The notes under the pieces: generated by a model
Told to the model about the DNA's origin: nothing
Seen by the model: only the letters and a program-made list of their open reading frames with translations
The model's database searches: none
In this document: one piece after another, positions 1-64,000 of the stretch
How the letters are laid out: each line of letters begins with the position of its first letter
How positions within the stretch are numbered: position 1 is the stretch's first letter
From: Protonemura montana
Taxonomy: Eukaryota; Arthropoda; Insecta; Plecoptera; Nemouridae
DNA: 64,000 bases
Assembly: GCA_947568835.1 (NCBI GenBank)
Contig: OX387602.1
Coordinates: 333,070-397,069 of the forward strand
Direction of reading: 5' to 3'
Translations under genes and position numbers: made by a program

Positions 1-3000
1 CTATGCAAGGGTCATGTGATATAGAAATCAAATGATATTAATTGCCAGCGTGTTTAAATTTAAAACAAGATAAACGTGGCAGTTGTTGCAGATAAGAATA
101 TGGTGTGTGTTTGTAGAGCCGCCAGTGCAGATTCCACGCTGAATTGACATACATTGTCAAAGAGCTGGCAGACAAAATAACTCACCTGCGAAAACAACGG
201 ATTAGCGCTTGCTCATCGTCCTGCATCATGTGCAGTTAGATCATGCTAATCAATCACATGCATAATCAATCACATGCATAATCGATCCAACAACTATTTT
301 AAAGTACTTTGCATGTACTTAAAACCAATTGAATGTGCACCGGGCACCTTAAACAGGTCATGTCACAACATGAAGGGATCGAAATGTCAAGAAAGTACTT
401 GCTTCATAGAATTACTTACTTGCCACCCTGCTATGAGTCTGGTGGGTGGTACTTACAGATGTTAAAAGACGCGGCTGAATGCATCCCGTTTTATTTCTTG
501 TCTAGTTGATCTAGTGGTAATGAGTGCGATTCTATGAAATCTAATCGTTTACGGCAATGCGTGAAAGTTCAGTGATAGGATGTCAAAAATTCAGCGAGCC
601 CTGTGCCCATTCCATTAGATTTTTAGTTCAAAATACTCAGAAGATCAAAATACTGACAAACTTGTATGCTGTCTCGGGTCCATGCTGCTGTCACAATCTC
701 CAGACTGCGTTATTAATAACTCCAGACTGCATGGAAGTCATTCGTAGCGGTTTTAATTTAGCACAGTGACTTTTTCGGGGTTTAATGAGGAAAAAATGTG
801 TTTGTCTTTGGGTGCTAGGGTGTCATGATTGCTAAGTCCAGCGATCAACTGTTTCTAGAGCAAACGAATTCAGGGCAATTGCAGGTGAATATCGGATCAC
901 AATGCCCGTGCCCGCGCTGCGCGATTAAAGATGGGAAGGTTTAGACACCGTGACCAGATCTGCGTCACATGCCTACACCGGGCTAATTAACGTGCGTCGA
1001 GACTGATTACTGTGCCAAATATTTTTGAATATTCAACAAGTCCTACTTAGCGAACAACAACGAAAAAGGCACACATTTAATTAAGTAAGAGATTACATGT
1101 TTGTGCACAATGCATAATTCAGGTGAAGACGGATACAATTTTGTGATAAATATATTCTCATGAGTTGTGATGTTTCAATTTATGAAGGCACGGAAGTTAG
1201 AAGCAGTTTTATGTTATGCCATAATATCTCGATAAAATTCCTCTTTGGTGAGGGCGCCATGTCGAGCTGGTATTTGGTTATCGCAGGAGTGCTCTGCGTT
1301 GCATTGTGCAATCAGGACCCACTCGAATGTTACCTGGCTCACGCCACGAAAGAAGGTCGATCGAGCAATAAAATAACGAGCACTGCCAAATCAATAAGAA
1401 CAAATATTTGATGAAATCCTGATCGCACATGAACATTCCATCCTAGTGCTCAGTGGTTTTGTGGTTTGTGCCAAGAGTAGCGGAAGTTGGTTGGTCAGGC
1501 GCATGATACTATGAGAGCGTAATCACACCGTGTGCAGACTAGGCCACGGTGGCCACTAGCTGATCGACCTGGGTCCGACCGGCACGTTGTGAACTGGTTT
1601 CAAAATCGCATTAGCTGTCTCACTAATTCGCGAAAATAATTTGGCAGTGGCATGCCGCAAAAAAAAATGTACCTTTCTGGCAATCTAAGTAGTAGCAAGG
1701 CATGGGAAAATCCTCGCTAGCTGTTTGCTCTGGCAAATGACAAAGCTTTTACACTGATTCGGGTAATCGTCTCGAGAGATGCCTCTTAATGACTGGGTTG
1801 GTGCTGGTCGACCGATCAACGCCCCTGGGGCTGATAGTCCGCGCCGTCGGCGAGGGGTGCACGCCGAGGTTTTTTGTCTGCACCCCGTCTACCCTAACCG
1901 CCCCTCTGAAAGTTGTTTCAAATGTTCGAATCCAGGTAGCGGAGCAGATCACAGATTCTCATTTTGTTCGAAGTGCATGAAAGTAGAAACTTTGATAGGT
2001 ACGAACCGATCTAACATTTTCCCTGAAAGCCACACCCACGCGTAATAAATCAGTGATGAAAATAAGTTGTGAATTCGTAATCTATATAAAAAAAAAAGCT
2101 TAAATAAAATAACTTCTAACAAATGTTTCCAGAGACTAAATCACGATTGTTGAAATGCCGCTTGTTCGTAGCGGTTTGCCGTTTAGACCAGTGAATATCA
2201 GAGGGCGAACTTCCCTCCAGAGGTCGGCTCCCTGTGAGCCTCTCACTCGTACGTCCAGGGAGTCCTTGTCCTGGACCCTGTGCTCTGGATCAGGACTTCA
2301 GGAGACGCATGCTTGCGAATTTATTGTTAGATATGCTTGGGCAGATCGATAGATGCCTGCACATTTTTAAGAGACTGCTCTGGACCCGATTATGTATTTA
2401 TAGGCGAAAAAATCCAAGACAAAGTGGCTAAGAAAAGAACACATGAGTTTTATTAAATATTGTGTATGTTTTGTGTGGCCACCCATACCAAGCAACGGGC
2501 CGATCGAGTCTATTTTCCTTTGAATCTAGTATTGACAAGGGGAATGGACAAACATGTGTGATACATACTGTACTACGTGTAGAGCAAGTAGTTTGCGAGC
2601 TTGGCATCCAAAAAATCTCGTCTGAAATTCCATAGGAAAGTCAGCGTTGTTTTAAAAGGGACCGGCTGTGATCAGTCGAAATACTTCGCTAATTAAATCT
2701 TCTGGGCCCCTGAGAAATTAATGAGAGTTAATATTTCCCGATGACAACACTTGTGATCTCGCGGAAGACAGATAAACTAGGCCGGACAGGGCCGAATAGC
2801 GGCTCAAGAGATGCTTCTGCTGCCGCAGCCGCCGGGGGCAGTTTGCGCAGTCGCTGCGCTGCGCTGCGCAGGCGCAGCTGAAGACGGACTGCCCGGGGCA
2901 AGCCGCGGCTATTATATCTAAGCCTGGTTACAAACAGTAAATCTGAAGCCTTGGGTTGGGTTCAGTTAAATACACGCTAAATGAATGATAGTCTCATTTT

Positions 3001-6000
3001 GTGCACCAAAAAAAGGTTCGTCTTTGCATGATTCGGCGTTGTCAGGTTGCCGATGAATTATTTCGTGAAGCTCACACAAAAATTTGAGCTGTTTTATGCC
3101 AATTAAATGCTACCACAGTATTCATAGCGCCATTTTTCATCGAGACCTACTTTTGGTGCAATCTTTATCGGCATCTAAAAAAAAACATATCGGCAATGTT
3201 ATAGTAATTGGCATCCAATTGAGTTGCTTTAGAACATTGGCGCAACAGCACAAGAATGCGGCGGTGGACAAAGTCCAGTACCGATGGCTGGTCGATGGGT
3301 CTTGAATTCACAATCGTGGGTTTATCGCTTTTAGATGAACTACATATAGTTAGGTGTGTTGGCTGGCGGCGGCTGGGACCAGAGATGTTGTTGATAATAA
3401 CGGGACAATTGGGACGGCGCTCTGTAAAATCAACTTATTATTCATTATCACGCAAAGTCTCACATATCATTAACAGCTATGCTAAGTTACATCATTTCCG
3501 ATCGAGCCGACCGGTCCATAGCCATAGCAAACGGAGGTCCGAGTTTTGGTTAGAGGCGTGGGAGGCGGCAATGAAACGCTGCTCACCGCTTTGGAGGCAT
3601 TTGAACTTGAAGTACGCGATATGTGAAGGAAAAGACCGGGGCCTTGCCATGTTGTCAATGATAGTAATTAGCGTACATTTGGTGTGCCTCGGTCGATGCA
3701 GCTCATTAGCATGCGTGAGCAGCGCAGACGCACCCAGCGTCTGTCCAGCCTGAAGTGCGTAGATTCGCTTGCAAGTTCGCAAAGGTTAAGGAACGTTTCG
3801 TGAAAATTTCTAGGTCACAAATGCTTTAAACTTTATATGGGAGTATTTTAATTTTAATTTAAATTTAAATAAGTTGCATATTATTATTATAACAGTTAAT
3901 GCAGTGGAACGATTTGGCACATCGGGAAGTGGTTCATAATTTGTGTCAGCCTCTGACAGGTCTCGAAACAAAAATCTCCTACTATATAGATTAACGATTG
4001 AAACAAAGCATGCTTCGTTTTAATTGCTCGTCAAGATTTTGCAATTAGGACACTATTAACTTAGATTGAATGTATTGCGCCATGTTAGACCATCACTCAC
4101 CTGTTGTCATGATCTAGTTTCATCTCAATTAGCTGTTGTCCCGCACGAAGTACGGAAGACCGGATCCGATTAGAGAGTGTTGTCTTGAGCGGCACGCGCC
4201 GATTAATATCTAGGTGCTGAAGCCATCGGCGCTGTCGCGGGCCAGGCGTCGGCGCCAACGGCGTCGGTTTGTCCCCAACGCCGGTGTGTCTTTCGGGAGG
4301 AAATTAATCCCCCGGATGCAGAAGGTACATCCAAAGTGCCAACAAATTATATAATTCGGCCAATCTCTCGGTCTTGCCGCGCTGCAAGTGATGAATTAGC
4401 CAGTTTCAGCTTCCTGACAAGTTAGTTTGACTCGAGTCTTAAATAATAGGAAGAAGTCGTGATGCCAATTGATCGCCGCTCGCCGTTCAAAGCCGGCGAG
4501 ATCCGTGGAGTTTACAGGCGCGCTAACCTCTAGGAGATAACCGGGTACCACTTGTTAATCATAATGCTCCGACGCCAACTAACCATCAGCAAACTTTTGA
4601 CATCGTGATCAATCATCCTCCAATAATTTACGAATGATCTCTCATTTGTTTCTGTCCACTGTGAGCCAGACCACTACTGTGAACAACGGGCAGATATTCT
4701 GCACTCGAGGATTGTTTCGAAAAAATGAATGACCACTGTCTACCAGCTGTATGAGTAAATACCTGCTGATAATTGAACTTTGCTGTAATTGAATGTGAGA
4801 CGGGCTAGGCTTGCACATTGAATAAAAGCATCGTTTGCTTAGAGCGATCAAGACGTCCAGTTGGTATGATAACGGATATCGTTGTGTCCTCTTGAGTAGC
4901 ATTCGGAGCTAGGTTCGGGTTTAAGATGCAAGTACCACCCAGGGTGCTGACCCTGTCATGCGATGCGATCAAGAAGGTGCAAGCACGGAGGTGACGGTGG
5001 ATGAGGTTACAATTGTAAGGCGACACGGTGCACTTCGCTAGTGTCGAAGAATGAGTAGGAAAGGGAGTAAGTGGCTATTTTTATACTCGGAATAGAAGTA
5101 CTTGCCGTGTTTGCCATGCAACCGTAACAGCACCATGGGCCTGCGCGATATACGTTCAGCGTTCAAATGGCTAAATAATAGCTCGAATCATTTTTAAATC
5201 GTAGCTTCGAGTCTGACGTTTTGAAAAGTAGCTCGTATGTTAACAGCTCTTAATCATAGAGAACTCGAAGATATAATCGTACTTTTTGACCTAATAGCGA
5301 AGGAATTGGGCTTCATACAACATGTACAATTTATTTGCTTGAAGTGTACGTAGTTATTAGTGTCGGACGTATAATAGCATGCTGTGTACTGTCATGGTTT
5401 GAAAAATTAGGATAATTATCGAAACAATAGATACTCAAAGTGCAGCCCGGTCTCTTGGAAAGGCACTCATTCATTACTTGATTGATATTATTTTTTAGTA
5501 GCACACATAGAAATTTCCCACGGAACTAATTAAGCAAGAATCTGACAGCTATTTCCATCGGCGCTGAGGCAATTAGCAGTTGGGTCGTTCGGTGTTCTTA
5601 CGGGGGGTGGGGGGTTGATTACGGTGCAACATGGCGGCAGCACACTTTCACACCTGGCCGAGAATTCGAAACGAGACACGTTGGTGACGACACCACGGAG
5701 TAAACAAGTAGCAACGTGTATGTGCACTCGATGCTCGCGAAGCCTTGACAGGCATATGAAACTTATACTCTTCGGTAAGTAACGTCGCCAGTTACCGAAG
5801 AAGGTGAGGGTATATCATTTGTACTGGCTCAAATATCTGGTTCTCTCGCTCAGTAACTGTGAACCCTGCATTGTACGGCACCGGGTACCGGCCCGTTAGA
5901 CTATTGCTGTGTCGAAGAAGCAGCATCTCTCCATGGTTGACAGAACGGCACAGAACAGCTCTGGCCAGCGATTCACTATCGCAATCAAATCACGGAGACC

Positions 6001-6032
6001 CTAATCGGAGCTTGTCATTTTGTGCGTTGCAG
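1..6032. other. Non-coding flank upstream of ZP gene 1
   Basis: No coding exon could be recognised here on either strand. The longest open frame (about 165 codons near 3256-3753) has no recognisable motif and is the size expected by chance. The stretch is mostly AT-rich, with a GC-rich inverted repeat near 2822-2910 and a short direct repeat at 250-285. The 5' UTR and promoter of the plus-strand ZP gene may lie here, because a splice-acceptor-like sequence ends at 6032. Confidence 0.6.
2822..2910. repeat. GC-rich imperfect inverted repeat
   Basis: Left arm 2822-2842 and right arm 2888-2910 pair imperfectly (both contain GGGCAGT or its complement, and GCCGC blocks), with four or five mismatches and one gap. 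The loop is itself a run of TGCGCAG/CTGCGCA repeats that can fold into an inner hairpin. The block stands out in AT-rich surroundings. It could be a foldback element remnant, a structured RNA or part of a CpG-rich regulatory site; nothing seen decides between them. Confidence 0.45.
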
Positions 6033-6066
6033 GCAATACACGTTGGACTGTGAGGCTGCTGGCTCG

Positions 6067-6111
6067 ATGGTACTGCGAGCTTTGCTGGTGGCCTGTCTCC
6101 TTCTGCGGGGA
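6067..6111 (+). CDS. dyl: ZP gene 1, coding exon 1 (signal peptide)
   Basis: The exon encodes 15 residues, MVLRALLVACLLLRG, and stops at a good donor (GGGGA|GTAAGT). Spliced in phase 0 to LAAEE from exon 2 it makes a classic signal peptide with a plausible cleavage after LAA, which is the main reason to join two exons 5.86 kb apart. A polypyrimidine/AG acceptor-like sequence ends at 6032, so this exon may begin at 6033 with a short UTR and be preceded by a non-coding 5' exon. The reading frame upstream of the ATG is open for a few codons, but an earlier start would bury the signal peptide. Confidence 0.75.
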
Positions 6112-9100
6112 GTAAGTACCTATATACACATGCAATCGAAACCAAAGTACGGAAAACTTTCCTCACAGGTTTCAAAGCATGCGAAATGTGAATGTTTAGT
6201 AGCTAAGTCAAATTGACATCCTTTTGCATGAACCCATGGTAAAACGAACTTCCTACTCGGGACTTTCTGCCAGTAATGGCGTCGGAACAGTCCTGTCCTG
6301 AGTGCGGTTAGGCTCGAGATCCCGACGGCGTCGGTAGATGCGATTTCAGCCCTTCCTAGGAAACGCTAGGTCAGCCTGTCACCGTGGTTATGGACAGCCG
6401 CTGCAACAGACGGATCATCGGATAGTTCTGTTAGATTCAGTTAGAAGACAAAGATCCAGGTCAGTTAAGACAGCCATATTAAGAAGCTGTTTTCTAGCAT
6501 TTTGTTGCAAAACTATGATTCTGTTCGGTCGATGTGATCTGAGAGACAAAATAAAGTATGAATCAGTTGCTGCTCTTTCCGCTGTACGACCGCAATATTT
6601 GCGTTGTTACATCCTTCCCAGCGTCCGCAAGTCGGCTTCAAGCTGGAACCAGCGCCAGGAGGCGGTAGACACATTTGTGTGGTCACGTCAATGTTTTGTT
6701 AGTTCCCATTTGAACCATTTTGCATTTCGATGTCCAATTTCATGTCTAATTTCTTCACGTAATAGGTACGTTAATTGCAATATCCTTTTTATAGTGTACA
6801 TATTTGCATTTTACATAGTGTATAATATAAAGTCCCGCCCCTGATTGCTGTGACACTATAGTTGAACCTTTAGTTCGGCACCATTAGAGTAAGGAAAGGG
6901 CAACGGAACGGAGCCAAGTCGGCCAGTCAGCCAGTCAATCTTACAGTTAACAGTCGACTGTTTTCCACATTAATTGATTGACGAAGTGATTGTTTTACGG
7001 TGATTAACGACGCACTGTTTTAACAACAGACTGGTATGGTGAATGAAAAGGCGATGATAAGGATGATGATGAACCTTACCTTGACTAGAAGGGACGAGTG
7101 GAAACCCGGTGATGGCACGTAGCCTACACCTGTTGAACTGCACCGAGGCGACCACCGACTTAAAGCCCTTTCCGAGGGACGGTACAACGCGAACAACAGG
7201 ATTCCTCCACAAATCCATGCTGTCGAGAGGTTGATGAGCAAGGCGAGTGAAGTTGTTCTATCCTCACACCCGAACGTAACTGGCCGTGACCCAAGAAGTG
7301 TCACCCATCCAATAACTGACTCAGCGCAGTGTTGCTTAACTTTGGTGACCTCGCGAGGACCGGGGTTTCCAACATGCCACCGTTCTGTTATGGATTTTTA
7401 CTGTCAGATAATCGAAGCCCTAACTAAACCCGGCACAGGTCAAACATTGGCTCCTGTGACCTGTGTCCTCTGGACTTCGAACCCAGGACACACAGGACGG
7501 CGTATCTTTCCTGCCTGGATCGTGACGGCCTCTACTCTGACATCCGGTTCAGGTGCTAACGAAGGAACCCGTCGTGCTGTCGCGCAGGCGCGTGCAGTCG
7601 TGTAAATAACCACTTGTTTATCGAGTGGAGCAAGGAGTCCGGTCGACAAGAAGAAGAGCATCAAGTTACCACGAGCTGACGGCGGTCTGTGAATCAAAGG
7701 GAGCTTTGCCAGCGCATGGAGTGGAGGTGCTAATGCGCAGGACAATGGCGTCAAGAGCAGATCAGGAAGAGCATCGAGGGCCGACCGCGAACGGGGTGGT
7801 GGATGTGGGTCAGCAAGAACTACTCGGCAGTGACCGACGACGTCGACGACGGCGGCGACGCCAGCGACGACGTCACTCAAGCAACACGTCTGCCAAACGG
7901 ATCCGGCGGGCCGCCGAGATCGCGCAGGCGCGTGCACACGTGAAAAACACGCAGCGCAAAATGAGACTTGTCGCTCAAATTGGAATAGATTGAACGGCTA
8001 AAATTTGAAAGAGAAAATAAGTGAAACCACGGTCCATTGTTGGAATTGCATTTTACTTTTTATGTCCTCTCTCTCTATTGAAGCTTCAATTTTCTTCAGC
8101 GAACAAAAGATGAACAAAGATGGACGCAGCATGGGGTAGTGCCATCATCACATCTTTGTAGAGAAATGTATTACCGCAGATCTTTACAAAGCAGAAGAGG
8201 TTTTAAAAATTACATAAATTGGCAAACACGTCAGGTGCCATTGTGCGAATATGACTTCGAATTGAATTAAAATTTCTAGCTCCATGTTTCTGGGGCGGTG
8301 CTGGCATAAGCCCTAGCTTAGTTGTAATTCGGTTCAATTCGGTTCAATTCGGTTCAATTCAATTCAAAACAAAGTTTACCTTTGCCAACATGAATACGCG
8401 CCTTTTCGCAACTTAAGAGAGTGCCAGGTGATTTTGAAAAACGAAATTTTGTTCATTAATCGCTGCACAATTTCTTGCCGCGAGCCCGAGTTGGTGCGTG
8501 AAACAACCACCTAACTTGGTGGTGGAAAGAATACGCAGGTTTCATAGATTGGCAATCAGTGCGTAGCGACGCGTGCGCTTGGGCGCGGCCTCGCCATGCG
8601 GCCATCGTATATAATTCGGCTGAAACAGAGGAAAGATGGTTGTGCCTTTAATTGCTCGGCTCAGCTGGCTTGTCAGGTAGCTGCATTTGAGTGGATCGGT
8701 GCACACGGTGGCGGCGTCGACGACAGTGACGGCGACGGTGGCGGCGTCGACGACAGCGACGGCGACGGTGGCGACGGCGACGACAGCGACGGCGACGGCG
8801 ACGGCGGCGGCGTCGACGACAGTGAATGGGTCATGTGATGCGCCGCGGGGAGTGAGTGAGGAGCGGTCAAAGATCCGTTACCGCCGAGTGATCACTGGTT
8901 CGGGAGCGCGGCATTGGCAGTCACCGCATGCGTGCAACCCACAGCTTAGCATGTGAGGAATGTTAATGATCGCTTGAAGAGAGGAGCGCTGTCCGATGTA
9001 CGGAGCCGCCATCATTCGGTGCGGCCTCAGCGCACTGGGTCACACGTGGTGTCCGGCATCCCCCCTCCCACCCCCCTCTCCACCAAACCAACCGCGCCGG

Positions 9101-12100
9101 GCACCCAGCTTGCGTCACGACCACGTGGCCCGCTCTACTCCTGAGGGAACATGGGTCTACGATCTACTCCAGGTGCACGGCTGGTAGAAGACGCGACACA
9201 CTTCTTTTGCCAACTCGTGCTGGAGTTAATTACCATTATTTTCACGTGCAAAACCTTGGTAATTGGCAGCTAGTGGCTTATTAAACAACCACTGTGAGCT
9301 TTTTTGATTTTCAATTAGATACAGTTATTTTGTTTGAACGTTCCACTTTCTTGGCATTGGTTTTATTGCCTTGATTTGTCGATAAAAAACATTTCCTAGC
9401 GTGTCCCCTTCGGGCCGAGAGGCGGGCTCGCGGTGGAGGTACCGGGCCAGGACCTCCTACATAGACTGGTCAGGAGCCCGATGGGTCCTGGAATAGTAAC
9501 GAGTCCTGGTGATGTCCTGACACTGCAACCAGAAGTCCCGAGATACAATGAAATTGCGACGAAGATTCGTTACCTCTGGCAAACCGTTGCGAGCAGGCTG
9601 TGAAACAAGTGCGTGAGGCCGGACGACATTCTTGGCTGTGTTGCACGTATGTGTGTAATTGGTCATCTAGCGGGAAGCCAAGCGCTGGGCCGAGCCGAGC
9701 CGGGCCGAGCCGGGCCGGGCTGGGCCGGGCCGAGCCGGGCCGGGCCGATGATCACGATGGGGGCACAGAGCCTCGACTGGTCCGTCCAGATGAGAAGAAA
9801 TTAGCCTCAAAATGTGGTCGAGTCGGTCGGTCGGTCGGTCGGTCGGTCGGTCGGTCGGTCGGTCGGTCGGTCGGTCGGTCGGTCGATCGGTCGGTGTGCG
9901 GCATTTAATCGACTGTAATTGGTCCGAATTCGATGACGAAGCTACCTTGCGACCAAGATGGTGATGACCTGCAACACTCATTGAAAAATACATTTTCTAG
10001 CGCCTGAGTTTTTTTTTTTTTAATGAAAACTACGGTCCATTAACAAGTATTGCTTGAGGCAGGGCAATGTCATCTGTGTCGCGAGTCTGAAAAAGTTGTG
10101 ATCGACATACGTATACAGACATTATAACTGACAGGTGCAACAAAACATATGTTTACATATTATAATATTGTTAAATTATTATGCAGAACCGCATGAGGCG
10201 TTCGCTATACTAGCAGGATATCGCACTGTTTTGGTTTAATAATAGCAATTATTATAGAGGCATAAGTTATGCAATTATTAATTAATGTAATCAAATCAAA
10301 TCAAACGACTAAGAGTAATGAATTGGACTCCGTGACGAATGCAGTAGAAAGGGCAACAAACTACGGCCCTGAAAATGTGTTAAAGTGGTTTAATTTGCGG
10401 CCCGGTCCTCGAGGGGTTTGCACCGCGAAGGAATGTACATCACTTTTTCCTGGAGGCGTCGATGGCAGCAAACGACCGCCGAGACGAGTTAAAATCTCAG
10501 GGCGCGACGAAGAAGAAAAGGCCCTCAAATAGATGCAATTTTTTTAAATTTTTTATGAACAATATTTAAGTAGCGAGAAGTAGGTATGCTAGCTGCTTTC
10601 TGGATCCTAGAGATAAACAACCGTCGATACACCGGCCATTTTATTTGCGTTGCGTGCGGAAATGCGTTCATGTGTCACCTGTCTGCTTGCTCCTTTTGGT
10701 GCTTTCTTACGCAGCAAGAAATTGAAGCTAATTTGTAATAATCGCCAGACATAGGATGAAAGCAATTTATACGGAATTACATTTCTCCCAGATGTCTTTG
10801 CTCGATTATTTTGCGCCAGCATGAGATGATCGCAACACTGATACATAAAAGTTGCGCACGAGTGACATTGCCCCGTTTCAAATTAAACGACAATCATGTA
10901 TTAGGGTTTTTTTTTACCAACGCGATTTAAAATAAACCTGTTTTATTCACAAAAATCTAGTTTCGGAACTGGACTAGCCAAGTCGTGTATGCTAGCAGTG
11001 GTCCAAGCACTTGATATAGAAGTAGAGGACCATTACTCTGATCACTAAGCTGCAAAACTATAGCCTACTTCAGATGACCACTTCGTGTGGCGGTAGCGGC
11101 GGCGCAGAACAGTCATCCTTTCCAACAGTCAACAGAACTACAAGACCAGGGATAAATCACTCTGCAGCGATTTCAAGAAATGAAACGTCTAAATATCCAA
11201 CAAACTTGCTGATATCAATGTCGAATGAGAGGTCAAATGGAAAGAACATTTGGGAGACAGCATCGCTTTGCAATGTGCTTGTCCAGCGATACCTGAACAC
11301 GAGTTGGCTCGAGTCGCAAGAACCAATTGGTAGTAAATATGTCGCGCTGAGCGGAGATCGATTGACGAGTGGTGTCCTTTGCGCTGACGGCATCGCGGAT
11401 TGACCGAGTGACCCTGCTCAGCCCAGGCGGCGAGTGGTACCCGTTATACGAGGGTCAGCTGGAGGAGCGCTTATCCTCTTCATGGTCGTCGCCGTGATAC
11501 GTCCTCCTCTTAGTAGCACAATACCGTCAGCCTAGAGCATCATTTTCATTCATTCTTGTTGCCCATTCATTTACTAACATGTTTACAGATGTCTTGATGG
11601 AATCTCACAATCTGAACTTCATTTGTTACGTTCTAAACACTGCTGATCGGTATTTTGTTATTAAGAACACTAATAACCATTTAAAAATTGGTGCCCAATC
11701 GGGGACTCGAACCCCGATCTCCACCTGTCGCGGGTTTACCTCTAACCAATTGACCTAATTGGACATAGCCTTTTTGAGAGGATTTTAGTGCATTTGTTAA
11801 GAATGACGAATCGTCAAGGAGAAGAACCATGACGTTGAAAAAATACTCTGCCTATTGAAAGCGTTTACAATCCCGATTATATTCGTTGCTAAACAGTAAA
11901 ATAAATATGAAAATATCCAACGTTTTCACGGCGTTTGTCTGACTCTTCCCGATTTCTTTTATTCCAGCTGGCAGCGGAGGAGGTGGAAGTGGTAGAATCC
12001 GTCCCTGGCATCGTCCAAGGAATCGGACATGACCAACTGGACCTGGACCCGGCGCAGCACAGGGGCGACGACTTGGACCTGATCACATCGGATCAGCTGG

Positions 12101-14045
12101 CGCAGGAGTCGGGCGACCTGGATCCTTCGGGCGCGTCGCCCAAACACGGGTACGCGCCACCCCCGCAACTCCCGCCAAGGAACCACCACCCCGTGCGTGG
12201 AGTGCCACCCCACTCTCTCAGCAAGCCATTCGGCGGACCCCAGCATGGCAAGCAGCCCTCGTTCGATCACAACCAGAACCAGGTGTACAGCGGACCGCCG
12301 CCACCACCGCCGTCCTCTCCTAAAAAGGAGGCTATGGACAAGCTGTATAGCCCCGCCGGCGTCGGCGTTGGCGTCGGCGTCGGCGGAGACGCGTGGCCGG
12401 CGCCCATGCCGGACATGCCGAAGATAGTGTCGCTGGACGTCAAGTGCGAGAAGAACTCGATGAAGGTGTTCCTCGGCTTCGACAAGCCTTTCTACGGGAT
12501 CGTCTTCAGTAAGGGCCACTACAGTAACATCAACTGCGTGCATTTGCCAGCCGGGCTCGGCAGGACTTCGGCCACCTTCGACATCAGCATCCACGCGTGC
12601 GGCACGGCGGGAAACACCGAGAATGGACTCTACGGGTACGGCGCCGACTCCGGCTCGGGCACCTACTTCGAGAACATCATCGTAGTGCAGTATGACCCAC
12701 AGGTACGTTATGACGACATCGTCTCGAAGTGACGTGCACACCTGTTGCTTTTCTGGTGTTGATGATGCAACGGCTTCCAGTGCTAAGTCGGACGCCAAGA
12801 GACGTCATGTCTGCACGGTCGCAACCAGATGGCCGGTGTTTCCGATGCTTGTCTGGCTTCATTTCAAGGGACAAACGCTGAGCTGAATTACATTTCACTG
12901 TCAATCTCAGAGCGTGGTCGTTGATTCTCAAGTCGACAAAGTGTGGTTGTTGATCACACGGGGGTAGTCACGTGTGATGGCGCACCGAGTTGACCGTTGT
13001 GTGTTGCTGATTGCAGGTTCAGGAGGTCTGGGATCAGGCGCGCAAACTGCGCTGCACATGGCACGACCAGTACGAGAAGTCCGTCACCTTCCGACCCTTC
13101 CCCGTCGACATGCTCGACGTGGTCCGCGCAGACTTCGCCGGCGACAACGTCGGCTGCTGGATGCAGATCCAGGTCGGCAAGGGTCCGTGGGCTTCCGAAG
13201 TGTCTGGCCTCGTCAAGATCGGCCAGACCATGACCATGGTGCTCGCCATCAAAGACGACGACTCCAAATTCGACATGCTCGTGCGCAACTGCATGGCGCA
13301 CGACGGCAAGCGCGCGCCCATCCAGCTGGTTGACCAGACAGGCTGCGTGACGCGTCCCAAACTCATGTCGCGCTTCACGAAGATCAAGAACTTCGGCGCA
13401 AGCGCATCTGTTCTCTCATATGCACACTTCCAGGCCTTCAAGTTCCCTGACTCAATGGAGGTGCACTTCCAATGCACGATCCAGATCTGCCGCTACCAGT
13501 GCCCCGACCAGTGCTCGGACCAAACAGCACAGATCCACGGCGGCGGCGGACATCAGCTGCTGGAGGCGCATCACCCCGGCGCGGGCCCCGATGCCGGATA
13601 CGGCCCTCCGCCTCTTCCTCTGGAGGCCTACCTGCACGCCGGGTTGCCGCGAGACGAGCGACGCGCGCGGCGACAACGGCGAGACACCGGCGACCGTGAA
13701 GATGTCGGCGTCAACCGCGTGATCCGCGTCGTCTCGACCGGCGACCTCACGTTCTCCCTGGACGACAACGGCAACTCTTCGGCGCCCACCATGGTGTTCC
13801 CGGCGCGCGAGGAAGGCGGCAACGGACTTATCTGCATGACGACGCCCGGGTTTGCGGCGACTCTGATCGTGCTGCTAGGCATCCTCGTCACCTCGTGCCT
13901 CATGTCGGCGTTCCTGTGCGTGCGGCTGCGGCCGTTTGCCAAGAGCAGCAAGGCGTCGGGTCTGGCCGTCGGCGTCGTGACCGCCCCAGCTTACGCAGCG
14001 CACCCCGGAAAGAAGCAGCCCAGTAAGAGCTGCTTCTACTCGTAG
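6067..14045 (+). CDS. dyl: ZP-domain apical-matrix protein, dusky-like type (gene model, 3 exons)
   Basis: Joined coding exons 6067-6111, 11968-12702 and 13017-14045 give a 602-residue type I membrane protein; all junctions are phase 0 with GT-AG introns. Domains in order: signal peptide (about 1-17), acidic then proline-rich low-complexity region (18-160), ZP domain (about 168-426), basic furin-type site RRARRQRR (475-482), membrane segment (about 538-562), 40-residue tail. The ZP part contains VQEVWDQARKLRCTW and GCWMQIQVGKGPWAS, which I recognise from the arthropod dusky/miniature/dusky-like group; dusky-like is my best guess from memory, the group assignment is firmer. Drosophila members organise the apical extracellular matrix between epidermis and cuticle. 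The precursor is expected to be cut at the basic site and to polymerise outside the cell. A second ZP gene lies about 12 kb downstream on the other strand. Confidence 0.88.
7581..7936. repeat. Two identical GC-rich 16-mers 340 bp apart
   Basis: CGCGCAGGCGCGTGCA occurs exactly at 7581-7596 and again at 7921-7936, in intron 1. Its GCGCAGGCGC core resembles the binding site of the NRF-1/erect-wing family. The flanks share only a few bases, so this is not a simple duplication of a longer block. A regulatory role is inference only. Confidence 0.35.
8321..8365. repeat. 10-bp tandem repeat
   Basis: GGTTCAATTC is repeated three times in a row from 8331, with degenerate half units on both sides. It is a short intronic minisatellite with no sign of function. 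Confidence 0.8.
8707..8825. repeat. 30-bp GC-rich tandem repeat
   Basis: About four units of 30 bp built from GACGGC and GTCGAC steps. Because 30 is a multiple of three, one plus-strand frame reads as a repeating Gly-Asp peptide (GGVDDSDGDG), but there is no gene context and the stretch lies in the intron. The same GCGTCG/GACGGC hexamers recur elsewhere in the window. Confidence 0.8.
9676..9746. repeat. GGGCC/GAGCC low-complexity tract
   Basis: A run of GGGCC, GAGCC and CGGGC words with very high GC. It lies 75 bp before a GTCG tetranucleotide run and makes open frames on both strands that are not genes. Confidence 0.8.
9822..9895. repeat. (GTCG)n microsatellite
   Basis: About 18 copies of the tetranucleotide GTCG with one substitution (GATC instead of GGTC) near the right end. 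On the minus strand it reads as Pro-Thr-Asp-Arg repeats, a repeat artefact. Confidence 0.95.
11692..11764 (-). pseudogene. tRNA-like pseudogene or tRNA-derived SINE head
   Basis: On the minus strand this is exactly 73 nt with tRNA geometry. The 7-bp acceptor stem pairs completely (GTCCAAT with ATTGGGC, one G-T pair), the T arm is perfect (CGGGG/CCCCG around TTCGAGT), the B box GGTTCGAGTCC is exact, and the A-box region TAGGTCAATTGG has one mismatch to consensus. A T5 run follows within a few bases, as for a pol III terminator. However, the D stem and the anticodon stem each have two mismatches, and position 33 is G instead of U, so a working anticodon cannot be assigned. I call it a tRNA pseudogene or SINE head rather than a tRNA gene. 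It lies antisense in intron 1 of ZP gene 1. Confidence 0.65.
11968..12702 (+). CDS. dyl: ZP gene 1, coding exon 2 (proline-rich region and N-terminal ZP)
   Basis: The exon runs from acceptor TTCCAG|CTG to donor CACAG|GTACGT and encodes residues 16-260. First comes an acidic stretch (EEVEVVES), then a Pro/His-rich region with PPPPPP, then a glycine-valine run made by GTCGGC repeats (AGVGVGVGVGG, residues 145-155), then the start of the ZP domain. Cysteines typical of the ZP-N half are present (DVKCEK, INCVHL, HACGTAG). The sequence GTYFENIIVVQYDPQ closes the exon and continues directly into VQEVWDQ of exon 3. The long minus-strand open frame over this exon is a shadow. Confidence 0.92.
12703..13016 (+). 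other. ZP gene 1, intron 2 (314 bp)
   Basis: It begins GTACGT and ends GATTGCAG, phase 0, splitting ...QYDPQ from VQEVWDQ.... Reading through would meet a stop within ten codons, which supports splicing. No other feature was seen. Confidence 0.9.
13017..14045 (+). CDS. dyl: ZP gene 1, coding exon 3 (C-terminal ZP, furin site, TM, tail)
   Basis: The exon encodes residues 261-602 and ends in TAG. It carries the rest of the ZP domain, including the GCWMQIQVGKGPW block, KFDMLVRNCMAHDGKRAPI and the closing cysteine cluster CTIQICRYQCPDQC. A glycine/proline linker leads to the basic site RRARRQRR (475-482). After it come 55 residues with VIRVVSTGDLTFSL, a hydrophobic membrane segment (TLIVLLGILVTSCLMSAFL) and a short tail ending CFYS. 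Third codon positions are strongly G/C, unlike the flanks. Family members have the same order: ZP domain, convertase site, one membrane segment, short tail. Confidence 0.95.
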   Translation, partial: VQEVWDQARKLRCTWHDQYEKSVTFRPFPVDMLDVVRADFAGDNVGCWMQIQVGKGPWASEVSGLVKIGQTMTMVLAIKDDDSKFDMLVRNCMAHDGKRAPIQLVDQTGCVTRPKLMSRFTKIKNFGASASVLSYAHFQAFKFPDSMEVHFQCTIQICRYQCPDQCSDQTAQIHGGGGHQLLEAHHPGAGPDAGYGPPPLPLEAYLHAGLPRDERRARRQRRDTGDREDVGVNRVIRVVSTGDLTFSLDDNGNSSAPTMVFPAREEGGNGLICMTTPGFAATLIVLLGILVTSCLMSAFLCVRLRPFAKSSKASGLAVGVVTAPAYAAHPGKKQPSKSCFYS

Positions 14046-15120
14046 GGAGCGACGTAGCCCTGGCGTCGGGGTCCAGCCGACGCTGGCAGGGACCCTGGAG
14101 CCCTGGGCCGACGCCTCCGCCCGGCCTTCTCGTCAATGCAAGCTACATTTCTGGTCACAGAGCAGATGGCTCAACGATCCATCCTGCAGGACGCCCTCCC
14201 TATTCGGTAGCTGTTGGTAACAGACCGACCGACCGCCGACCGGCAATCGTATCTTTGCATTGCCCTCTCAACTCGTTGCCAGAATGGATTATTTATTAAA
14301 GATTTTACTCGAGATCACACATTTTAGGATTATCCCGATGCAAGAATAGTTTGCAGCTTAATGCGCCGACAGCGACTACAGTCTTCGATTTACTTGATGG
14401 CCAAATATTTGTTATTTGTCGACGACACGACCTCGACAATACGAGCCTTCTTAACGTAGAATATTATTCATCAATGGGTATTTATTGATCATCTCTTACC
14501 TCATCTTCTCATAGAATTATTTATTATTATCATCATCATGCGACGCCATTACTATGCCCTTTGAAAAACCAGCTCAACATTATAATATTATTATTTTCTT
14601 CAGGGAATTTGTACTTTTTTTTTTGGGAGAGCTAACGTCGAGCCACGATTTGGCTTGTGGCTCTGATATTTTATCCTACGACTTGTAAGTGCGTATCCTA
14701 CGTAAGTTACCTATAATCGTAACGCATCTGTTCAGCGTTGTTTCTCAAAATCATCCGCAGTGCCCGGGCTACTACAATATGAGAAGCAATCGAATGAGAG
14801 CGTCAGTCAGGCATAGCTTTGCCTTAGCGGGCCGCTACCCCGAGGTGTCGCCTGTCCTACACAGGACGGCGTCCTGAGTGCAGGAACTACCTGCTCGGGC
14901 AAAGCTATTCATCATGTTCACTTTATCTTATTTATGTGTGAGTGTGAATTGTTGTTACTGATCGGAACATGTCCGCTTTAAAGGGGCGGTACATTAGTTC
15001 CGTTTCGTCAACACGTGTTGTCAGTGCGGTGTAATCATCAGATATTATCACAGATGAAACTGACGAAATATTAACACCTTATAAATTTGAATATTTCAAA
15101 TAAAGTAAACTACTATTATT
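14046..15120 (+). other. Probable 3' UTR of ZP gene 1
   Basis: About 1.05 kb of AT-rich sequence without coding potential follows the stop codon. An AATAAA at 15099-15104 is followed by a GT-rich stretch (GGTGTGTTTCTTTG), a good polyadenylation arrangement. An earlier ATTAAA near 14293 could give a shorter transcript. Confidence 0.55.
15099..15104 (+). terminator. Candidate polyadenylation signal, ZP gene 1
   Basis: AATAAA, 1.05 kb after the stop codon, with a GT/T-rich downstream element about 25 bp later. Confidence 0.5.
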
Positions 15121-15578
15121 ACACTAGGTGTGTTTCTTTGTACACTTTATGTTCTTTTTTTCAGTAAAGGTAAGTTCCATGATCGCACATGAAATCCCGA
15201 TTATTCCTTCCTCTCAAGATGCGTTCGCTTCTCTTCAAGTAAAACAAAGCTAGTGTTCGCTCAAATTCTGCCTTGGCTTGTCAATGGCATGGGCATCAGC
15301 TGAATCGTATAGTTTTACCATTTCTTAGCATCCTTGCCCAAAATTGCACCTCAAGATAGAAAAGGAATGATCACAAATATGTTATAGAAATGTTATCAGT
15401 ATTTGCACTGTCGGTACTCTAAGCTGTCATCGGTCCATGTCCTAGCTGCACAATGGCACGGATAAGCCAAGCAGTGTCCGTGCATTGTGGAACAAATAGC
15501 AGTCCATCAGGGCTAGGCAGGGTGACCTCAAGACTATCCTGTGATTGATTGTTTGTTGTTGCTTTGTGAATGCGATGC
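15121..15578. other. Intergenic spacer before the 31-bp array
   Basis: AT-rich sequence in which I see no gene, RNA or mobile-element motif. Confidence 0.6.
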
Positions 15579-18500
15579 CAGGTCACTGCACGGTCCTATG
15601 ACTGGCTGGCAGGTCGCTGCACGGTCCTATGACTGGCTGGTAGGTCACTGCACGGTCCTATGACTGGCTGGTAGGTCGCTTCACGGTCCTATGACCAGCT
15701 GGTAGGTCGCTGCACGGTCCTATGACTGGCTGGTAGGTCACTGCACGGTCCTATGACCAGCTGGTAGGTCACTGCACGGTCCTATGACTGGCTGGTAGGT
15801 CACTGCACGGTCCTATGACCGGCTGGTAGGTCGCTGCACGGTCCTATGACTGGCTGGTAGGTCACTGCACGGTCCTATGACTGGCTGGTAGGTCGCTGCA
15901 CGGTCCTATGACTGGCTGGTAGGTCGCTGCACGGTCCTATGACTGGCTGGTAGGTCGCTGCACGGTCCTATGACTGGCTGGTAGGTCGCTGCACGGTCCT
16001 ATGACTGGCTGGTAGGTCGCTGCACGGTCCTATGACTGGCTGGTAGGTCACTGCACGGTCCTATGACTGGCTGGTAGGTCACTGCACGGTCCTATGACTG
16101 GCTGGTAGGTCACTGCACGGTCCTATGACCGGCTGGTAGGTCGCTGCACGGTCCTATGACCAGCTGGTAGGTCGCTGCACGGTCCTATGACTGGCTGGTA
16201 GGTCACTGCACGGTCCTATGCCCGGCTGGTAGGTCACTGCACGGTCCTATGCCTGGCTGGTAGGTCGCTGCACGGTCCTATGACTGGCTGGTAGGTCACT
16301 GCACGGTCCTATGACTGGCTGGTAGGTCACTGCACGGTCCTATGCCTGGCTGGTAGGTCGCTGCACGGTCCTATGACTGGCTGGTAGGTCACTGCACGGT
16401 CCTATGACAGGCTGGTAGGTCACTGCACGGTCCTATGCCCGGCTGGTAGGTCACTGCACGGTCCTATGACTGGCTGGTAGGTCACTGCACGGTCCTATGA
16501 CTGGCTGGTAGGTCACTGCACGGTCCTATGACCAGCTGGTAGGTCACTGCACGGTCCTATGACCGGCTGGTAGGTCACTGCACAGTCCTATGACTGGCTG
16601 GTAGGTCACTGCACGGTCCTATGACTGGCTGGTAGGTCGCTGCACGGTCCTATGACTGGCTGGTAGGTCACTGCACGGTCCTATGACTGGCTGGTAGGTC
16701 ACTGCACGGTCCTATGACTGGCTGGTAGGTCGCTGCACGGTCCTATGACTGGCTGGTAGGTCACTGCACGGTCCTATGACTGGCTGGTAGGTCGCTGCAC
16801 GGTCCTATGACTGGCTGGTAGGTCGCTGCACGGTCCTATGACTGGCTGGTAGGTCGCTGCACGGTCCTATGACTGGCTGGCAGGTCACTGCACGGTCCTA
16901 TGACTGGCTGGCAGGTCACTGCACGGTCCTATGACCAGCTGGTAGGTCACTGCACGGTCCTATGACCGGCTGGTAGGTCGCTGCACGGTCCTATGCCCGG
17001 CTGGTAGGTCACTGCACGGTCCTATGACCGGCTGGTAGGTCACTGCACGGTCCTATGCCCGGCTGGTAGGTCGCTGCACGGTCCTATGACTGGCTGGTAG
17101 GTCACTGCACGGTCCTATGACTGGCTGGTAGGTCACTGCACGGTCCTATGACTGGCTGGTAGGTCGCTGCACGGTCCTATGACTGGCTGGTAGGTCACTG
17201 CACGGTCCTATGACCGGCTGGTAGGTCGCTGCACGGTCCTATGACCGACTGGTAGGTCACTGCACGGTCCTATGACTGGCTGGTAGGTCACTGCACGGTC
17301 CTATGACCAGCTGGTAGGTCGCTGCACGGTCCTATGACTGGCTGGTAGGTCACTGCACGGTCCTATGACTGGCTGGTAGGTCACTGCACGGTCCTATGAC
17401 CAGCTGGTAGGTCACTGCACGGTCCTATGACTGGCTGGTAGGTCACTGCACGGTCCTATGACTGGCTGGTAGGTCGCTGCACGGTCCTATGCCCGGCTGG
17501 TAGGTCACTGCACGGTCCTATGACTGGCTAGTAGGTCGCTGCACGGTCCTATGACTGGCTGGTAGGTCACTGCACGGTCCTATGACTGGCTGGTAGGTCG
17601 CTGCACGGTCCTATGCCCGGCTGGTAGGTCACTGCACGGTCCTATGACCAGCTGGTAGGTCACTGCACGGTCCTATGCCCGGCTGGTAGGTCGCTGCACG
17701 GTCCTATGACTGGCTGGTAGGTCACTGCACGGTCCTATGCCCGGCTGGTAGGTCGCTGCACGGTCCTATGACTGGCTGGTAGGTCGCTGCACGGTCCTAT
17801 GACTGGCTGGTAGGTCACTGCACGGTCCTATGACCGGCTGGTAGGTCACTGCACGGTCCTATGACTGGCTGGCAGGTCACTGCACGGTCCTATGACCAGC
17901 TGGTAGGTCGCTGCACGGTCCTATGACCGGCTGGTAGGTCACTGCACGGTCCTATGACTGGCTGGTAGGTCACTGCACGGTCCTATGACTGGCTGGTAGG
18001 TCACTGCACGGTCCTATGACTGGCTGGTAGGTCGCTGCACGGTCCTATGACTGGCTGGCAGGTCACTGCACGGTCCTATGACCAGCTGGTAGGTCGCTGC
18101 ACGGTCCTATGACCGGCTGGTAGGTCACTGCACGGTCCTATGACTGGCTGGTAGGTCACTGCACGGTCCTATGACTGGCTGGTAGGTCACTGCACGGTCC
18201 TATGACTGGCTGGTAGGTCACTGCACGGTCCTATGCCCGGCTGGTAGGTCACTGCACGGTCCTATGACTGGCTGGTAGGTCACTGCACGGTCCTATGACT
18301 GGCTGGTAGGTCACTGCACGGTCCTATGACAGGCTGGTAGGTCGCTGCACGGTCCTATGCCCAGCTGGTAGGTCGCTGCACGGTCCTATGACTGGCTGGT
18401 AGGTCGCTGCACGGTCCTATAACCGGCTGGTAGGTCGCTGCACGGTCCTATGACTGGCTGGTAGGTCACTGCACGGTCCTATGACTGGCTGGTAGGTCGC

Positions 18501-18913
18501 TGCACGGTTCTATGACTGGCTGGTAGGTCGCTGCACGGTCCTATGACCGGCTGGTAGGTCGCTGCACAGTCCTATGACTGGCTGGTAGGTCACTGCACGG
18601 TCCTATGACTGGCTGGTAGGTCACTGAACGGTCCTATGACTGGCTGGTAGGTCGCTGCACGGTCCTATGACTGGCTGGTAGGTCGCTGCACGGTCCTATG
18701 ACAGGCTGGTAGGTCGCTGCACGGTCCTATGACAGGCTGGTAGGTCGCTGCACGGTCCTATGACTGGCTGGTAGGTCGCTGCACGGTCCTATGACTGGCT
18801 GGTAGGTCACTGCACGGTCCTATGACTGGCTGGTAGGTCGCTGCACGGTCCTATGACTGGCTGGTAGGTCGCTGCACGGTCCTATGACAGGCTGGTAGGT
18901 CGCTGCACGGTCC
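15579..18913. repeat. 31-bp minisatellite, 107 units plus a partial unit
   Basis: The unit is AGGTCACTGCACGGTCCTAT followed by GACTGGCTGGT (phase arbitrary). The first unit starts at 15579 and the partial last one at 18896; the 3,317 bp between are exactly 107 x 31, so no net insertion or deletion has built up. Variation is confined to a few sites: TCACTG/TCGCTG, and the core after CCTATG, which reads ACTGG, ACCAG, ACCGG, CCCGG, ACAGG or CCTGG. Groups of units are copied as blocks, for example a six-unit (186-bp) repeat starting near 17872 and again near 18058. There is no coding potential. The array lies between the convergent ZP genes. Confidence 0.97.
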
Positions 18914-19259
18914 CAAAGATAGTCCCAAGATACCCAAGATACTCGTGAGTCCCAAGATAGATTCTACGACGAACGAAAGAAAAGACCGACGACTGAAGTA
19001 AGTTTTAAGAAGGAATGGGAAAGAACAATAATGCGTGCAGCTCAGGCAATGACAATTTGTTTACCAACTTGTTTAAATAAGTACATAACAATAAATTATT
19101 TGCACATTTCATCCTTTTTAAACCTAGTTTTACAACTTAGCTTCTTCGACATAAAATTAGTGATACACATTTAACTAAAACTGAAAAAGCCGAAAATTAT
19201 ACACATCATTAAAAAGTGTCTACATTTTGTGCAAAAAATATCGACAAATCTCCATCTAC

Positions 19260-19622
19260 CGGCCTTCTCATAAAATCAAAGAGAGACCACAGACTGCAAT
19301 CATGTCAAATGACACTCTCTCGGACTCTCAGCACGGATTTGCAAGAAAAGATTGACTACCTTCGATCTCTTCTTTGACCGCTAATGTGACTTTTTCTATG
19401 ACCTCAGCAAGGCATTTGTCATCCTACCCAACAAACTATTTAAACGGCATTCGTGGAGCGCACATAACCCAATTAAATATTTTCTTACTTCGCGATTCTA
19501 AATTGTGGAAATGAATCTTCGGAGACATTCAATGCAAGTCCCACTCACTCTGAGCTCCTCCCAATACCCAAAAGTAATTAATTTCTTTCTATTCAACATC
19601 TTCCAACATCCCTTAATGAATA
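19260..19622 (+). pseudogene. Non-LTR retrotransposon reverse-transcriptase relic, left part
   Basis: Three plus-strand blocks read like a decayed LINE reverse transcriptase of the Jockey/CR1 type: LSDSQHGFARKD followed by a stop (from 19317), DFFYDLSKAFVI continuing LPNKLFKR (19388-19501, matching the usual DLSKAFD motif with its D lost), and FFLFNIFQHPL (from 19583, like the usual LLFNIF block). They lie in the correct order but in different frames, with stops and deletions. The relic is interrupted at 19622 by the pogo-like element and appears to resume at 23056. It is dead. Confidence 0.65.
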
Positions 19623-19648
19623 GGGGAGACTGGGGCTAGTTGATACAG
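19621..19648 (+). repeat. Left terminal inverted repeat of the pogo-like element
   Basis: It starts with the TA target site and GGGGAGACTGGGGCTAGTTG, matching the reverse complement of 23030-23057 with one mismatch in 28 positions. Beyond it, CAGTACCTAGTTAATAG looks like a second, decayed copy of the 16-bp unit that makes up the array at the other end. Confidence 0.85.
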
Positions 19649-19778
19649 TACCTAGTTAATAGGGGAAAAACAAAAATGAGCTGATTATAAATAATGTTTA
19701 ATAAATAATGCATACGAGGTTTTATTTTTTAAGTGAAATATTATATTTACTGAATCAACATTCAACTGTATTAATCGC

Positions 19779-19988
19779 TTACATGCAATCTACACAAATA
19801 TATTCTGGTGTGAATACAATACACTTCACATGCGCCCAAGTCGAACACTGAATGCACTGAATCCTGTCTAGTTCAGCGGGGCCTGATTTGGAGAAGAGTT
19901 GAGAACAGACAAAACAAACGCAGTCTTCGTCGGCCTCCTCCGGAGGACAGTTCTTGTTGACGTTCGTTGGCGCTTTTCGCTTCTTATC
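19779..19988 (-). pseudogene. Transposase C-terminal fragment with PHD-type zinc finger
   Basis: Read on the minus strand this is a 69-codon open stretch ending in TAA, with an in-frame TGA just upstream and no start codon, so it is a fragment or a terminal exon. It opens with the basic DKKRK and an acidic EEADED stretch. The ligands fit the C4HC3 PHD pattern: CFVC, then CIQC, STWAH, VKC, then CVDC; all eight are kept. Such fingers are found at the end of pogo-like transposases and in some other TE proteins. It lies just inside the left inverted repeat, as expected for the end of a transposase gene read from the right. No upstream transposase was recognised. Confidence 0.65.
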
Positions 19989-20178
19989 TCATATTATGTC
20001 AATATATCAATCTTCCTCCTATAAATTCGCATTTTAATACCTGGAAAATCTAAAGGAAACAATCATATTATATTTTGTACAAACGGAATATGAAACCCAA
20101 AAAATAAATCCAGCGTAAAATAGAAAAGGTAGTGTCCCATAATCTCACATCATGTCCAGACCCACACAAGAAATGAAC

Positions 20179-20197
20179 AGTAACAACTAGCCCCAGT
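20179..20197. repeat. Isolated internal copy of the element end motif
   Basis: AGTAACAACTAGCCCCAGT matches the junction between the array and the right end of the element (TAACAACTAGCCCCAGT before CTCCCC), yet it lies 320 bp left of the array. It could be an older right end or a seed from which the array was copied. Confidence 0.6.
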
Positions 20198-20520
20198 AGC
20201 ACTTTAATTACATTAGTGCTATTATTTCACGACCTATTTGAATATCAGCCCGGAAATAACTATTAGCATTACGAGAAAATGTGGGGCTAACAGGTAACAC
20301 AACTCATTTGGGGATTGCATTAAAATAAAACAGCTGGGAAGGAAAAAAGAAAAAAAATATATCTAACCTCGTGGTGTACAAATCGTTTTATCTCCAATTA
20401 TTTCCGTACTTCGGCGCTTCGGACTTGTTCTGAAGTTTCAGACTGACGAGCGACCAAATAGCAAGCTCTGATATTAATGACACCGCGATATTTCAAATCC
20501 CCTATTTTTAAAGTCGGTTG

Positions 20521-23048
20521 TAACAACTTGCCCCTGTAACAACTTGCCCCTGTAACAACTAGCCCCTGTAACAACTAGCCCCTGTAACAACTTGCCCCTG
20601 TAACAACTAGCCCCTGTAACAACTAGCCCCTGTAACAACTTGCCCCTGTAACAACTTGCCCCTGTAACAACTAGCCCCTGTAACAACTTGCCCCTGTAAC
20701 AACTAGCCCCTGTAACAACTAGCCCCTGTAACAACTAGCCCCTGTAACAACTAGCCCCTGTAACAACTAGCCCCTGTAACAACTAGCCCCTGTAACAACT
20801 AGCCCCTGTAACAACTTGCCCCTGTAACAACTTGCCCCTGTAACAACTAGCCCCTGTAACAACTAGCCCCTGTAACAACTAGCCCCTGTAACAACTTGCC
20901 CCTGTAACAACTTGCCCCTGTAACAACTTGCCCCTGTAACAACTAGCCCCTGTAACAACTAGCCCCTGTAGCAACTAGCCCCTGTAACAACTTGCCCCTG
21001 TAACAACTAGCCCCTGTAACAACTTGCCCATGTAACAACTTGCCCCTGTAACAACTTGCCCCTGTAACAACTAGCCCCTGTATCAACTAGCCCCTGTAAC
21101 AACTTGCCCCTGTAACAACTAGCCCCTGTAACAACTTGCCCATGTAACAACTTGCCCCTGTAACAACTAGCCCCTGTAACAACAAGCCCCTGTAACAACT
21201 TGCCCCTGTAACAACTAGCCCCTGTAACAACTAGCCCCTGTAACAACTAGCCCCTGTAACAACTAGCCCCTGTAACAACTAGCCCCTGTAGCAACTAGCC
21301 CCTGTAACAACTTGCCCCTGTAACAACTAGCCCCTGTAACAACTTGCCCATGTAACAACTAGCCCCTGTAACAACTTGCCCCTGTAACAACTAGCCCCTG
21401 TATCAACTAGCCCCTGTAACAACTTGCCCCTGTAACAACTAGCCCCTGTAACAACTTGCCCCTGTAACAACTAGCCCCTGTAACAACTTGCCCCTGTAAC
21501 AACTTGCCCCTGTAACAACTAGCCCCTGTAACAACTAGCCCCTGTAACAACTAGCCCCTGTAACAACGTGCCCCTGTAACAACTAGCCCCTGTAACAACT
21601 AGCCCCTGTAACAACTAGCCCCTGTAACAACTTGCCCCTGTAACAACTAGCCCCTGTAACAACTTGCCCCTGTAACAACTTGCCCCTGTAACAACTAGCC
21701 CCTGTAACAACTAGCCCCTGTAACAACTAGCCCCTGTAACAACGTGCCCCTGTAACAACTAGCCCCTGTAACAACTTGCCCCTGTAACAACTAGCCCCTG
21801 TAACAACTAGCCCCTGTAACAACTTGCCCCTGTAACAACTAGCCCCTGTAACAACTAGCCCCTGTAACAACTAGCCCCTGTAACAACAAGCCCCTGTAAC
21901 AACTTGCCCCTGTAACAACTAGCCCCTGTAACAACTAGCCCCTGTAACAACTTGCCCCTGTAACAACTAGCCCCTGTAACAACTAGCCCCTGTAACAACT
22001 AGCCCCTGTAACAACTAGCCCCTGTAACAACTAGCCCCTGTAACAACTAGCCCCTGTAACAACTTGCCCCTGTAACAACTAGCCCCTGTAACAACTAGCC
22101 CCTGTAACAACTAGCCCCTGTAACAACTAGCCCCTGTAACAACTAGCCCCTGTAACAACTAGCCCCTGTAACAACTAGCCCCTGTAACAACTTGCCCCTG
22201 TAACAACTTGCCCATGTAACAACTAGCCCCTGTAACAACTAGCCCCTGTAACAACTAGCCCCTGTAACAACTAGCCCCTGTAACAACTTGCCCCAGTAAC
22301 AACTAGCCCCTGTAACAACTAGCCCCTGTAACAACTAGCCCCTGTAACAACTAGCCCCTGTAACAACTAGCCCCTGTAACAACTAGCCCCTGTAACAACT
22401 AGCCCCTGTAACAACTTGCCCCTGTAACAACTTGCCCCTGTAACAACTAGCCCCTGTAACAACTTGCCCCTGTAACAACTAGCCCCTGTAACAACTAGCC
22501 CCTGTAACAACTTGCCCCTGTAACAACTAGCCCCTGTAACAACTTGCCCCTGTAACAACTAGCCCCTGTAACAACTAGCCCCTGTAACAACTAGCCCCTG
22601 TAACAACTAGCCCCTGTAACAACTAGCCCCTGTAACAACTTGCCCCTGTAACAACTTGCCCCTGTAACAACTAGCCCCTGTAACAACTAGCCCCTGTAAC
22701 AACTTGCCCCTGTAACAACTTGCCCCTGTAACAACTTGCCCATGTAACAACTTGCCCCTGTAACAACTTGCCCCTGTAACAACTTGCCCCTGTAACAACT
22801 AGCCCCTGTAACAACTTGCCCCTGTAACAACTTGCCCCTGTAACAACTAGCCCCTGTAACAACTAGCCCCTGTAACAACTTGCCCCTGTAACAACTTGCC
22901 CCTGTAACAACTAGCCACTGTAACAACTAGCCCCTGTAACAACTTGCCCCTGTAACAAATAGCCCCTGTAACAACTAGCCCCTGTAACAACTAGCCCCTG
23001 TAACAACTTGCCCCTGTAACAACTAGCCCCTGTAACAACTAGCCCCAG
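20521..23048. repeat. 16-bp satellite array, 158 units, inside the pogo-like element
   Basis: The unit is TAACAACTAGCCCCTG. The first unit starts at 20521 and the last at 23033, exactly 157 x 16 bp apart, so the register is unbroken. The main variation is a two-state switch, AACTAG versus AACTTG; rare variants are AACGTG, AACAAG, CATG for CCTG, GCAACT and TATCAACT. A 320-bp (20-unit) block was duplicated: GCAACT at 20971 recurs at 21291 and TATCAACT at 21081 recurs at 21401. The last unit merges into the element's terminal inverted repeat, so the unit is a copy of the element's own end. Minus-strand open frames here are artefacts. Confidence 0.97.
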
Positions 23049-23057
23049 TCTCCCCTA
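23030..23057 (-). repeat. Right terminal inverted repeat of the pogo-like element
   Basis: CAACTAGCCCCAGTCTCCCC followed by TA is the reverse complement of the left end. It overlaps the last 16-bp unit of the array. The final TA is the duplicated target site. Confidence 0.85.
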
Positions 23058-23180
23058 CCTTATATGCAGGAGCTATCTCCTGACCTCATATTGAAATACA
23101 TTAGCGCATTGCTGGAGTCACCTTCTAACCAAGAACATAACATGAGCTCACACTGAGTAATGTTACCATTAACACTTAAC
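23056..23180 (+). pseudogene. Non-LTR reverse-transcriptase relic, right part
   Basis: Directly after the transposon, TAT GCA GGA GCT ATC (23063) reads YAGAI, which resembles a decayed YADD catalytic motif, the next motif expected after the LFNIF block on the left side. Further on, TLNPSTNPSF (near 23170) resembles the LNPSKT stretch seen in such enzymes. Frames shift and stops occur. The match is weaker than on the left, and its limit is uncertain. Confidence 0.4.
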
Positions 23181-25755
23181 CCTTCAACAAATCCTTCCTT
23201 TCGAAAATGAGCCTCCATAACTTGGCCTTCTCCATCCCACGCTCCCTTCTTCTAATCTACTCGTATAACATCTTCTTCTGGGGGTGACTCTCGACTAGAC
23301 AGCCAACATGATATTAGTCCAACAAAAAGATCAACGCGTAACCTTGCAGACGAAGCCTTATCCCAACAAAAGCTAATTATTACCCTTCCACCCACTCTTA
23401 TAAAATCCTTCGTTGACAGTAATCCTGACTTTTTAACCTTTCACTACCACTCTACAAGATTAAACAGATAAATAACAGGCAAACAACACAACACTTACGC
23501 AAATTGCTTGAAAATAAAATTACCCAATACTCCATCGATTTACAATTATCTACAAATGCATTTGCGCTGCCATACAATTATTTCAGCAATCGTTTGAAAG
23601 CATTTGTCATAACATTGACATGTAGTATTCAAACATTGATGCATGCCTAGCAAGCAAATCAAAGTAAATCCAAACTAAATCAACGGAAAGCATAAACTTA
23701 CAAGTATTACATATCGTAGACCATCTGATCGATGTTTATATATTTGTTTTTATTCTAATTGCCTAGCACATTGCCATCTTGTAACTAAATATCATAGAAA
23801 TGTCCAAATTACATGCTTATAATCAGCAACTTATTGGCAGCGTAGCATCAAGTAGCAGCTGAGCTTGGGAGATTTGCTAGTAAAAGTCAAACAGGCGTAT
23901 TATTATTTACATTTCCTGGCTTTTTGCAAGTACCAGAAGCAGATTTTGCAGGTTTATAAGCGGGGGAATATCCATGTGCAAGTACAGGGCATAATTGTTG
24001 GTGGTAGGAACACTTGGAAATTAAATGATTTGTGAGACGGGAGTGGGAGGCTGTATTAACATGCTCTTACTTAACATGCTCTTACTACATGTAAATTAAA
24101 ACTACTCGCTGATCTTTTTTGTGTTTTAATTATTATTTGTTTACAAATGCGTTTTTCGTGCAAACAATCGTAAAACACTAACAATGTTGTTATAAATAAC
24201 TCGCGATAAAAAAATCATAATTGAGTTCAAAGTTTCAAGGATGACTAATTTCTTATATTTTGAAATTTCCCATCCATAGATTATTGATGATTTGATGATT
24301 TAAGTGTCCAAATAAACCCCATGCCACCCATGATAACTTGTCAATCCTGGAAATCATCTAGTCACATATTCCATAGGAATAGTTGCGCAAGTTTGATTTT
24401 TTATCTAACAAACTTAGATAGAAATTATGAAAAAAAAAACATTCTTGAATAAAATCAAATTAAAGTTGATAATGAAATTAAGTGTTCTTCTAGCTAAACA
24501 ATCTATATTATTTACAACTCATACATTACAATAGTGTAAAATCTAAGCTTCGATAAATAGGTGTCTTTATAAATAAATGCTGACTTCCAATCTGCCTAAG
24601 ACAGGGGGGGGGGGGGGCGTTGTCACGTGATTGGTCCAAGTGTCTTAATCCTGACCAAGCAAGTAAGGTTCACTTGTATCTCCTATCCCATCGGAATCCA
24701 AGCAACGACCACTTGGGATGGCGACAGAGGTAAGAAACTGAGGGGCACTGGAATGTTTAATAGAGGCGGCGCCCTAACACCCTGGAAGGCGTTAGAGACA
24801 AACCGATTCAGAACTCTCTTCAGAGGGAACAATTATAGACTAATACGGTTACTGAGTGAACATGTCCCTGGCCGATCTGGAAGTGCATATCAATCTGCTT
24901 CATCTATTTACAAATTACAATATTCCTCTAAATACTATTTGCACGCGCGACCTTGCGTCGAGCATCGAGCGTCGCGACGTAGCGAGGGTCGGCGTCCTCT
25001 GGACTTGCCAATGACGTCGAGACGTATTTCGAATACTTGAATGCATCTCTTTAAATCGAATGTAAGGTCCAGGAATTTTGATCCATTTCTATAACCATGT
25101 TTACAAAGGTTCGCATTAGCTACTTGAGCAAAGTCACACGTTCACTATCGACACTCACTAGAGGCGCTTCGTGGCACCCTCAGCACAACAGGCAAGTCAT
25201 GAAACACAAGAGGTTCCGCCGGCCACACTGGCAGCTGTGTTGAAGTTCAAACAGCAAAGCAGAAAACGAGATGTAAATAAATAACGATATGAGTAGAAGG
25301 AGCTTGCCGCCGAGGAAAGCATAGCATCGTGACAGTTCGGACAAGAATGAGCCGCAGAAAATAGAATACTGTCAGATAGGCTTCTTTGATAACAATACAA
25401 TCAGTGCAGAGATATTACGATTCAGGGAGAGTGAATCAGAGAAACGAGAGTTTGTGTGATTTGACTTATGATGGATTGAACTCCACTTTAATGAATTTGA
25501 GGTGTTTTGAGCATGAATTGTAAGTCGTTACACCCAACAGTAATTATTAGTATTACATAATTTTAATTAATAATTATTAAGTTACATTTATATACAAAAT
25601 ATTACTATCATTATTTTGAAATAATAATATAATGCCTCATACCTCCACCCGCCCACCCCCCTCCCAAACATTCACACAACAAATTATTCACTTTAATCTC
25701 TAGCACCAAAACAATAATTTTATATATTTTTGAAACGGAATCTTTCTGCACTCGC
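23181..25755. other. AT-rich intergenic region
   Basis: Mostly AT-rich sequence without a recognisable gene; its first few hundred bases could be the decayed 3' part of the retroelement. A run of 14 G lies at 24604-24617. A 137-codon open frame at 24627-25040 has no ATG-supported or recognisable protein. Downstream of 25500 it may include 3'-flanking sequence of ZP gene 2. Confidence 0.5.
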
Positions 25756-25761
25756 TTTATT
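25756..25761 (-). terminator. Candidate polyadenylation signal, ZP gene 2
   Basis: TTTATT on the plus strand is AATAAA on the minus strand, 260 bp after the stop codon of ZP gene 2. Confidence 0.5.
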
Positions 25762-26020
25762 CTTTTGGTATTGGCAACAACCGTGAGACGAAAAGTCTTA
25801 GCACCCTTGCCGGGTCCGGCAGGCAAGAGAGGCAGCCTCTGGTGAGGGCGATCGATCGTCACTCTGTTCGGAACACAGTCTATTCCCTCCGAAGGTATGG
25901 CGCGCGGCATTGGGGGCCGTTTCCGGAGGATCGCGTCCACGCCATATGCTTAGCCTCTGTATACGTCGCGTTCTTTGGCTCGACTGGTCGACACGTCGCT
26001 TGACCGTCGTTGACCCTCGG

Positions 26021-26605
26021 TCAACCCTCGTGACAGACGGCAGTGGCCGGCTGGCTCGCTTGCCCTGGCGACGCCTGCACCGACGCGCGCATTAGTCTTA
26101 ACGCCATCCACGAGGCCAGCGAGTTTGCGACGCCTGCTCCTGCACCGCCGTTGTGCGAGCGCGCTTGCGCAGCCAGCTGCTGCGCCTCCCGCTGCAGCTG
26201 ATACCGGTAGAGTAGTGAACCAGCAACAAGCGCAGACACGACGGCCGAGACGGCGGCCAACACGAAGAGGACGCTGAAGCCAGGTACCGGCAGACAGATA
26301 CCGTAGACGACCTCCTCGCGGATGCGTCCCTGGAACACTGTCACTGCCTCGGCGCGGGCGTCCGGTGTGAACGCCAGGTCCACCTCTGAGATGACGTCAT
26401 AGAGTCCGCTGACGCCGACATCGGCGCTGCGCACCTTGCGGTCGGAGATGACGACGGAACGGCGGCGGCGACGGTGCGTGGCATCGGGGGCATCGGTGGT
26501 GTCGGTTGGCATCGAGCCCATGATCGGCACACTGTCGGCGTCCAAGTGGCGGGGCCCGTGAGGGAAGCGTTCTTGACCGTCGCGGTGGCCTGGCCGGGGC
26601 TGGTC
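26021..26605 (-). CDS. ZP gene 2, last exon (convertase site, TM, tail)
   Basis: The acceptor is CCTTCGCAG|GAC; the exon opens DQPRPGHRDGQERF and ends in TGA. The run HRRRRRS gives a furin-type site, about 60 residues before a long hydrophobic segment (FSVLFVLAAVSAVVSALVAG). Between them VSGLYDVISEVDLAFTPD corresponds in position to VIRVVSTGDLTFSLDD of gene 1. The tail is glutamine/alanine-rich and ends TAVCHEG. Starting at an internal methionine would lose the first part; the splice acceptor and open frame make the exon start at 26605 better. Confidence 0.85.
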   Translation of the reverse strand, partial: DQPRPGHRDGQERFPHGPRHLDADSVPIMGSMPTDTTDAPDATHRRRRRSVVISDRKVRSADVGVSGLYDVISEVDLAFTPDARAEAVTVFQGRIREEVVYGICLPVPGFSVLFVLAAVSAVVSALVAGSLLYRYQLQREAQQLAAQARSHNGGAGAGVANSLASWMALRLMRASVQASPGQASQPATAVCHEG

Positions 26606-28278
26606 CTGCGAAGGGGTGGGCGTTAGGCAAGTGAAGTAGATCGCTACTCAAGGGGGTGGCAAGAGCGAGTGGTGGTGCCTGATATTGTCTAGCGTTTAGT
26701 AAGCCGACACTTAAGGGTGCCTGATAAATAATTCGACAAGTTAATGAATCAAGAATTCAAAGACATAAGTCTTCATATCTTGGTACCTGATAGGGTCGAG
26801 ACAGAGTGTCTCTGTCCTCGTGGTCGTTATGCGAGATGGGCGAGTGCTGCTGTTGCTTCTGCTGCTGCGCGTGCGCCGGCTTCCTGGCCGACGTGCCCAT
26901 GCCGACACCGAGACCGACGCCGACGGGGAACTCGGCGTCGTCGTCGCTATCCTGGATGAGCTCGTCATAGATCAACAGGTCATCGTCGTCGGCGCCGGCG
27001 CCGGCCTGGGAGTGTGTACGCAGAGGCGGGTCTGCTAGCGGCCGGGGCTCTGACGGCTGATCCTGGCGCTCCAGGGGGCCGAAGTGTCCGGCGGGCAGCG
27101 GCACGTGGCCATTGTTGTGCGGCGGCTCTGCCTGGCAGTGGTCCAGACAGCCGTGGCGGCAGATCTCCACCTTGCACTTGATGTGCACGCTCAGTGCGTC
27201 GGGGAACTTGAACGCGTGGAAGAACGCGTACGTGATGACGGATGCACGCTCGTCCGTGGCGCGCGCCTTCAGGAAGCGGCTGATCATCTTCGGACGCAGC
27301 ACGCAGCCCTGCTCGTCTGACAGTTGGATGACGTGGCCGCCGCCGTCGGACGCCGCGCACGACTTGACGCGCATGTCGAACTCGCCTGAAACACGACGCA
27401 GCACAATGTCAGCCATGGGCATGTCGGTCTGTCGACCTGAGTCGGGCTATTGATCGCTGATATGACTGGATGGTACCGATGCAATGGGTAGGTCATTCAT
27501 TCGTGACAAATGAAAAGGTATATGAAGCAAACCAGAAACATTATATTAATATGGGCATCAAAGGAGAAATACGAATTCAAGCGTTTAATTGATTAAAATT
27601 TCGACTGAATGAAGGTTGTTGGCGTCGGAGGTTTACTTCGGAAGTCGTTGATGGCGACGACCAGCGTGAGCGTCGACCCAAGCGGCACGATTCCGCTGAC
27701 TGGAGGCGCCCAGGGACCCTTCCCGTGCTGGATCTCCATCCAGCAGTCCACGTTGTCCCCTGGAAATCATGAGAGGCGTCAGCGCAATGCTTAGCAAAGA
27801 CTCAAGACAAGGACTCTAAGTTTTCTTGCACGACTCGTGACCCACCTCGGAAGTCCAACTGGATGACGTCGAGGTCAGCGATCACCATCGGGGGTTTGGA
27901 CGCCGTCTTCTCGTAGTCGTTGAACCACTCGCAGCGCAGTCTCTTGGCCTCATCCCAAACCTCGAGCAGATCTTTGTCGTATTGCACGACGACCGTGTTC
28001 TCGTAGAACTGGCCGTGGAGGTCGGGCTTGGTGCCGCAACGCGCGTACGCAATGCGGAACGAGAAGAACGTCTTTCCGGTCGACGGTGGCACGTAGACGC
28101 ATCGAGGGTCGGCGTACTGCCCCTTGGACGAGACGATACCCTCGAAGGGGTGTGAGAACGAGAGGTGCACGTCCATGTGATCTTTGCCGCACATCACTTC
28201 TAGCGACTGGATGGCCGGCATGCCGTCGGGCCGTTCCAGCGGCCAGATGTCACCGCTCGCTGCCAGTGAACTGCACAC
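26021..28278 (-). CDS. Second ZP-domain apical-matrix protein (gene model, 4 exons seen, 5' incomplete)
   Basis: Exons in transcript order are 28278-27846, 27759-27637, 27385-26787 and 26605-26021, with intron phases 1, 1 and 0. They encode at least 579 residues. Domains: short leader, ZP domain (about 22-270 of the visible part), acidic and glutamine-rich linker, five-arginine convertase site, membrane segment, tail. The ZP sequence (VWDEAKRLRCEWFNDYEKT, DNVDCWMEIQHGKGPWAPP, EFDMRVKSCAASDG) is clearly related to, but distinct from, gene 1, and belongs to the same broad group of cuticular ZP proteins; I cannot give the exact orthologue. No start codon or signal peptide is in the visible exons: the first seen exon begins in phase 0 with VCSSLAASGD after an acceptor, so at least one 5' exon is missing. 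The gene is convergent with gene 1. Confidence 0.88.
26606..26786 (-). other. ZP gene 2, intron 3 (181 bp)
   Basis: Donor TATCAG|GTACCA and acceptor CTTCGCAG, phase 0. Reading on from the donor gives a stop after some ten codons. Confidence 0.8.
26787..27385 (-). CDS. ZP gene 2, exon with C-terminal half of ZP and acidic linker
   Basis: It begins GCGAGTTC after acceptor GTTTCAG and finishes the split serine codon (AGC). It encodes EFDMRVKSCAASDGGGHVIQ, then the HAFKFPDALSVHIKC block and the cysteine-rich end of the ZP domain (CKVEICRHGCLDHC). After that comes a low-complexity linker with DDDD, DSDDD, a GVGLGVGMG run and QQQ repeats. It ends SRPYQ before donor GTACCA. Most linker residues come from GTCGTC/GGCGTC-type repeats like those seen in non-coding parts of the window. 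Confidence 0.9.
27637..27759 (-). CDS. ZP gene 2, 123-bp internal ZP exon
   Basis: The exon completes the glycine codon of DFRG and reads DNVDCWMEIQHGKGPWAPPV, then SGIVPLGSTLTLVVAINDFR. It was found by matching gene 1 (GDNVGCWMQIQVGKGPWASE). The acceptor is ATTTCCAG|GGG and the donor CGAA|GTAAAC. Both phases (1 and 1) fit the neighbouring exons without any change, which makes the small exon secure. Confidence 0.92.
27846..28278 (-). CDS. ZP gene 2, exon with N-terminal half of ZP (first seen exon)
   Basis: Acceptor TTCCCAG|GTG; donor CCGAG|GTGGGT, phase 1. It encodes VCSSLAASGDIWPLERPDG and then the ZP-N half with SLEVMCGKDHMDV, PRCVYVPPSTGKTFFSFRI, YARCGTKPD and ENTVVVQYDKDLLEVWDEAK. In gene 1 the exon that follows the signal-peptide exon also starts in phase 0 with an LAA tripeptide close by, so this exon is probably the second coding exon and the signal peptide is upstream (higher coordinates). 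Confidence 0.92.
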
Positions 28279-31200
28279 CTGGGAACAAACGCAAGTCGCG
28301 GTCAGATCATGGGTACGTCAGTCAAAGAGCAGACACACGGCTCGAGTCGGCGCTAATGTTTTGCAGACATCAATTAAGAATGCATAACAAAAGAGTACAA
28401 ACGATGAAGTGCCGAGCTTCTAAGAAACTCTCTGGTCGCTGTAAGAATGTTACGTCTAGAGGGTTTATGGTTGGGACGGCAAAACAAATCAACTTCGGAA
28501 TACATGTTTCCGATTCGCGCATTTTACCAAAAATGGAAAATCTTCATCAAATCCACAATTTTTTCCAAGTGTAAAATAATTAAACCGTTAATTACGTTTC
28601 AGTACATGCACTTTTTTAAAACTCCTCGGAAATGTAATGTTGATTTGTTTGGTATTAGTACTGGCCTGTAGATGGTAACGGTAGAATCTTCTTTACCGCT
28701 TGTGTACTTGCGGTCACTTGTCTGCGCTTTTGCAAGCAAACTGCTAAATAGTTGACATTGCACAACTTTATAAACGGATACAAACAACGTCATAAACAAT
28801 AAGAAGCGCGACTCGGCGCGGTGACGGCCTAGCCTCGACGTTCCCGTGGAGCGGAGGTTGGTGGCGCCTTGCTGGAGGGCCGAGAAGTTCCACGACCATC
28901 GAGAGCCCCGCTCAGGGCTGTGGATGCCGTGCGTAGAACCGAAGCCAAAGGTGACATTCGAGATGGAGATAAGTCGGTAAGTCGTAGAGAGCGTCGCACA
29001 TCATTCCTCTAGTCTGTGGTGGACCCTTGATCTCCAATGTTGCGTGGCTATCATGCAGATTATACCCTCAACAAACCGAATGGTAGTACACAGCATGCAC
29101 AAATAGGTGCAGTGTTCATCTGCAGCCTCAGCGGCGAGAAGGCACAATTACAAATCAAGACAAATTGAATGCAGTGAGCATTTCCTCGAGTACTTAGTAT
29201 GGTAATGCAATCGGTGCTATTACAATTAATACCGGAGAGCCAGCGAATAAATTAACCTGCTTCCCTGAACCAAGCTTTCAATTGAAACGCGTCTATAAAA
29301 CTCAACGCGTCGTTATTTCGTAAGAAATTTATCTCTAATCGACTGCAAATTAAAAGATCTGATTTTTATCACCAATTAAGAGATGAAGACCAGAGTTTGA
29401 TTCCCTACTTTTTTTTAGGGGGTGTCCATAAACATTTCTAGCCGCCAAGCATTTTCAAATATAAGAATTAATTAGTAACTAATTAAAAATGTTCAATTCG
29501 AATCAAAAGAAGAGTCAGTATGTTGGTGGCAAAAAGTGTTGAAGTGTTTGAATCCTGGCAACGGCAAGTCCTTGAGCCAGGCTTGCGCTTGGAGTCAACC
29601 AACAGTTGATGTTCAATGATATTTGCCAATTAGTATACAAATAATAGATAGGGTAGAATAAGTCTTATATTTTATTTTATCGTTACTCTTATCTCATAGC
29701 GAATATCTTTAATCTATGACATCTATGTAACTTTATTAATGCACAATGTTCATAATTAACTATAGGCCATAATCATATCAAAATATTATTGCTACTTTCA
29801 TAAGAAATTTTATTTTATAATATAGATTAGTACGCTAGATCGTAATGGTCAACCATGTATTTGGTTGGCTGTCAATCTTCACCTTGCACTTGAGTTAACT
29901 TCTTTAGCTAGATGCTCTGCTAGACCTGTGAGATCAGTCCTCGAGGCGTCTCACCAGAGATTAGAAGATAACAAGACAATGCCGTGCTCCAGCGAGCTTC
30001 TGGAACGCTTGGTACCTAACCGCGGAGTCGGCGCAGCTGCGCAGCACAGAGTTGCGCGCAGCACGGTGCCTGCGCATGCACCCTACGTTATAGACAAACT
30101 TCTGCAACCGATCGCGCCAACAACGACTTGAGTCGGGTGCCTCCTGGAAATATCAAATTGATCCTCGCCTTGGACATAAAATGTCGTTCAACATTTCTGA
30201 GTCTGGAATTGAAAGTTGGTATCAAATGTCTTCAAATGCCGGTGTTAATATGTATCGTTGATTGGTGAACTGCGAATTGTCTGAGTCGACAACTCCGGCC
30301 ACATATTGGAGGCAGCAAAAGTCGATTACTACAATTATCAAAATTCCAGATATAGTTATTTATATGAACCGTTATTATCACATCGGAGCGAATTCTTCTT
30401 CAAATTCTTCATCGTGTTTTTTTTTCGAACGCTGGTCGACTGAATATTTCTCGGAAGATAAATTGACCTCCGGCAGCAATCTTCATCGACTTCTTCGCGG
30501 AGCATGTAATTCGCGTCTCAAAGCGACCTTTTTATAATCTAATTATTTTATGCATGCCTAATTACACAGTTTTGATTTCACGATATTAATACGTCATTCA
30601 TGAAATCGAGTTTTCTAACGCACTCTCAGCAAACCAGCGCCGAGTCCAGAGGTTTTCCATAACAATTTAAGTGGTTACAATTAATAAGCATAATATCAGT
30701 TGACTTGATTCGCACCGGCGCTCTCGTCGGGGGTTATTCCACCCATCATAACGGACCAGTGCACATGACTGAGGAATATTATAATTATGTATAATTTCAA
30801 ATTATTTAATGATAATGCAGAGCCCTTTAATTACCTATTTGTTTGATTTGCTGCAAACTTATGCCAATTACTGAGTACAGACCCGAAATCAACGTAAAAA
30901 GCGGATATGAGGTAACTCGAAATATTAGTGAGTTTTAGATCGATATATTCTAATGAGGAGTATCGCTCCCGAATCTGGTCCACACAATATTTTCTACCGA
31001 GAAATCTATACTGCTGGCACATACTCTACAAAATGACAGGATCTCTGGACCCAGGACCCAGGAACCTGGCGTAGAGAGAGCGCACCCGAACTTTGCTGCC
31101 CGCTCGAGCGAAGTGTCCTTGCCGTTTGGATTTCGGAAATGGAATGGAACGGTGGAACCAAACCATTTTCAATCAAAGTCAGTAAACTCTTGAGACACAA

Positions 31201-34200
31201 ACGCCGTTGACAAGAAGAGGTCGTGAAACGAACGTTTGAATTGAAAAGATGCGGTTTATAGCGGATTAATGATGGATTGTCTGCCTTGCAGAAGATATCG
31301 CATTTCACTAAGTGATTCACAATGCATCGAAAGCAGTAACTCAGAGCGTAATTATGTGGTTCACATGGATATGATTGAAATATTCAATTCATGCCTCGTT
31401 GGATACCCTTGAGGTGAGACTCTATTCCAACCCGAATACCTAATTATTACGATGCAATAACAGCCCAGGGCTCGGCACAGACATCGAGTGGCCATGCCAG
31501 TTCGTTGGATGCACAGTCATTAGGGAGGAGACGTCTGCCGAGCTCTTTGGCTAACATTCAGTTTCAAATCGAAATTATTGGCCATAACGAGAGAACTTCG
31601 CTTACCATATACTTGCTATATCAAAGAACCTTTTAACGAACAAACGAACAAACCTCCCGCTGCCCCGAAATCTCATCGACTTTTTTCCAGCATATTATCG
31701 AACTATTAAACGAGTTCTAACCACAATGGTTAGGTATACATGGGCTGCCATGCAAACATGATCACGTTTTGGACGCAATCGGTTCGGTCCGCTACGATTC
31801 GTTACCGCAAGAGGGTGAAGACTTTTCTCCCTCGGCAAAAGGCGCCAAGAACGCGGGTCGCCGTCGTCGTCTTCGCGTCGCTTGTTCTGGCAAGCACGCA
31901 AGAGCCGAGGGCAAGTAACGAGGCCCGGCACAACGCCGATTATACACCCGCTAAATCGTGCGAAGGCGCAGCTCGATGCGTGTTATTAGCACGTGGTTTT
32001 CGGTCCAGCACAATTCGGCGAGAATACATGGCTTACAGTCTGTAATTTGTGTACTTTCAGCTGTACCGACACGCTGTGATTATCATGAGGACACAACAGC
32101 ATTCAACACAATAAAATCATTCTTATTTCTTTGCGAAAATAAATGTAACCAGTCATAGATGACCGCTTGGTTTGGGTTTTTACTGGCCCATGGTGCATGT
32201 CCTCATGCATCGAATAGCAATATCACGCCCTCATTAATGATGGTGAATGTAAATGCAAGAAATGGGAGTCGGTGCTTTACCTATGTCCTTGGAGACACCA
32301 GATGGACGATGTGCCACAAAATATTTCCGCGGAACACACATCTGAGAATCTAAAAAGTTGTGCTTCACTGGCATGGCCATACAGTTATCCGCAGATTCAA
32401 TAATGACAACGTACGTCGTACGCATGATCGTGCCATCATGGGCACAGAACCCATGTCCCCAGTGCTATGGCAACACCTAGAGTGTTCCCATCGGTCAACG
32501 GGAATCAGCTATCATCGACTTATCGCACTAAGCACGCTGTTTACGACTGCGCCATTAGATGCGATGCTATAAAACCGACGATAGGTAGGTACAGTCTTTG
32601 GTAGGTACTATCCTCTCTGCGCTGTTCCTGTACGCGGTATGACCGCCGCAGCTTTCTGAATAGCAAGTGCAGTTGCCGTTGTTGCTGTTGCGTGGCACGA
32701 TGAGCAAGAGTTGATTTGATGCCGACTACAGCAGAGTGGCGATAAATAATCACACGATTCGTTATGGCCTACGCAGGACAGTTACAGCAAACTTACAGCT
32801 TGCGCTGAACTTGAAATTAATGTTCGAAAATCTTGCAAAGAAGCCTCAAGAACCTATCCATATTTTATCCAAGTTTACATAATGTATTCGATTTCAATGT
32901 TAATGTTTGCTCTCTGAAAGTGGCGATAGTTTCCCAAGAGCAAACTTATCGTGTCTAAATATCGAAAGATTAATTCTACGACGGTTTAGGTGCCCCGAAC
33001 AATTGGACCGTTTTATACTAGTAGACAATATAGTAGACAATTGTGAACTATTCTAGATGCAAGTGTGCAGATTGTATTTCCCTCAAATTCCTGGCCGCTA
33101 GTTCGGAATGACTGTAGGTAAGTAACAATGAGGCGGATGTTTGTGTGAGTGTACATTTATGTCTCAGTGCCTGTGATGTCATTTGCCAATTGCCGGTGTC
33201 ATTGCCGGGGTTATTTATCGACGCGTGTCTCAGCTTGCAAGTGACTGGTGACAAACAGGGGTGACACGCATGTGCAAAAAGAACGCGCTGGGCCCATTCA
33301 AATATCGTCCTGAACGAAGCACGCACGCGGACCCAAAAACCCGCAGAGGGCTACTCTTCCAGATGACTTACTGTTGACGTGCATCATATTCTTTCATCGA
33401 CTTTGAGTGGCTGACAAGCAAGAGAATCCACTGATATACGTTGGCAACAGGTGAGAGCTCGGCAAGGTGACACCCCTGCGTTAGTCTGGCGGTACATTTT
33501 CTACGTGGAATACTTGACGTCTTTTTATAATACGTGACAACAGAAATTAGTAACAGCAATGTCGGCCGAGTCCTCGGCATGATGACCTACGACAGCGGAA
33601 CTCAAGCGGAACACATTTCAATTGCATTGCAATGCACTCGGTGTGGTACGTGCATGAGAGTACGCACACCATAACTTTGAATGGGCCTAGAATACACGTT
33701 TATGAATCAAGTGAGGTTTAATGCATTTTTAGTAGCGATCAAGTTGAAATGTGTGCGGCTCGGTGGCGTACAGAGTTCTGAACAAGTTGTTAGCATTCGC
33801 AGATAAACGGGTTCCATATCTTGTGAGCTGCAAAGCGCGGGCTGCACACGTCTCAATTGCCGGACTGGAGATGAGTCGCGGCCATCAGCAAATGTCTGAA
33901 CCGAAGCGCTAAGCGTGAGATGAACCTCCAGAACATTGACGCGGTGTTCCATTGCCGGTCGGTGGCTCTAAGCGTACATTTCATGTCAGGATGGCGACCA
34001 GGTCCTCGTCTTATGAGTTTATCAGGGACTCTCGAGTCGCCGCATTGAAATCGTGGACGCAACGGCAATCAAAAATACTCTATCAAATGTGCAACTGGCC
34101 ATGGAATGGTAAATTGGCACAAAGATAACAATTGAAATTTTTATACGCTGCAAAATGAAATGGTGCCTACATTAGTTAAATAAATCGTTGCTTTCAGTTT

Positions 34201-37200
34201 GTTTTTATGAATGTACCGACTTTTCACAGAGGGTCAGCCAAGCGGGATTTAGAACGAATTGCAGTTAGTACTCGCATTACTTATAAAGTGTAGAACCTAT
34301 TGATGAGCACATTTGAACAAATTGTGCGCATCATACGGCGTCAGGAGGATTACCAAGAAAGGCAAACGTGAACGAGTCATGCACTGTTTCGTAATTTCGC
34401 GCGTCTTTCATCGCAATTAATATTCGGCGTACTACTTAGCAATGCGATTAGAGTCGAGCGAGCCGGCGTCGGTGATGGCGTTCTTTACCGAGAGGCGTTA
34501 GACACGAGTGCAAGCTCGCGTGCGCGTTCCGGGTGAGCTAGGGGCGCAAAGTATTACGCCATGGCGTGGATTGAGCGCAGTTCGACGTGATAGCTAGAGA
34601 ATAGGGCCGACGCCGACGCCGACGCACCGTGAAAAGGCGATCGCTGAATGATCTCTGCACGGCTCATGGTCATGGCTGCTCAGGACATGACTGGCACCAG
34701 ACAGACCGTATTGTGCCTATTCTGTTGTGCCCTGCTGTTGCTGCTGTCTTCGCTTTATTAGTGGAATTAACATCATCCGCACTTTGCCACGGCAGAGAAA
34801 CACGAAAAGGCTGAGTACGTTGTCTGCACGTTGGACAGACATACCCCAGGGCCTCGAGGAGCATCTGGGTAGCAGGAATCTGCAATGCTTGGCGGCTGGT
34901 TACGCGTCTGCTAATAAGGCCACCGAGTACAACAGATATCGAGTGCGAATAGCATGCAACTGAGCCAGAGATTTCGAATGGGAATTTGTTGAAACATGTC
35001 CCTTTCATGAGAGGGTAAAACATTAATTTCTAATGCCATTTGAGCAAACGCTTGCATCATGAGTTGGTTTGGACTTCTGGGGGACAAGGCACGAAACTAT
35101 TAAAAAAAGATTACCCGCGGTTAAGCCAAAATTCGAGCCCAATTATTTTTCAAAGTTTTGGTCCACGCCTTCCATCAACAGTATATGTAATTGCATACTA
35201 TTAAATACGAATCTGTGAGATATGAAATTGCTTGAAATAAAGTACGGCTGAATTGCAGTGCACATTAGAGACCAAAGCCCCGAGTCACACCGGCCCAACT
35301 ACGCCTGGACTGTGCTATCATTGGATAACACCCAGCCAAGAATATATCAAGTCGGCTCTTAGTCATAACAGTACACCATTCGTATGGAGTAATTATAAAA
35401 TAATTGTTCACATGCTTGGTTGTGTCTATGCATGGATGAATGCATCTCTGGCAGCAGTGCAGTTGCAAGTAATGACACCGGCACAGGAAGCGTGTCGAGC
35501 TGAAAGAGTGTTACTACCACGCAAAGGGCGCCCGCGAAGACAGAGCGACTGGCCTCATATTTTAAAGTAACAAAGATGCAAAGTGTTACTCTGTTGGCTT
35601 CGAGCACGTGCTTATTATAGCTCTACCTGTGTACAGTCTTTGAAATATCGCACTTTTCGTTCCGATAAATGTGTACCTGTCTCGACAGTGTTCGCGGTGG
35701 TTAGCGAATGCCAGCATGGTACCTAAATACACGGATGAGCGATTTGTGACTCTCAAGTCACGATCGCTTGTCAGATACAATACGGATGTTGAACTGTTAT
35801 CTGATTCAATAATTGAACGGCCGTTTAGAATTTTGGACCCGTTGATTACGCGTCCCTTAGCACCGGTCAAGTCAAAGCCCCGGCCGCCGGTACGGCTCGT
35901 GGCGGCCGGGCAACTAGAACCACGAATTTCACGCGATAAGTCAGAATCGGACTTGCGCGGTCAGCTGCAAAGAAGGTGCAATCTTTTTAATTAAGCAGTT
36001 CACCTTTAAAGCTAGCCGCATCTAATTACAAGAGTTTCGCGAGCAATAAATCTATCGCGTTTACATCGAGCCCGTGTAATTATTATCCATACACCGCGAG
36101 TTCTTCTTAAGTCCACTTCCAGTTTTTGCCGCACGCCATTGTCTGCTGAGTAATCAGAGTAAATGTCAAATTGTTTAATTGGTTCTCAGATTGAACCGAA
36201 TTTCCTGGCTGCTCGCCGCTGTCAGAGACTATGAAGATTTTGCCGCCGCGACTGACTGCAGGTTGCCGAATTAATCATTTCCTTGTCTGTCTAAACGAAA
36301 CGGGCTGGCCAGTCCGTCCCGATTTGCACTGACGAGCTGCCGTAGCTGCGTCGAGATCTCTTGATGGTCCAGCGCAGACGACTCCGAAGTCCCGAACGAT
36401 GATTCCTCATCTCTGACCACTCATTGCTAGCGACCAGAACCTCCAACTTAACGAGAGAGACTGCTATTTTACACGCGTACATTGGTTGACCCTTATTAGT
36501 AAGTCAGTGCAAGTTCAAACGGAATAAGACGACTCTCGTGACACCAAAATATCTTTGAGCACTAAGTTTCTTACTCAAACAATTCGTAAAAAGTGCCAAC
36601 GCCAAGTTTTTCGAGTACCTGAGGCAATGACGGAAGAAAAGTTTTTAGCAGCCGTTAAATCATCTAATTCGTCGACCCACGGTGTGAATGTCAATACCGG
36701 CTGAAGGAGTACCTACATACTTGATGGTCCTCCATGCCGCGTATAGGTACAGCGTCCCGGTCCCAGGTCAACCCCGCGCAGCCGCGTGAAACACCTGACA
36801 GTCGCCGACCCAGCGCGGCCGCTGAGATCAGCAATTATCACATTCCCGCGTCCCTCGCGTTGTTTCGAATTCTCTAAGAGTTGCATGATCGGATTGACCG
36901 AGTTGCTTTACGTTCTGCCTAACCGATCTTCTACCGCAAAGTCGACCTGCTCGCGAGATGCAGTAAAACAATTAAAATTTGTAAGTGCCGGATAGTTTTG
37001 TTTCAATAAGTTTTGATGGCCTCGCATTTACCTAAGATCGATAAACTCTGACGTGAAGGCGAGCGAAATGTGGCCGAGAGCCTGCTGGACCTAACGGCAT
37101 CGACATGTGGAGGTGCCACGTCCATAAACTCAATACAGACTGGCCTTTTAACATCAATCCCACATCAGCACAACGGCGAGGAATTGTTGCTGGCACCAGC

Positions 37201-40200
37201 AAAGCCCCTCCGAGCTGGGCACATTGTTTTTGTTTAGCGGGATCGACCTCAAGGCGTTGCTTCGGAATGTGACAAGAGTAAATCGTTTTTTGATCGCGTG
37301 GGTGAATGCCGTGTCAATGGCACGACCATGATTCATAAAGTAACACCGCGCGCTAGGGCACCCACGGCAATCAAACAATTGGACTCAGTAGGTTATGTCG
37401 GCATCTGTGTTTGCTGGCTAGCCGATTACACCCAGCGTGGCCGCAAGCAGCAGGTGTCTTATGGACACTGTAAGCGATAGTGAGTACCAACAGGTGTCCG
37501 AGGCGCTGGAGCGACATCAACGCGACGATTGCTAAGTAGCCCGCGAAGTGCCGTGCGACTCCGTCCACGTTTCCAAGTTTTCATTTCGCGGCTCAAAATT
37601 GAAAATGCCAAAAAAGATGTTAACTGTACTCGAGGGGTCTACCGCGAGTCGCACTAGATTAGAAAACTTTTCACCGCGCGCGCCGTGCGATAATTTATTT
37701 TGTTTGCTATGATGAGGTGTCTGAAGGTAATATTCGCACCTATCATGCTCATTGAATCACGAGGAGTAATTCCCTCTTGTCTGGCTTGATTCTGATTACG
37801 ACTTATGAATTATCGTAAAATATGTTTGAAGAGTAATTTATTTATTGTGCCAAGTCATGCATGAAGCTCGCAGCTTGTTGGTTCAGAGCAAATCACAGGT
37901 AGAGAGCTGTGTTTACTAACTCCCGTAATAAATATCATCTGCGGCCGGCTGCGCTGATTAACAGCTCTACATAAAGTGGCATCAACCACAGCCAGGGCAG
38001 AGACATCACACAATTACAGTCTTCCTCCATCGCCGACCAATCAGCATGTGTAATCAGAGGTCCTCTCAGGCACCACTGGCTTGGTGCTCTTTGCAGAGGA
38101 GACAAGCGGTCCTCCCAGGCGTCTAGCATCGGTGTCACCGGCTGATGTTGGCGAAATGTTGCGTGACACTTCTAATTTGCACGCTACTCTTATATTTACG
38201 TTAAAATTACGTCCAAGCTCTTACACTAAATTACTGTTTTTAAATGTCCATCAAGAGAATGTCTGTGGTTTTCCTATTTAAAAATTTTCCCAGATGCAAG
38301 CGCGAATCGCTGCTTGAACCCAACACCTTTGCAGCGATGAAGAAAGTGTGTCGGCTTTTTTTGTACAACACAAGTCTGCATGCAGTATTGACTTGTCGAA
38401 AAGCAAGCTGATTAACGAAATATTAATTGGGTGCACGTTGAACTTACTGCGAAAGTTAAGAGTCCACCAATGAGCAGCCAGCATGGCACCTTGCTTCGTC
38501 CAATCCTCATCGTGGAACCAGAGAGCGGCTCTCCTGAAAACAGCATCAGATTATTAATTAAGGAAGTATTTTAATGACCACTGCAGCTACCTTTACAGAG
38601 ACGGTGTGAAGGGATTTTTAATTAACTGCAGAAAGAAGACTAATGATTACTCATTTTTACAGACAAAAAATGTGATATTCTCTTCCATATAACTCTAATC
38701 AAATAATTTACACGAAAAAATGTGTGAGACCGACCTCGATTCGCTGGCAGGAAAAACAACGGAATTTCGAGTTTGCTTCTCAGCCAAGACAGCCGAATGC
38801 ATTTGCATCTGAATTAAATGTTTCTCGCTAAATGCAGACATTCTTTGCTACCAATAAGACAATGTGTCACAAGAAGAGAGACATCGGAACAGCGTGTCCC
38901 AAAACTTATTCCCCGCAGCGAACGACGCCTCGACATGCACTGCAAGCGCACGCCGTGCAGGTTTATCCATCGTAGCGCGTGCCGTTCAATTTGTTCTTCC
39001 TATATGTGTACTAATTGTTATTAACATGAAGTTAATTTAACTCCTTTTGTAAGCACAAGTTGTTCCGATGCTAATAGAATTCTGAGCCTGTTGAATAGAT
39101 CAGACCACTCAGTCCCACTCTTTATTTGCGTGCATAGGCTTTATATTGAATAGGCAACACGACGTAATACATCATGAACTAATGGTTTCACACGAGCTAA
39201 GTCGACAAATAACCAGGTTACGTTTGCCATGAAAACGCCACAGAAAACTTTGTAGGAAAATGGTATTTTCCGCACAAATGGCCGAGACGCGGTCATCTGA
39301 CTGGTCGACTTTTGGAATGACTGGCCGATCGTAAGGCGTCCATCTGAGCTGGCTCATCCCGCGCGTTGTTCATAGAGGCAGGTATTCGAATGCATGTTTG
39401 CGACATGGATAGTGAAGATGCGACGGAGGCTTCTGGTGTCGAGGAATGCTGTTTGCCTGCATAAATGACACAGTGCCGAGCAAGTGGCGAGCGGAGAGCG
39501 CTGGCCGGACAGCCAGAGAGCGAGCGGCCGATCGAGCAGCTCGCCTAGCGTTATGATCGAGCGATGCCCATTGTTTACTGTGTGCAGTTATGATACAGGA
39601 AAGTGCAGTTATGATGAGGAGACGCATCCCGAAATATAAATTAAGAACGCTGGGCACAAGAATGGTACTACGGCTGTTATTTCAGCGATAAATCACAAGC
39701 ACGTCCACAGTGTGTGTGTTTTTTTTCCTTCAATGCGACGACACAGCTGAAACAATTTTCCGGGTTCTTTTGAAGGAAGGTAGATATGAGCTTGCTCAAT
39801 GCTAAGCCTTTTGACCGCGTGAACCGAGCGCTCGGTACTGCGCTCGGGGGTCGCTCTCAGTACTGTAGAAACTGTGCAACCCCTCGATCAGCCAGCACCT
39901 ATGTCGACATGGGGCGAGCCGAGTCGCGCAGTCAATCCTCGAGAAATTATCGTTCCTTAACCTTCACCCACTTAGGTTGAAAACCCATCTGCTCCAGTTG
40001 CCCATCGTTGGTTTGGTCCTGTGCGAAGTCGCCGCGAAAGACAGGCGTGACTTTCTGGTCGACCACCGCTGGCTTTTAGCAGGTATTATCTAGCAGTGGC
40101 GTCTCTAGCACCTGACAGATCAAAGGCATGAGCACCGCACCGCTTTTGCCCCACCTAGGAGAACACCACTGGCCGACAAGGGCGCTGAAACATTACACTA

Positions 40201-43052
40201 TTATAACGGTACAGGTTACGTAACTGCACACTAGACCGAGCGCTGAGGTACGCATCGAGTGCCCCTGAAGCCCGGCCCGGCCCGGATCGTTTACCTTTGC
40301 AAATTACTAACTAATATTAGCGGCCGCGACTTGAGCTCAGTTGCGTGGTAGCTACGATTGTTTATTGCTCTTCTCTCAAGAGTTGATTGGTTAGCCATGA
40401 AATATGTGCTGCTCAACTCTATCATTTTACCTTTCAAGTATGCGTAGTTCAACTTAATCATTTACGAATAAATAATTTTCGTGTCAGAAGTCGCAGCTCG
40501 CCTTATTTACATAACGAATTCGTAGGGTTTTAGCCAAAAGTGTACACCCTCTATTGTAAGTCGTGTGGCCGTATTGTGTCGATAGCGCAGTACCGTCTGT
40601 TGCCGGAAGAACTGACTGCTGCTGGTACATAGTGGATCCTGTCAGTCCTGTGCAGATTGTCAGCGCCGGTGTGGTTCACCGCAAATCCGCACGGCCGACC
40701 AGAGCGATCCTAAGTCGCTGCTTTTTTCGAAATAAATGCTTCGTGCAGAAAGATAAATCAAATCCTAATAAGGGTATTATTTGTTCCCGCAAAAATCTTT
40801 TAAATTATAGTGAACAGCGACGTTAATTCTACGGCCGACCGACCGTCATAACTTTTGCAGCGCCCAGCTCGGCACCTCCACCGATGCTGACGGTCCTTCA
40901 ATTTATACAAGAAGATACAAGTGTGTTGCGCCGTTGTTTTCGTCCAGCCAAGTGGCCGTTCTGGTCCGTTTGGTTGGGCTTGCTCGTTGGGGGGTAATCT
41001 CCTAACAATATCTACATCGCGCGGCGGTTCGTGTGTGTACTCGTGCTGCCGCGGGGGGATTGGGGGAGGGGGGGGGGACATGATGTGTGGCCTGCGCAGG
41101 GACATGTAGTTGTCACGATGCAGTACGACGGGTACTGAGGGGAACGAGCTCTGCTTGCAACAGGATTCCCCCCAAACATGATGTATTCTTGATTCTTTAG
41201 GCATGCAAAGGAAATAATGCGACTTGCGGGATACTTGTTTAGGAAAACATGGAAAATATCAAGTTAACACTTTTGTGTGAATGAAAAGGTTGATAATGAA
41301 ATACAATGGCACTGTGTGTAATTATGTAGACTTAACAAAGGCTGGCCACTGATTCAACTTGTTCCATCTTCAGATGCAGGGCGCGGGACATCCCACAAAC
41401 AATACCACGTCTGACATGGCACGAAAGTTCACAAGTCTTTCGACGCTATGTTATCCTGACAAAGCAAACGTTTTGAACGCCTTTGGCGATGCGCTACACA
41501 CACCCATATTTCGATATTTTCATGAAACTTATAGTAATATGCCGCCGTTCGAAGAGAGTGCCAATATTGAGCGACAATGCGCCACTTTCAAGTCCGACAT
41601 TGGCATGTCTTTTGGCAAGACTCGAGGAAGACGTGAGTGACCTGCGACGGGACGTGGTCGGTCGCAGCTTCTGTCTTGTCGCAATCGCACGACGAGAACC
41701 GAACATTTTAAACAATTCTCAATGCAAGTTTGCGAGATAAAATTTAGATTTCACGGCATAATGTTCTAGCGGGTCGTCCCATCGGTCGGGTAATAGGAAG
41801 ATATGCTTGGATGCACACTCGCCTTCAATCTGTACATTGTAATAAGGCTAAACCATGACTGACAAGGCAAGTCGTACACAAAGCTAACTCCAATCCAATA
41901 ATGCTCGTATTGTTGCCAATTAAGTCCATCATGGAGCTACAAACATTATCTCGTGAAAGAGCTGTTATTATTTATGAAAAATAAGGATAACCATGATGGT
42001 GAAAACAGCACATGTATAGCAATGTCTGCACGGTGCCAGAAGGCAGGAGAAGGTAACACTGAACAGCTGGACAGTTCTTGCGGTGCTCTAGAGCAGTGGG
42101 CGATCTGTCAGTACGGTGAACATGAAATTGGCAGGTCGACATATGTCTTGCGAACTCGGTTTGTCATCGACAGAAATTCCCGGCTAGTCACTGCGTTGTC
42201 CGTCCACCAACCGCTGGAGCAGCGCGTTTTGCGCCCTAGATGCTTCGAGAACACCGCCGAGCTAATGCAGGCTCATGCTCGGGGCGCATGGAATCCGCCT
42301 CGAAGTTTAAAGATTATCAGCCAATCACAGATTCAGATTCAGGGGGGCAACGTCACCCCCAGCTTTATGGGGGTGAGGCTTAAACTCTGCTTCGTGGATC
42401 CGGTCTTAGGATATTCCTACCAGCCAAGCAGCTACGAAACTTCACCAAAATGCAGTTGTTTGAACGTTTCGCCCATTCATCATCGCAGTCATCATTCGCA
42501 GTAATGATCCTAACAGTCGTGCTGATGCCAATCGTGCTTTGGTCAATTCTGTGGAAGTGTGATTCAGGGACAAAGCCGCTGAACGTACGAACCTGGTGTT
42601 AAATGTTTTATTGAACAAGCAAGAAAAGTGCATTTCATTGATGCAAGAATTCGTTCCCTTTTGACGGCGAATGCAATACACGTAAGATTGCAATAAGTAA
42701 TACAATAAACTGTGCGAACCATTTTATAAATCAACACATGGTTAGCAATAAAAGTGTTTGATTTTTTGTTCGGTGAATAAAACTCGGCATGCTTGAGCTG
42801 GTTTGAAGTAAATTATTTTAAAATCCCTTTATAACCCTAGTTTAGGTGGTAAGCGTTTGACACCAGATACACTGGAGGTAAGGTGGTTACCAGTAACCAG
42901 CAATTATTCTGCACGTGAGATTATCTGGGTTCGTGTGCTCGAGTAATGAGCGGTTTCAGGTGGAATTGCATGTCGTAGTCTACGGGGCTCGCGACAAGCT
43001 CCGGCGACGGTGAGTTACCGCTCTTCGGAGGTTGCGACGTCGGCCGAAGACG
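28279..43052. other. Long region without recognised genes (upstream of ZP gene 2)
   Basis: About 14.8 kb in which I recognise no exon. It probably includes the 5' intron(s), first exon and promoter of ZP gene 2 on the minus strand. Minus-strand frames with signal-peptide-like starts occur at 39626 (MRLLIITALSCIITAHS) and 33580 (MPRTRPTLLLLISVV), but neither has a donor in the phase-0 register needed by the exon at 28278. A G-rich tract at 41053-41078 could form a quadruplex. GACGCC hexamers repeat at 34608-34625. Confidence 0.5.
41053..41078 (+). repeat. G-rich tract, possible quadruplex
   Basis: Runs of six, five and ten G separated by one to three bases (GGGGGGATTGGGGGA then ten G). It is long enough for an intramolecular G-quadruplex. 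No gene context. Confidence 0.7.
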
Positions 43053-43187
43053 ATGACCACGCTGACCAAGGGGTCACGGGCGGCGCGGCACGGCTGCTTC
43101 ATCCTCCTCCTCCTCCCTCTCCTCCTTCTCTTCGGCCATTGCGCCACATCGTCTATGCAACTAACTGTCCTCTTCGCAAGGACCTGA
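43053..43187 (+). CDS. Possible small secreted ORF or signal-peptide exon (44 codons)
   Basis: ATG at 43053 opens a 44-codon frame: a short basic start (MTTLTKGSRAARHGC), a strong hydrophobic core (FILLLLPLLLLFG), then HCATSS as a plausible cleavage region, and a stop at 43185. It reads as a convincing signal peptide, either of a micropeptide or as the first coding exon of a plus-strand gene not otherwise visible. Against it: the core comes from a CTC/CTT low-complexity tract, an excellent donor (ACG|GTGAGT) lies before it at 43009, and the tract plus GCAAG at 43178 could instead be a splice acceptor. No similar protein is recognised. Confidence 0.25.
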   Translation: MTTLTKGSRAARHGCFILLLLPLLLLFGHCATSSMQLTVLFART

Positions 43188-46100
43188 CAAAACTCACAGC
43201 AATCAAACAAAGTGGTTTTCCTTCACGTTTGGACATTGAACTATCGTTTAACGTCTTATCGTTGCAATGAGCCATAACGAAAGCTTCTTTTATCTCCTGG
43301 GACTGATCTGAACCGATGGTACCACACAGATGTGCTGTAGTCATTTGGGATTTTGCGGCGATGTATCGGCGGGACGCAGCCGGCACCGATTGCATTGGTT
43401 TCAGGAGCTGGCCGATGGATTTCCCCATAGCGCTGTGTGACTACCCCACGCGCACGTTTAGTCCATAAGTCGAGGAGGATCTCCTGTAGCTGCCGTTGCG
43501 CATTATGATGAACATGAAGCCACGTGCTTTCTGAGCAATTAAAACATCTTGATTAGTGGAGACCAGCTCGCCTTATGCTTCTAGGAGATTGATGCCAAGT
43601 GCGGATGAAGTTGTGTTTCGTGATATTAGATAAAATCATCGCAGTATATAAATTTAATCTCAGACGTTGCACGTTTTAGAAACATTCGCAGCCACGGCTG
43701 GCAAATGAATTTCCGAAATGGTTTTATCGTGTATAACTGGTGTATTGGCCGAGGAGCGGACTGCGGCGAGGGTCGCGCGCGGCGACGGCACTAGGTCCGG
43801 GTCGCGACCTCCGAGACCGAACACGCACGTGTCCCGTCCCGGCTGGACCGAGGCCCGCATAAATCACCCGTCGATCTCGTCGCCAAGTAGCCGACGTCGT
43901 GAACCCGACGCCCGCTCGACGCTCGCTGCCCCTTCTACTGACCAGGTTCCCAGCTAGCTAGAGCTGCTACCAGCTGACGGACCTTCCGACTTGAATTCAC
44001 CACCGCTTACTGTTGCTATGCTGAAATGAACACCTCGCTTGATATTTAGAGCACGCCAATTAAATGGCTTGGCATTGCCTCGTGGAACGGGATAATTAAT
44101 TAGGCGGATTTATATGCCCTTCCCCCGTAACGTTGTCATGCATCCTTATATCTCCAAATAGCACGAACTTGTGTATTTTGATTATACGATTCGCGGTACG
44201 ATCATGCACTTACAATGGCAGACCACATGGGTTGACAGGCATTGTCTTCTTTATGCAATATCATTATACTGTCCGTTGTCACAGCGATAATTTCTTCTTT
44301 GTCAGTTGTTGTGTACTGGGCAGTACAATTTTCATCAATGTCACTCATAATTTGACGTTAGAATCGCGATCACGTTACCTTGTGCAGACAGACTGATTCT
44401 GAGCGCGAGCTGGACAACTTTAGTGCCGGCACCAGCCAACGACCAGCCCGAGCGGTAAGCTCGAGGAGCAGAAGATCCTGAATGAATCTCTTTTTTCCCA
44501 CCAAGGCTGCAACGAGTCTCTGTGAATCACGACTCCACTGCAGAGGCCGATTGAGCCCTGCCGTGTAACGCCGAGGTATTTACAGATTCTTGATATCGCT
44601 AATGGAATTGGAAACGTCATTGAAAGACGAGTCTGTTTTCTTCTTCGTTTTAGAGACAACGTCCTTGATGGAGCAGGATTGAATTTCGACACAGGACAAC
44701 GGTTATTTCGGTTGCTTTCAAATTATAAAGACAATAACAAAGTAATGTCAAAGATGACCCTTATTTCATGGTCTTGATTTATGATCGCGACTAAATCACA
44801 TTTGTTAGAAATGGTGAAGCGTATGTAATTTGTTAAATTTACTGGAAGGAAGTGTAACGGCCCCCGATAACTGTAACGTAGTGAAACACTGCAGTAAAAC
44901 AACACCATACATTTACCACAACACCAATATACATTTACTATGTTGACTATGTCCTGGATTTGAAATCAATACAATAAAATACAATACAATACAATACAGC
45001 ATTTACGTTGATATGCAATATGTCCTAACATATATTTATTTGTGATTCCCTGCATTAGCACCAGCAGGTTCAAAGGAGGTTTTGTCTGGGGGAGATTGAA
45101 ACCCAACTTGGGGGCTGGAACTTGTAAATGTATTTTAGAGGTTTTACCGCATACAATCCGCGTCACCGGCATTACACCAAGTTTATTTCAAGAACGGTTT
45201 CGAGCCCGCCGACCGTTCAGATGGCGGCAAATGTGCAATTTGGTTCCCGAAGTAAAAAATGTAATCAGATAATAATCAGGTATAAAATTGTGTGCACATA
45301 CTCTTTTCAATGCAGTAGTGTGCTTTACGTGAGCTTATTATGCAGTCCTCGCTCGACCAATACCCAGAGTACCGCACAAAAAAGTCTGTAATCCTACCGG
45401 AGACTTCAACGCAAGACGCATGCGGTGCATCTCAAATCGAGCGTCGCTCGTTCTTTGCAAAGGCGACACAAAAAATGCACTAAGTGCATTTTTACACGGC
45501 TAGAATACACCCGATGAAATCACTCGTCCCCATGAAACGCAAATAGAGGTCGTCGTAACAGAAAATGATGCCAATACGTAGACACTTATCTTATACCTAC
45601 AATGCCAACTCGTGCTTCGCGAAGCTACTTGCCTGTTTGGCAATATATCTACAATTAAGACATTTTGTTTACCAATTGTAACAAATAAATAACGTTTGAA
45701 AGTTTGAGCATCGAAGCAGCACCGCATTTACGTTACCGTGTGAACACTAGTTACTGAAAATGATGTGCTCTTGAAAGTTGGATGGTACGAAACATAAAAT
45801 TAACTTCAATCGCAGATATGAAATTAAGGCCCAATCTCATCTACAAAGCGACACGCCCGCAACAGGAAGCTATTGATATAATTTGGGCACATTATGTGCA
45901 ACTTGTATCGATAATTGGGAGTACGATTTGGAGGTACAGTTTTGCTTCGACATCAGCCAGGAGTCTGCGTCAGCCACGACGCCAGCTTTTGTCGGCTCTT
46001 GGGTCACGGCACTCGAGAGGGATGAGGGTTCTAATTGTCATTGTGAATTCCACTTCCGGGGCCAAGTCGTTGAGTCACGCGGCCACTAATTTACAGGTAT

Positions 46101-47320
46101 CAGGTTTCAAGTGGTCGATTTAAAGAATGCGTCGTATCATTGCTATCAGGTACACCTTTTCATTTATTGTGTGGTCTCACCAGTCTGTTAGACAGCGTCC
46201 TCGAATCCTAGCAGCGTTTGGCGGGATCTTTAGCGATGAGCGCCGGATATCGGTTCGCTTTGCTGGTAGTTTGTTTGTTCATGACCTCGCATTCGCTTCT
46301 GCTGCTGCTTCTGCTGTTGCTGCGTCGGCACGGTACTCCTTTACTGGCGTGGACAGCTTTTTGTGGCGTTTGACTCATTTCAGAGAATTGTTGCGTGGAA
46401 AAGTAAGGTCCAGCCAGCGAGGCTCGAGACGAGCAAGGTTCGCACCACGCGAAACACAAGCTCGTGATGGCAAGTGTGTTAAGACTTCAGACAGATATCG
46501 ATGAGTCTATGCGCCTAGGAGTCCAGCAATAGACAGATACCAGATGGCGATTGTATAAATTCGTAAGCTTGGTCGAATAAAGCACAGGTCAAGGTATCGG
46601 TTGGAAGAAAAAATGTGTCCAGAAATTAAATAAAGATTTTTTTCTAGAAATTTGGCTGCATGGAAACATGACAGTCAAAATATGAATTCGAAACTACGAT
46701 GATTCAGCCAGATATCGGAAGCGGCATTGTCAAAGGAAAGGTCAGTTTCGAGGAGTGCAGCGAATTTGCACCATTGCCCATTTAGCAGCGAAGAAAGAAC
46801 GCGCCTGGGAAACCGGAAGAGAGTCGTCCTGACGTGGTGATAACTAAAAGAATAATTCCCTCGGTTATACGCATCGCCATTCGTCGCGGCTAATCGGCCC
46901 ATCTTCTACGGACACTTACTGACAACGATTACCTACGAATGGAGTTTGTCGGCTGAACAGCCGAGTTTGTAGACCGCGCGGAGTTTGCTGCGTTATACCA
47001 ACGTCTTGCGTCTGTCTGACTGGCCGTCTTCAATATAGGTATCTCTCTATTCAACGATGACTAATCCGTTTAAATCGATCTAATTGTGGAATCGATCCTC
47101 GGACCGTGACCCGACCGTGACGTGTCGCGTCGCGTCGGAACGCGCGAGCGACCATCGCTCGCGGTATCGAACAACGTGAGTGGATGTCAAATCAACAGCA
47201 GAAGCCTGAAATTGCGATTCACAAGCTTTTTCGGTCGCGAACAAATACCGTGAAAATAGAGTGATGACAGGGAAACAATCCGGTGTTTTATTCCAGCACA
47301 ATGCCGCACCTACGTCCAGC
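43188..47320. other. Region without recognised genes
   Basis: No exon or RNA gene recognised. It contains an (ATACA)n microsatellite at 44969-44998 and a CTG/CTT-rich stretch near 46297-46325. Open frames are under 130 codons and show no motifs. Confidence 0.55.
44969..44998. repeat. (AATAC)n microsatellite
   Basis: About six units of ATACA/AATAC with one AATAA variant. Confidence 0.9.
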
Positions 47321-47752
47321 GGATCCTGGGTGGGGGGTCGGATCCTGGGTGGGGGGTCGGATCCTGGGTGGGGGGGTCGGATCCTGGGTGGGGGGGTCGG
47401 ATCCTGGGTGGGGGGTCGGATCCTGGGTGGGGGGGTCGGATCCTGGGTGGGGGGTCGGATCCTGGGTGGGGGGGTCGGATCCTGGGTGGGGGGTCGGATC
47501 CTGGGTGGGGGGTCGGATCCTGGGTGGGGGGGTCGGATCCTGGGTGGGGGGGTCGGATCCTGGGTGGGGGGTCGGATCCTGGGTGGGGGGTCGGATCCTG
47601 GGTGGGGGGGTCGGATCCTGGGTGGGGGGGTCGGATCCTGGGTGGGGGGGTCGGATCCTGGGTGGGGGGGGGTCGGATCCTGGGTGGGGGGTCGGATCCT
47701 GGGTGGGGGGTCGGATCCTGGGCGGGGGGTCGGATCCTGGGTGGGAAGGTCG
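47321..47752. repeat. G-rich minisatellite, 22 units of 19-22 bp
   Basis: Each unit is GGATCCTGGGTGG followed by a G run of varying length and then GTC. Length variation lies in the G run, unlike the fixed-length arrays elsewhere in the window. Every unit has a run of at least six G plus a GGG, so the plus strand is rich in potential quadruplexes. Open frames of 140-180 codons occur on both strands; they are repeat artefacts. Confidence 0.97.
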
Positions 47753-48561
47753 GTGTCTGGACATGGCTGGATTTGATGCTGGAAGACGACTGAAGAACAT
47801 GCTGGTTCTGGCTGGTGTCTGACGTACGCGCATTATATGTTAGACTTATAATACTTCATTTAAGACATCAACTGACTTGTCTTCATTATGGTGATCATTA
47901 TCATACGTAATCATCTTCATCATCATCATTTCCCGCGCTAAGCTAATATTACATTCCATTCTTTATAATAAAGCACTTAAAATCCTTCATTAGGCCATCC
48001 AATGGGACTCATTTTCGCTTTACCTTTGATTGCATTTGCACCCTCTGTGCGTGCATCACCCCTTCTGACCACAAGACAAATACCGCCGCTGCCTCACGAA
48101 GGCAGCCTCGTCTTGGAATGTAGATAGTGCGTGTTGTGCGTGCATCGCGTAGAGTTTGTCCGTTCCGAGAAGCTCATCCCTTGGCTCGGTGTCCTTCAGT
48201 AAGTCGGCCTATCCCTGTGATGGCAAATCAATGATCGTATGACGGATTTCCTCGAAGTAGGACCGATCATCTTCTTTCAGATTGTCGCGGATTGATCTGT
48301 AGATTCAGACACGTGTTTCTTTGGTCGTGTTTGGGACATTCATGAAACCTGAGATTCTAATATTCAATTGAAAACGTTCCTGATATTTCGATATTTTAAA
48401 AGCAAAACATTTATCAGCCACAACTGGACCCAAAACAATGCTTCTTCTGTCTGACAGAGGTTTTGTTTTATCGAGCGGTCAGTTTCTTGCACTGTGTGGG
48501 TCGCTTAGCAACGAACTCTGCTCGCACTCTGATTGAGTGATCTGGTTTCCAGGTTCCAACT

Positions 48562-48592
48562 CACACACACACGCGCGCGCACGCGCGCACGC
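48562..48592. repeat. Alternating purine-pyrimidine (CA/CG) tract
   Basis: A 31-bp CACACA then CGCGCG/CACGCG tract, almost perfectly alternating, of the kind that can adopt Z-DNA. Confidence 0.8.
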
Positions 48593-51500
48593 CGAAGTCA
48601 GCCACGTAAAATGACGCCATTGATCCCAACCACGGGCTGCATGATGCAGAGAAGGAATTCAAGGCTTGTAATCATTTAAATTGGTGGCCGGAGGGCGCCC
48701 GTTCAGCTTCTTTTGCCATCTGCCAGAGGAATGTACAGCTTTACGCGTCCGCCGTGGTCCCCCAACCCCGGGCCTTGCGCCACTGGCTCGCAGCTTTGTC
48801 CACAATGTTCACCGTGCTACTCCCTGTTGTGGCGGAATGTCCGGGCCATGTCACGATTTGTCGCAATAACAGCCGCACCGAAAAGATGGCGTCGCTAACT
48901 CAGAGATGATAAAAAATGTATTCAAAGTCGAGATTCCATTTCACGCTAAAAGGAAAGTGGATGAATAGCATCTACAAGAGTGAGATAGATACACCTGATA
49001 CGATAGAAAAGTGTGAAAACTACCCGTATGGTATGTACCACTGTTACTAGAACGATAATACAAATGTTTACCCCTTGGGTCGGGATTATCGAATTTAGCC
49101 AAACCCGGGTTATCATCGTAGTTGGCTGGCTCCGTTTCTCAGCCGTAAAGTGAGTAGACCTTCTGCTGAGGCTGCCGTGAATGAAAAAGCTGGGTGTGTG
49201 TGCCCTCCTCACACCAGCCGCCAGGCTAGACCGAATCCTGTCCCAAGCAAGCGCTGGCAAAAACCAACAGCAAGAATAACAGTTCCTCGCGTAATAACTT
49301 ACCGCTCTTCGTTCGCGAGGAAACACTGCTGAAGTCTCGGGACCATCTCACAGCGCTCGCAAAGCTGTCCATGAAAGTGTGGGGGCCTAGGATATAGCTC
49401 AAGAGATGATGTCATCTTCACTAGCACGACCAACTGTTGCCAATGGTTATCATTCAATCCACTTTGCCTATACAACATCATAAAACATTTTGACCTTAAA
49501 CCAGACCATTCAGGCTGGGGTAGCAAATAGCAAACTAAAGTAGCAAACTAAATTGTCGGATTTGTGCGGCGCTCGCCGACAAATTATCGCCGGCACAAAA
49601 CTGATCCCGGGCGCGACTATACGGCGCGGCTGCCGTAAAGTACGGCTTAATACGGCGCGGACAAATTGCGGGCATTGTGCCCATGCTAATGCGTGCTGGC
49701 AACACTAAATGGGCTAGTGTGCGTGCGAGGAATGAGATGAGCGACTGCGCTGGACGACATTCGAAGAGAGCGAGCGTTGCGCTCCTCCAGCGTACAGGTC
49801 GGCTCGACGGTCTGCGGAGGTCCGTGACACGCCGGGGCACGCAGCATTGAGCTTCGACAAACGGCTTATCTCTCATAAGTGTAGACGATTGCTGGGATCG
49901 CTTGATATAGGAGCCCTTTCACCTTACTAATAGTCGCGATAAATATGTCTCCGTTTCTTCTTTTTAACCAGTCGGTCCGTAGGCATATGGATGGTTGTCG
50001 GATTGTGAAACATTAGGCACTAAGAGGCAACAGAAGAAAAAAAAACACTACACGGAGCAACCAGTTCTGAAATAATTTTTTGATTCATGTTCTTGCAGTG
50101 TCAGAGGTTACACGTGACGTCGAACTTGTTTAAAAATAATGTCCGCCGGTGTCCAAATAACTCTTCAAACGCGTTGTCGCTTTGACAGACATTTGTAGGA
50201 AACACAACGAGCGTGCGTTTTGCCAATTTCCCATCACCATGGTCTTCGACCTCGCTAACGCCATGCGGCTGGCTGGACACACGCAGAGCTGGACATCGAA
50301 TCAGCTATGTGCACGACAACAGTGGATGGTGTCAATTTTGACTTCCGGAGCCCACCCAACGCCTACGTGAGATAGGTACACACTGGCGTGCAGCTATTAG
50401 GGTTCTTTACAGAAGACTTTTCCTTCATTTGAATATATAAGACTTCACTAGAACGGCATTTGTGATTCAAATGAGCTAGAGCCAGGAATGCAAAATCGAA
50501 ACAAATTTCTTCAATTGATTCAGATTTCTAAGTACTGTCTCCTTAAGAAAGCACCGAGGTTTGACAAAACTTTGGTAGTCCACAGCTGTTGGCCAAGTCG
50601 CCGAGGCATCGAGCGACTAGAATCTCTGAACACACACAAACAATTCACACACACAAACAGACAGCAAGGCAGTGAGGCACATGACAGGCCGGCACAGGGC
50701 AGATTGACAGGGCGATGACAGCAGAAACTCTCATTTTCCAAGAAACGCGAAATAAAAACAAGACTATCCGGTTTTCTGGCCGGCTGGCATCGGGATGAGA
50801 ACGGTCATCAGCGAGATGCGAGATTTGTGCAGCTGTAAGAGCTCCTCGGTGCGACGGTGGCAGCCGCAGCCATGGCGGACTCGGGGTTCGGCGTCGCATG
50901 CTTTACAACGGAACCATGTCGCCATATTATGCGCTGACGGGGCGAGTCAATTTTCTTCCCGGGAAAGCGGGTTCTCTTTGCCAACACTCGATTGGCATCG
51001 CGCGGCGAGGCGCGTGTCTCCACGTGCATAAATCCGAGCCTAATAAATCATTAGCTGGCGGTAATGTGCGGGCGTGACGGCCGGTTAACACTCCCAGTAA
51101 TGCTTCCCTTGCGACAATTGTACGCGGCTTGGTCATGGAAAACACGGAGCTATTAATGCAACAGTTCGAAACGAAATACATGTTATTTGCAATAATAAAA
51201 CGTGATTATCTCATTAGTGCTTCCTGAGACACTGCTTGCTGTTTTACGACGCAGCAGTTTACTCGCAGACCGTTCGGAGCAAGTCACTTGGTTTTCAATT
51301 GAAATGCTATTCTGCCAGAGGGTTCGGCGAGTTAATGCTGGTGTAACTCTGGCGGCTCGCTCGGTGAAAAGGTAAAGTAATCATAGAGATTCGAGCAGGT
51401 TTAGTTATGAGATTTATCTGGAAAATTTAGTATCTTATGGATTGTAGATCTTAACTCTGCTGGGCTTGACAGCGCTTGTACCGCCATACACAGCAGAATT

Positions 51501-52341
51501 TTGTCAATTCTAAACGTTGCCGTGTGTCGAAATCAAAGGAAGATCTATGACCATGCTTACAAAACGAATTCCAAAATAAAATATGTGAAGTAAGACACAG
51601 AGCAAAAAATCACTGAAATGTATCTGAAAATTGGAAATAAAAAAGAGTCGGAGGACTGTTTGACCTTTCAAAACGAAACTGTTTCAACGAATTTGACTGA
51701 GCTTTAGAAAAAATAATAAAGTAAAATACGCTTATTTACTTTCTACTGCGAGTAATGAATTAAATTCCTTCGCACCGAAAGCAAAATAATAAAATTGAGG
51801 CAGTAAACAAATAATGTGGCAATAACTAATTGTTGGGTGGGTACTACTCCTCCGGAGGGCGTTTCCCTTCTACCTTGCTGCAGACGCTAACCAAGGCAAT
51901 TTATTGACTCATAAATTTCGTACATCTCATATAGATTCATTGATTTAAGCAAGCTCCACTTGAGCGATGCAAAGCATTTTAATGGAGACCATTAAATCGA
52001 AATGTGCATGGATTTCATTGTACCCACTATTTTGTGATGACACAATTAAGATATTGTATTCACCCGGCTGATTATTAACTGTCATGACTGGAAACAGGAA
52101 AACACCTTTATGTTTCATGACTCCAAGTCGTTCTGAGTCAAGGGTGCAGTTCACTAGAATTATTTCTCTCACAATATGCATTGTTTTTTTTTTCTCACTA
52201 AAACTCTTAAAAACTCGGCCTAGGATCAAGATTATCACTTAATACTTCCAGAAATGTGAAATGTTGAGATTGGTTTGTTGTACGATTTTCAGTCACCCCG
52301 TGATAGCGGGTTGGAAAAATCTGCAGCAATTGTAATAATCC

Positions 52342-52440
52342 CATGTAACGAAGATATCTGCATGTAATCCCATGTAATCCCATGTAACGAAGATATCTGC
52401 ATGTAATCCCATGTAATCCCATGTAACGAAGATATCTGCA
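52342..52440. repeat. 39-bp tandem repeat, about 2.6 copies
   Basis: The unit is CATGTAACGAAGATATCTG followed by two copies of CATGTAATCC. CATGTAACG starts at 52342, 52381 and 52420, exactly 39 bp apart. It is thus a repeat within a repeat. Confidence 0.92.
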
Positions 52441-52922
52441 CGTGACTCAAACCCAGTGCTTTTGACTTTTGACCCAGACTTTTTGGCAAGAATATTTCTG
52501 TGATGACAATGAACTTAACTTGGTTGGCTGAGCGACAATCTCATCGATTGATGATCGCCTCAGAAACACGCACTTTTAATTTTGCAACTTCTATTAAAAA
52601 TCCGTGAATCGATGCGAACTAATTCATTTAATAAAATAAATCGAACCCCAGAAGACGACATCATTTTTTTTCTTGGTCTTAGATAAGAACCAGAAAAACT
52701 CTATCCTCTTCCTCAAAAGTCATTCCTTAAAATCAAACCAATGCGCAGACTCTTTAAGTGAGTTATCACAGGTACACAGAGAGGATCGTTGCAAATCATG
52801 ACAAGGTTTTGTCATACCTTGGGTTTGGCTACAAGCTCCGGTCTCTGCAGGAGTCTGGTCAACATAAGTGATATCAGGCTTAGAATAAAACAACGCACGC
52901 GTGTTGAACCGATTGCGATTGT

Positions 52923-52955
52923 CACGCAGCTTTGACAAGGTGTCAAAGCTGCGTG
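52923..52955. repeat. Perfect 15-bp inverted repeat with 3-bp loop
   Basis: CACGCAGCTTTGACA, loop AGG, then its exact reverse complement. The hairpin is GC-containing and stable. No tRNA, element end or gene is attached to it. Confidence 0.9.
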
Positions 52956-53693
52956 CGAAATATGTTTCAAGATCGTCGGGGCGGTAGAACGTGGCGGCCA
53001 AATGAGTCTGCCCCTTGTTAGCAGGTCACAGGATTATCATCATTTCACTTGAATCTATTTATCAAGATGAAATGTTAAACAGCAATTTGAAGGTAATACA
53101 TCCTCTGCATTATGCGTTCTTTTGTTAGCACACACAGCTTGCGGTAGTGTGAATTTATGATAATGTATATAGTTATTTAATTTATCTCGCTAGTTAATTT
53201 GGCAGTTGAGTATACTGAAAAGTTTAAATTAGGCTAATTACCATTATCATCGATACGCTTAACCTTGACTAGCACGGGATGAGGTATCATCTTCAGCTTA
53301 AAGACCTTGTGTTAAAGACACACCTTGTCGCATCGCTTACAAATGTGGGAATCGACATTTGGAATTCGGGACGCACTCCGGAACTGAGCGTTGTACGTGA
53401 ACCTCTCCCGCTCCGTCTCAACATTCAGCGCAGACAATGCGCCGGGTCGTAAACCCGTCCGTTTAAGAAGTCTGATTTAAGTATATGCATGCCTATTTCA
53501 CATGGATGTCAGAAAAAATGTCGGCAAAATACTGGCGGTCTGTTCGATAATGACTTTACGCATATTCATGTGGATCTTTCTCTCAGCTGTCAGCGCGATT
53601 CGTGCATTGAAATCTTCTGATTCATTGCGCCAGTGCAGTATGGCAAGAACGCGGCAAATGAGACAAGGGTTAACAATTGCAAATAAAGACAGA

Positions 53694-53708
53694 GGGGGGG
53701 GGGGGGGG
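53694..53708. repeat. 15-G homopolymer
   Basis: Uninterrupted run of 15 G; similar to the 14-G run at 24604-24617. Confidence 0.95.
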
Positions 53709-56660
53709 CTTGCTGTGATATATTTATCACTGTTGAATTCCCTACTCGGTGCCTCCCACGTCTACTTGCAAATTAGCATTATTAATAACACACATATTTC
53801 ATACATGAAATCGTTCTCCCGGTGAGCTATCGCCAATACACGTGGCAGTGTGTAGTATTTCCGAGTCTCACCTGTTTTGACCGAGCTTAAGTGTCGGTGT
53901 AATCCAAGCATTATTTCCGCATTTCGAGGCCCGCGTTCGGAGAAAGATTGGGTCGCTGTTCAATGCGTGTGCGTGCATCGTGCGTTGAGGCTCAACTCGT
54001 TCAGCGGTCAAGTTAGACCAGCCTGTTACAGCTTGCGAATGTCGCAAGTAAATGGGACAGGACTGCTCAAACCTCTGAAGAAGTAACTAGTATATGTTGC
54101 GAAACGTCGGGAAATTTAGTAGCCCTTTACTTAGCATTCAAAACCCAGTTGAAATAGTTTTTGTTAAATGGGAAATATTTGCGCATTACTTTATCTGGAC
54201 TGGCGCACACGTAAAACTTGGAAAATAATTTTCTGTTCATTCAACGTAAAGTAATGACCTTAGAGCTTCTATATGATTGAGCGATTTCTGTTCTTATTGA
54301 ATTAATTAACTTATTACTGCAAGCACAATGATTATACTTAAACAACTGTTATAAATACCGACGTAGGTAATTATCCGACCATTAAAATGTTATGCTTGCA
54401 GACGAAGAGAAGGCCTACTTTAAACTGAATGTCAAACAGCACCAGATGTAGGTACAATGTTAGGTAACTGGCTGACTTGGCCGCACACCATGGTTCTGGT
54501 CACTTGAAGTTAATTAGTTAAATAATTATCACAGTAAAGCACGCTCTCATTGCTCCGCATTTATCGTGATCAAAGATCTCCGGCTAGCGCGATATTGACT
54601 TGGTAGAAGGCTTTGCCCAGACGCTCTGCCATTGCCAATACGAGGACGCAGGAATCCCATGGATCAGGTGCCAGCCAGGACACGACGGCGACAGGAGAGC
54701 CGCGTGCAGTGGCAAGTCTGGTGGTTAAATTTGGCAAGCTCACTCACACACGCACGCAAATTATCTAGGTCGTTCACTGGGTAACGGAGAAAAATCGACT
54801 TTTTTTGATCTCGAGTTACCGTTAGATCATTTGAAAAAGAAAAGGCTCCCATGGTAATCAAAAAGACAATAGTCGAAGCAGTAAGTCGTGATTTCCAAAA
54901 ATGTATTGCTGATATTCAGTAGCGAAATATGTGTGCTTTAGATTGGAGGTTACGCATGGCCGCGGTGCCGTCACTGAGTTGGCTTCCTGGGACCAGCGGG
55001 TTAATGCAGACTTAGGACCTCCTTGGCGCCGTTTCGTCCGACTCGTTCAGGGATGGCGAGGGTGTATCGGTGGGCTGACATTGGGCTCTGTCGCTGGCCA
55101 CGATGGATTTATTTTTTGGGCAGTTTCTCGATCGCGCGCGCTTTGATTCAAAGTATAAATCCACATTTAATTAAATGAGTCATTCAATGAGTATACCTGT
55201 CAAATGACTCGGTAGTCGCAAGTTTCTCGAGCGAGCTTTTGACAGTTATTTAAAACCAGGCGGCGCGGGAATTAATTAAAACACGTGCCACCAAGTGCAG
55301 TAAATTATCAACTGTCCGACGCGAGGATTTATTTTCCAGGAGGCGGGGATCTAGTTTACTAATAACCAACGCGCGCAATATCAATTGCACCGACCAATTA
55401 GTCGGTGCACGGGGCGCGTACGGTGGTGGCGCCGGGTTCGCGGCCAGGCCCCCGACCGCCACCCCAAAACAGGTTCGCTCGCGGACAAGAAAATCCGGAT
55501 TTCGGAGTCATATCATCGTTTTGCGCCGGTTCGGCGTCATATTTGGAAGTACACATTACGTGATTACGATGCAGCAAACGACGCTAACAAGTAATTGGAT
55601 TTGTGTAACGAGCTGCGCGCGTGCGCGACCAGCCCGCGAGCGGCGTCCTTTGACACGCCGTGCGTTCCCATCGGGGTCAACCAGATGTGACACAAGAGAT
55701 CGATCTTGACGGCGGTGGTTCGCGCGGCAAGGTCAATGTCAACGCGCTCTGGGAGGCCCGGAAGCCTGGATTCATCAGACTTACCTCAAACACGTAACGT
55801 TCAATAGCAGAAGGTAATTGATGTGCACTGCAGTCGATGGCACATGGCGAGAGAAGGCGGAAGCTGCGATAGCGCCAGATGTGCTACGAGTCCACGACGT
55901 CGATCTTGCTAGGTTATGTTGGCGGACAATCGCCAGGGTGTTTCCACATAACGGAATGGAGCACTCTGTCACGTCACTCGAAGCGAGTGCACACGGTCAG
56001 TAGGCCCTCCGCAAGTCACCCTGCGCAGCCAGTGCCATCGTTGACATTTGCTCATTCACGTTCGCGTCCAGGGTCTTTGGCCCTCTGGTTGGATGTTGCC
56101 TGGTCGCGACCGCCTCCTGCCTACAACACTACACGAACTAGGATATGCTAATTTCCGACCTCTTGGCGCGAGTCGGCCCCAAGGAAAAGTGGTCGGCGTA
56201 TTTACGCTCGCGCTAGCCTTGACCGATGTCCGCGGCTGACCACTCGTTGATGACGTGTGGTATGTGAGTTGACGACGACAAACGTGTGTCTGTCTGATGT
56301 CGGCACTCTCGAGGAGTCACTAGAACCGGCCGAGCACTCGGAGCACGCGAAGAACTGTGTTCGAGGTTCAAGACCGAAAGGCGATTGCTCTTGATTCTCG
56401 TCCGGACTCGCACATGCACTTGCTGGAGCTGAACGATCACCGAGCTGGCTTCGGCGGTGCCGCGGTTGTGAAGCCGACTTGTAAAGTAACCAAGAAAGCA
56501 GAGCTCGGCGGCCACGGCTGTTTCTCCTCCCGGCTGGCAGGTGGATTCGACAAGAAGACGCGAGGCGCGGCGTGGCGAGGTGAGGCGGCTAGCAAGTGGA
56601 GGAGAAGAAGCTAGCGGGGCTGGGGCTGGGGCTGGCAGACAGCACAGGGCAACGACATCG

Positions 56661-56699
56661 CTGCTTGCTTGCTTGCCTGCCTGCCTGCCTGCCTGCCTC
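56661..56699. repeat. (TGCT/TGCC)n microsatellite
   Basis: TGCT units change to TGCC units in one run of about nine tetranucleotides. Confidence 0.9.
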
Positions 56700-56892
56700 C
56701 ACTCTCACATAACATATCGACGTAACAGACACTCGCCGGCGGGAAGGGGGAATGGAATTCATCATGATTTCGGCGTGGTAGGTACATTTTTTATTACATT
56801 ATACGCGAGTGATCATCGGGGTGACCGCAAATGATGCAGGATGCGTCGGTCTCGAGCAAGGCGGCTCGCGGTCGCCGTGACGTGTCGCCGAC

Positions 56893-56912
56893 GTCGGCGT
56901 CGGCGTCGGCGT
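56893..56912. repeat. (GTCGGC)n hexanucleotide repeat
   Basis: Three and a half copies of GTCGGC. The same hexamer codes for the Gly-Val run in ZP gene 1 (12355-12385) and recurs in other non-coding places. Confidence 0.85.
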
Positions 56913-57942
56913 GGTGTCGACGCGGCGACATTGGCAGACATGAATCAGACGGGCCTGGCTGACTGTTATCGGGCACATCGTGTATTACTTGGCGAGTGCA
57001 GAGGTCTAGCCGGCCGGACGAAGTTCTCTGCCATCAGGTTCGCAGGCGGCTTGCGATATAGTTAACATAGCTCCCTGCGGGGATGGTAGCGATGGACTTC
57101 TGCGAGGACCATCCAGTGGATAATCAAGCCATTTGATCGTGCTTTACATGCTGTGAGGTGCATACGTCCCGGTCGTCACTCGAAATTCGCCGGGCGGAGG
57201 TTCGCGAATACCCCGCAGTTTCGAAACCTCCCGCTCAAACTTGTTGGCAATGTGGCCGTAACAATTTTGTCAAAGAATTTTGTTGTGATAAATTGTCACA
57301 TGAAATCAATTGGCTGGTTCGGGTTTCTTGTTGGTAACTCAGAACGTTCGGTCGATTGTATGTTTTATTAAAAAGACATACAAAAATCAGGTGTCCAAAA
57401 CGATTATCACAAACACTGAATGTGACATAAAATGGAAACGTATTATTATTCACTTTGGTATAATTTACCAACTGAAGTAATGGAAATGGAGTCCATCCCC
57501 AAACTGCGTTAAAAATACACACAGAATTTTCTTACTCATCGGATGAGAATTCCAGACATAACGGTTCATTTCCAGATCAAATTTTCGCTTGTGTGTAATT
57601 ATTGTTTATCTCTGCTACTCTGATGCGTGTGAAAAGCCACTCATTAATTCCTATTGCATGAAAATAGAGTGACGCTACAATTCGACTTTGATAAAAGCAT
57701 CCATCGTCCTGCAGACGCGCCTGTTCGTTAGTTCGTTCGTTCAATTGGTCTCCGTTATGACGAGCGACATCAGTACACTTTCTTAACACTTCCCCTTTTT
57801 CCGCGAGTCTGCTAAAAAGTTGCCCTTGCATGGAGGTTTCCGAGAAAAGCTGGTGTCTGCTGGTCGACCATGTAGGGACGTCAGGCAGGTCGTTGCCGAG
57901 ACACGAACAGCGGCATCCTCCACTTGCTGCAGCCGCCTGGCC

Positions 57943-60900
57943 GCCCTGCAACAGCCTGGCAGCGACCTGCCCAAACCCTGGACCCTGGCAGGACCCTGGC
58001 AGCGAGCTGCACAATCCCTGGACCCTGGCAGCGAGCTGCACAATCCCAGGACCCTGGCAGCGAGCTGCACAATCCCTGGACCCTGGCAGCGAGCTGCACA
58101 ATCCCTGGACCCTGGCAGCGAGCTGCACAATCCCTGGACCCTGGCAGCGAGCTGCACAATCCCTGGACCCTGGCAGCGAGCTGCACAATCCCTGGACCCT
58201 GGCAGCGAGCTGCACAATCCCTGGACCCTGGCAGCGAGCTGCACAATCCCTGGACCCTGGCAGCGAGCTGCACAATCCCTGGACCCTGGCAGCGAGCTGC
58301 ACAATCCCTGGACCCTGGCAGCGAGCTGCACAATCCCTGGACCCTGGCAGCGAGCTGCACAATCCCTGGACCCTGGCAGCGAGCTGCACAATCCCTGGAC
58401 CCTGGCAGCGAGCTGCACAATCCCTGGACCCTGGCAGCGAGCTGCACAATCCCTGGACCCTGGCAGCGAGCTGAACAATCCCTGGAACCTGGCAGCGAGC
58501 TGCACAATCCCTGGACCCTGGCAGCGAGCTGCACAATCCCTGGACCCTGGCAGCGAGCTGCACAATCCCTGGACCCTGGCAGCGAGCTGCACAATCCCTG
58601 GACCCTGGCAGCGAGCTGCACAATCCCTGGACCCTGGCAGCGAGCTGCACAATCCCTGGACCCTGGCAGCGAGCTGCTCAATCCCTGGACCCTGGCAGCG
58701 AGCTGCACAATCCCTGGACCCTGGCAGCGAGCTGCACAATCCCTGGACCCTGGCAGCGAGCTGCACAATCCCTGGACCCTGGCAGCGAGCTGCACAATCC
58801 CTGGACCCTGGCAGCGAGCTGCACAATCCCTGGACCCTGGCAGCGAGCTGCACAATCCCTGGACCCTGGCAGCGAGCTGCACAATCCCTTAACCCTGGCA
58901 GCGAGCTGCACAATCCCTGGACCCTGGCAGCGAGCTGCACAATCCCTGGACCCTGGCAGCGAGCTGCACAATCCCTGGACCCTGGCAGCGAGCTGCACAA
59001 TCTCTGGACCCTGGCAGCGACCTGCACAATCCCTGGACCCTGGCAGCGAGCTGCACAATCCCTGGACCCTGGCAGCGAGCTGCACAATCCCTGGACCCTG
59101 GCAGCGAGCTGCACAATCCCTGGACCCTGACAGCGAGCTGCACAATCCCTGGACCCTGGCAGCGAGCTGCACAATCCCTGGACCCTGGCAGCGAGCTGCA
59201 CAATCCCTGGACCCTGGCAGCGAGCTGCAAAATCCCTGGACCCTGGCAGGACCCTGGCAGCGAGCTGCACAATCCCTAAACCCTGGCAGCGAGCTGCACA
59301 ATCCCTGGACCCTGGCAGCGAGCTGCACAATCCCTGGACCCTGGCAGCGAGCTGCACAATCCCTGGACCCTGGCAGCGAGCTGCACAATCCCTGGACCCT
59401 GGCAGCGAGCTGCACAATCCCTGGACCCTGGCAGCGAGCTGCACAATCCCTGGACCCTGGCAGCGAGCTGCACAATCCCTGGACCCTGGCAGCGAGCTGC
59501 ACAATCCCTGGACCCTGGCAGCGAGCTGCACAATCCCTGGACCCTGGCAGCGAGCTGCACAATCCCTGGACCCTGGCAGCGAGCTGCACAATCCCTGGAC
59601 CCTGGCAGCGAGCTGCACAATCCCTGGACCCTGGCAGCGAGCTGCACAATCCCTGGACCCTGGCAGCGAGCTGCACAATCCCTGGACCCTGGCAGCGAGC
59701 TGCACAATCCCTGGACCCTGGCAGCGAGCTGCACAATCCCTGGACCCTGGCAGCGAGCTGAACAATCCCTGGAACCTGGCAGCGAGCTGCACAATCCCTG
59801 GACCCTGGCAGCGAGCTGCACAATCCCTGGACCCTGGCAGCGAGCTGCACAATCCCTGGACCCTGGCAGCGAGCTGCACAATCCCTGGACCCTGGCAGCG
59901 AGCTGCACAATCCCTGGACCCTGGCAGCGAGCTGCACAATCCCTGGACCCTGGCAGCGAGCTGCTCAATCCCTGGACCCTGGCAGCGAGCTGCACAATCC
60001 CTGGACCCTGGCAGCGAGCTGCACAATCCCTGGACCCTGGCAGCGAGCTGCACAATCCCTGGACCCTGGCAGCGAGCTGCACAATCCCTGGACCCTGGCA
60101 GCGAGCTGCACAATCCCTGGACCCTGGCAGCGAGCTGCACAATCCCTGGACCCTGGCAGCGAGCTGCACAATCCCTTAACCCTGGCAGCGAGCTGCACAA
60201 TCCCTGGACCCTGGCAGCGAGCTGCACAATCCCTGGACCCTGGCAGCGAGCTGCACAATCCCTGGACCCTGGCAGCGAGCTGCACAATCTCTGGACCCTG
60301 GCAGCGACCTGCACAATCCCTGGACCCTGGCAGCGAGCTGCACAATCCCTGGACCCTGGCAGCGAGCTGCACAATCCCTGGACCCTGGCAGCGAGCTGCA
60401 CAATCCCTGGACCCTGACAGCGAGCTGCACAATCCCTGGACCCTGGCAGCGAGCTGCACAATCCCTGGACCCTGGCAGCGAGCTGCACAATCCCTGGACC
60501 CTGGCAGCGAGCTGCAAAATCCCTGGACCCTGGCAGGACCCTGGCAGCGAGCTGCACAATCCCTAAACCCTGGCAGCGAGCTGCACAATCCCTGGACCCT
60601 GGCAGCGAGCTGCACAATCCCTGGACCCTGGCAGCGAGCTGCACAATCCCTGGACCCTGGCAGCGAGCTGCACAATCCCTGGACCCTGGCAGCGAGCTGC
60701 ACAATCCCTGGACCCTGGCAGCGAGCTGCACAATCCCTGGACCCTGGCAGCGAGCTGCACAATCCCTGGACCCTGGCAGCGAGCTGCACAATCCCTGGAC
60801 CCTGGCAGCGAGCTGCACAATCCCTGGACCCTGGCAGCGAGCTGCACAATCCCTGGACCCTGGCAGCGAGCTGCACAATCCCTGGACCCTGGCAGCGAGC

Positions 60901-62333
60901 TGCACAATCCCTGGACCCTGGCAGCGAGCTGCACAATCCCTGGACCCTGGCAGCGAGCTGCACAATCCCTGGACCCTGGCAGCGAGCTGCACAATCCCTG
61001 GACCCTGGCAGCGAGCTGCACAATCCCTGGACCCTGGCAGCGAGCTGCTCAATCCCTGGACCCTGGCAGCGAGCTGCACAATCCCTGGACCCTGGCAGCG
61101 AGCTGCACAATCCCTGGACCCTGGCAGCGAGCTGCACAATCCCTGGACCCTGGCAGCGAGCTGCACAATCCCTGGACCCTGGCAGCGAGCTGCACAATCC
61201 CTGGACCCTGGCAGCAAGCTGCACAATCCCTGGACCCTGGCAGCTAGCTGCACAATCCCTGGACCCTGGCAGCGAGCTGCACAATCCCTGGACCCTGGCA
61301 GCGAGCTGCACAATCCCTGGACCCTGGCAGCGAGCTGCACAATCCCTGGACCCTGGCAGCGAGCTGCACAATCCCAGGACCCGGGCAGCGAGCTGCACAA
61401 TCCCTGGACCCTGGCAGCGAGCTGCACAATCCCTGGACCCTGGCAGCGAGCTGCACAATCCCTGGACCCTGGCAGCGAGCTGCACAATCCCTGGACCCTG
61501 GCAGCGAGCTGCACAATCCCTGGACCCTGGCAGCGAGCTGCACAATCCCTGGACCCTGGCAGCGAGCTGCACAATCCCTGGACCCTGGCAGCGAGCTGCA
61601 CAATCTCTGGACCCTGGCAGCGAGCTGCACAATCCCTGGACCCTGGCAGCGAGCTGCACAATCCCTGGACCCTGGCAGCGAGCTGCACAATCCCTGGACC
61701 CTGGCAGCGAGCTGCACAATCCCTGGACCCTGGCAGCGAGCTGCACAATCCCTGGACCCTGGCAGCGAGCTGCACAATCCCTGGACCCTGGCAGCGAGCT
61801 GCACAATCCCTGGACCCTGGCAGCGAGCTGCACAATCCCTGGACCCTGGCAGCGAGCTGCACAATCCCTGGACCCTGGCAGCGAGCTGCACAATCCCTGG
61901 ACCCTGGCAGCGAGCTGCACAATCCCTGGACCCTGGCAGCGAGCTGCACAATCCCTGGACCCTGGCAGCGAGCTGAACAATCCCTGGAACCTGGCAGCGA
62001 GCTGCACAATCCCTGGACCCTGGCAGCGAGCTGCACAATCCCTGGACCCTGGCAGCGAGCTGCACAATCCCTGGACCCTGGCAGCGAGCTGCACAATTGC
62101 TGGACCCTGGCAGCGACCTGCACAATCCCTGGACCCTGGCAGCGAGCTGCACAATCCCTGGACCCTGGCAGCGAGCTGAACAATCCCTGGAACCTGGCAG
62201 CGAGCTGCACAATCCCTGGACCCTGGCAGCGAGCTGCACAATCCCTGGACCCTGGCAGCGAGCTGCACAATCCCTGGACCCTGGCAGCGAGCTGCACAAT
62301 TGCTGGACCCTGGCAGCGACCTGCACAATCCCT
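57943..62333. repeat. 29-bp satellite array, 149 units, with 1,287-bp higher-order repeat
   Basis: The unit is CTGGCAGCGAGCTGCACAAT followed by CCCTGGACC. From 57996 to 62310 there are 148 intervals of exactly 29 bp once two 11-bp insertions (AGGACCCTGGC, at 59247 and 60534) are removed. Rare variants repeat 1,287 bp apart: CTGAAC 58471/59758, CTGCTC 58676/59963, CCCTTAACC 58889/60176, CCCTAAACC 59276/60563 and the 11-bp insertion itself. So a block of 44 units plus 11 bp was duplicated in tandem. At the right end a 203-bp (7-unit) block is also duplicated (CTGAAC 61973/62176). The first units (57943-57990) are degenerate. All frames lack stops, giving open frames of up to 1,530 codons that are not accepted as genes. 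Confidence 0.97.
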
Positions 62334-63716
62334 GAGACCTGCTTCGACATGACAGGCGGGACAAGCTCTTGCCACACCTGAATATGTGGCCGCAGATATG
62401 TGAAATTATATAATGTTTCATGTGTCATGTGTCATGTGTCAATGTGTAATGATATGTTTCTGTGCTGATCCAATTGGCTGACATTTGCTTTATTCTTCAA
62501 AATAGCCAGAGTATGTTTTATTTTCTTTATCTGTTTGTAATTCACAAACTCTAGGCGAAAAAAAATAAAAGGAAATCTAAGCTCCAGTTATCTACGATCT
62601 ACCAGAGCAGGTATCCCTCGAGGAATGGATGCCGCGTTCTAATTAAACCCAACCCGAAGAAAAGGTACCATGGCCAATAAGTGCACCCTAATCTCACGTT
62701 CAGCTATTCAAGGGAAACGATCCGCCCTTAAAGCGTGATGGAGAAAGAACGCGAGTAAGGAATTAAGTCCTGCGTAGCTCTCAACCTGTTTCTTGTTCTA
62801 GCAATCAAGTTGGAGTACGTTGTTTTCGTTGATTTGAAACAATTGTAAAATGTCGTTGCAATTTACCACCGAATATACTGTTGCTTTTTCTGTGCTTGCG
62901 TGACAAACATTTTTTCACTGGAAAATAAATGAGAACTTGTTTGTTTTATAATGGGAATGTCCGAATGTGTATTTTGTGCGGCAGTCCATGACCACGTTGA
63001 TATATTTGTTGAGTCCACAGGAACGCGAATGCGTGGCGAAGCCGCGGTCTCGGCAAGAACATTGCCGCCGATCGGGCGGCTTTCAAGAGAATCGTTACAA
63101 TTTCCGGTCTTCGGATTCGTATCTTGCTAATGGAACGAGCTTGGTAATGGAAACAGCGTCGGTGTTTTTTGCTCCCGAGTTGCCTGACGATCGGAAGTGG
63201 TGTAGAAAATATGCCAACTTATCGACGGGATTTGAATTGGGTGCGTATCTCAGTGTTGGGACTCCTCAAGAAGCCTCAACACATGCCACTTACCAGTGCA
63301 CATACCTCTGCAAGAATTTTCAAACGTCGTATCTAACGTGACCTCTATAATATTGTACAAGGAATTCGGAAAGCACCAAAAAAAGCGCACCCTAGACTAG
63401 CCTAATTCCTCCTACAGGCACTGAACCGTAGATGGTATCATTTTGTGAAAGGCCTCTAATGACGTGTTATTGTCTTATTATCGTCCAAGATTTTTCTAGA
63501 CACCATTTGCCTTCTAATGAGTGAATTCTGATCTGCCCTGTAATCTTCCGATGGGTCTATGTCAGAGGCAAGAACCGATGCAGTCGAAGCATATGAAACG
63601 TACCGTAACATGATTATTAACATAATCATTCATTAATTACCAACCATTTCTAATTGAGTTTTTTGAAGTTTATGACAAGATTACTATCTGATTACCATCC
63701 TAGATAGATAAACCAA
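62334..63716. other. Region without recognised genes
   Basis: A short TGTCATG microsatellite lies at 62418-62446. A 124-codon open frame at 62967-63341 has no recognisable motif. Nothing else seen. Confidence 0.5.
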
Positions 63717-64000
63717 ACGGTTTGGCGTGCTGGAAACACCGGTTCTCGTGAGATCATCAAAGTTAAGAAACACTGTGCCGGGCCAGGTATTGGATGGGTG
63801 ACAACCGAACGGTTTGGTGTGCTGGAAACAACGGTCCTCGCGACATCATCGAAGTTAAGGAACGTTGTGCCGGGCCAGGTATCGGATGGGTGACAACCGA
63901 ACGGTTTGGCGTGTTGGAAACACCGGTCCTCGCGACATCATCGAAGTTAAGGAACGTTGTGCTGAGACAGGTGCTGGATGGGTGACTACCGAACCCATGG
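63717..64000 (+). repeat. Tandem 92-bp units derived from 5S rRNA
   Basis: Three units start at 63717, 63809 and 63901, exactly 92 bp apart, and the last runs to the window edge. Each contains the middle and 3' part of a 5S rRNA: GGAAACACCGGTTCTCG, then ATCATCGAAGTTAAGG (A-box region), GCCGGGCCAGGT and GGATGGGTGAC (C-box region). Roughly 75 bases of 5S are kept; the 5' and 3' ends that pair into helix I are absent. So these are not complete 5S genes but pseudogene fragments amplified as a satellite, or part of a 5S-derived SINE. The internal pol III promoter elements are partly kept. Confidence 0.75.

Follow-up and report, generated by a model that had tools for sequence, protein, structure and literature searches.

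A 16-bp satellite very probably grown in place at the end of a TA-flanked inverted-repeat element in Protonemura montana

Introduction

The beginnings of satellite DNA are usually inferred from end products. A stretch of 64,000 nucleotides of the Protonemura montana genome (GenBank assembly GCA_947568835.1, contig OX387602.1; C1:333070-397069 in the contig numbering used here), referred to below as the window, contains a long array of a 16-bp unit that stops exactly at one end of an inverted-repeat element, which raises the question of whether the satellite arose from the element, was the source of the element's ends, or came to lie beside it. The initial annotation of the window proposed that a terminal motif of a transposon had expanded into a satellite. 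This proposal is considered here against the 258-Mb assembly of 34 contigs, beginning with the window copy and continuing through the element family, its target site, and the range of array sizes and structures found in the genome.

The Window Array and Its Host Element

The array parses into 158 units without any change of length: 91 are TAACAACTAGCCCCTG, 50 are TAACAACTTGCCCCTG, and 17 are of other types. TRF run on the window reports the array at 20519-23046, with a period of 16, 158.0 copies, and a score of 4538. The last unit, TAACAACTAGCCCCAG, runs directly into TCTCCCC followed by TA, overlapping the right terminal repeat; its inverted partner, GGGGAGACTGGGGCTAGTTG, begins at 19623. The annotated features are given in Table 1, and they bear out two statements of the initial annotation, that the unit is the inner part of the terminal inverted repeat and that the last of 158 units leads straight into the element end. 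Within the window, the 13-mer AACAACTAGCCCC has 93 occurrences on the + strand and 0 on the - strand; 92 of the 93 are in the array and the single one outside it sits within the same element. Because of these strand and position counts, the match between array and element is not a matter of chance.

The window element extends over 3,433 bp (19623-23055), begins with GGGGAGACTGGGG, and finishes with CCCCAGTCTCCCC, with TA beyond either end. The ORF list of the window gives no ORF of 120 aa or more within it, and the element is a non-autonomous inverted-repeat element flanked by TA. At its left end about 219 bp are gone between the inverted-repeat unit and the inner unit, and about 198 bp are gone between the left-repeat unit and the inner unit of its sister copy, L019. 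The supposed decayed unit at the left end, TACCTAGTTAATAGGGG, is ordinary element body that is present in most other copies, and this part of the initial annotation falls away.

The window holds three other long minisatellites, one of 31 bp x 107.5 (15580-18913), which stops about 700 bp before the left end of the element, one of 29 bp x 149.2 (57991-62339), and one of 19 bp x 22.1 (47320-47753). Gene pieces with a ZP/cuticlin domain flank the element at 11935-14045 (+) and 26757-28278 (-). A search of the window with Rfam gave 0 matches at gathering score.

Table 1. Positions of the features discussed in the text; plain positions are those of the window, and positions with a contig prefix are those of the assembly.
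Feature	Position	Strand	Remarks
Left TA target-site duplication	19621..19622	.	TA followed by GGGGAGACTGGGG
Left terminal inverted repeat	19623..19642	+	Deletion-fused to inner left unit in window copy
Non-coding element body	19643..20520	+	91-95% identity with other copies
Internal unit core AACAACTAGCCCC, single copy	20182..20194	+	From 13-mer count and unit-site layout
16-bp satellite, 158 units	20521..23048	+	Occupies position where most copies hold two units
Right terminal inverted repeat	23036..23055	-	Inner part is the last unit
Right TA target-site duplication	23056..23057	.	
R2 copy	54096..54169	-	Empty site for element family just past its low-coordinate edge
Large 16-bp arrays with body and terminal repeat	Window; C2:27.84M; C4:215-226k; C4:1.66M; C15:788k; C13:4.18M		
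Large 16-bp arrays with terminal repeat only	C4:978-1009k; C4:24.95M; C14:426-450k		About 31 kb; 55 units; about 24 kb, decayed end
Large 16-bp array with body only	C15:12.45M		
Further 21-bp arrays	C13:16545-16549k; C14:2334.6-2335.9k		

The Element Family and Its Target Site

A search of the genome with the element body gives at least 41 match rows at 91-100% identity, the window itself included, and the end motif, when up to 2 mismatches are allowed, has 168 occurrences in comparison with 4 of a reversed control. Terminal inverted repeats, GGGGAGACTGGGGC...GCCCCAGTCTCCCC with at most 2 mismatches, are present at both ends in 36 of 43 loci examined. The family is MITE-like: it has terminal inverted repeats, a TA duplication, and many dispersed copies without a transposase gene. 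A typical copy (L021) measures 1,158 bp from TA to TA and has seven unit-like sites. The left inverted repeat contains one of them; the others are an inverted unit at 192, direct units at 210 and 231 (21 bp apart), a single internal unit at 780, and a right-end pair at 1119 and 1135, spaced 16 bp, the outer unit of which belongs to the right inverted repeat. The internal unit is not better conserved than other positions of the body (mean divergence 0.047 vs 0.034), so conservation gives no sign of function for the unit, which the initial annotation had tentatively taken for a transposase binding site. One locus, at C4:2306-2318k (L088, L087), looks like a copy of the element interrupted by more than 11 kb; the ends of the interruption, which are the two parts of it that were read, are inverted repeats of each other, and it is probably another transposon nested in the element.

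TA stands on both sides in 32 of the 36 two-ended copies; the left duplication is TA in 32, CA in 2, CG in 1, and TG in 1, and the right duplication is TA in all 36. One copy, L026 (C4:1658-1662k), carries 147 units and is inserted within another repeat, here named R2, such that filled and empty sites can be compared. The filled site reads CGTAACATG-TA-[3,475 bp]-TA-CTAGTTACTTC; two empty R2 copies read CGTAACATA-TA-CTAGTTACTTC and CGCAACATA-TA-CTAGTTACTTC (written whole, CGCAACATATACTAGTTACTTC and CGTAACATATACTAGTTACTTC), and a third empty copy has CATGTACTAG, the same as in L026. The R2 copy at 54096 in the window is one of the two empty sites that define the duplication. Comparison of the filled and empty R2 sites therefore identifies the duplication as TA and the 147-unit array as part of the insertion. 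Three array loci share one insertion point in R2, in both orientations (L026:322-402, L058:3107-3183, and L004:1426-1502), possibly an insertion hot spot.

On the TA duplication alone, the family would fit Tc1/mariner. ISL2EU (PHIS) elements are described as having an AT duplication within A-AT-T and PIF/Harbinger elements a 3-bp TWA duplication (PMC4482050). The family does not match ISL2EU in its TA duplication or in the base outside it, since 85 of 121 distinct flanks have C as the next base in the outward direction; nor does it match PIF/Harbinger, as the empty-site comparison gives a 2-bp TA instead of a 3-bp TWA. PF13358 has 0 matches in the genome, and none of the 45 genome matches to PF03184 is within about 30 kb of an end among the ends listed (compared by eye). 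Inspection by eye of about 3.5 kb inward from L090 and L096, two of 15 end loci and without the typical interior, revealed no transposase-like frame.

Unit Counts at Right Ends

The right end of each copy can be located by the junction between body and first unit. A pattern for this junction, allowing up to 3 mismatches, matches the genome at 76 places, with 3 for the control; these junctions, together with L054 and L057, body copies in which the junction is absent, make up the 78 loci inspected. One unit is present at 12 of the 76 junctions, two units at 55, three to six units at 0, and seven or more at 9, the nine expanded ends having 7, 7, 10, 13, 43, 147, 158, 181, and about 640 units as assembled. 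Counting the units in other copies, a check proposed in the initial annotation, thus usually returns two. The 76 junctions are not all independent, as L034/L035 and L125/L126 share flanks and are probably duplications. The empty class of three to six units fits growth in steps of several units, in what is a small sample.

The exceptions at the terminal bases are L141 (one unit) and L039 (two units), which are without them, and L132 (two units), which has a one-base gap there; at L124 (10 units) 8 terminal bases were read, of which 2 differ. For the largest array, at C4:215k, 54 units were read in a run and the array closes in the terminal repeat at C4:225638; the figure of about 640 units assumes continuity, with units read or matched at several points between.

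Large Arrays and Arrays at the Left End

At least 12 loci have 16-bp arrays of 13 units or more; for the large blocks, the stated lengths assume continuity between sampled points. Body and terminal repeat flank the array at six of the 12 listed large-array loci (Table 1); at one of these, C13:4.18M, the right-hand body is reduced to about 100 bp. The array that has kept only the body (C15:12.45M) apparently joins it at the single internal unit, as judged by eye. At the edges of the two remaining listed arrays, C14:2379-2388k and C14:2439-2450k, body and terminal repeat are both missing. A 91-bp satellite stands on one side of each and a 12-bp satellite on the other, and the two loci appear to be a single duplication. 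Arrays free of element ends, the search for which the initial annotation had recommended and whose wide occurrence it took to count against its reading, are thus found at these two of the 12 listed loci, and in part at the one where the body stands without a terminal repeat.

Other satellites are neighbors of the 16-bp arrays. We take a 91-92-bp satellite with GGTATTGGATGGGTGAC to resemble a 5S rRNA-derived repeat; it abuts two 16-bp arrays and is within about 1 kb of two more (window 63711-63994; L064:174-1594; L109:1-860; L004:132-675; L106:1-434). A 12-bp satellite, TCCTGCCCCATG, adjoins four C14 arrays (L066:335-2901; L108:98-2500; L107:814-1388; L143:2691-3401).

The left pair of units is spaced 21 bp, and 21-bp arrays are found at three or more loci. 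In L044 (C15) an array of about 7 kb lies inside the left inverted repeat, with the left terminal repeat beyond it at C15:797166-797190; the right end of L044 has 43 units of 16 bp, so this one copy has arrays at both ends. The expansion at one end only that was described in the initial annotation is therefore a property of the window copy and not of the family. The 21-bp array on C14 is joined to about seven 16-bp units in inverted orientation and to a terminal repeat that has decayed, and the body is gone. At L068:704-1066 (C13) a 72-bp segment, left terminal repeat plus flank, is present in five tandem copies, growth there including host flank; a 17-bp satellite, ACAACTGTTGTTCCAGT (L144:1-1104), directly adjoins the C13 21-bp array. 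The left-end arrays, the C13 and C14 composites, and the deletions in the window copy and L019 look like exchanges between copies of the unit. At each end the array period equals the spacing of the seed pair, 16 bp on the right and 21 bp on the left, a rule that can be tested elsewhere.

Origin and Growth of the Arrays

The array in the window is, with high probability, a satellite that arose by in-place amplification of a pair of units within a single copy of a non-autonomous inverted-repeat element that inserts at TA. The satellite is assigned to the element's end because 67 of 76 right ends have one or two units, the 147-unit array at L026 lies inside the TA duplication, and the array-bearing copies are not one clade, and the central proposal of the initial annotation, a satellite derived from the terminal motif of an element, is upheld on these grounds. 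The starting state would be the usual right end, where two 16-bp units stand head to tail and the outer unit forms the inner portion of the terminal inverted repeat. The pair would then be amplified in situ, several units per step, by replication slippage or out-of-register recombination, with new units accumulating beyond the body and inward of the final bases of the element; the left pair, with its 21-bp spacing, would expand likewise to 21-bp arrays in a few copies. Later deletions and exchanges between units would strip the body or the ends, leaving free satellite blocks. The process would be slippage or unequal exchange, with several separate starts and with growth following insertion.

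The composition of the arrays bears on how they grew. Their two main unit types, TAG and TTG, also make up the usual right-end pair; across 16 array stretches TAG accounts for 49-77% and TTG for 23-51% of the two-type units. Divergence of units from their own type is 0.7-1.7% per base in the five array copies with bodies, vs 2.5-6.6% for the end branches of the bodies, and reaches up to 2.4% per base in body-less arrays; the low unit divergence fits growth after insertion, or homogenization. Rare unit types of the window array recur 20 units apart (29/49, 32/52, and 36/56) and 11 apart (66/77), a pattern suggestive of block duplication. The lag scores of entire arrays are weak, with a best z of 2.1 for the window and 3.3 for L026.

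A different history would have a single founder expansion, after which daughters transposed with the array and changed its length, some going back to two units. An array-bearing copy could in principle move, since the TA-bounded 3,475-bp insertion at L026 holds the whole array, and the same two main unit types are present in all large arrays. The tree of element bodies speaks against such a founder: built from 41 bodies and 856 columns, it includes five array copies (the 13-unit copy L002 and the copies with 7 and 10 units are not in it), and a single clade of the five is rejected (p-AU 0.00078). The sister of the window copy is L019, which has two units (support 100/99). The five array copies need five changes on the tree, no fewer than with shuffled labels (mean 4.9), strongly supported branches alone forcing only two changes in an analysis whose bootstrap had not settled. 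The 10-unit array of L124 contains no TAG unit, and divergence is lower in the array units than in the bodies beside them, both of which also argue against a founder. When the order of units was compared between arrays, 3 of 120 pairs beat all 40 resamples, one of them being L006/L063, which overlap in the genome; this test is powerless for common descent because distinct stretches of one array likewise show no excess. Array expansions probably started several times, a reading that draws mainly on the tree, and gene conversion between copies could have spread arrays; a single founder is unlikely. Still less likely is that the satellite came first, the element ends having formed from or captured a piece of an older 16-bp satellite. 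No body is present in the two blocks of greatest length (about 24 and 31 kb) and two other blocks are without any element end, as such an origin would allow, yet the two body-less blocks still end in a terminal repeat, decayed in the one of about 24 kb. Both inverted repeats contain the unit, which is found again within the element in either orientation, and this layout, together with the right-end counts, leads to rejection of a satellite-first origin. Genome assemblies are prone to errors where a short period is repeated many times; an assembly artifact is nevertheless hardly credible for 12 or more array loci that differ in unit make-up and, at 10 of them, join body or end exactly.

Growth could also have been driven by a transposase, cutting at an end and gap repair from the sister copy lengthening the pair as a by-product of attempted transposition. 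Growth does adjoin the terminal cut sites at both ends, and the absence of copies with three to six units is what large steps would give; the searches described above found no partner transposase for the family, however, and slippage requires no cutting, leaving this a doubtful, minority explanation for the growth as a whole. We favor slippage or unequal exchange acting on the tandem pair already present, with transposase cutting and gap repair possibly contributing. If growth from pre-existing pairs is taken as general, the family would be a portable satellite seed that carries pre-installed pairs, from which arrays of fixed period grow independently by multi-unit jumps and later lose the element ends; we lean slightly toward this broader reading. 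Were it true, the likeness of distant satellites would reflect repeated births from one template and not the spread of a finished satellite.

Comparison with Known Systems

Helitrons are not known to have inverted repeats or TA duplications. The central repeats of Helitrons and Helentrons resemble the Protonemura arrays in being short internal arrays and in including arrays that adjoin element sequence at just one of their sides (PMC12628747). Satellites derived from transposon inverted repeats or from MITEs are already known, and the published accounts offer several points of comparison. In miDNA4 of Xenopus tropicalis (Scalvenzi and Pollet; PMC12628747, PMC9659126), a MITE monomer likewise ranges from one copy to an array and becomes a free satellite once the element ends are lost; in these accounts, however, the monomer lies within the MITE and was captured by it, whereas the Protonemura unit is part of the inverted repeat itself. 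The Xmix MITE and the Xstir repeats of Xenopus (Hikosaka and Kawahara; PMC12628747, PMC9659126) similarly combine a MITE, a tandem array, and composites; the source of Xstir is given as an inverted repeat in a table of PMC9659126 and as internal MITE sequence in PMC12628747. The proposed origin, as summarized there, is a stem-loop between two neighboring elements, whereas in Protonemura single copies with one pair appear to expand.

The closest case found, compared here by description and not by sequence, is Tetris with its TIR-220 repeats in Drosophila virilis, a non-autonomous element whose inverted repeats contain tandem units that gave rise to satellite-like arrays; added binding sites are proposed by its authors as the start (PMC4079207). 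As described there, the tandem units inside the terminal inverted repeats share a stretch with the flanking terminal domain, copy number changes within the element, and longer satellite-like arrays occur, many in contigs without other element sequence, all of which is like the family described here. Tetris has units of about 220 bp, arrays of at most 66 copies, duplications of 8-10 bp, and three structurally complete copies, whereas the Protonemura family has 16- and 21-bp units, a TA duplication, anchored arrays of 7 to about 640 units, and a separate period for each end. What the Protonemura genome adds to these systems is an anchored size series, an unexpanded majority, evidence from empty sites, origins that were probably repeated, and two seeds that differ in period. 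Stages of 1, 2, 7, 10, 13, 43, 147, 158, 181, and about 640 units are anchored at the same element position in one genome and, with the empty sites and an unexpanded sister copy, allow measurement of how large the steps of satellite birth are, when they occur, and how repeatable they are.
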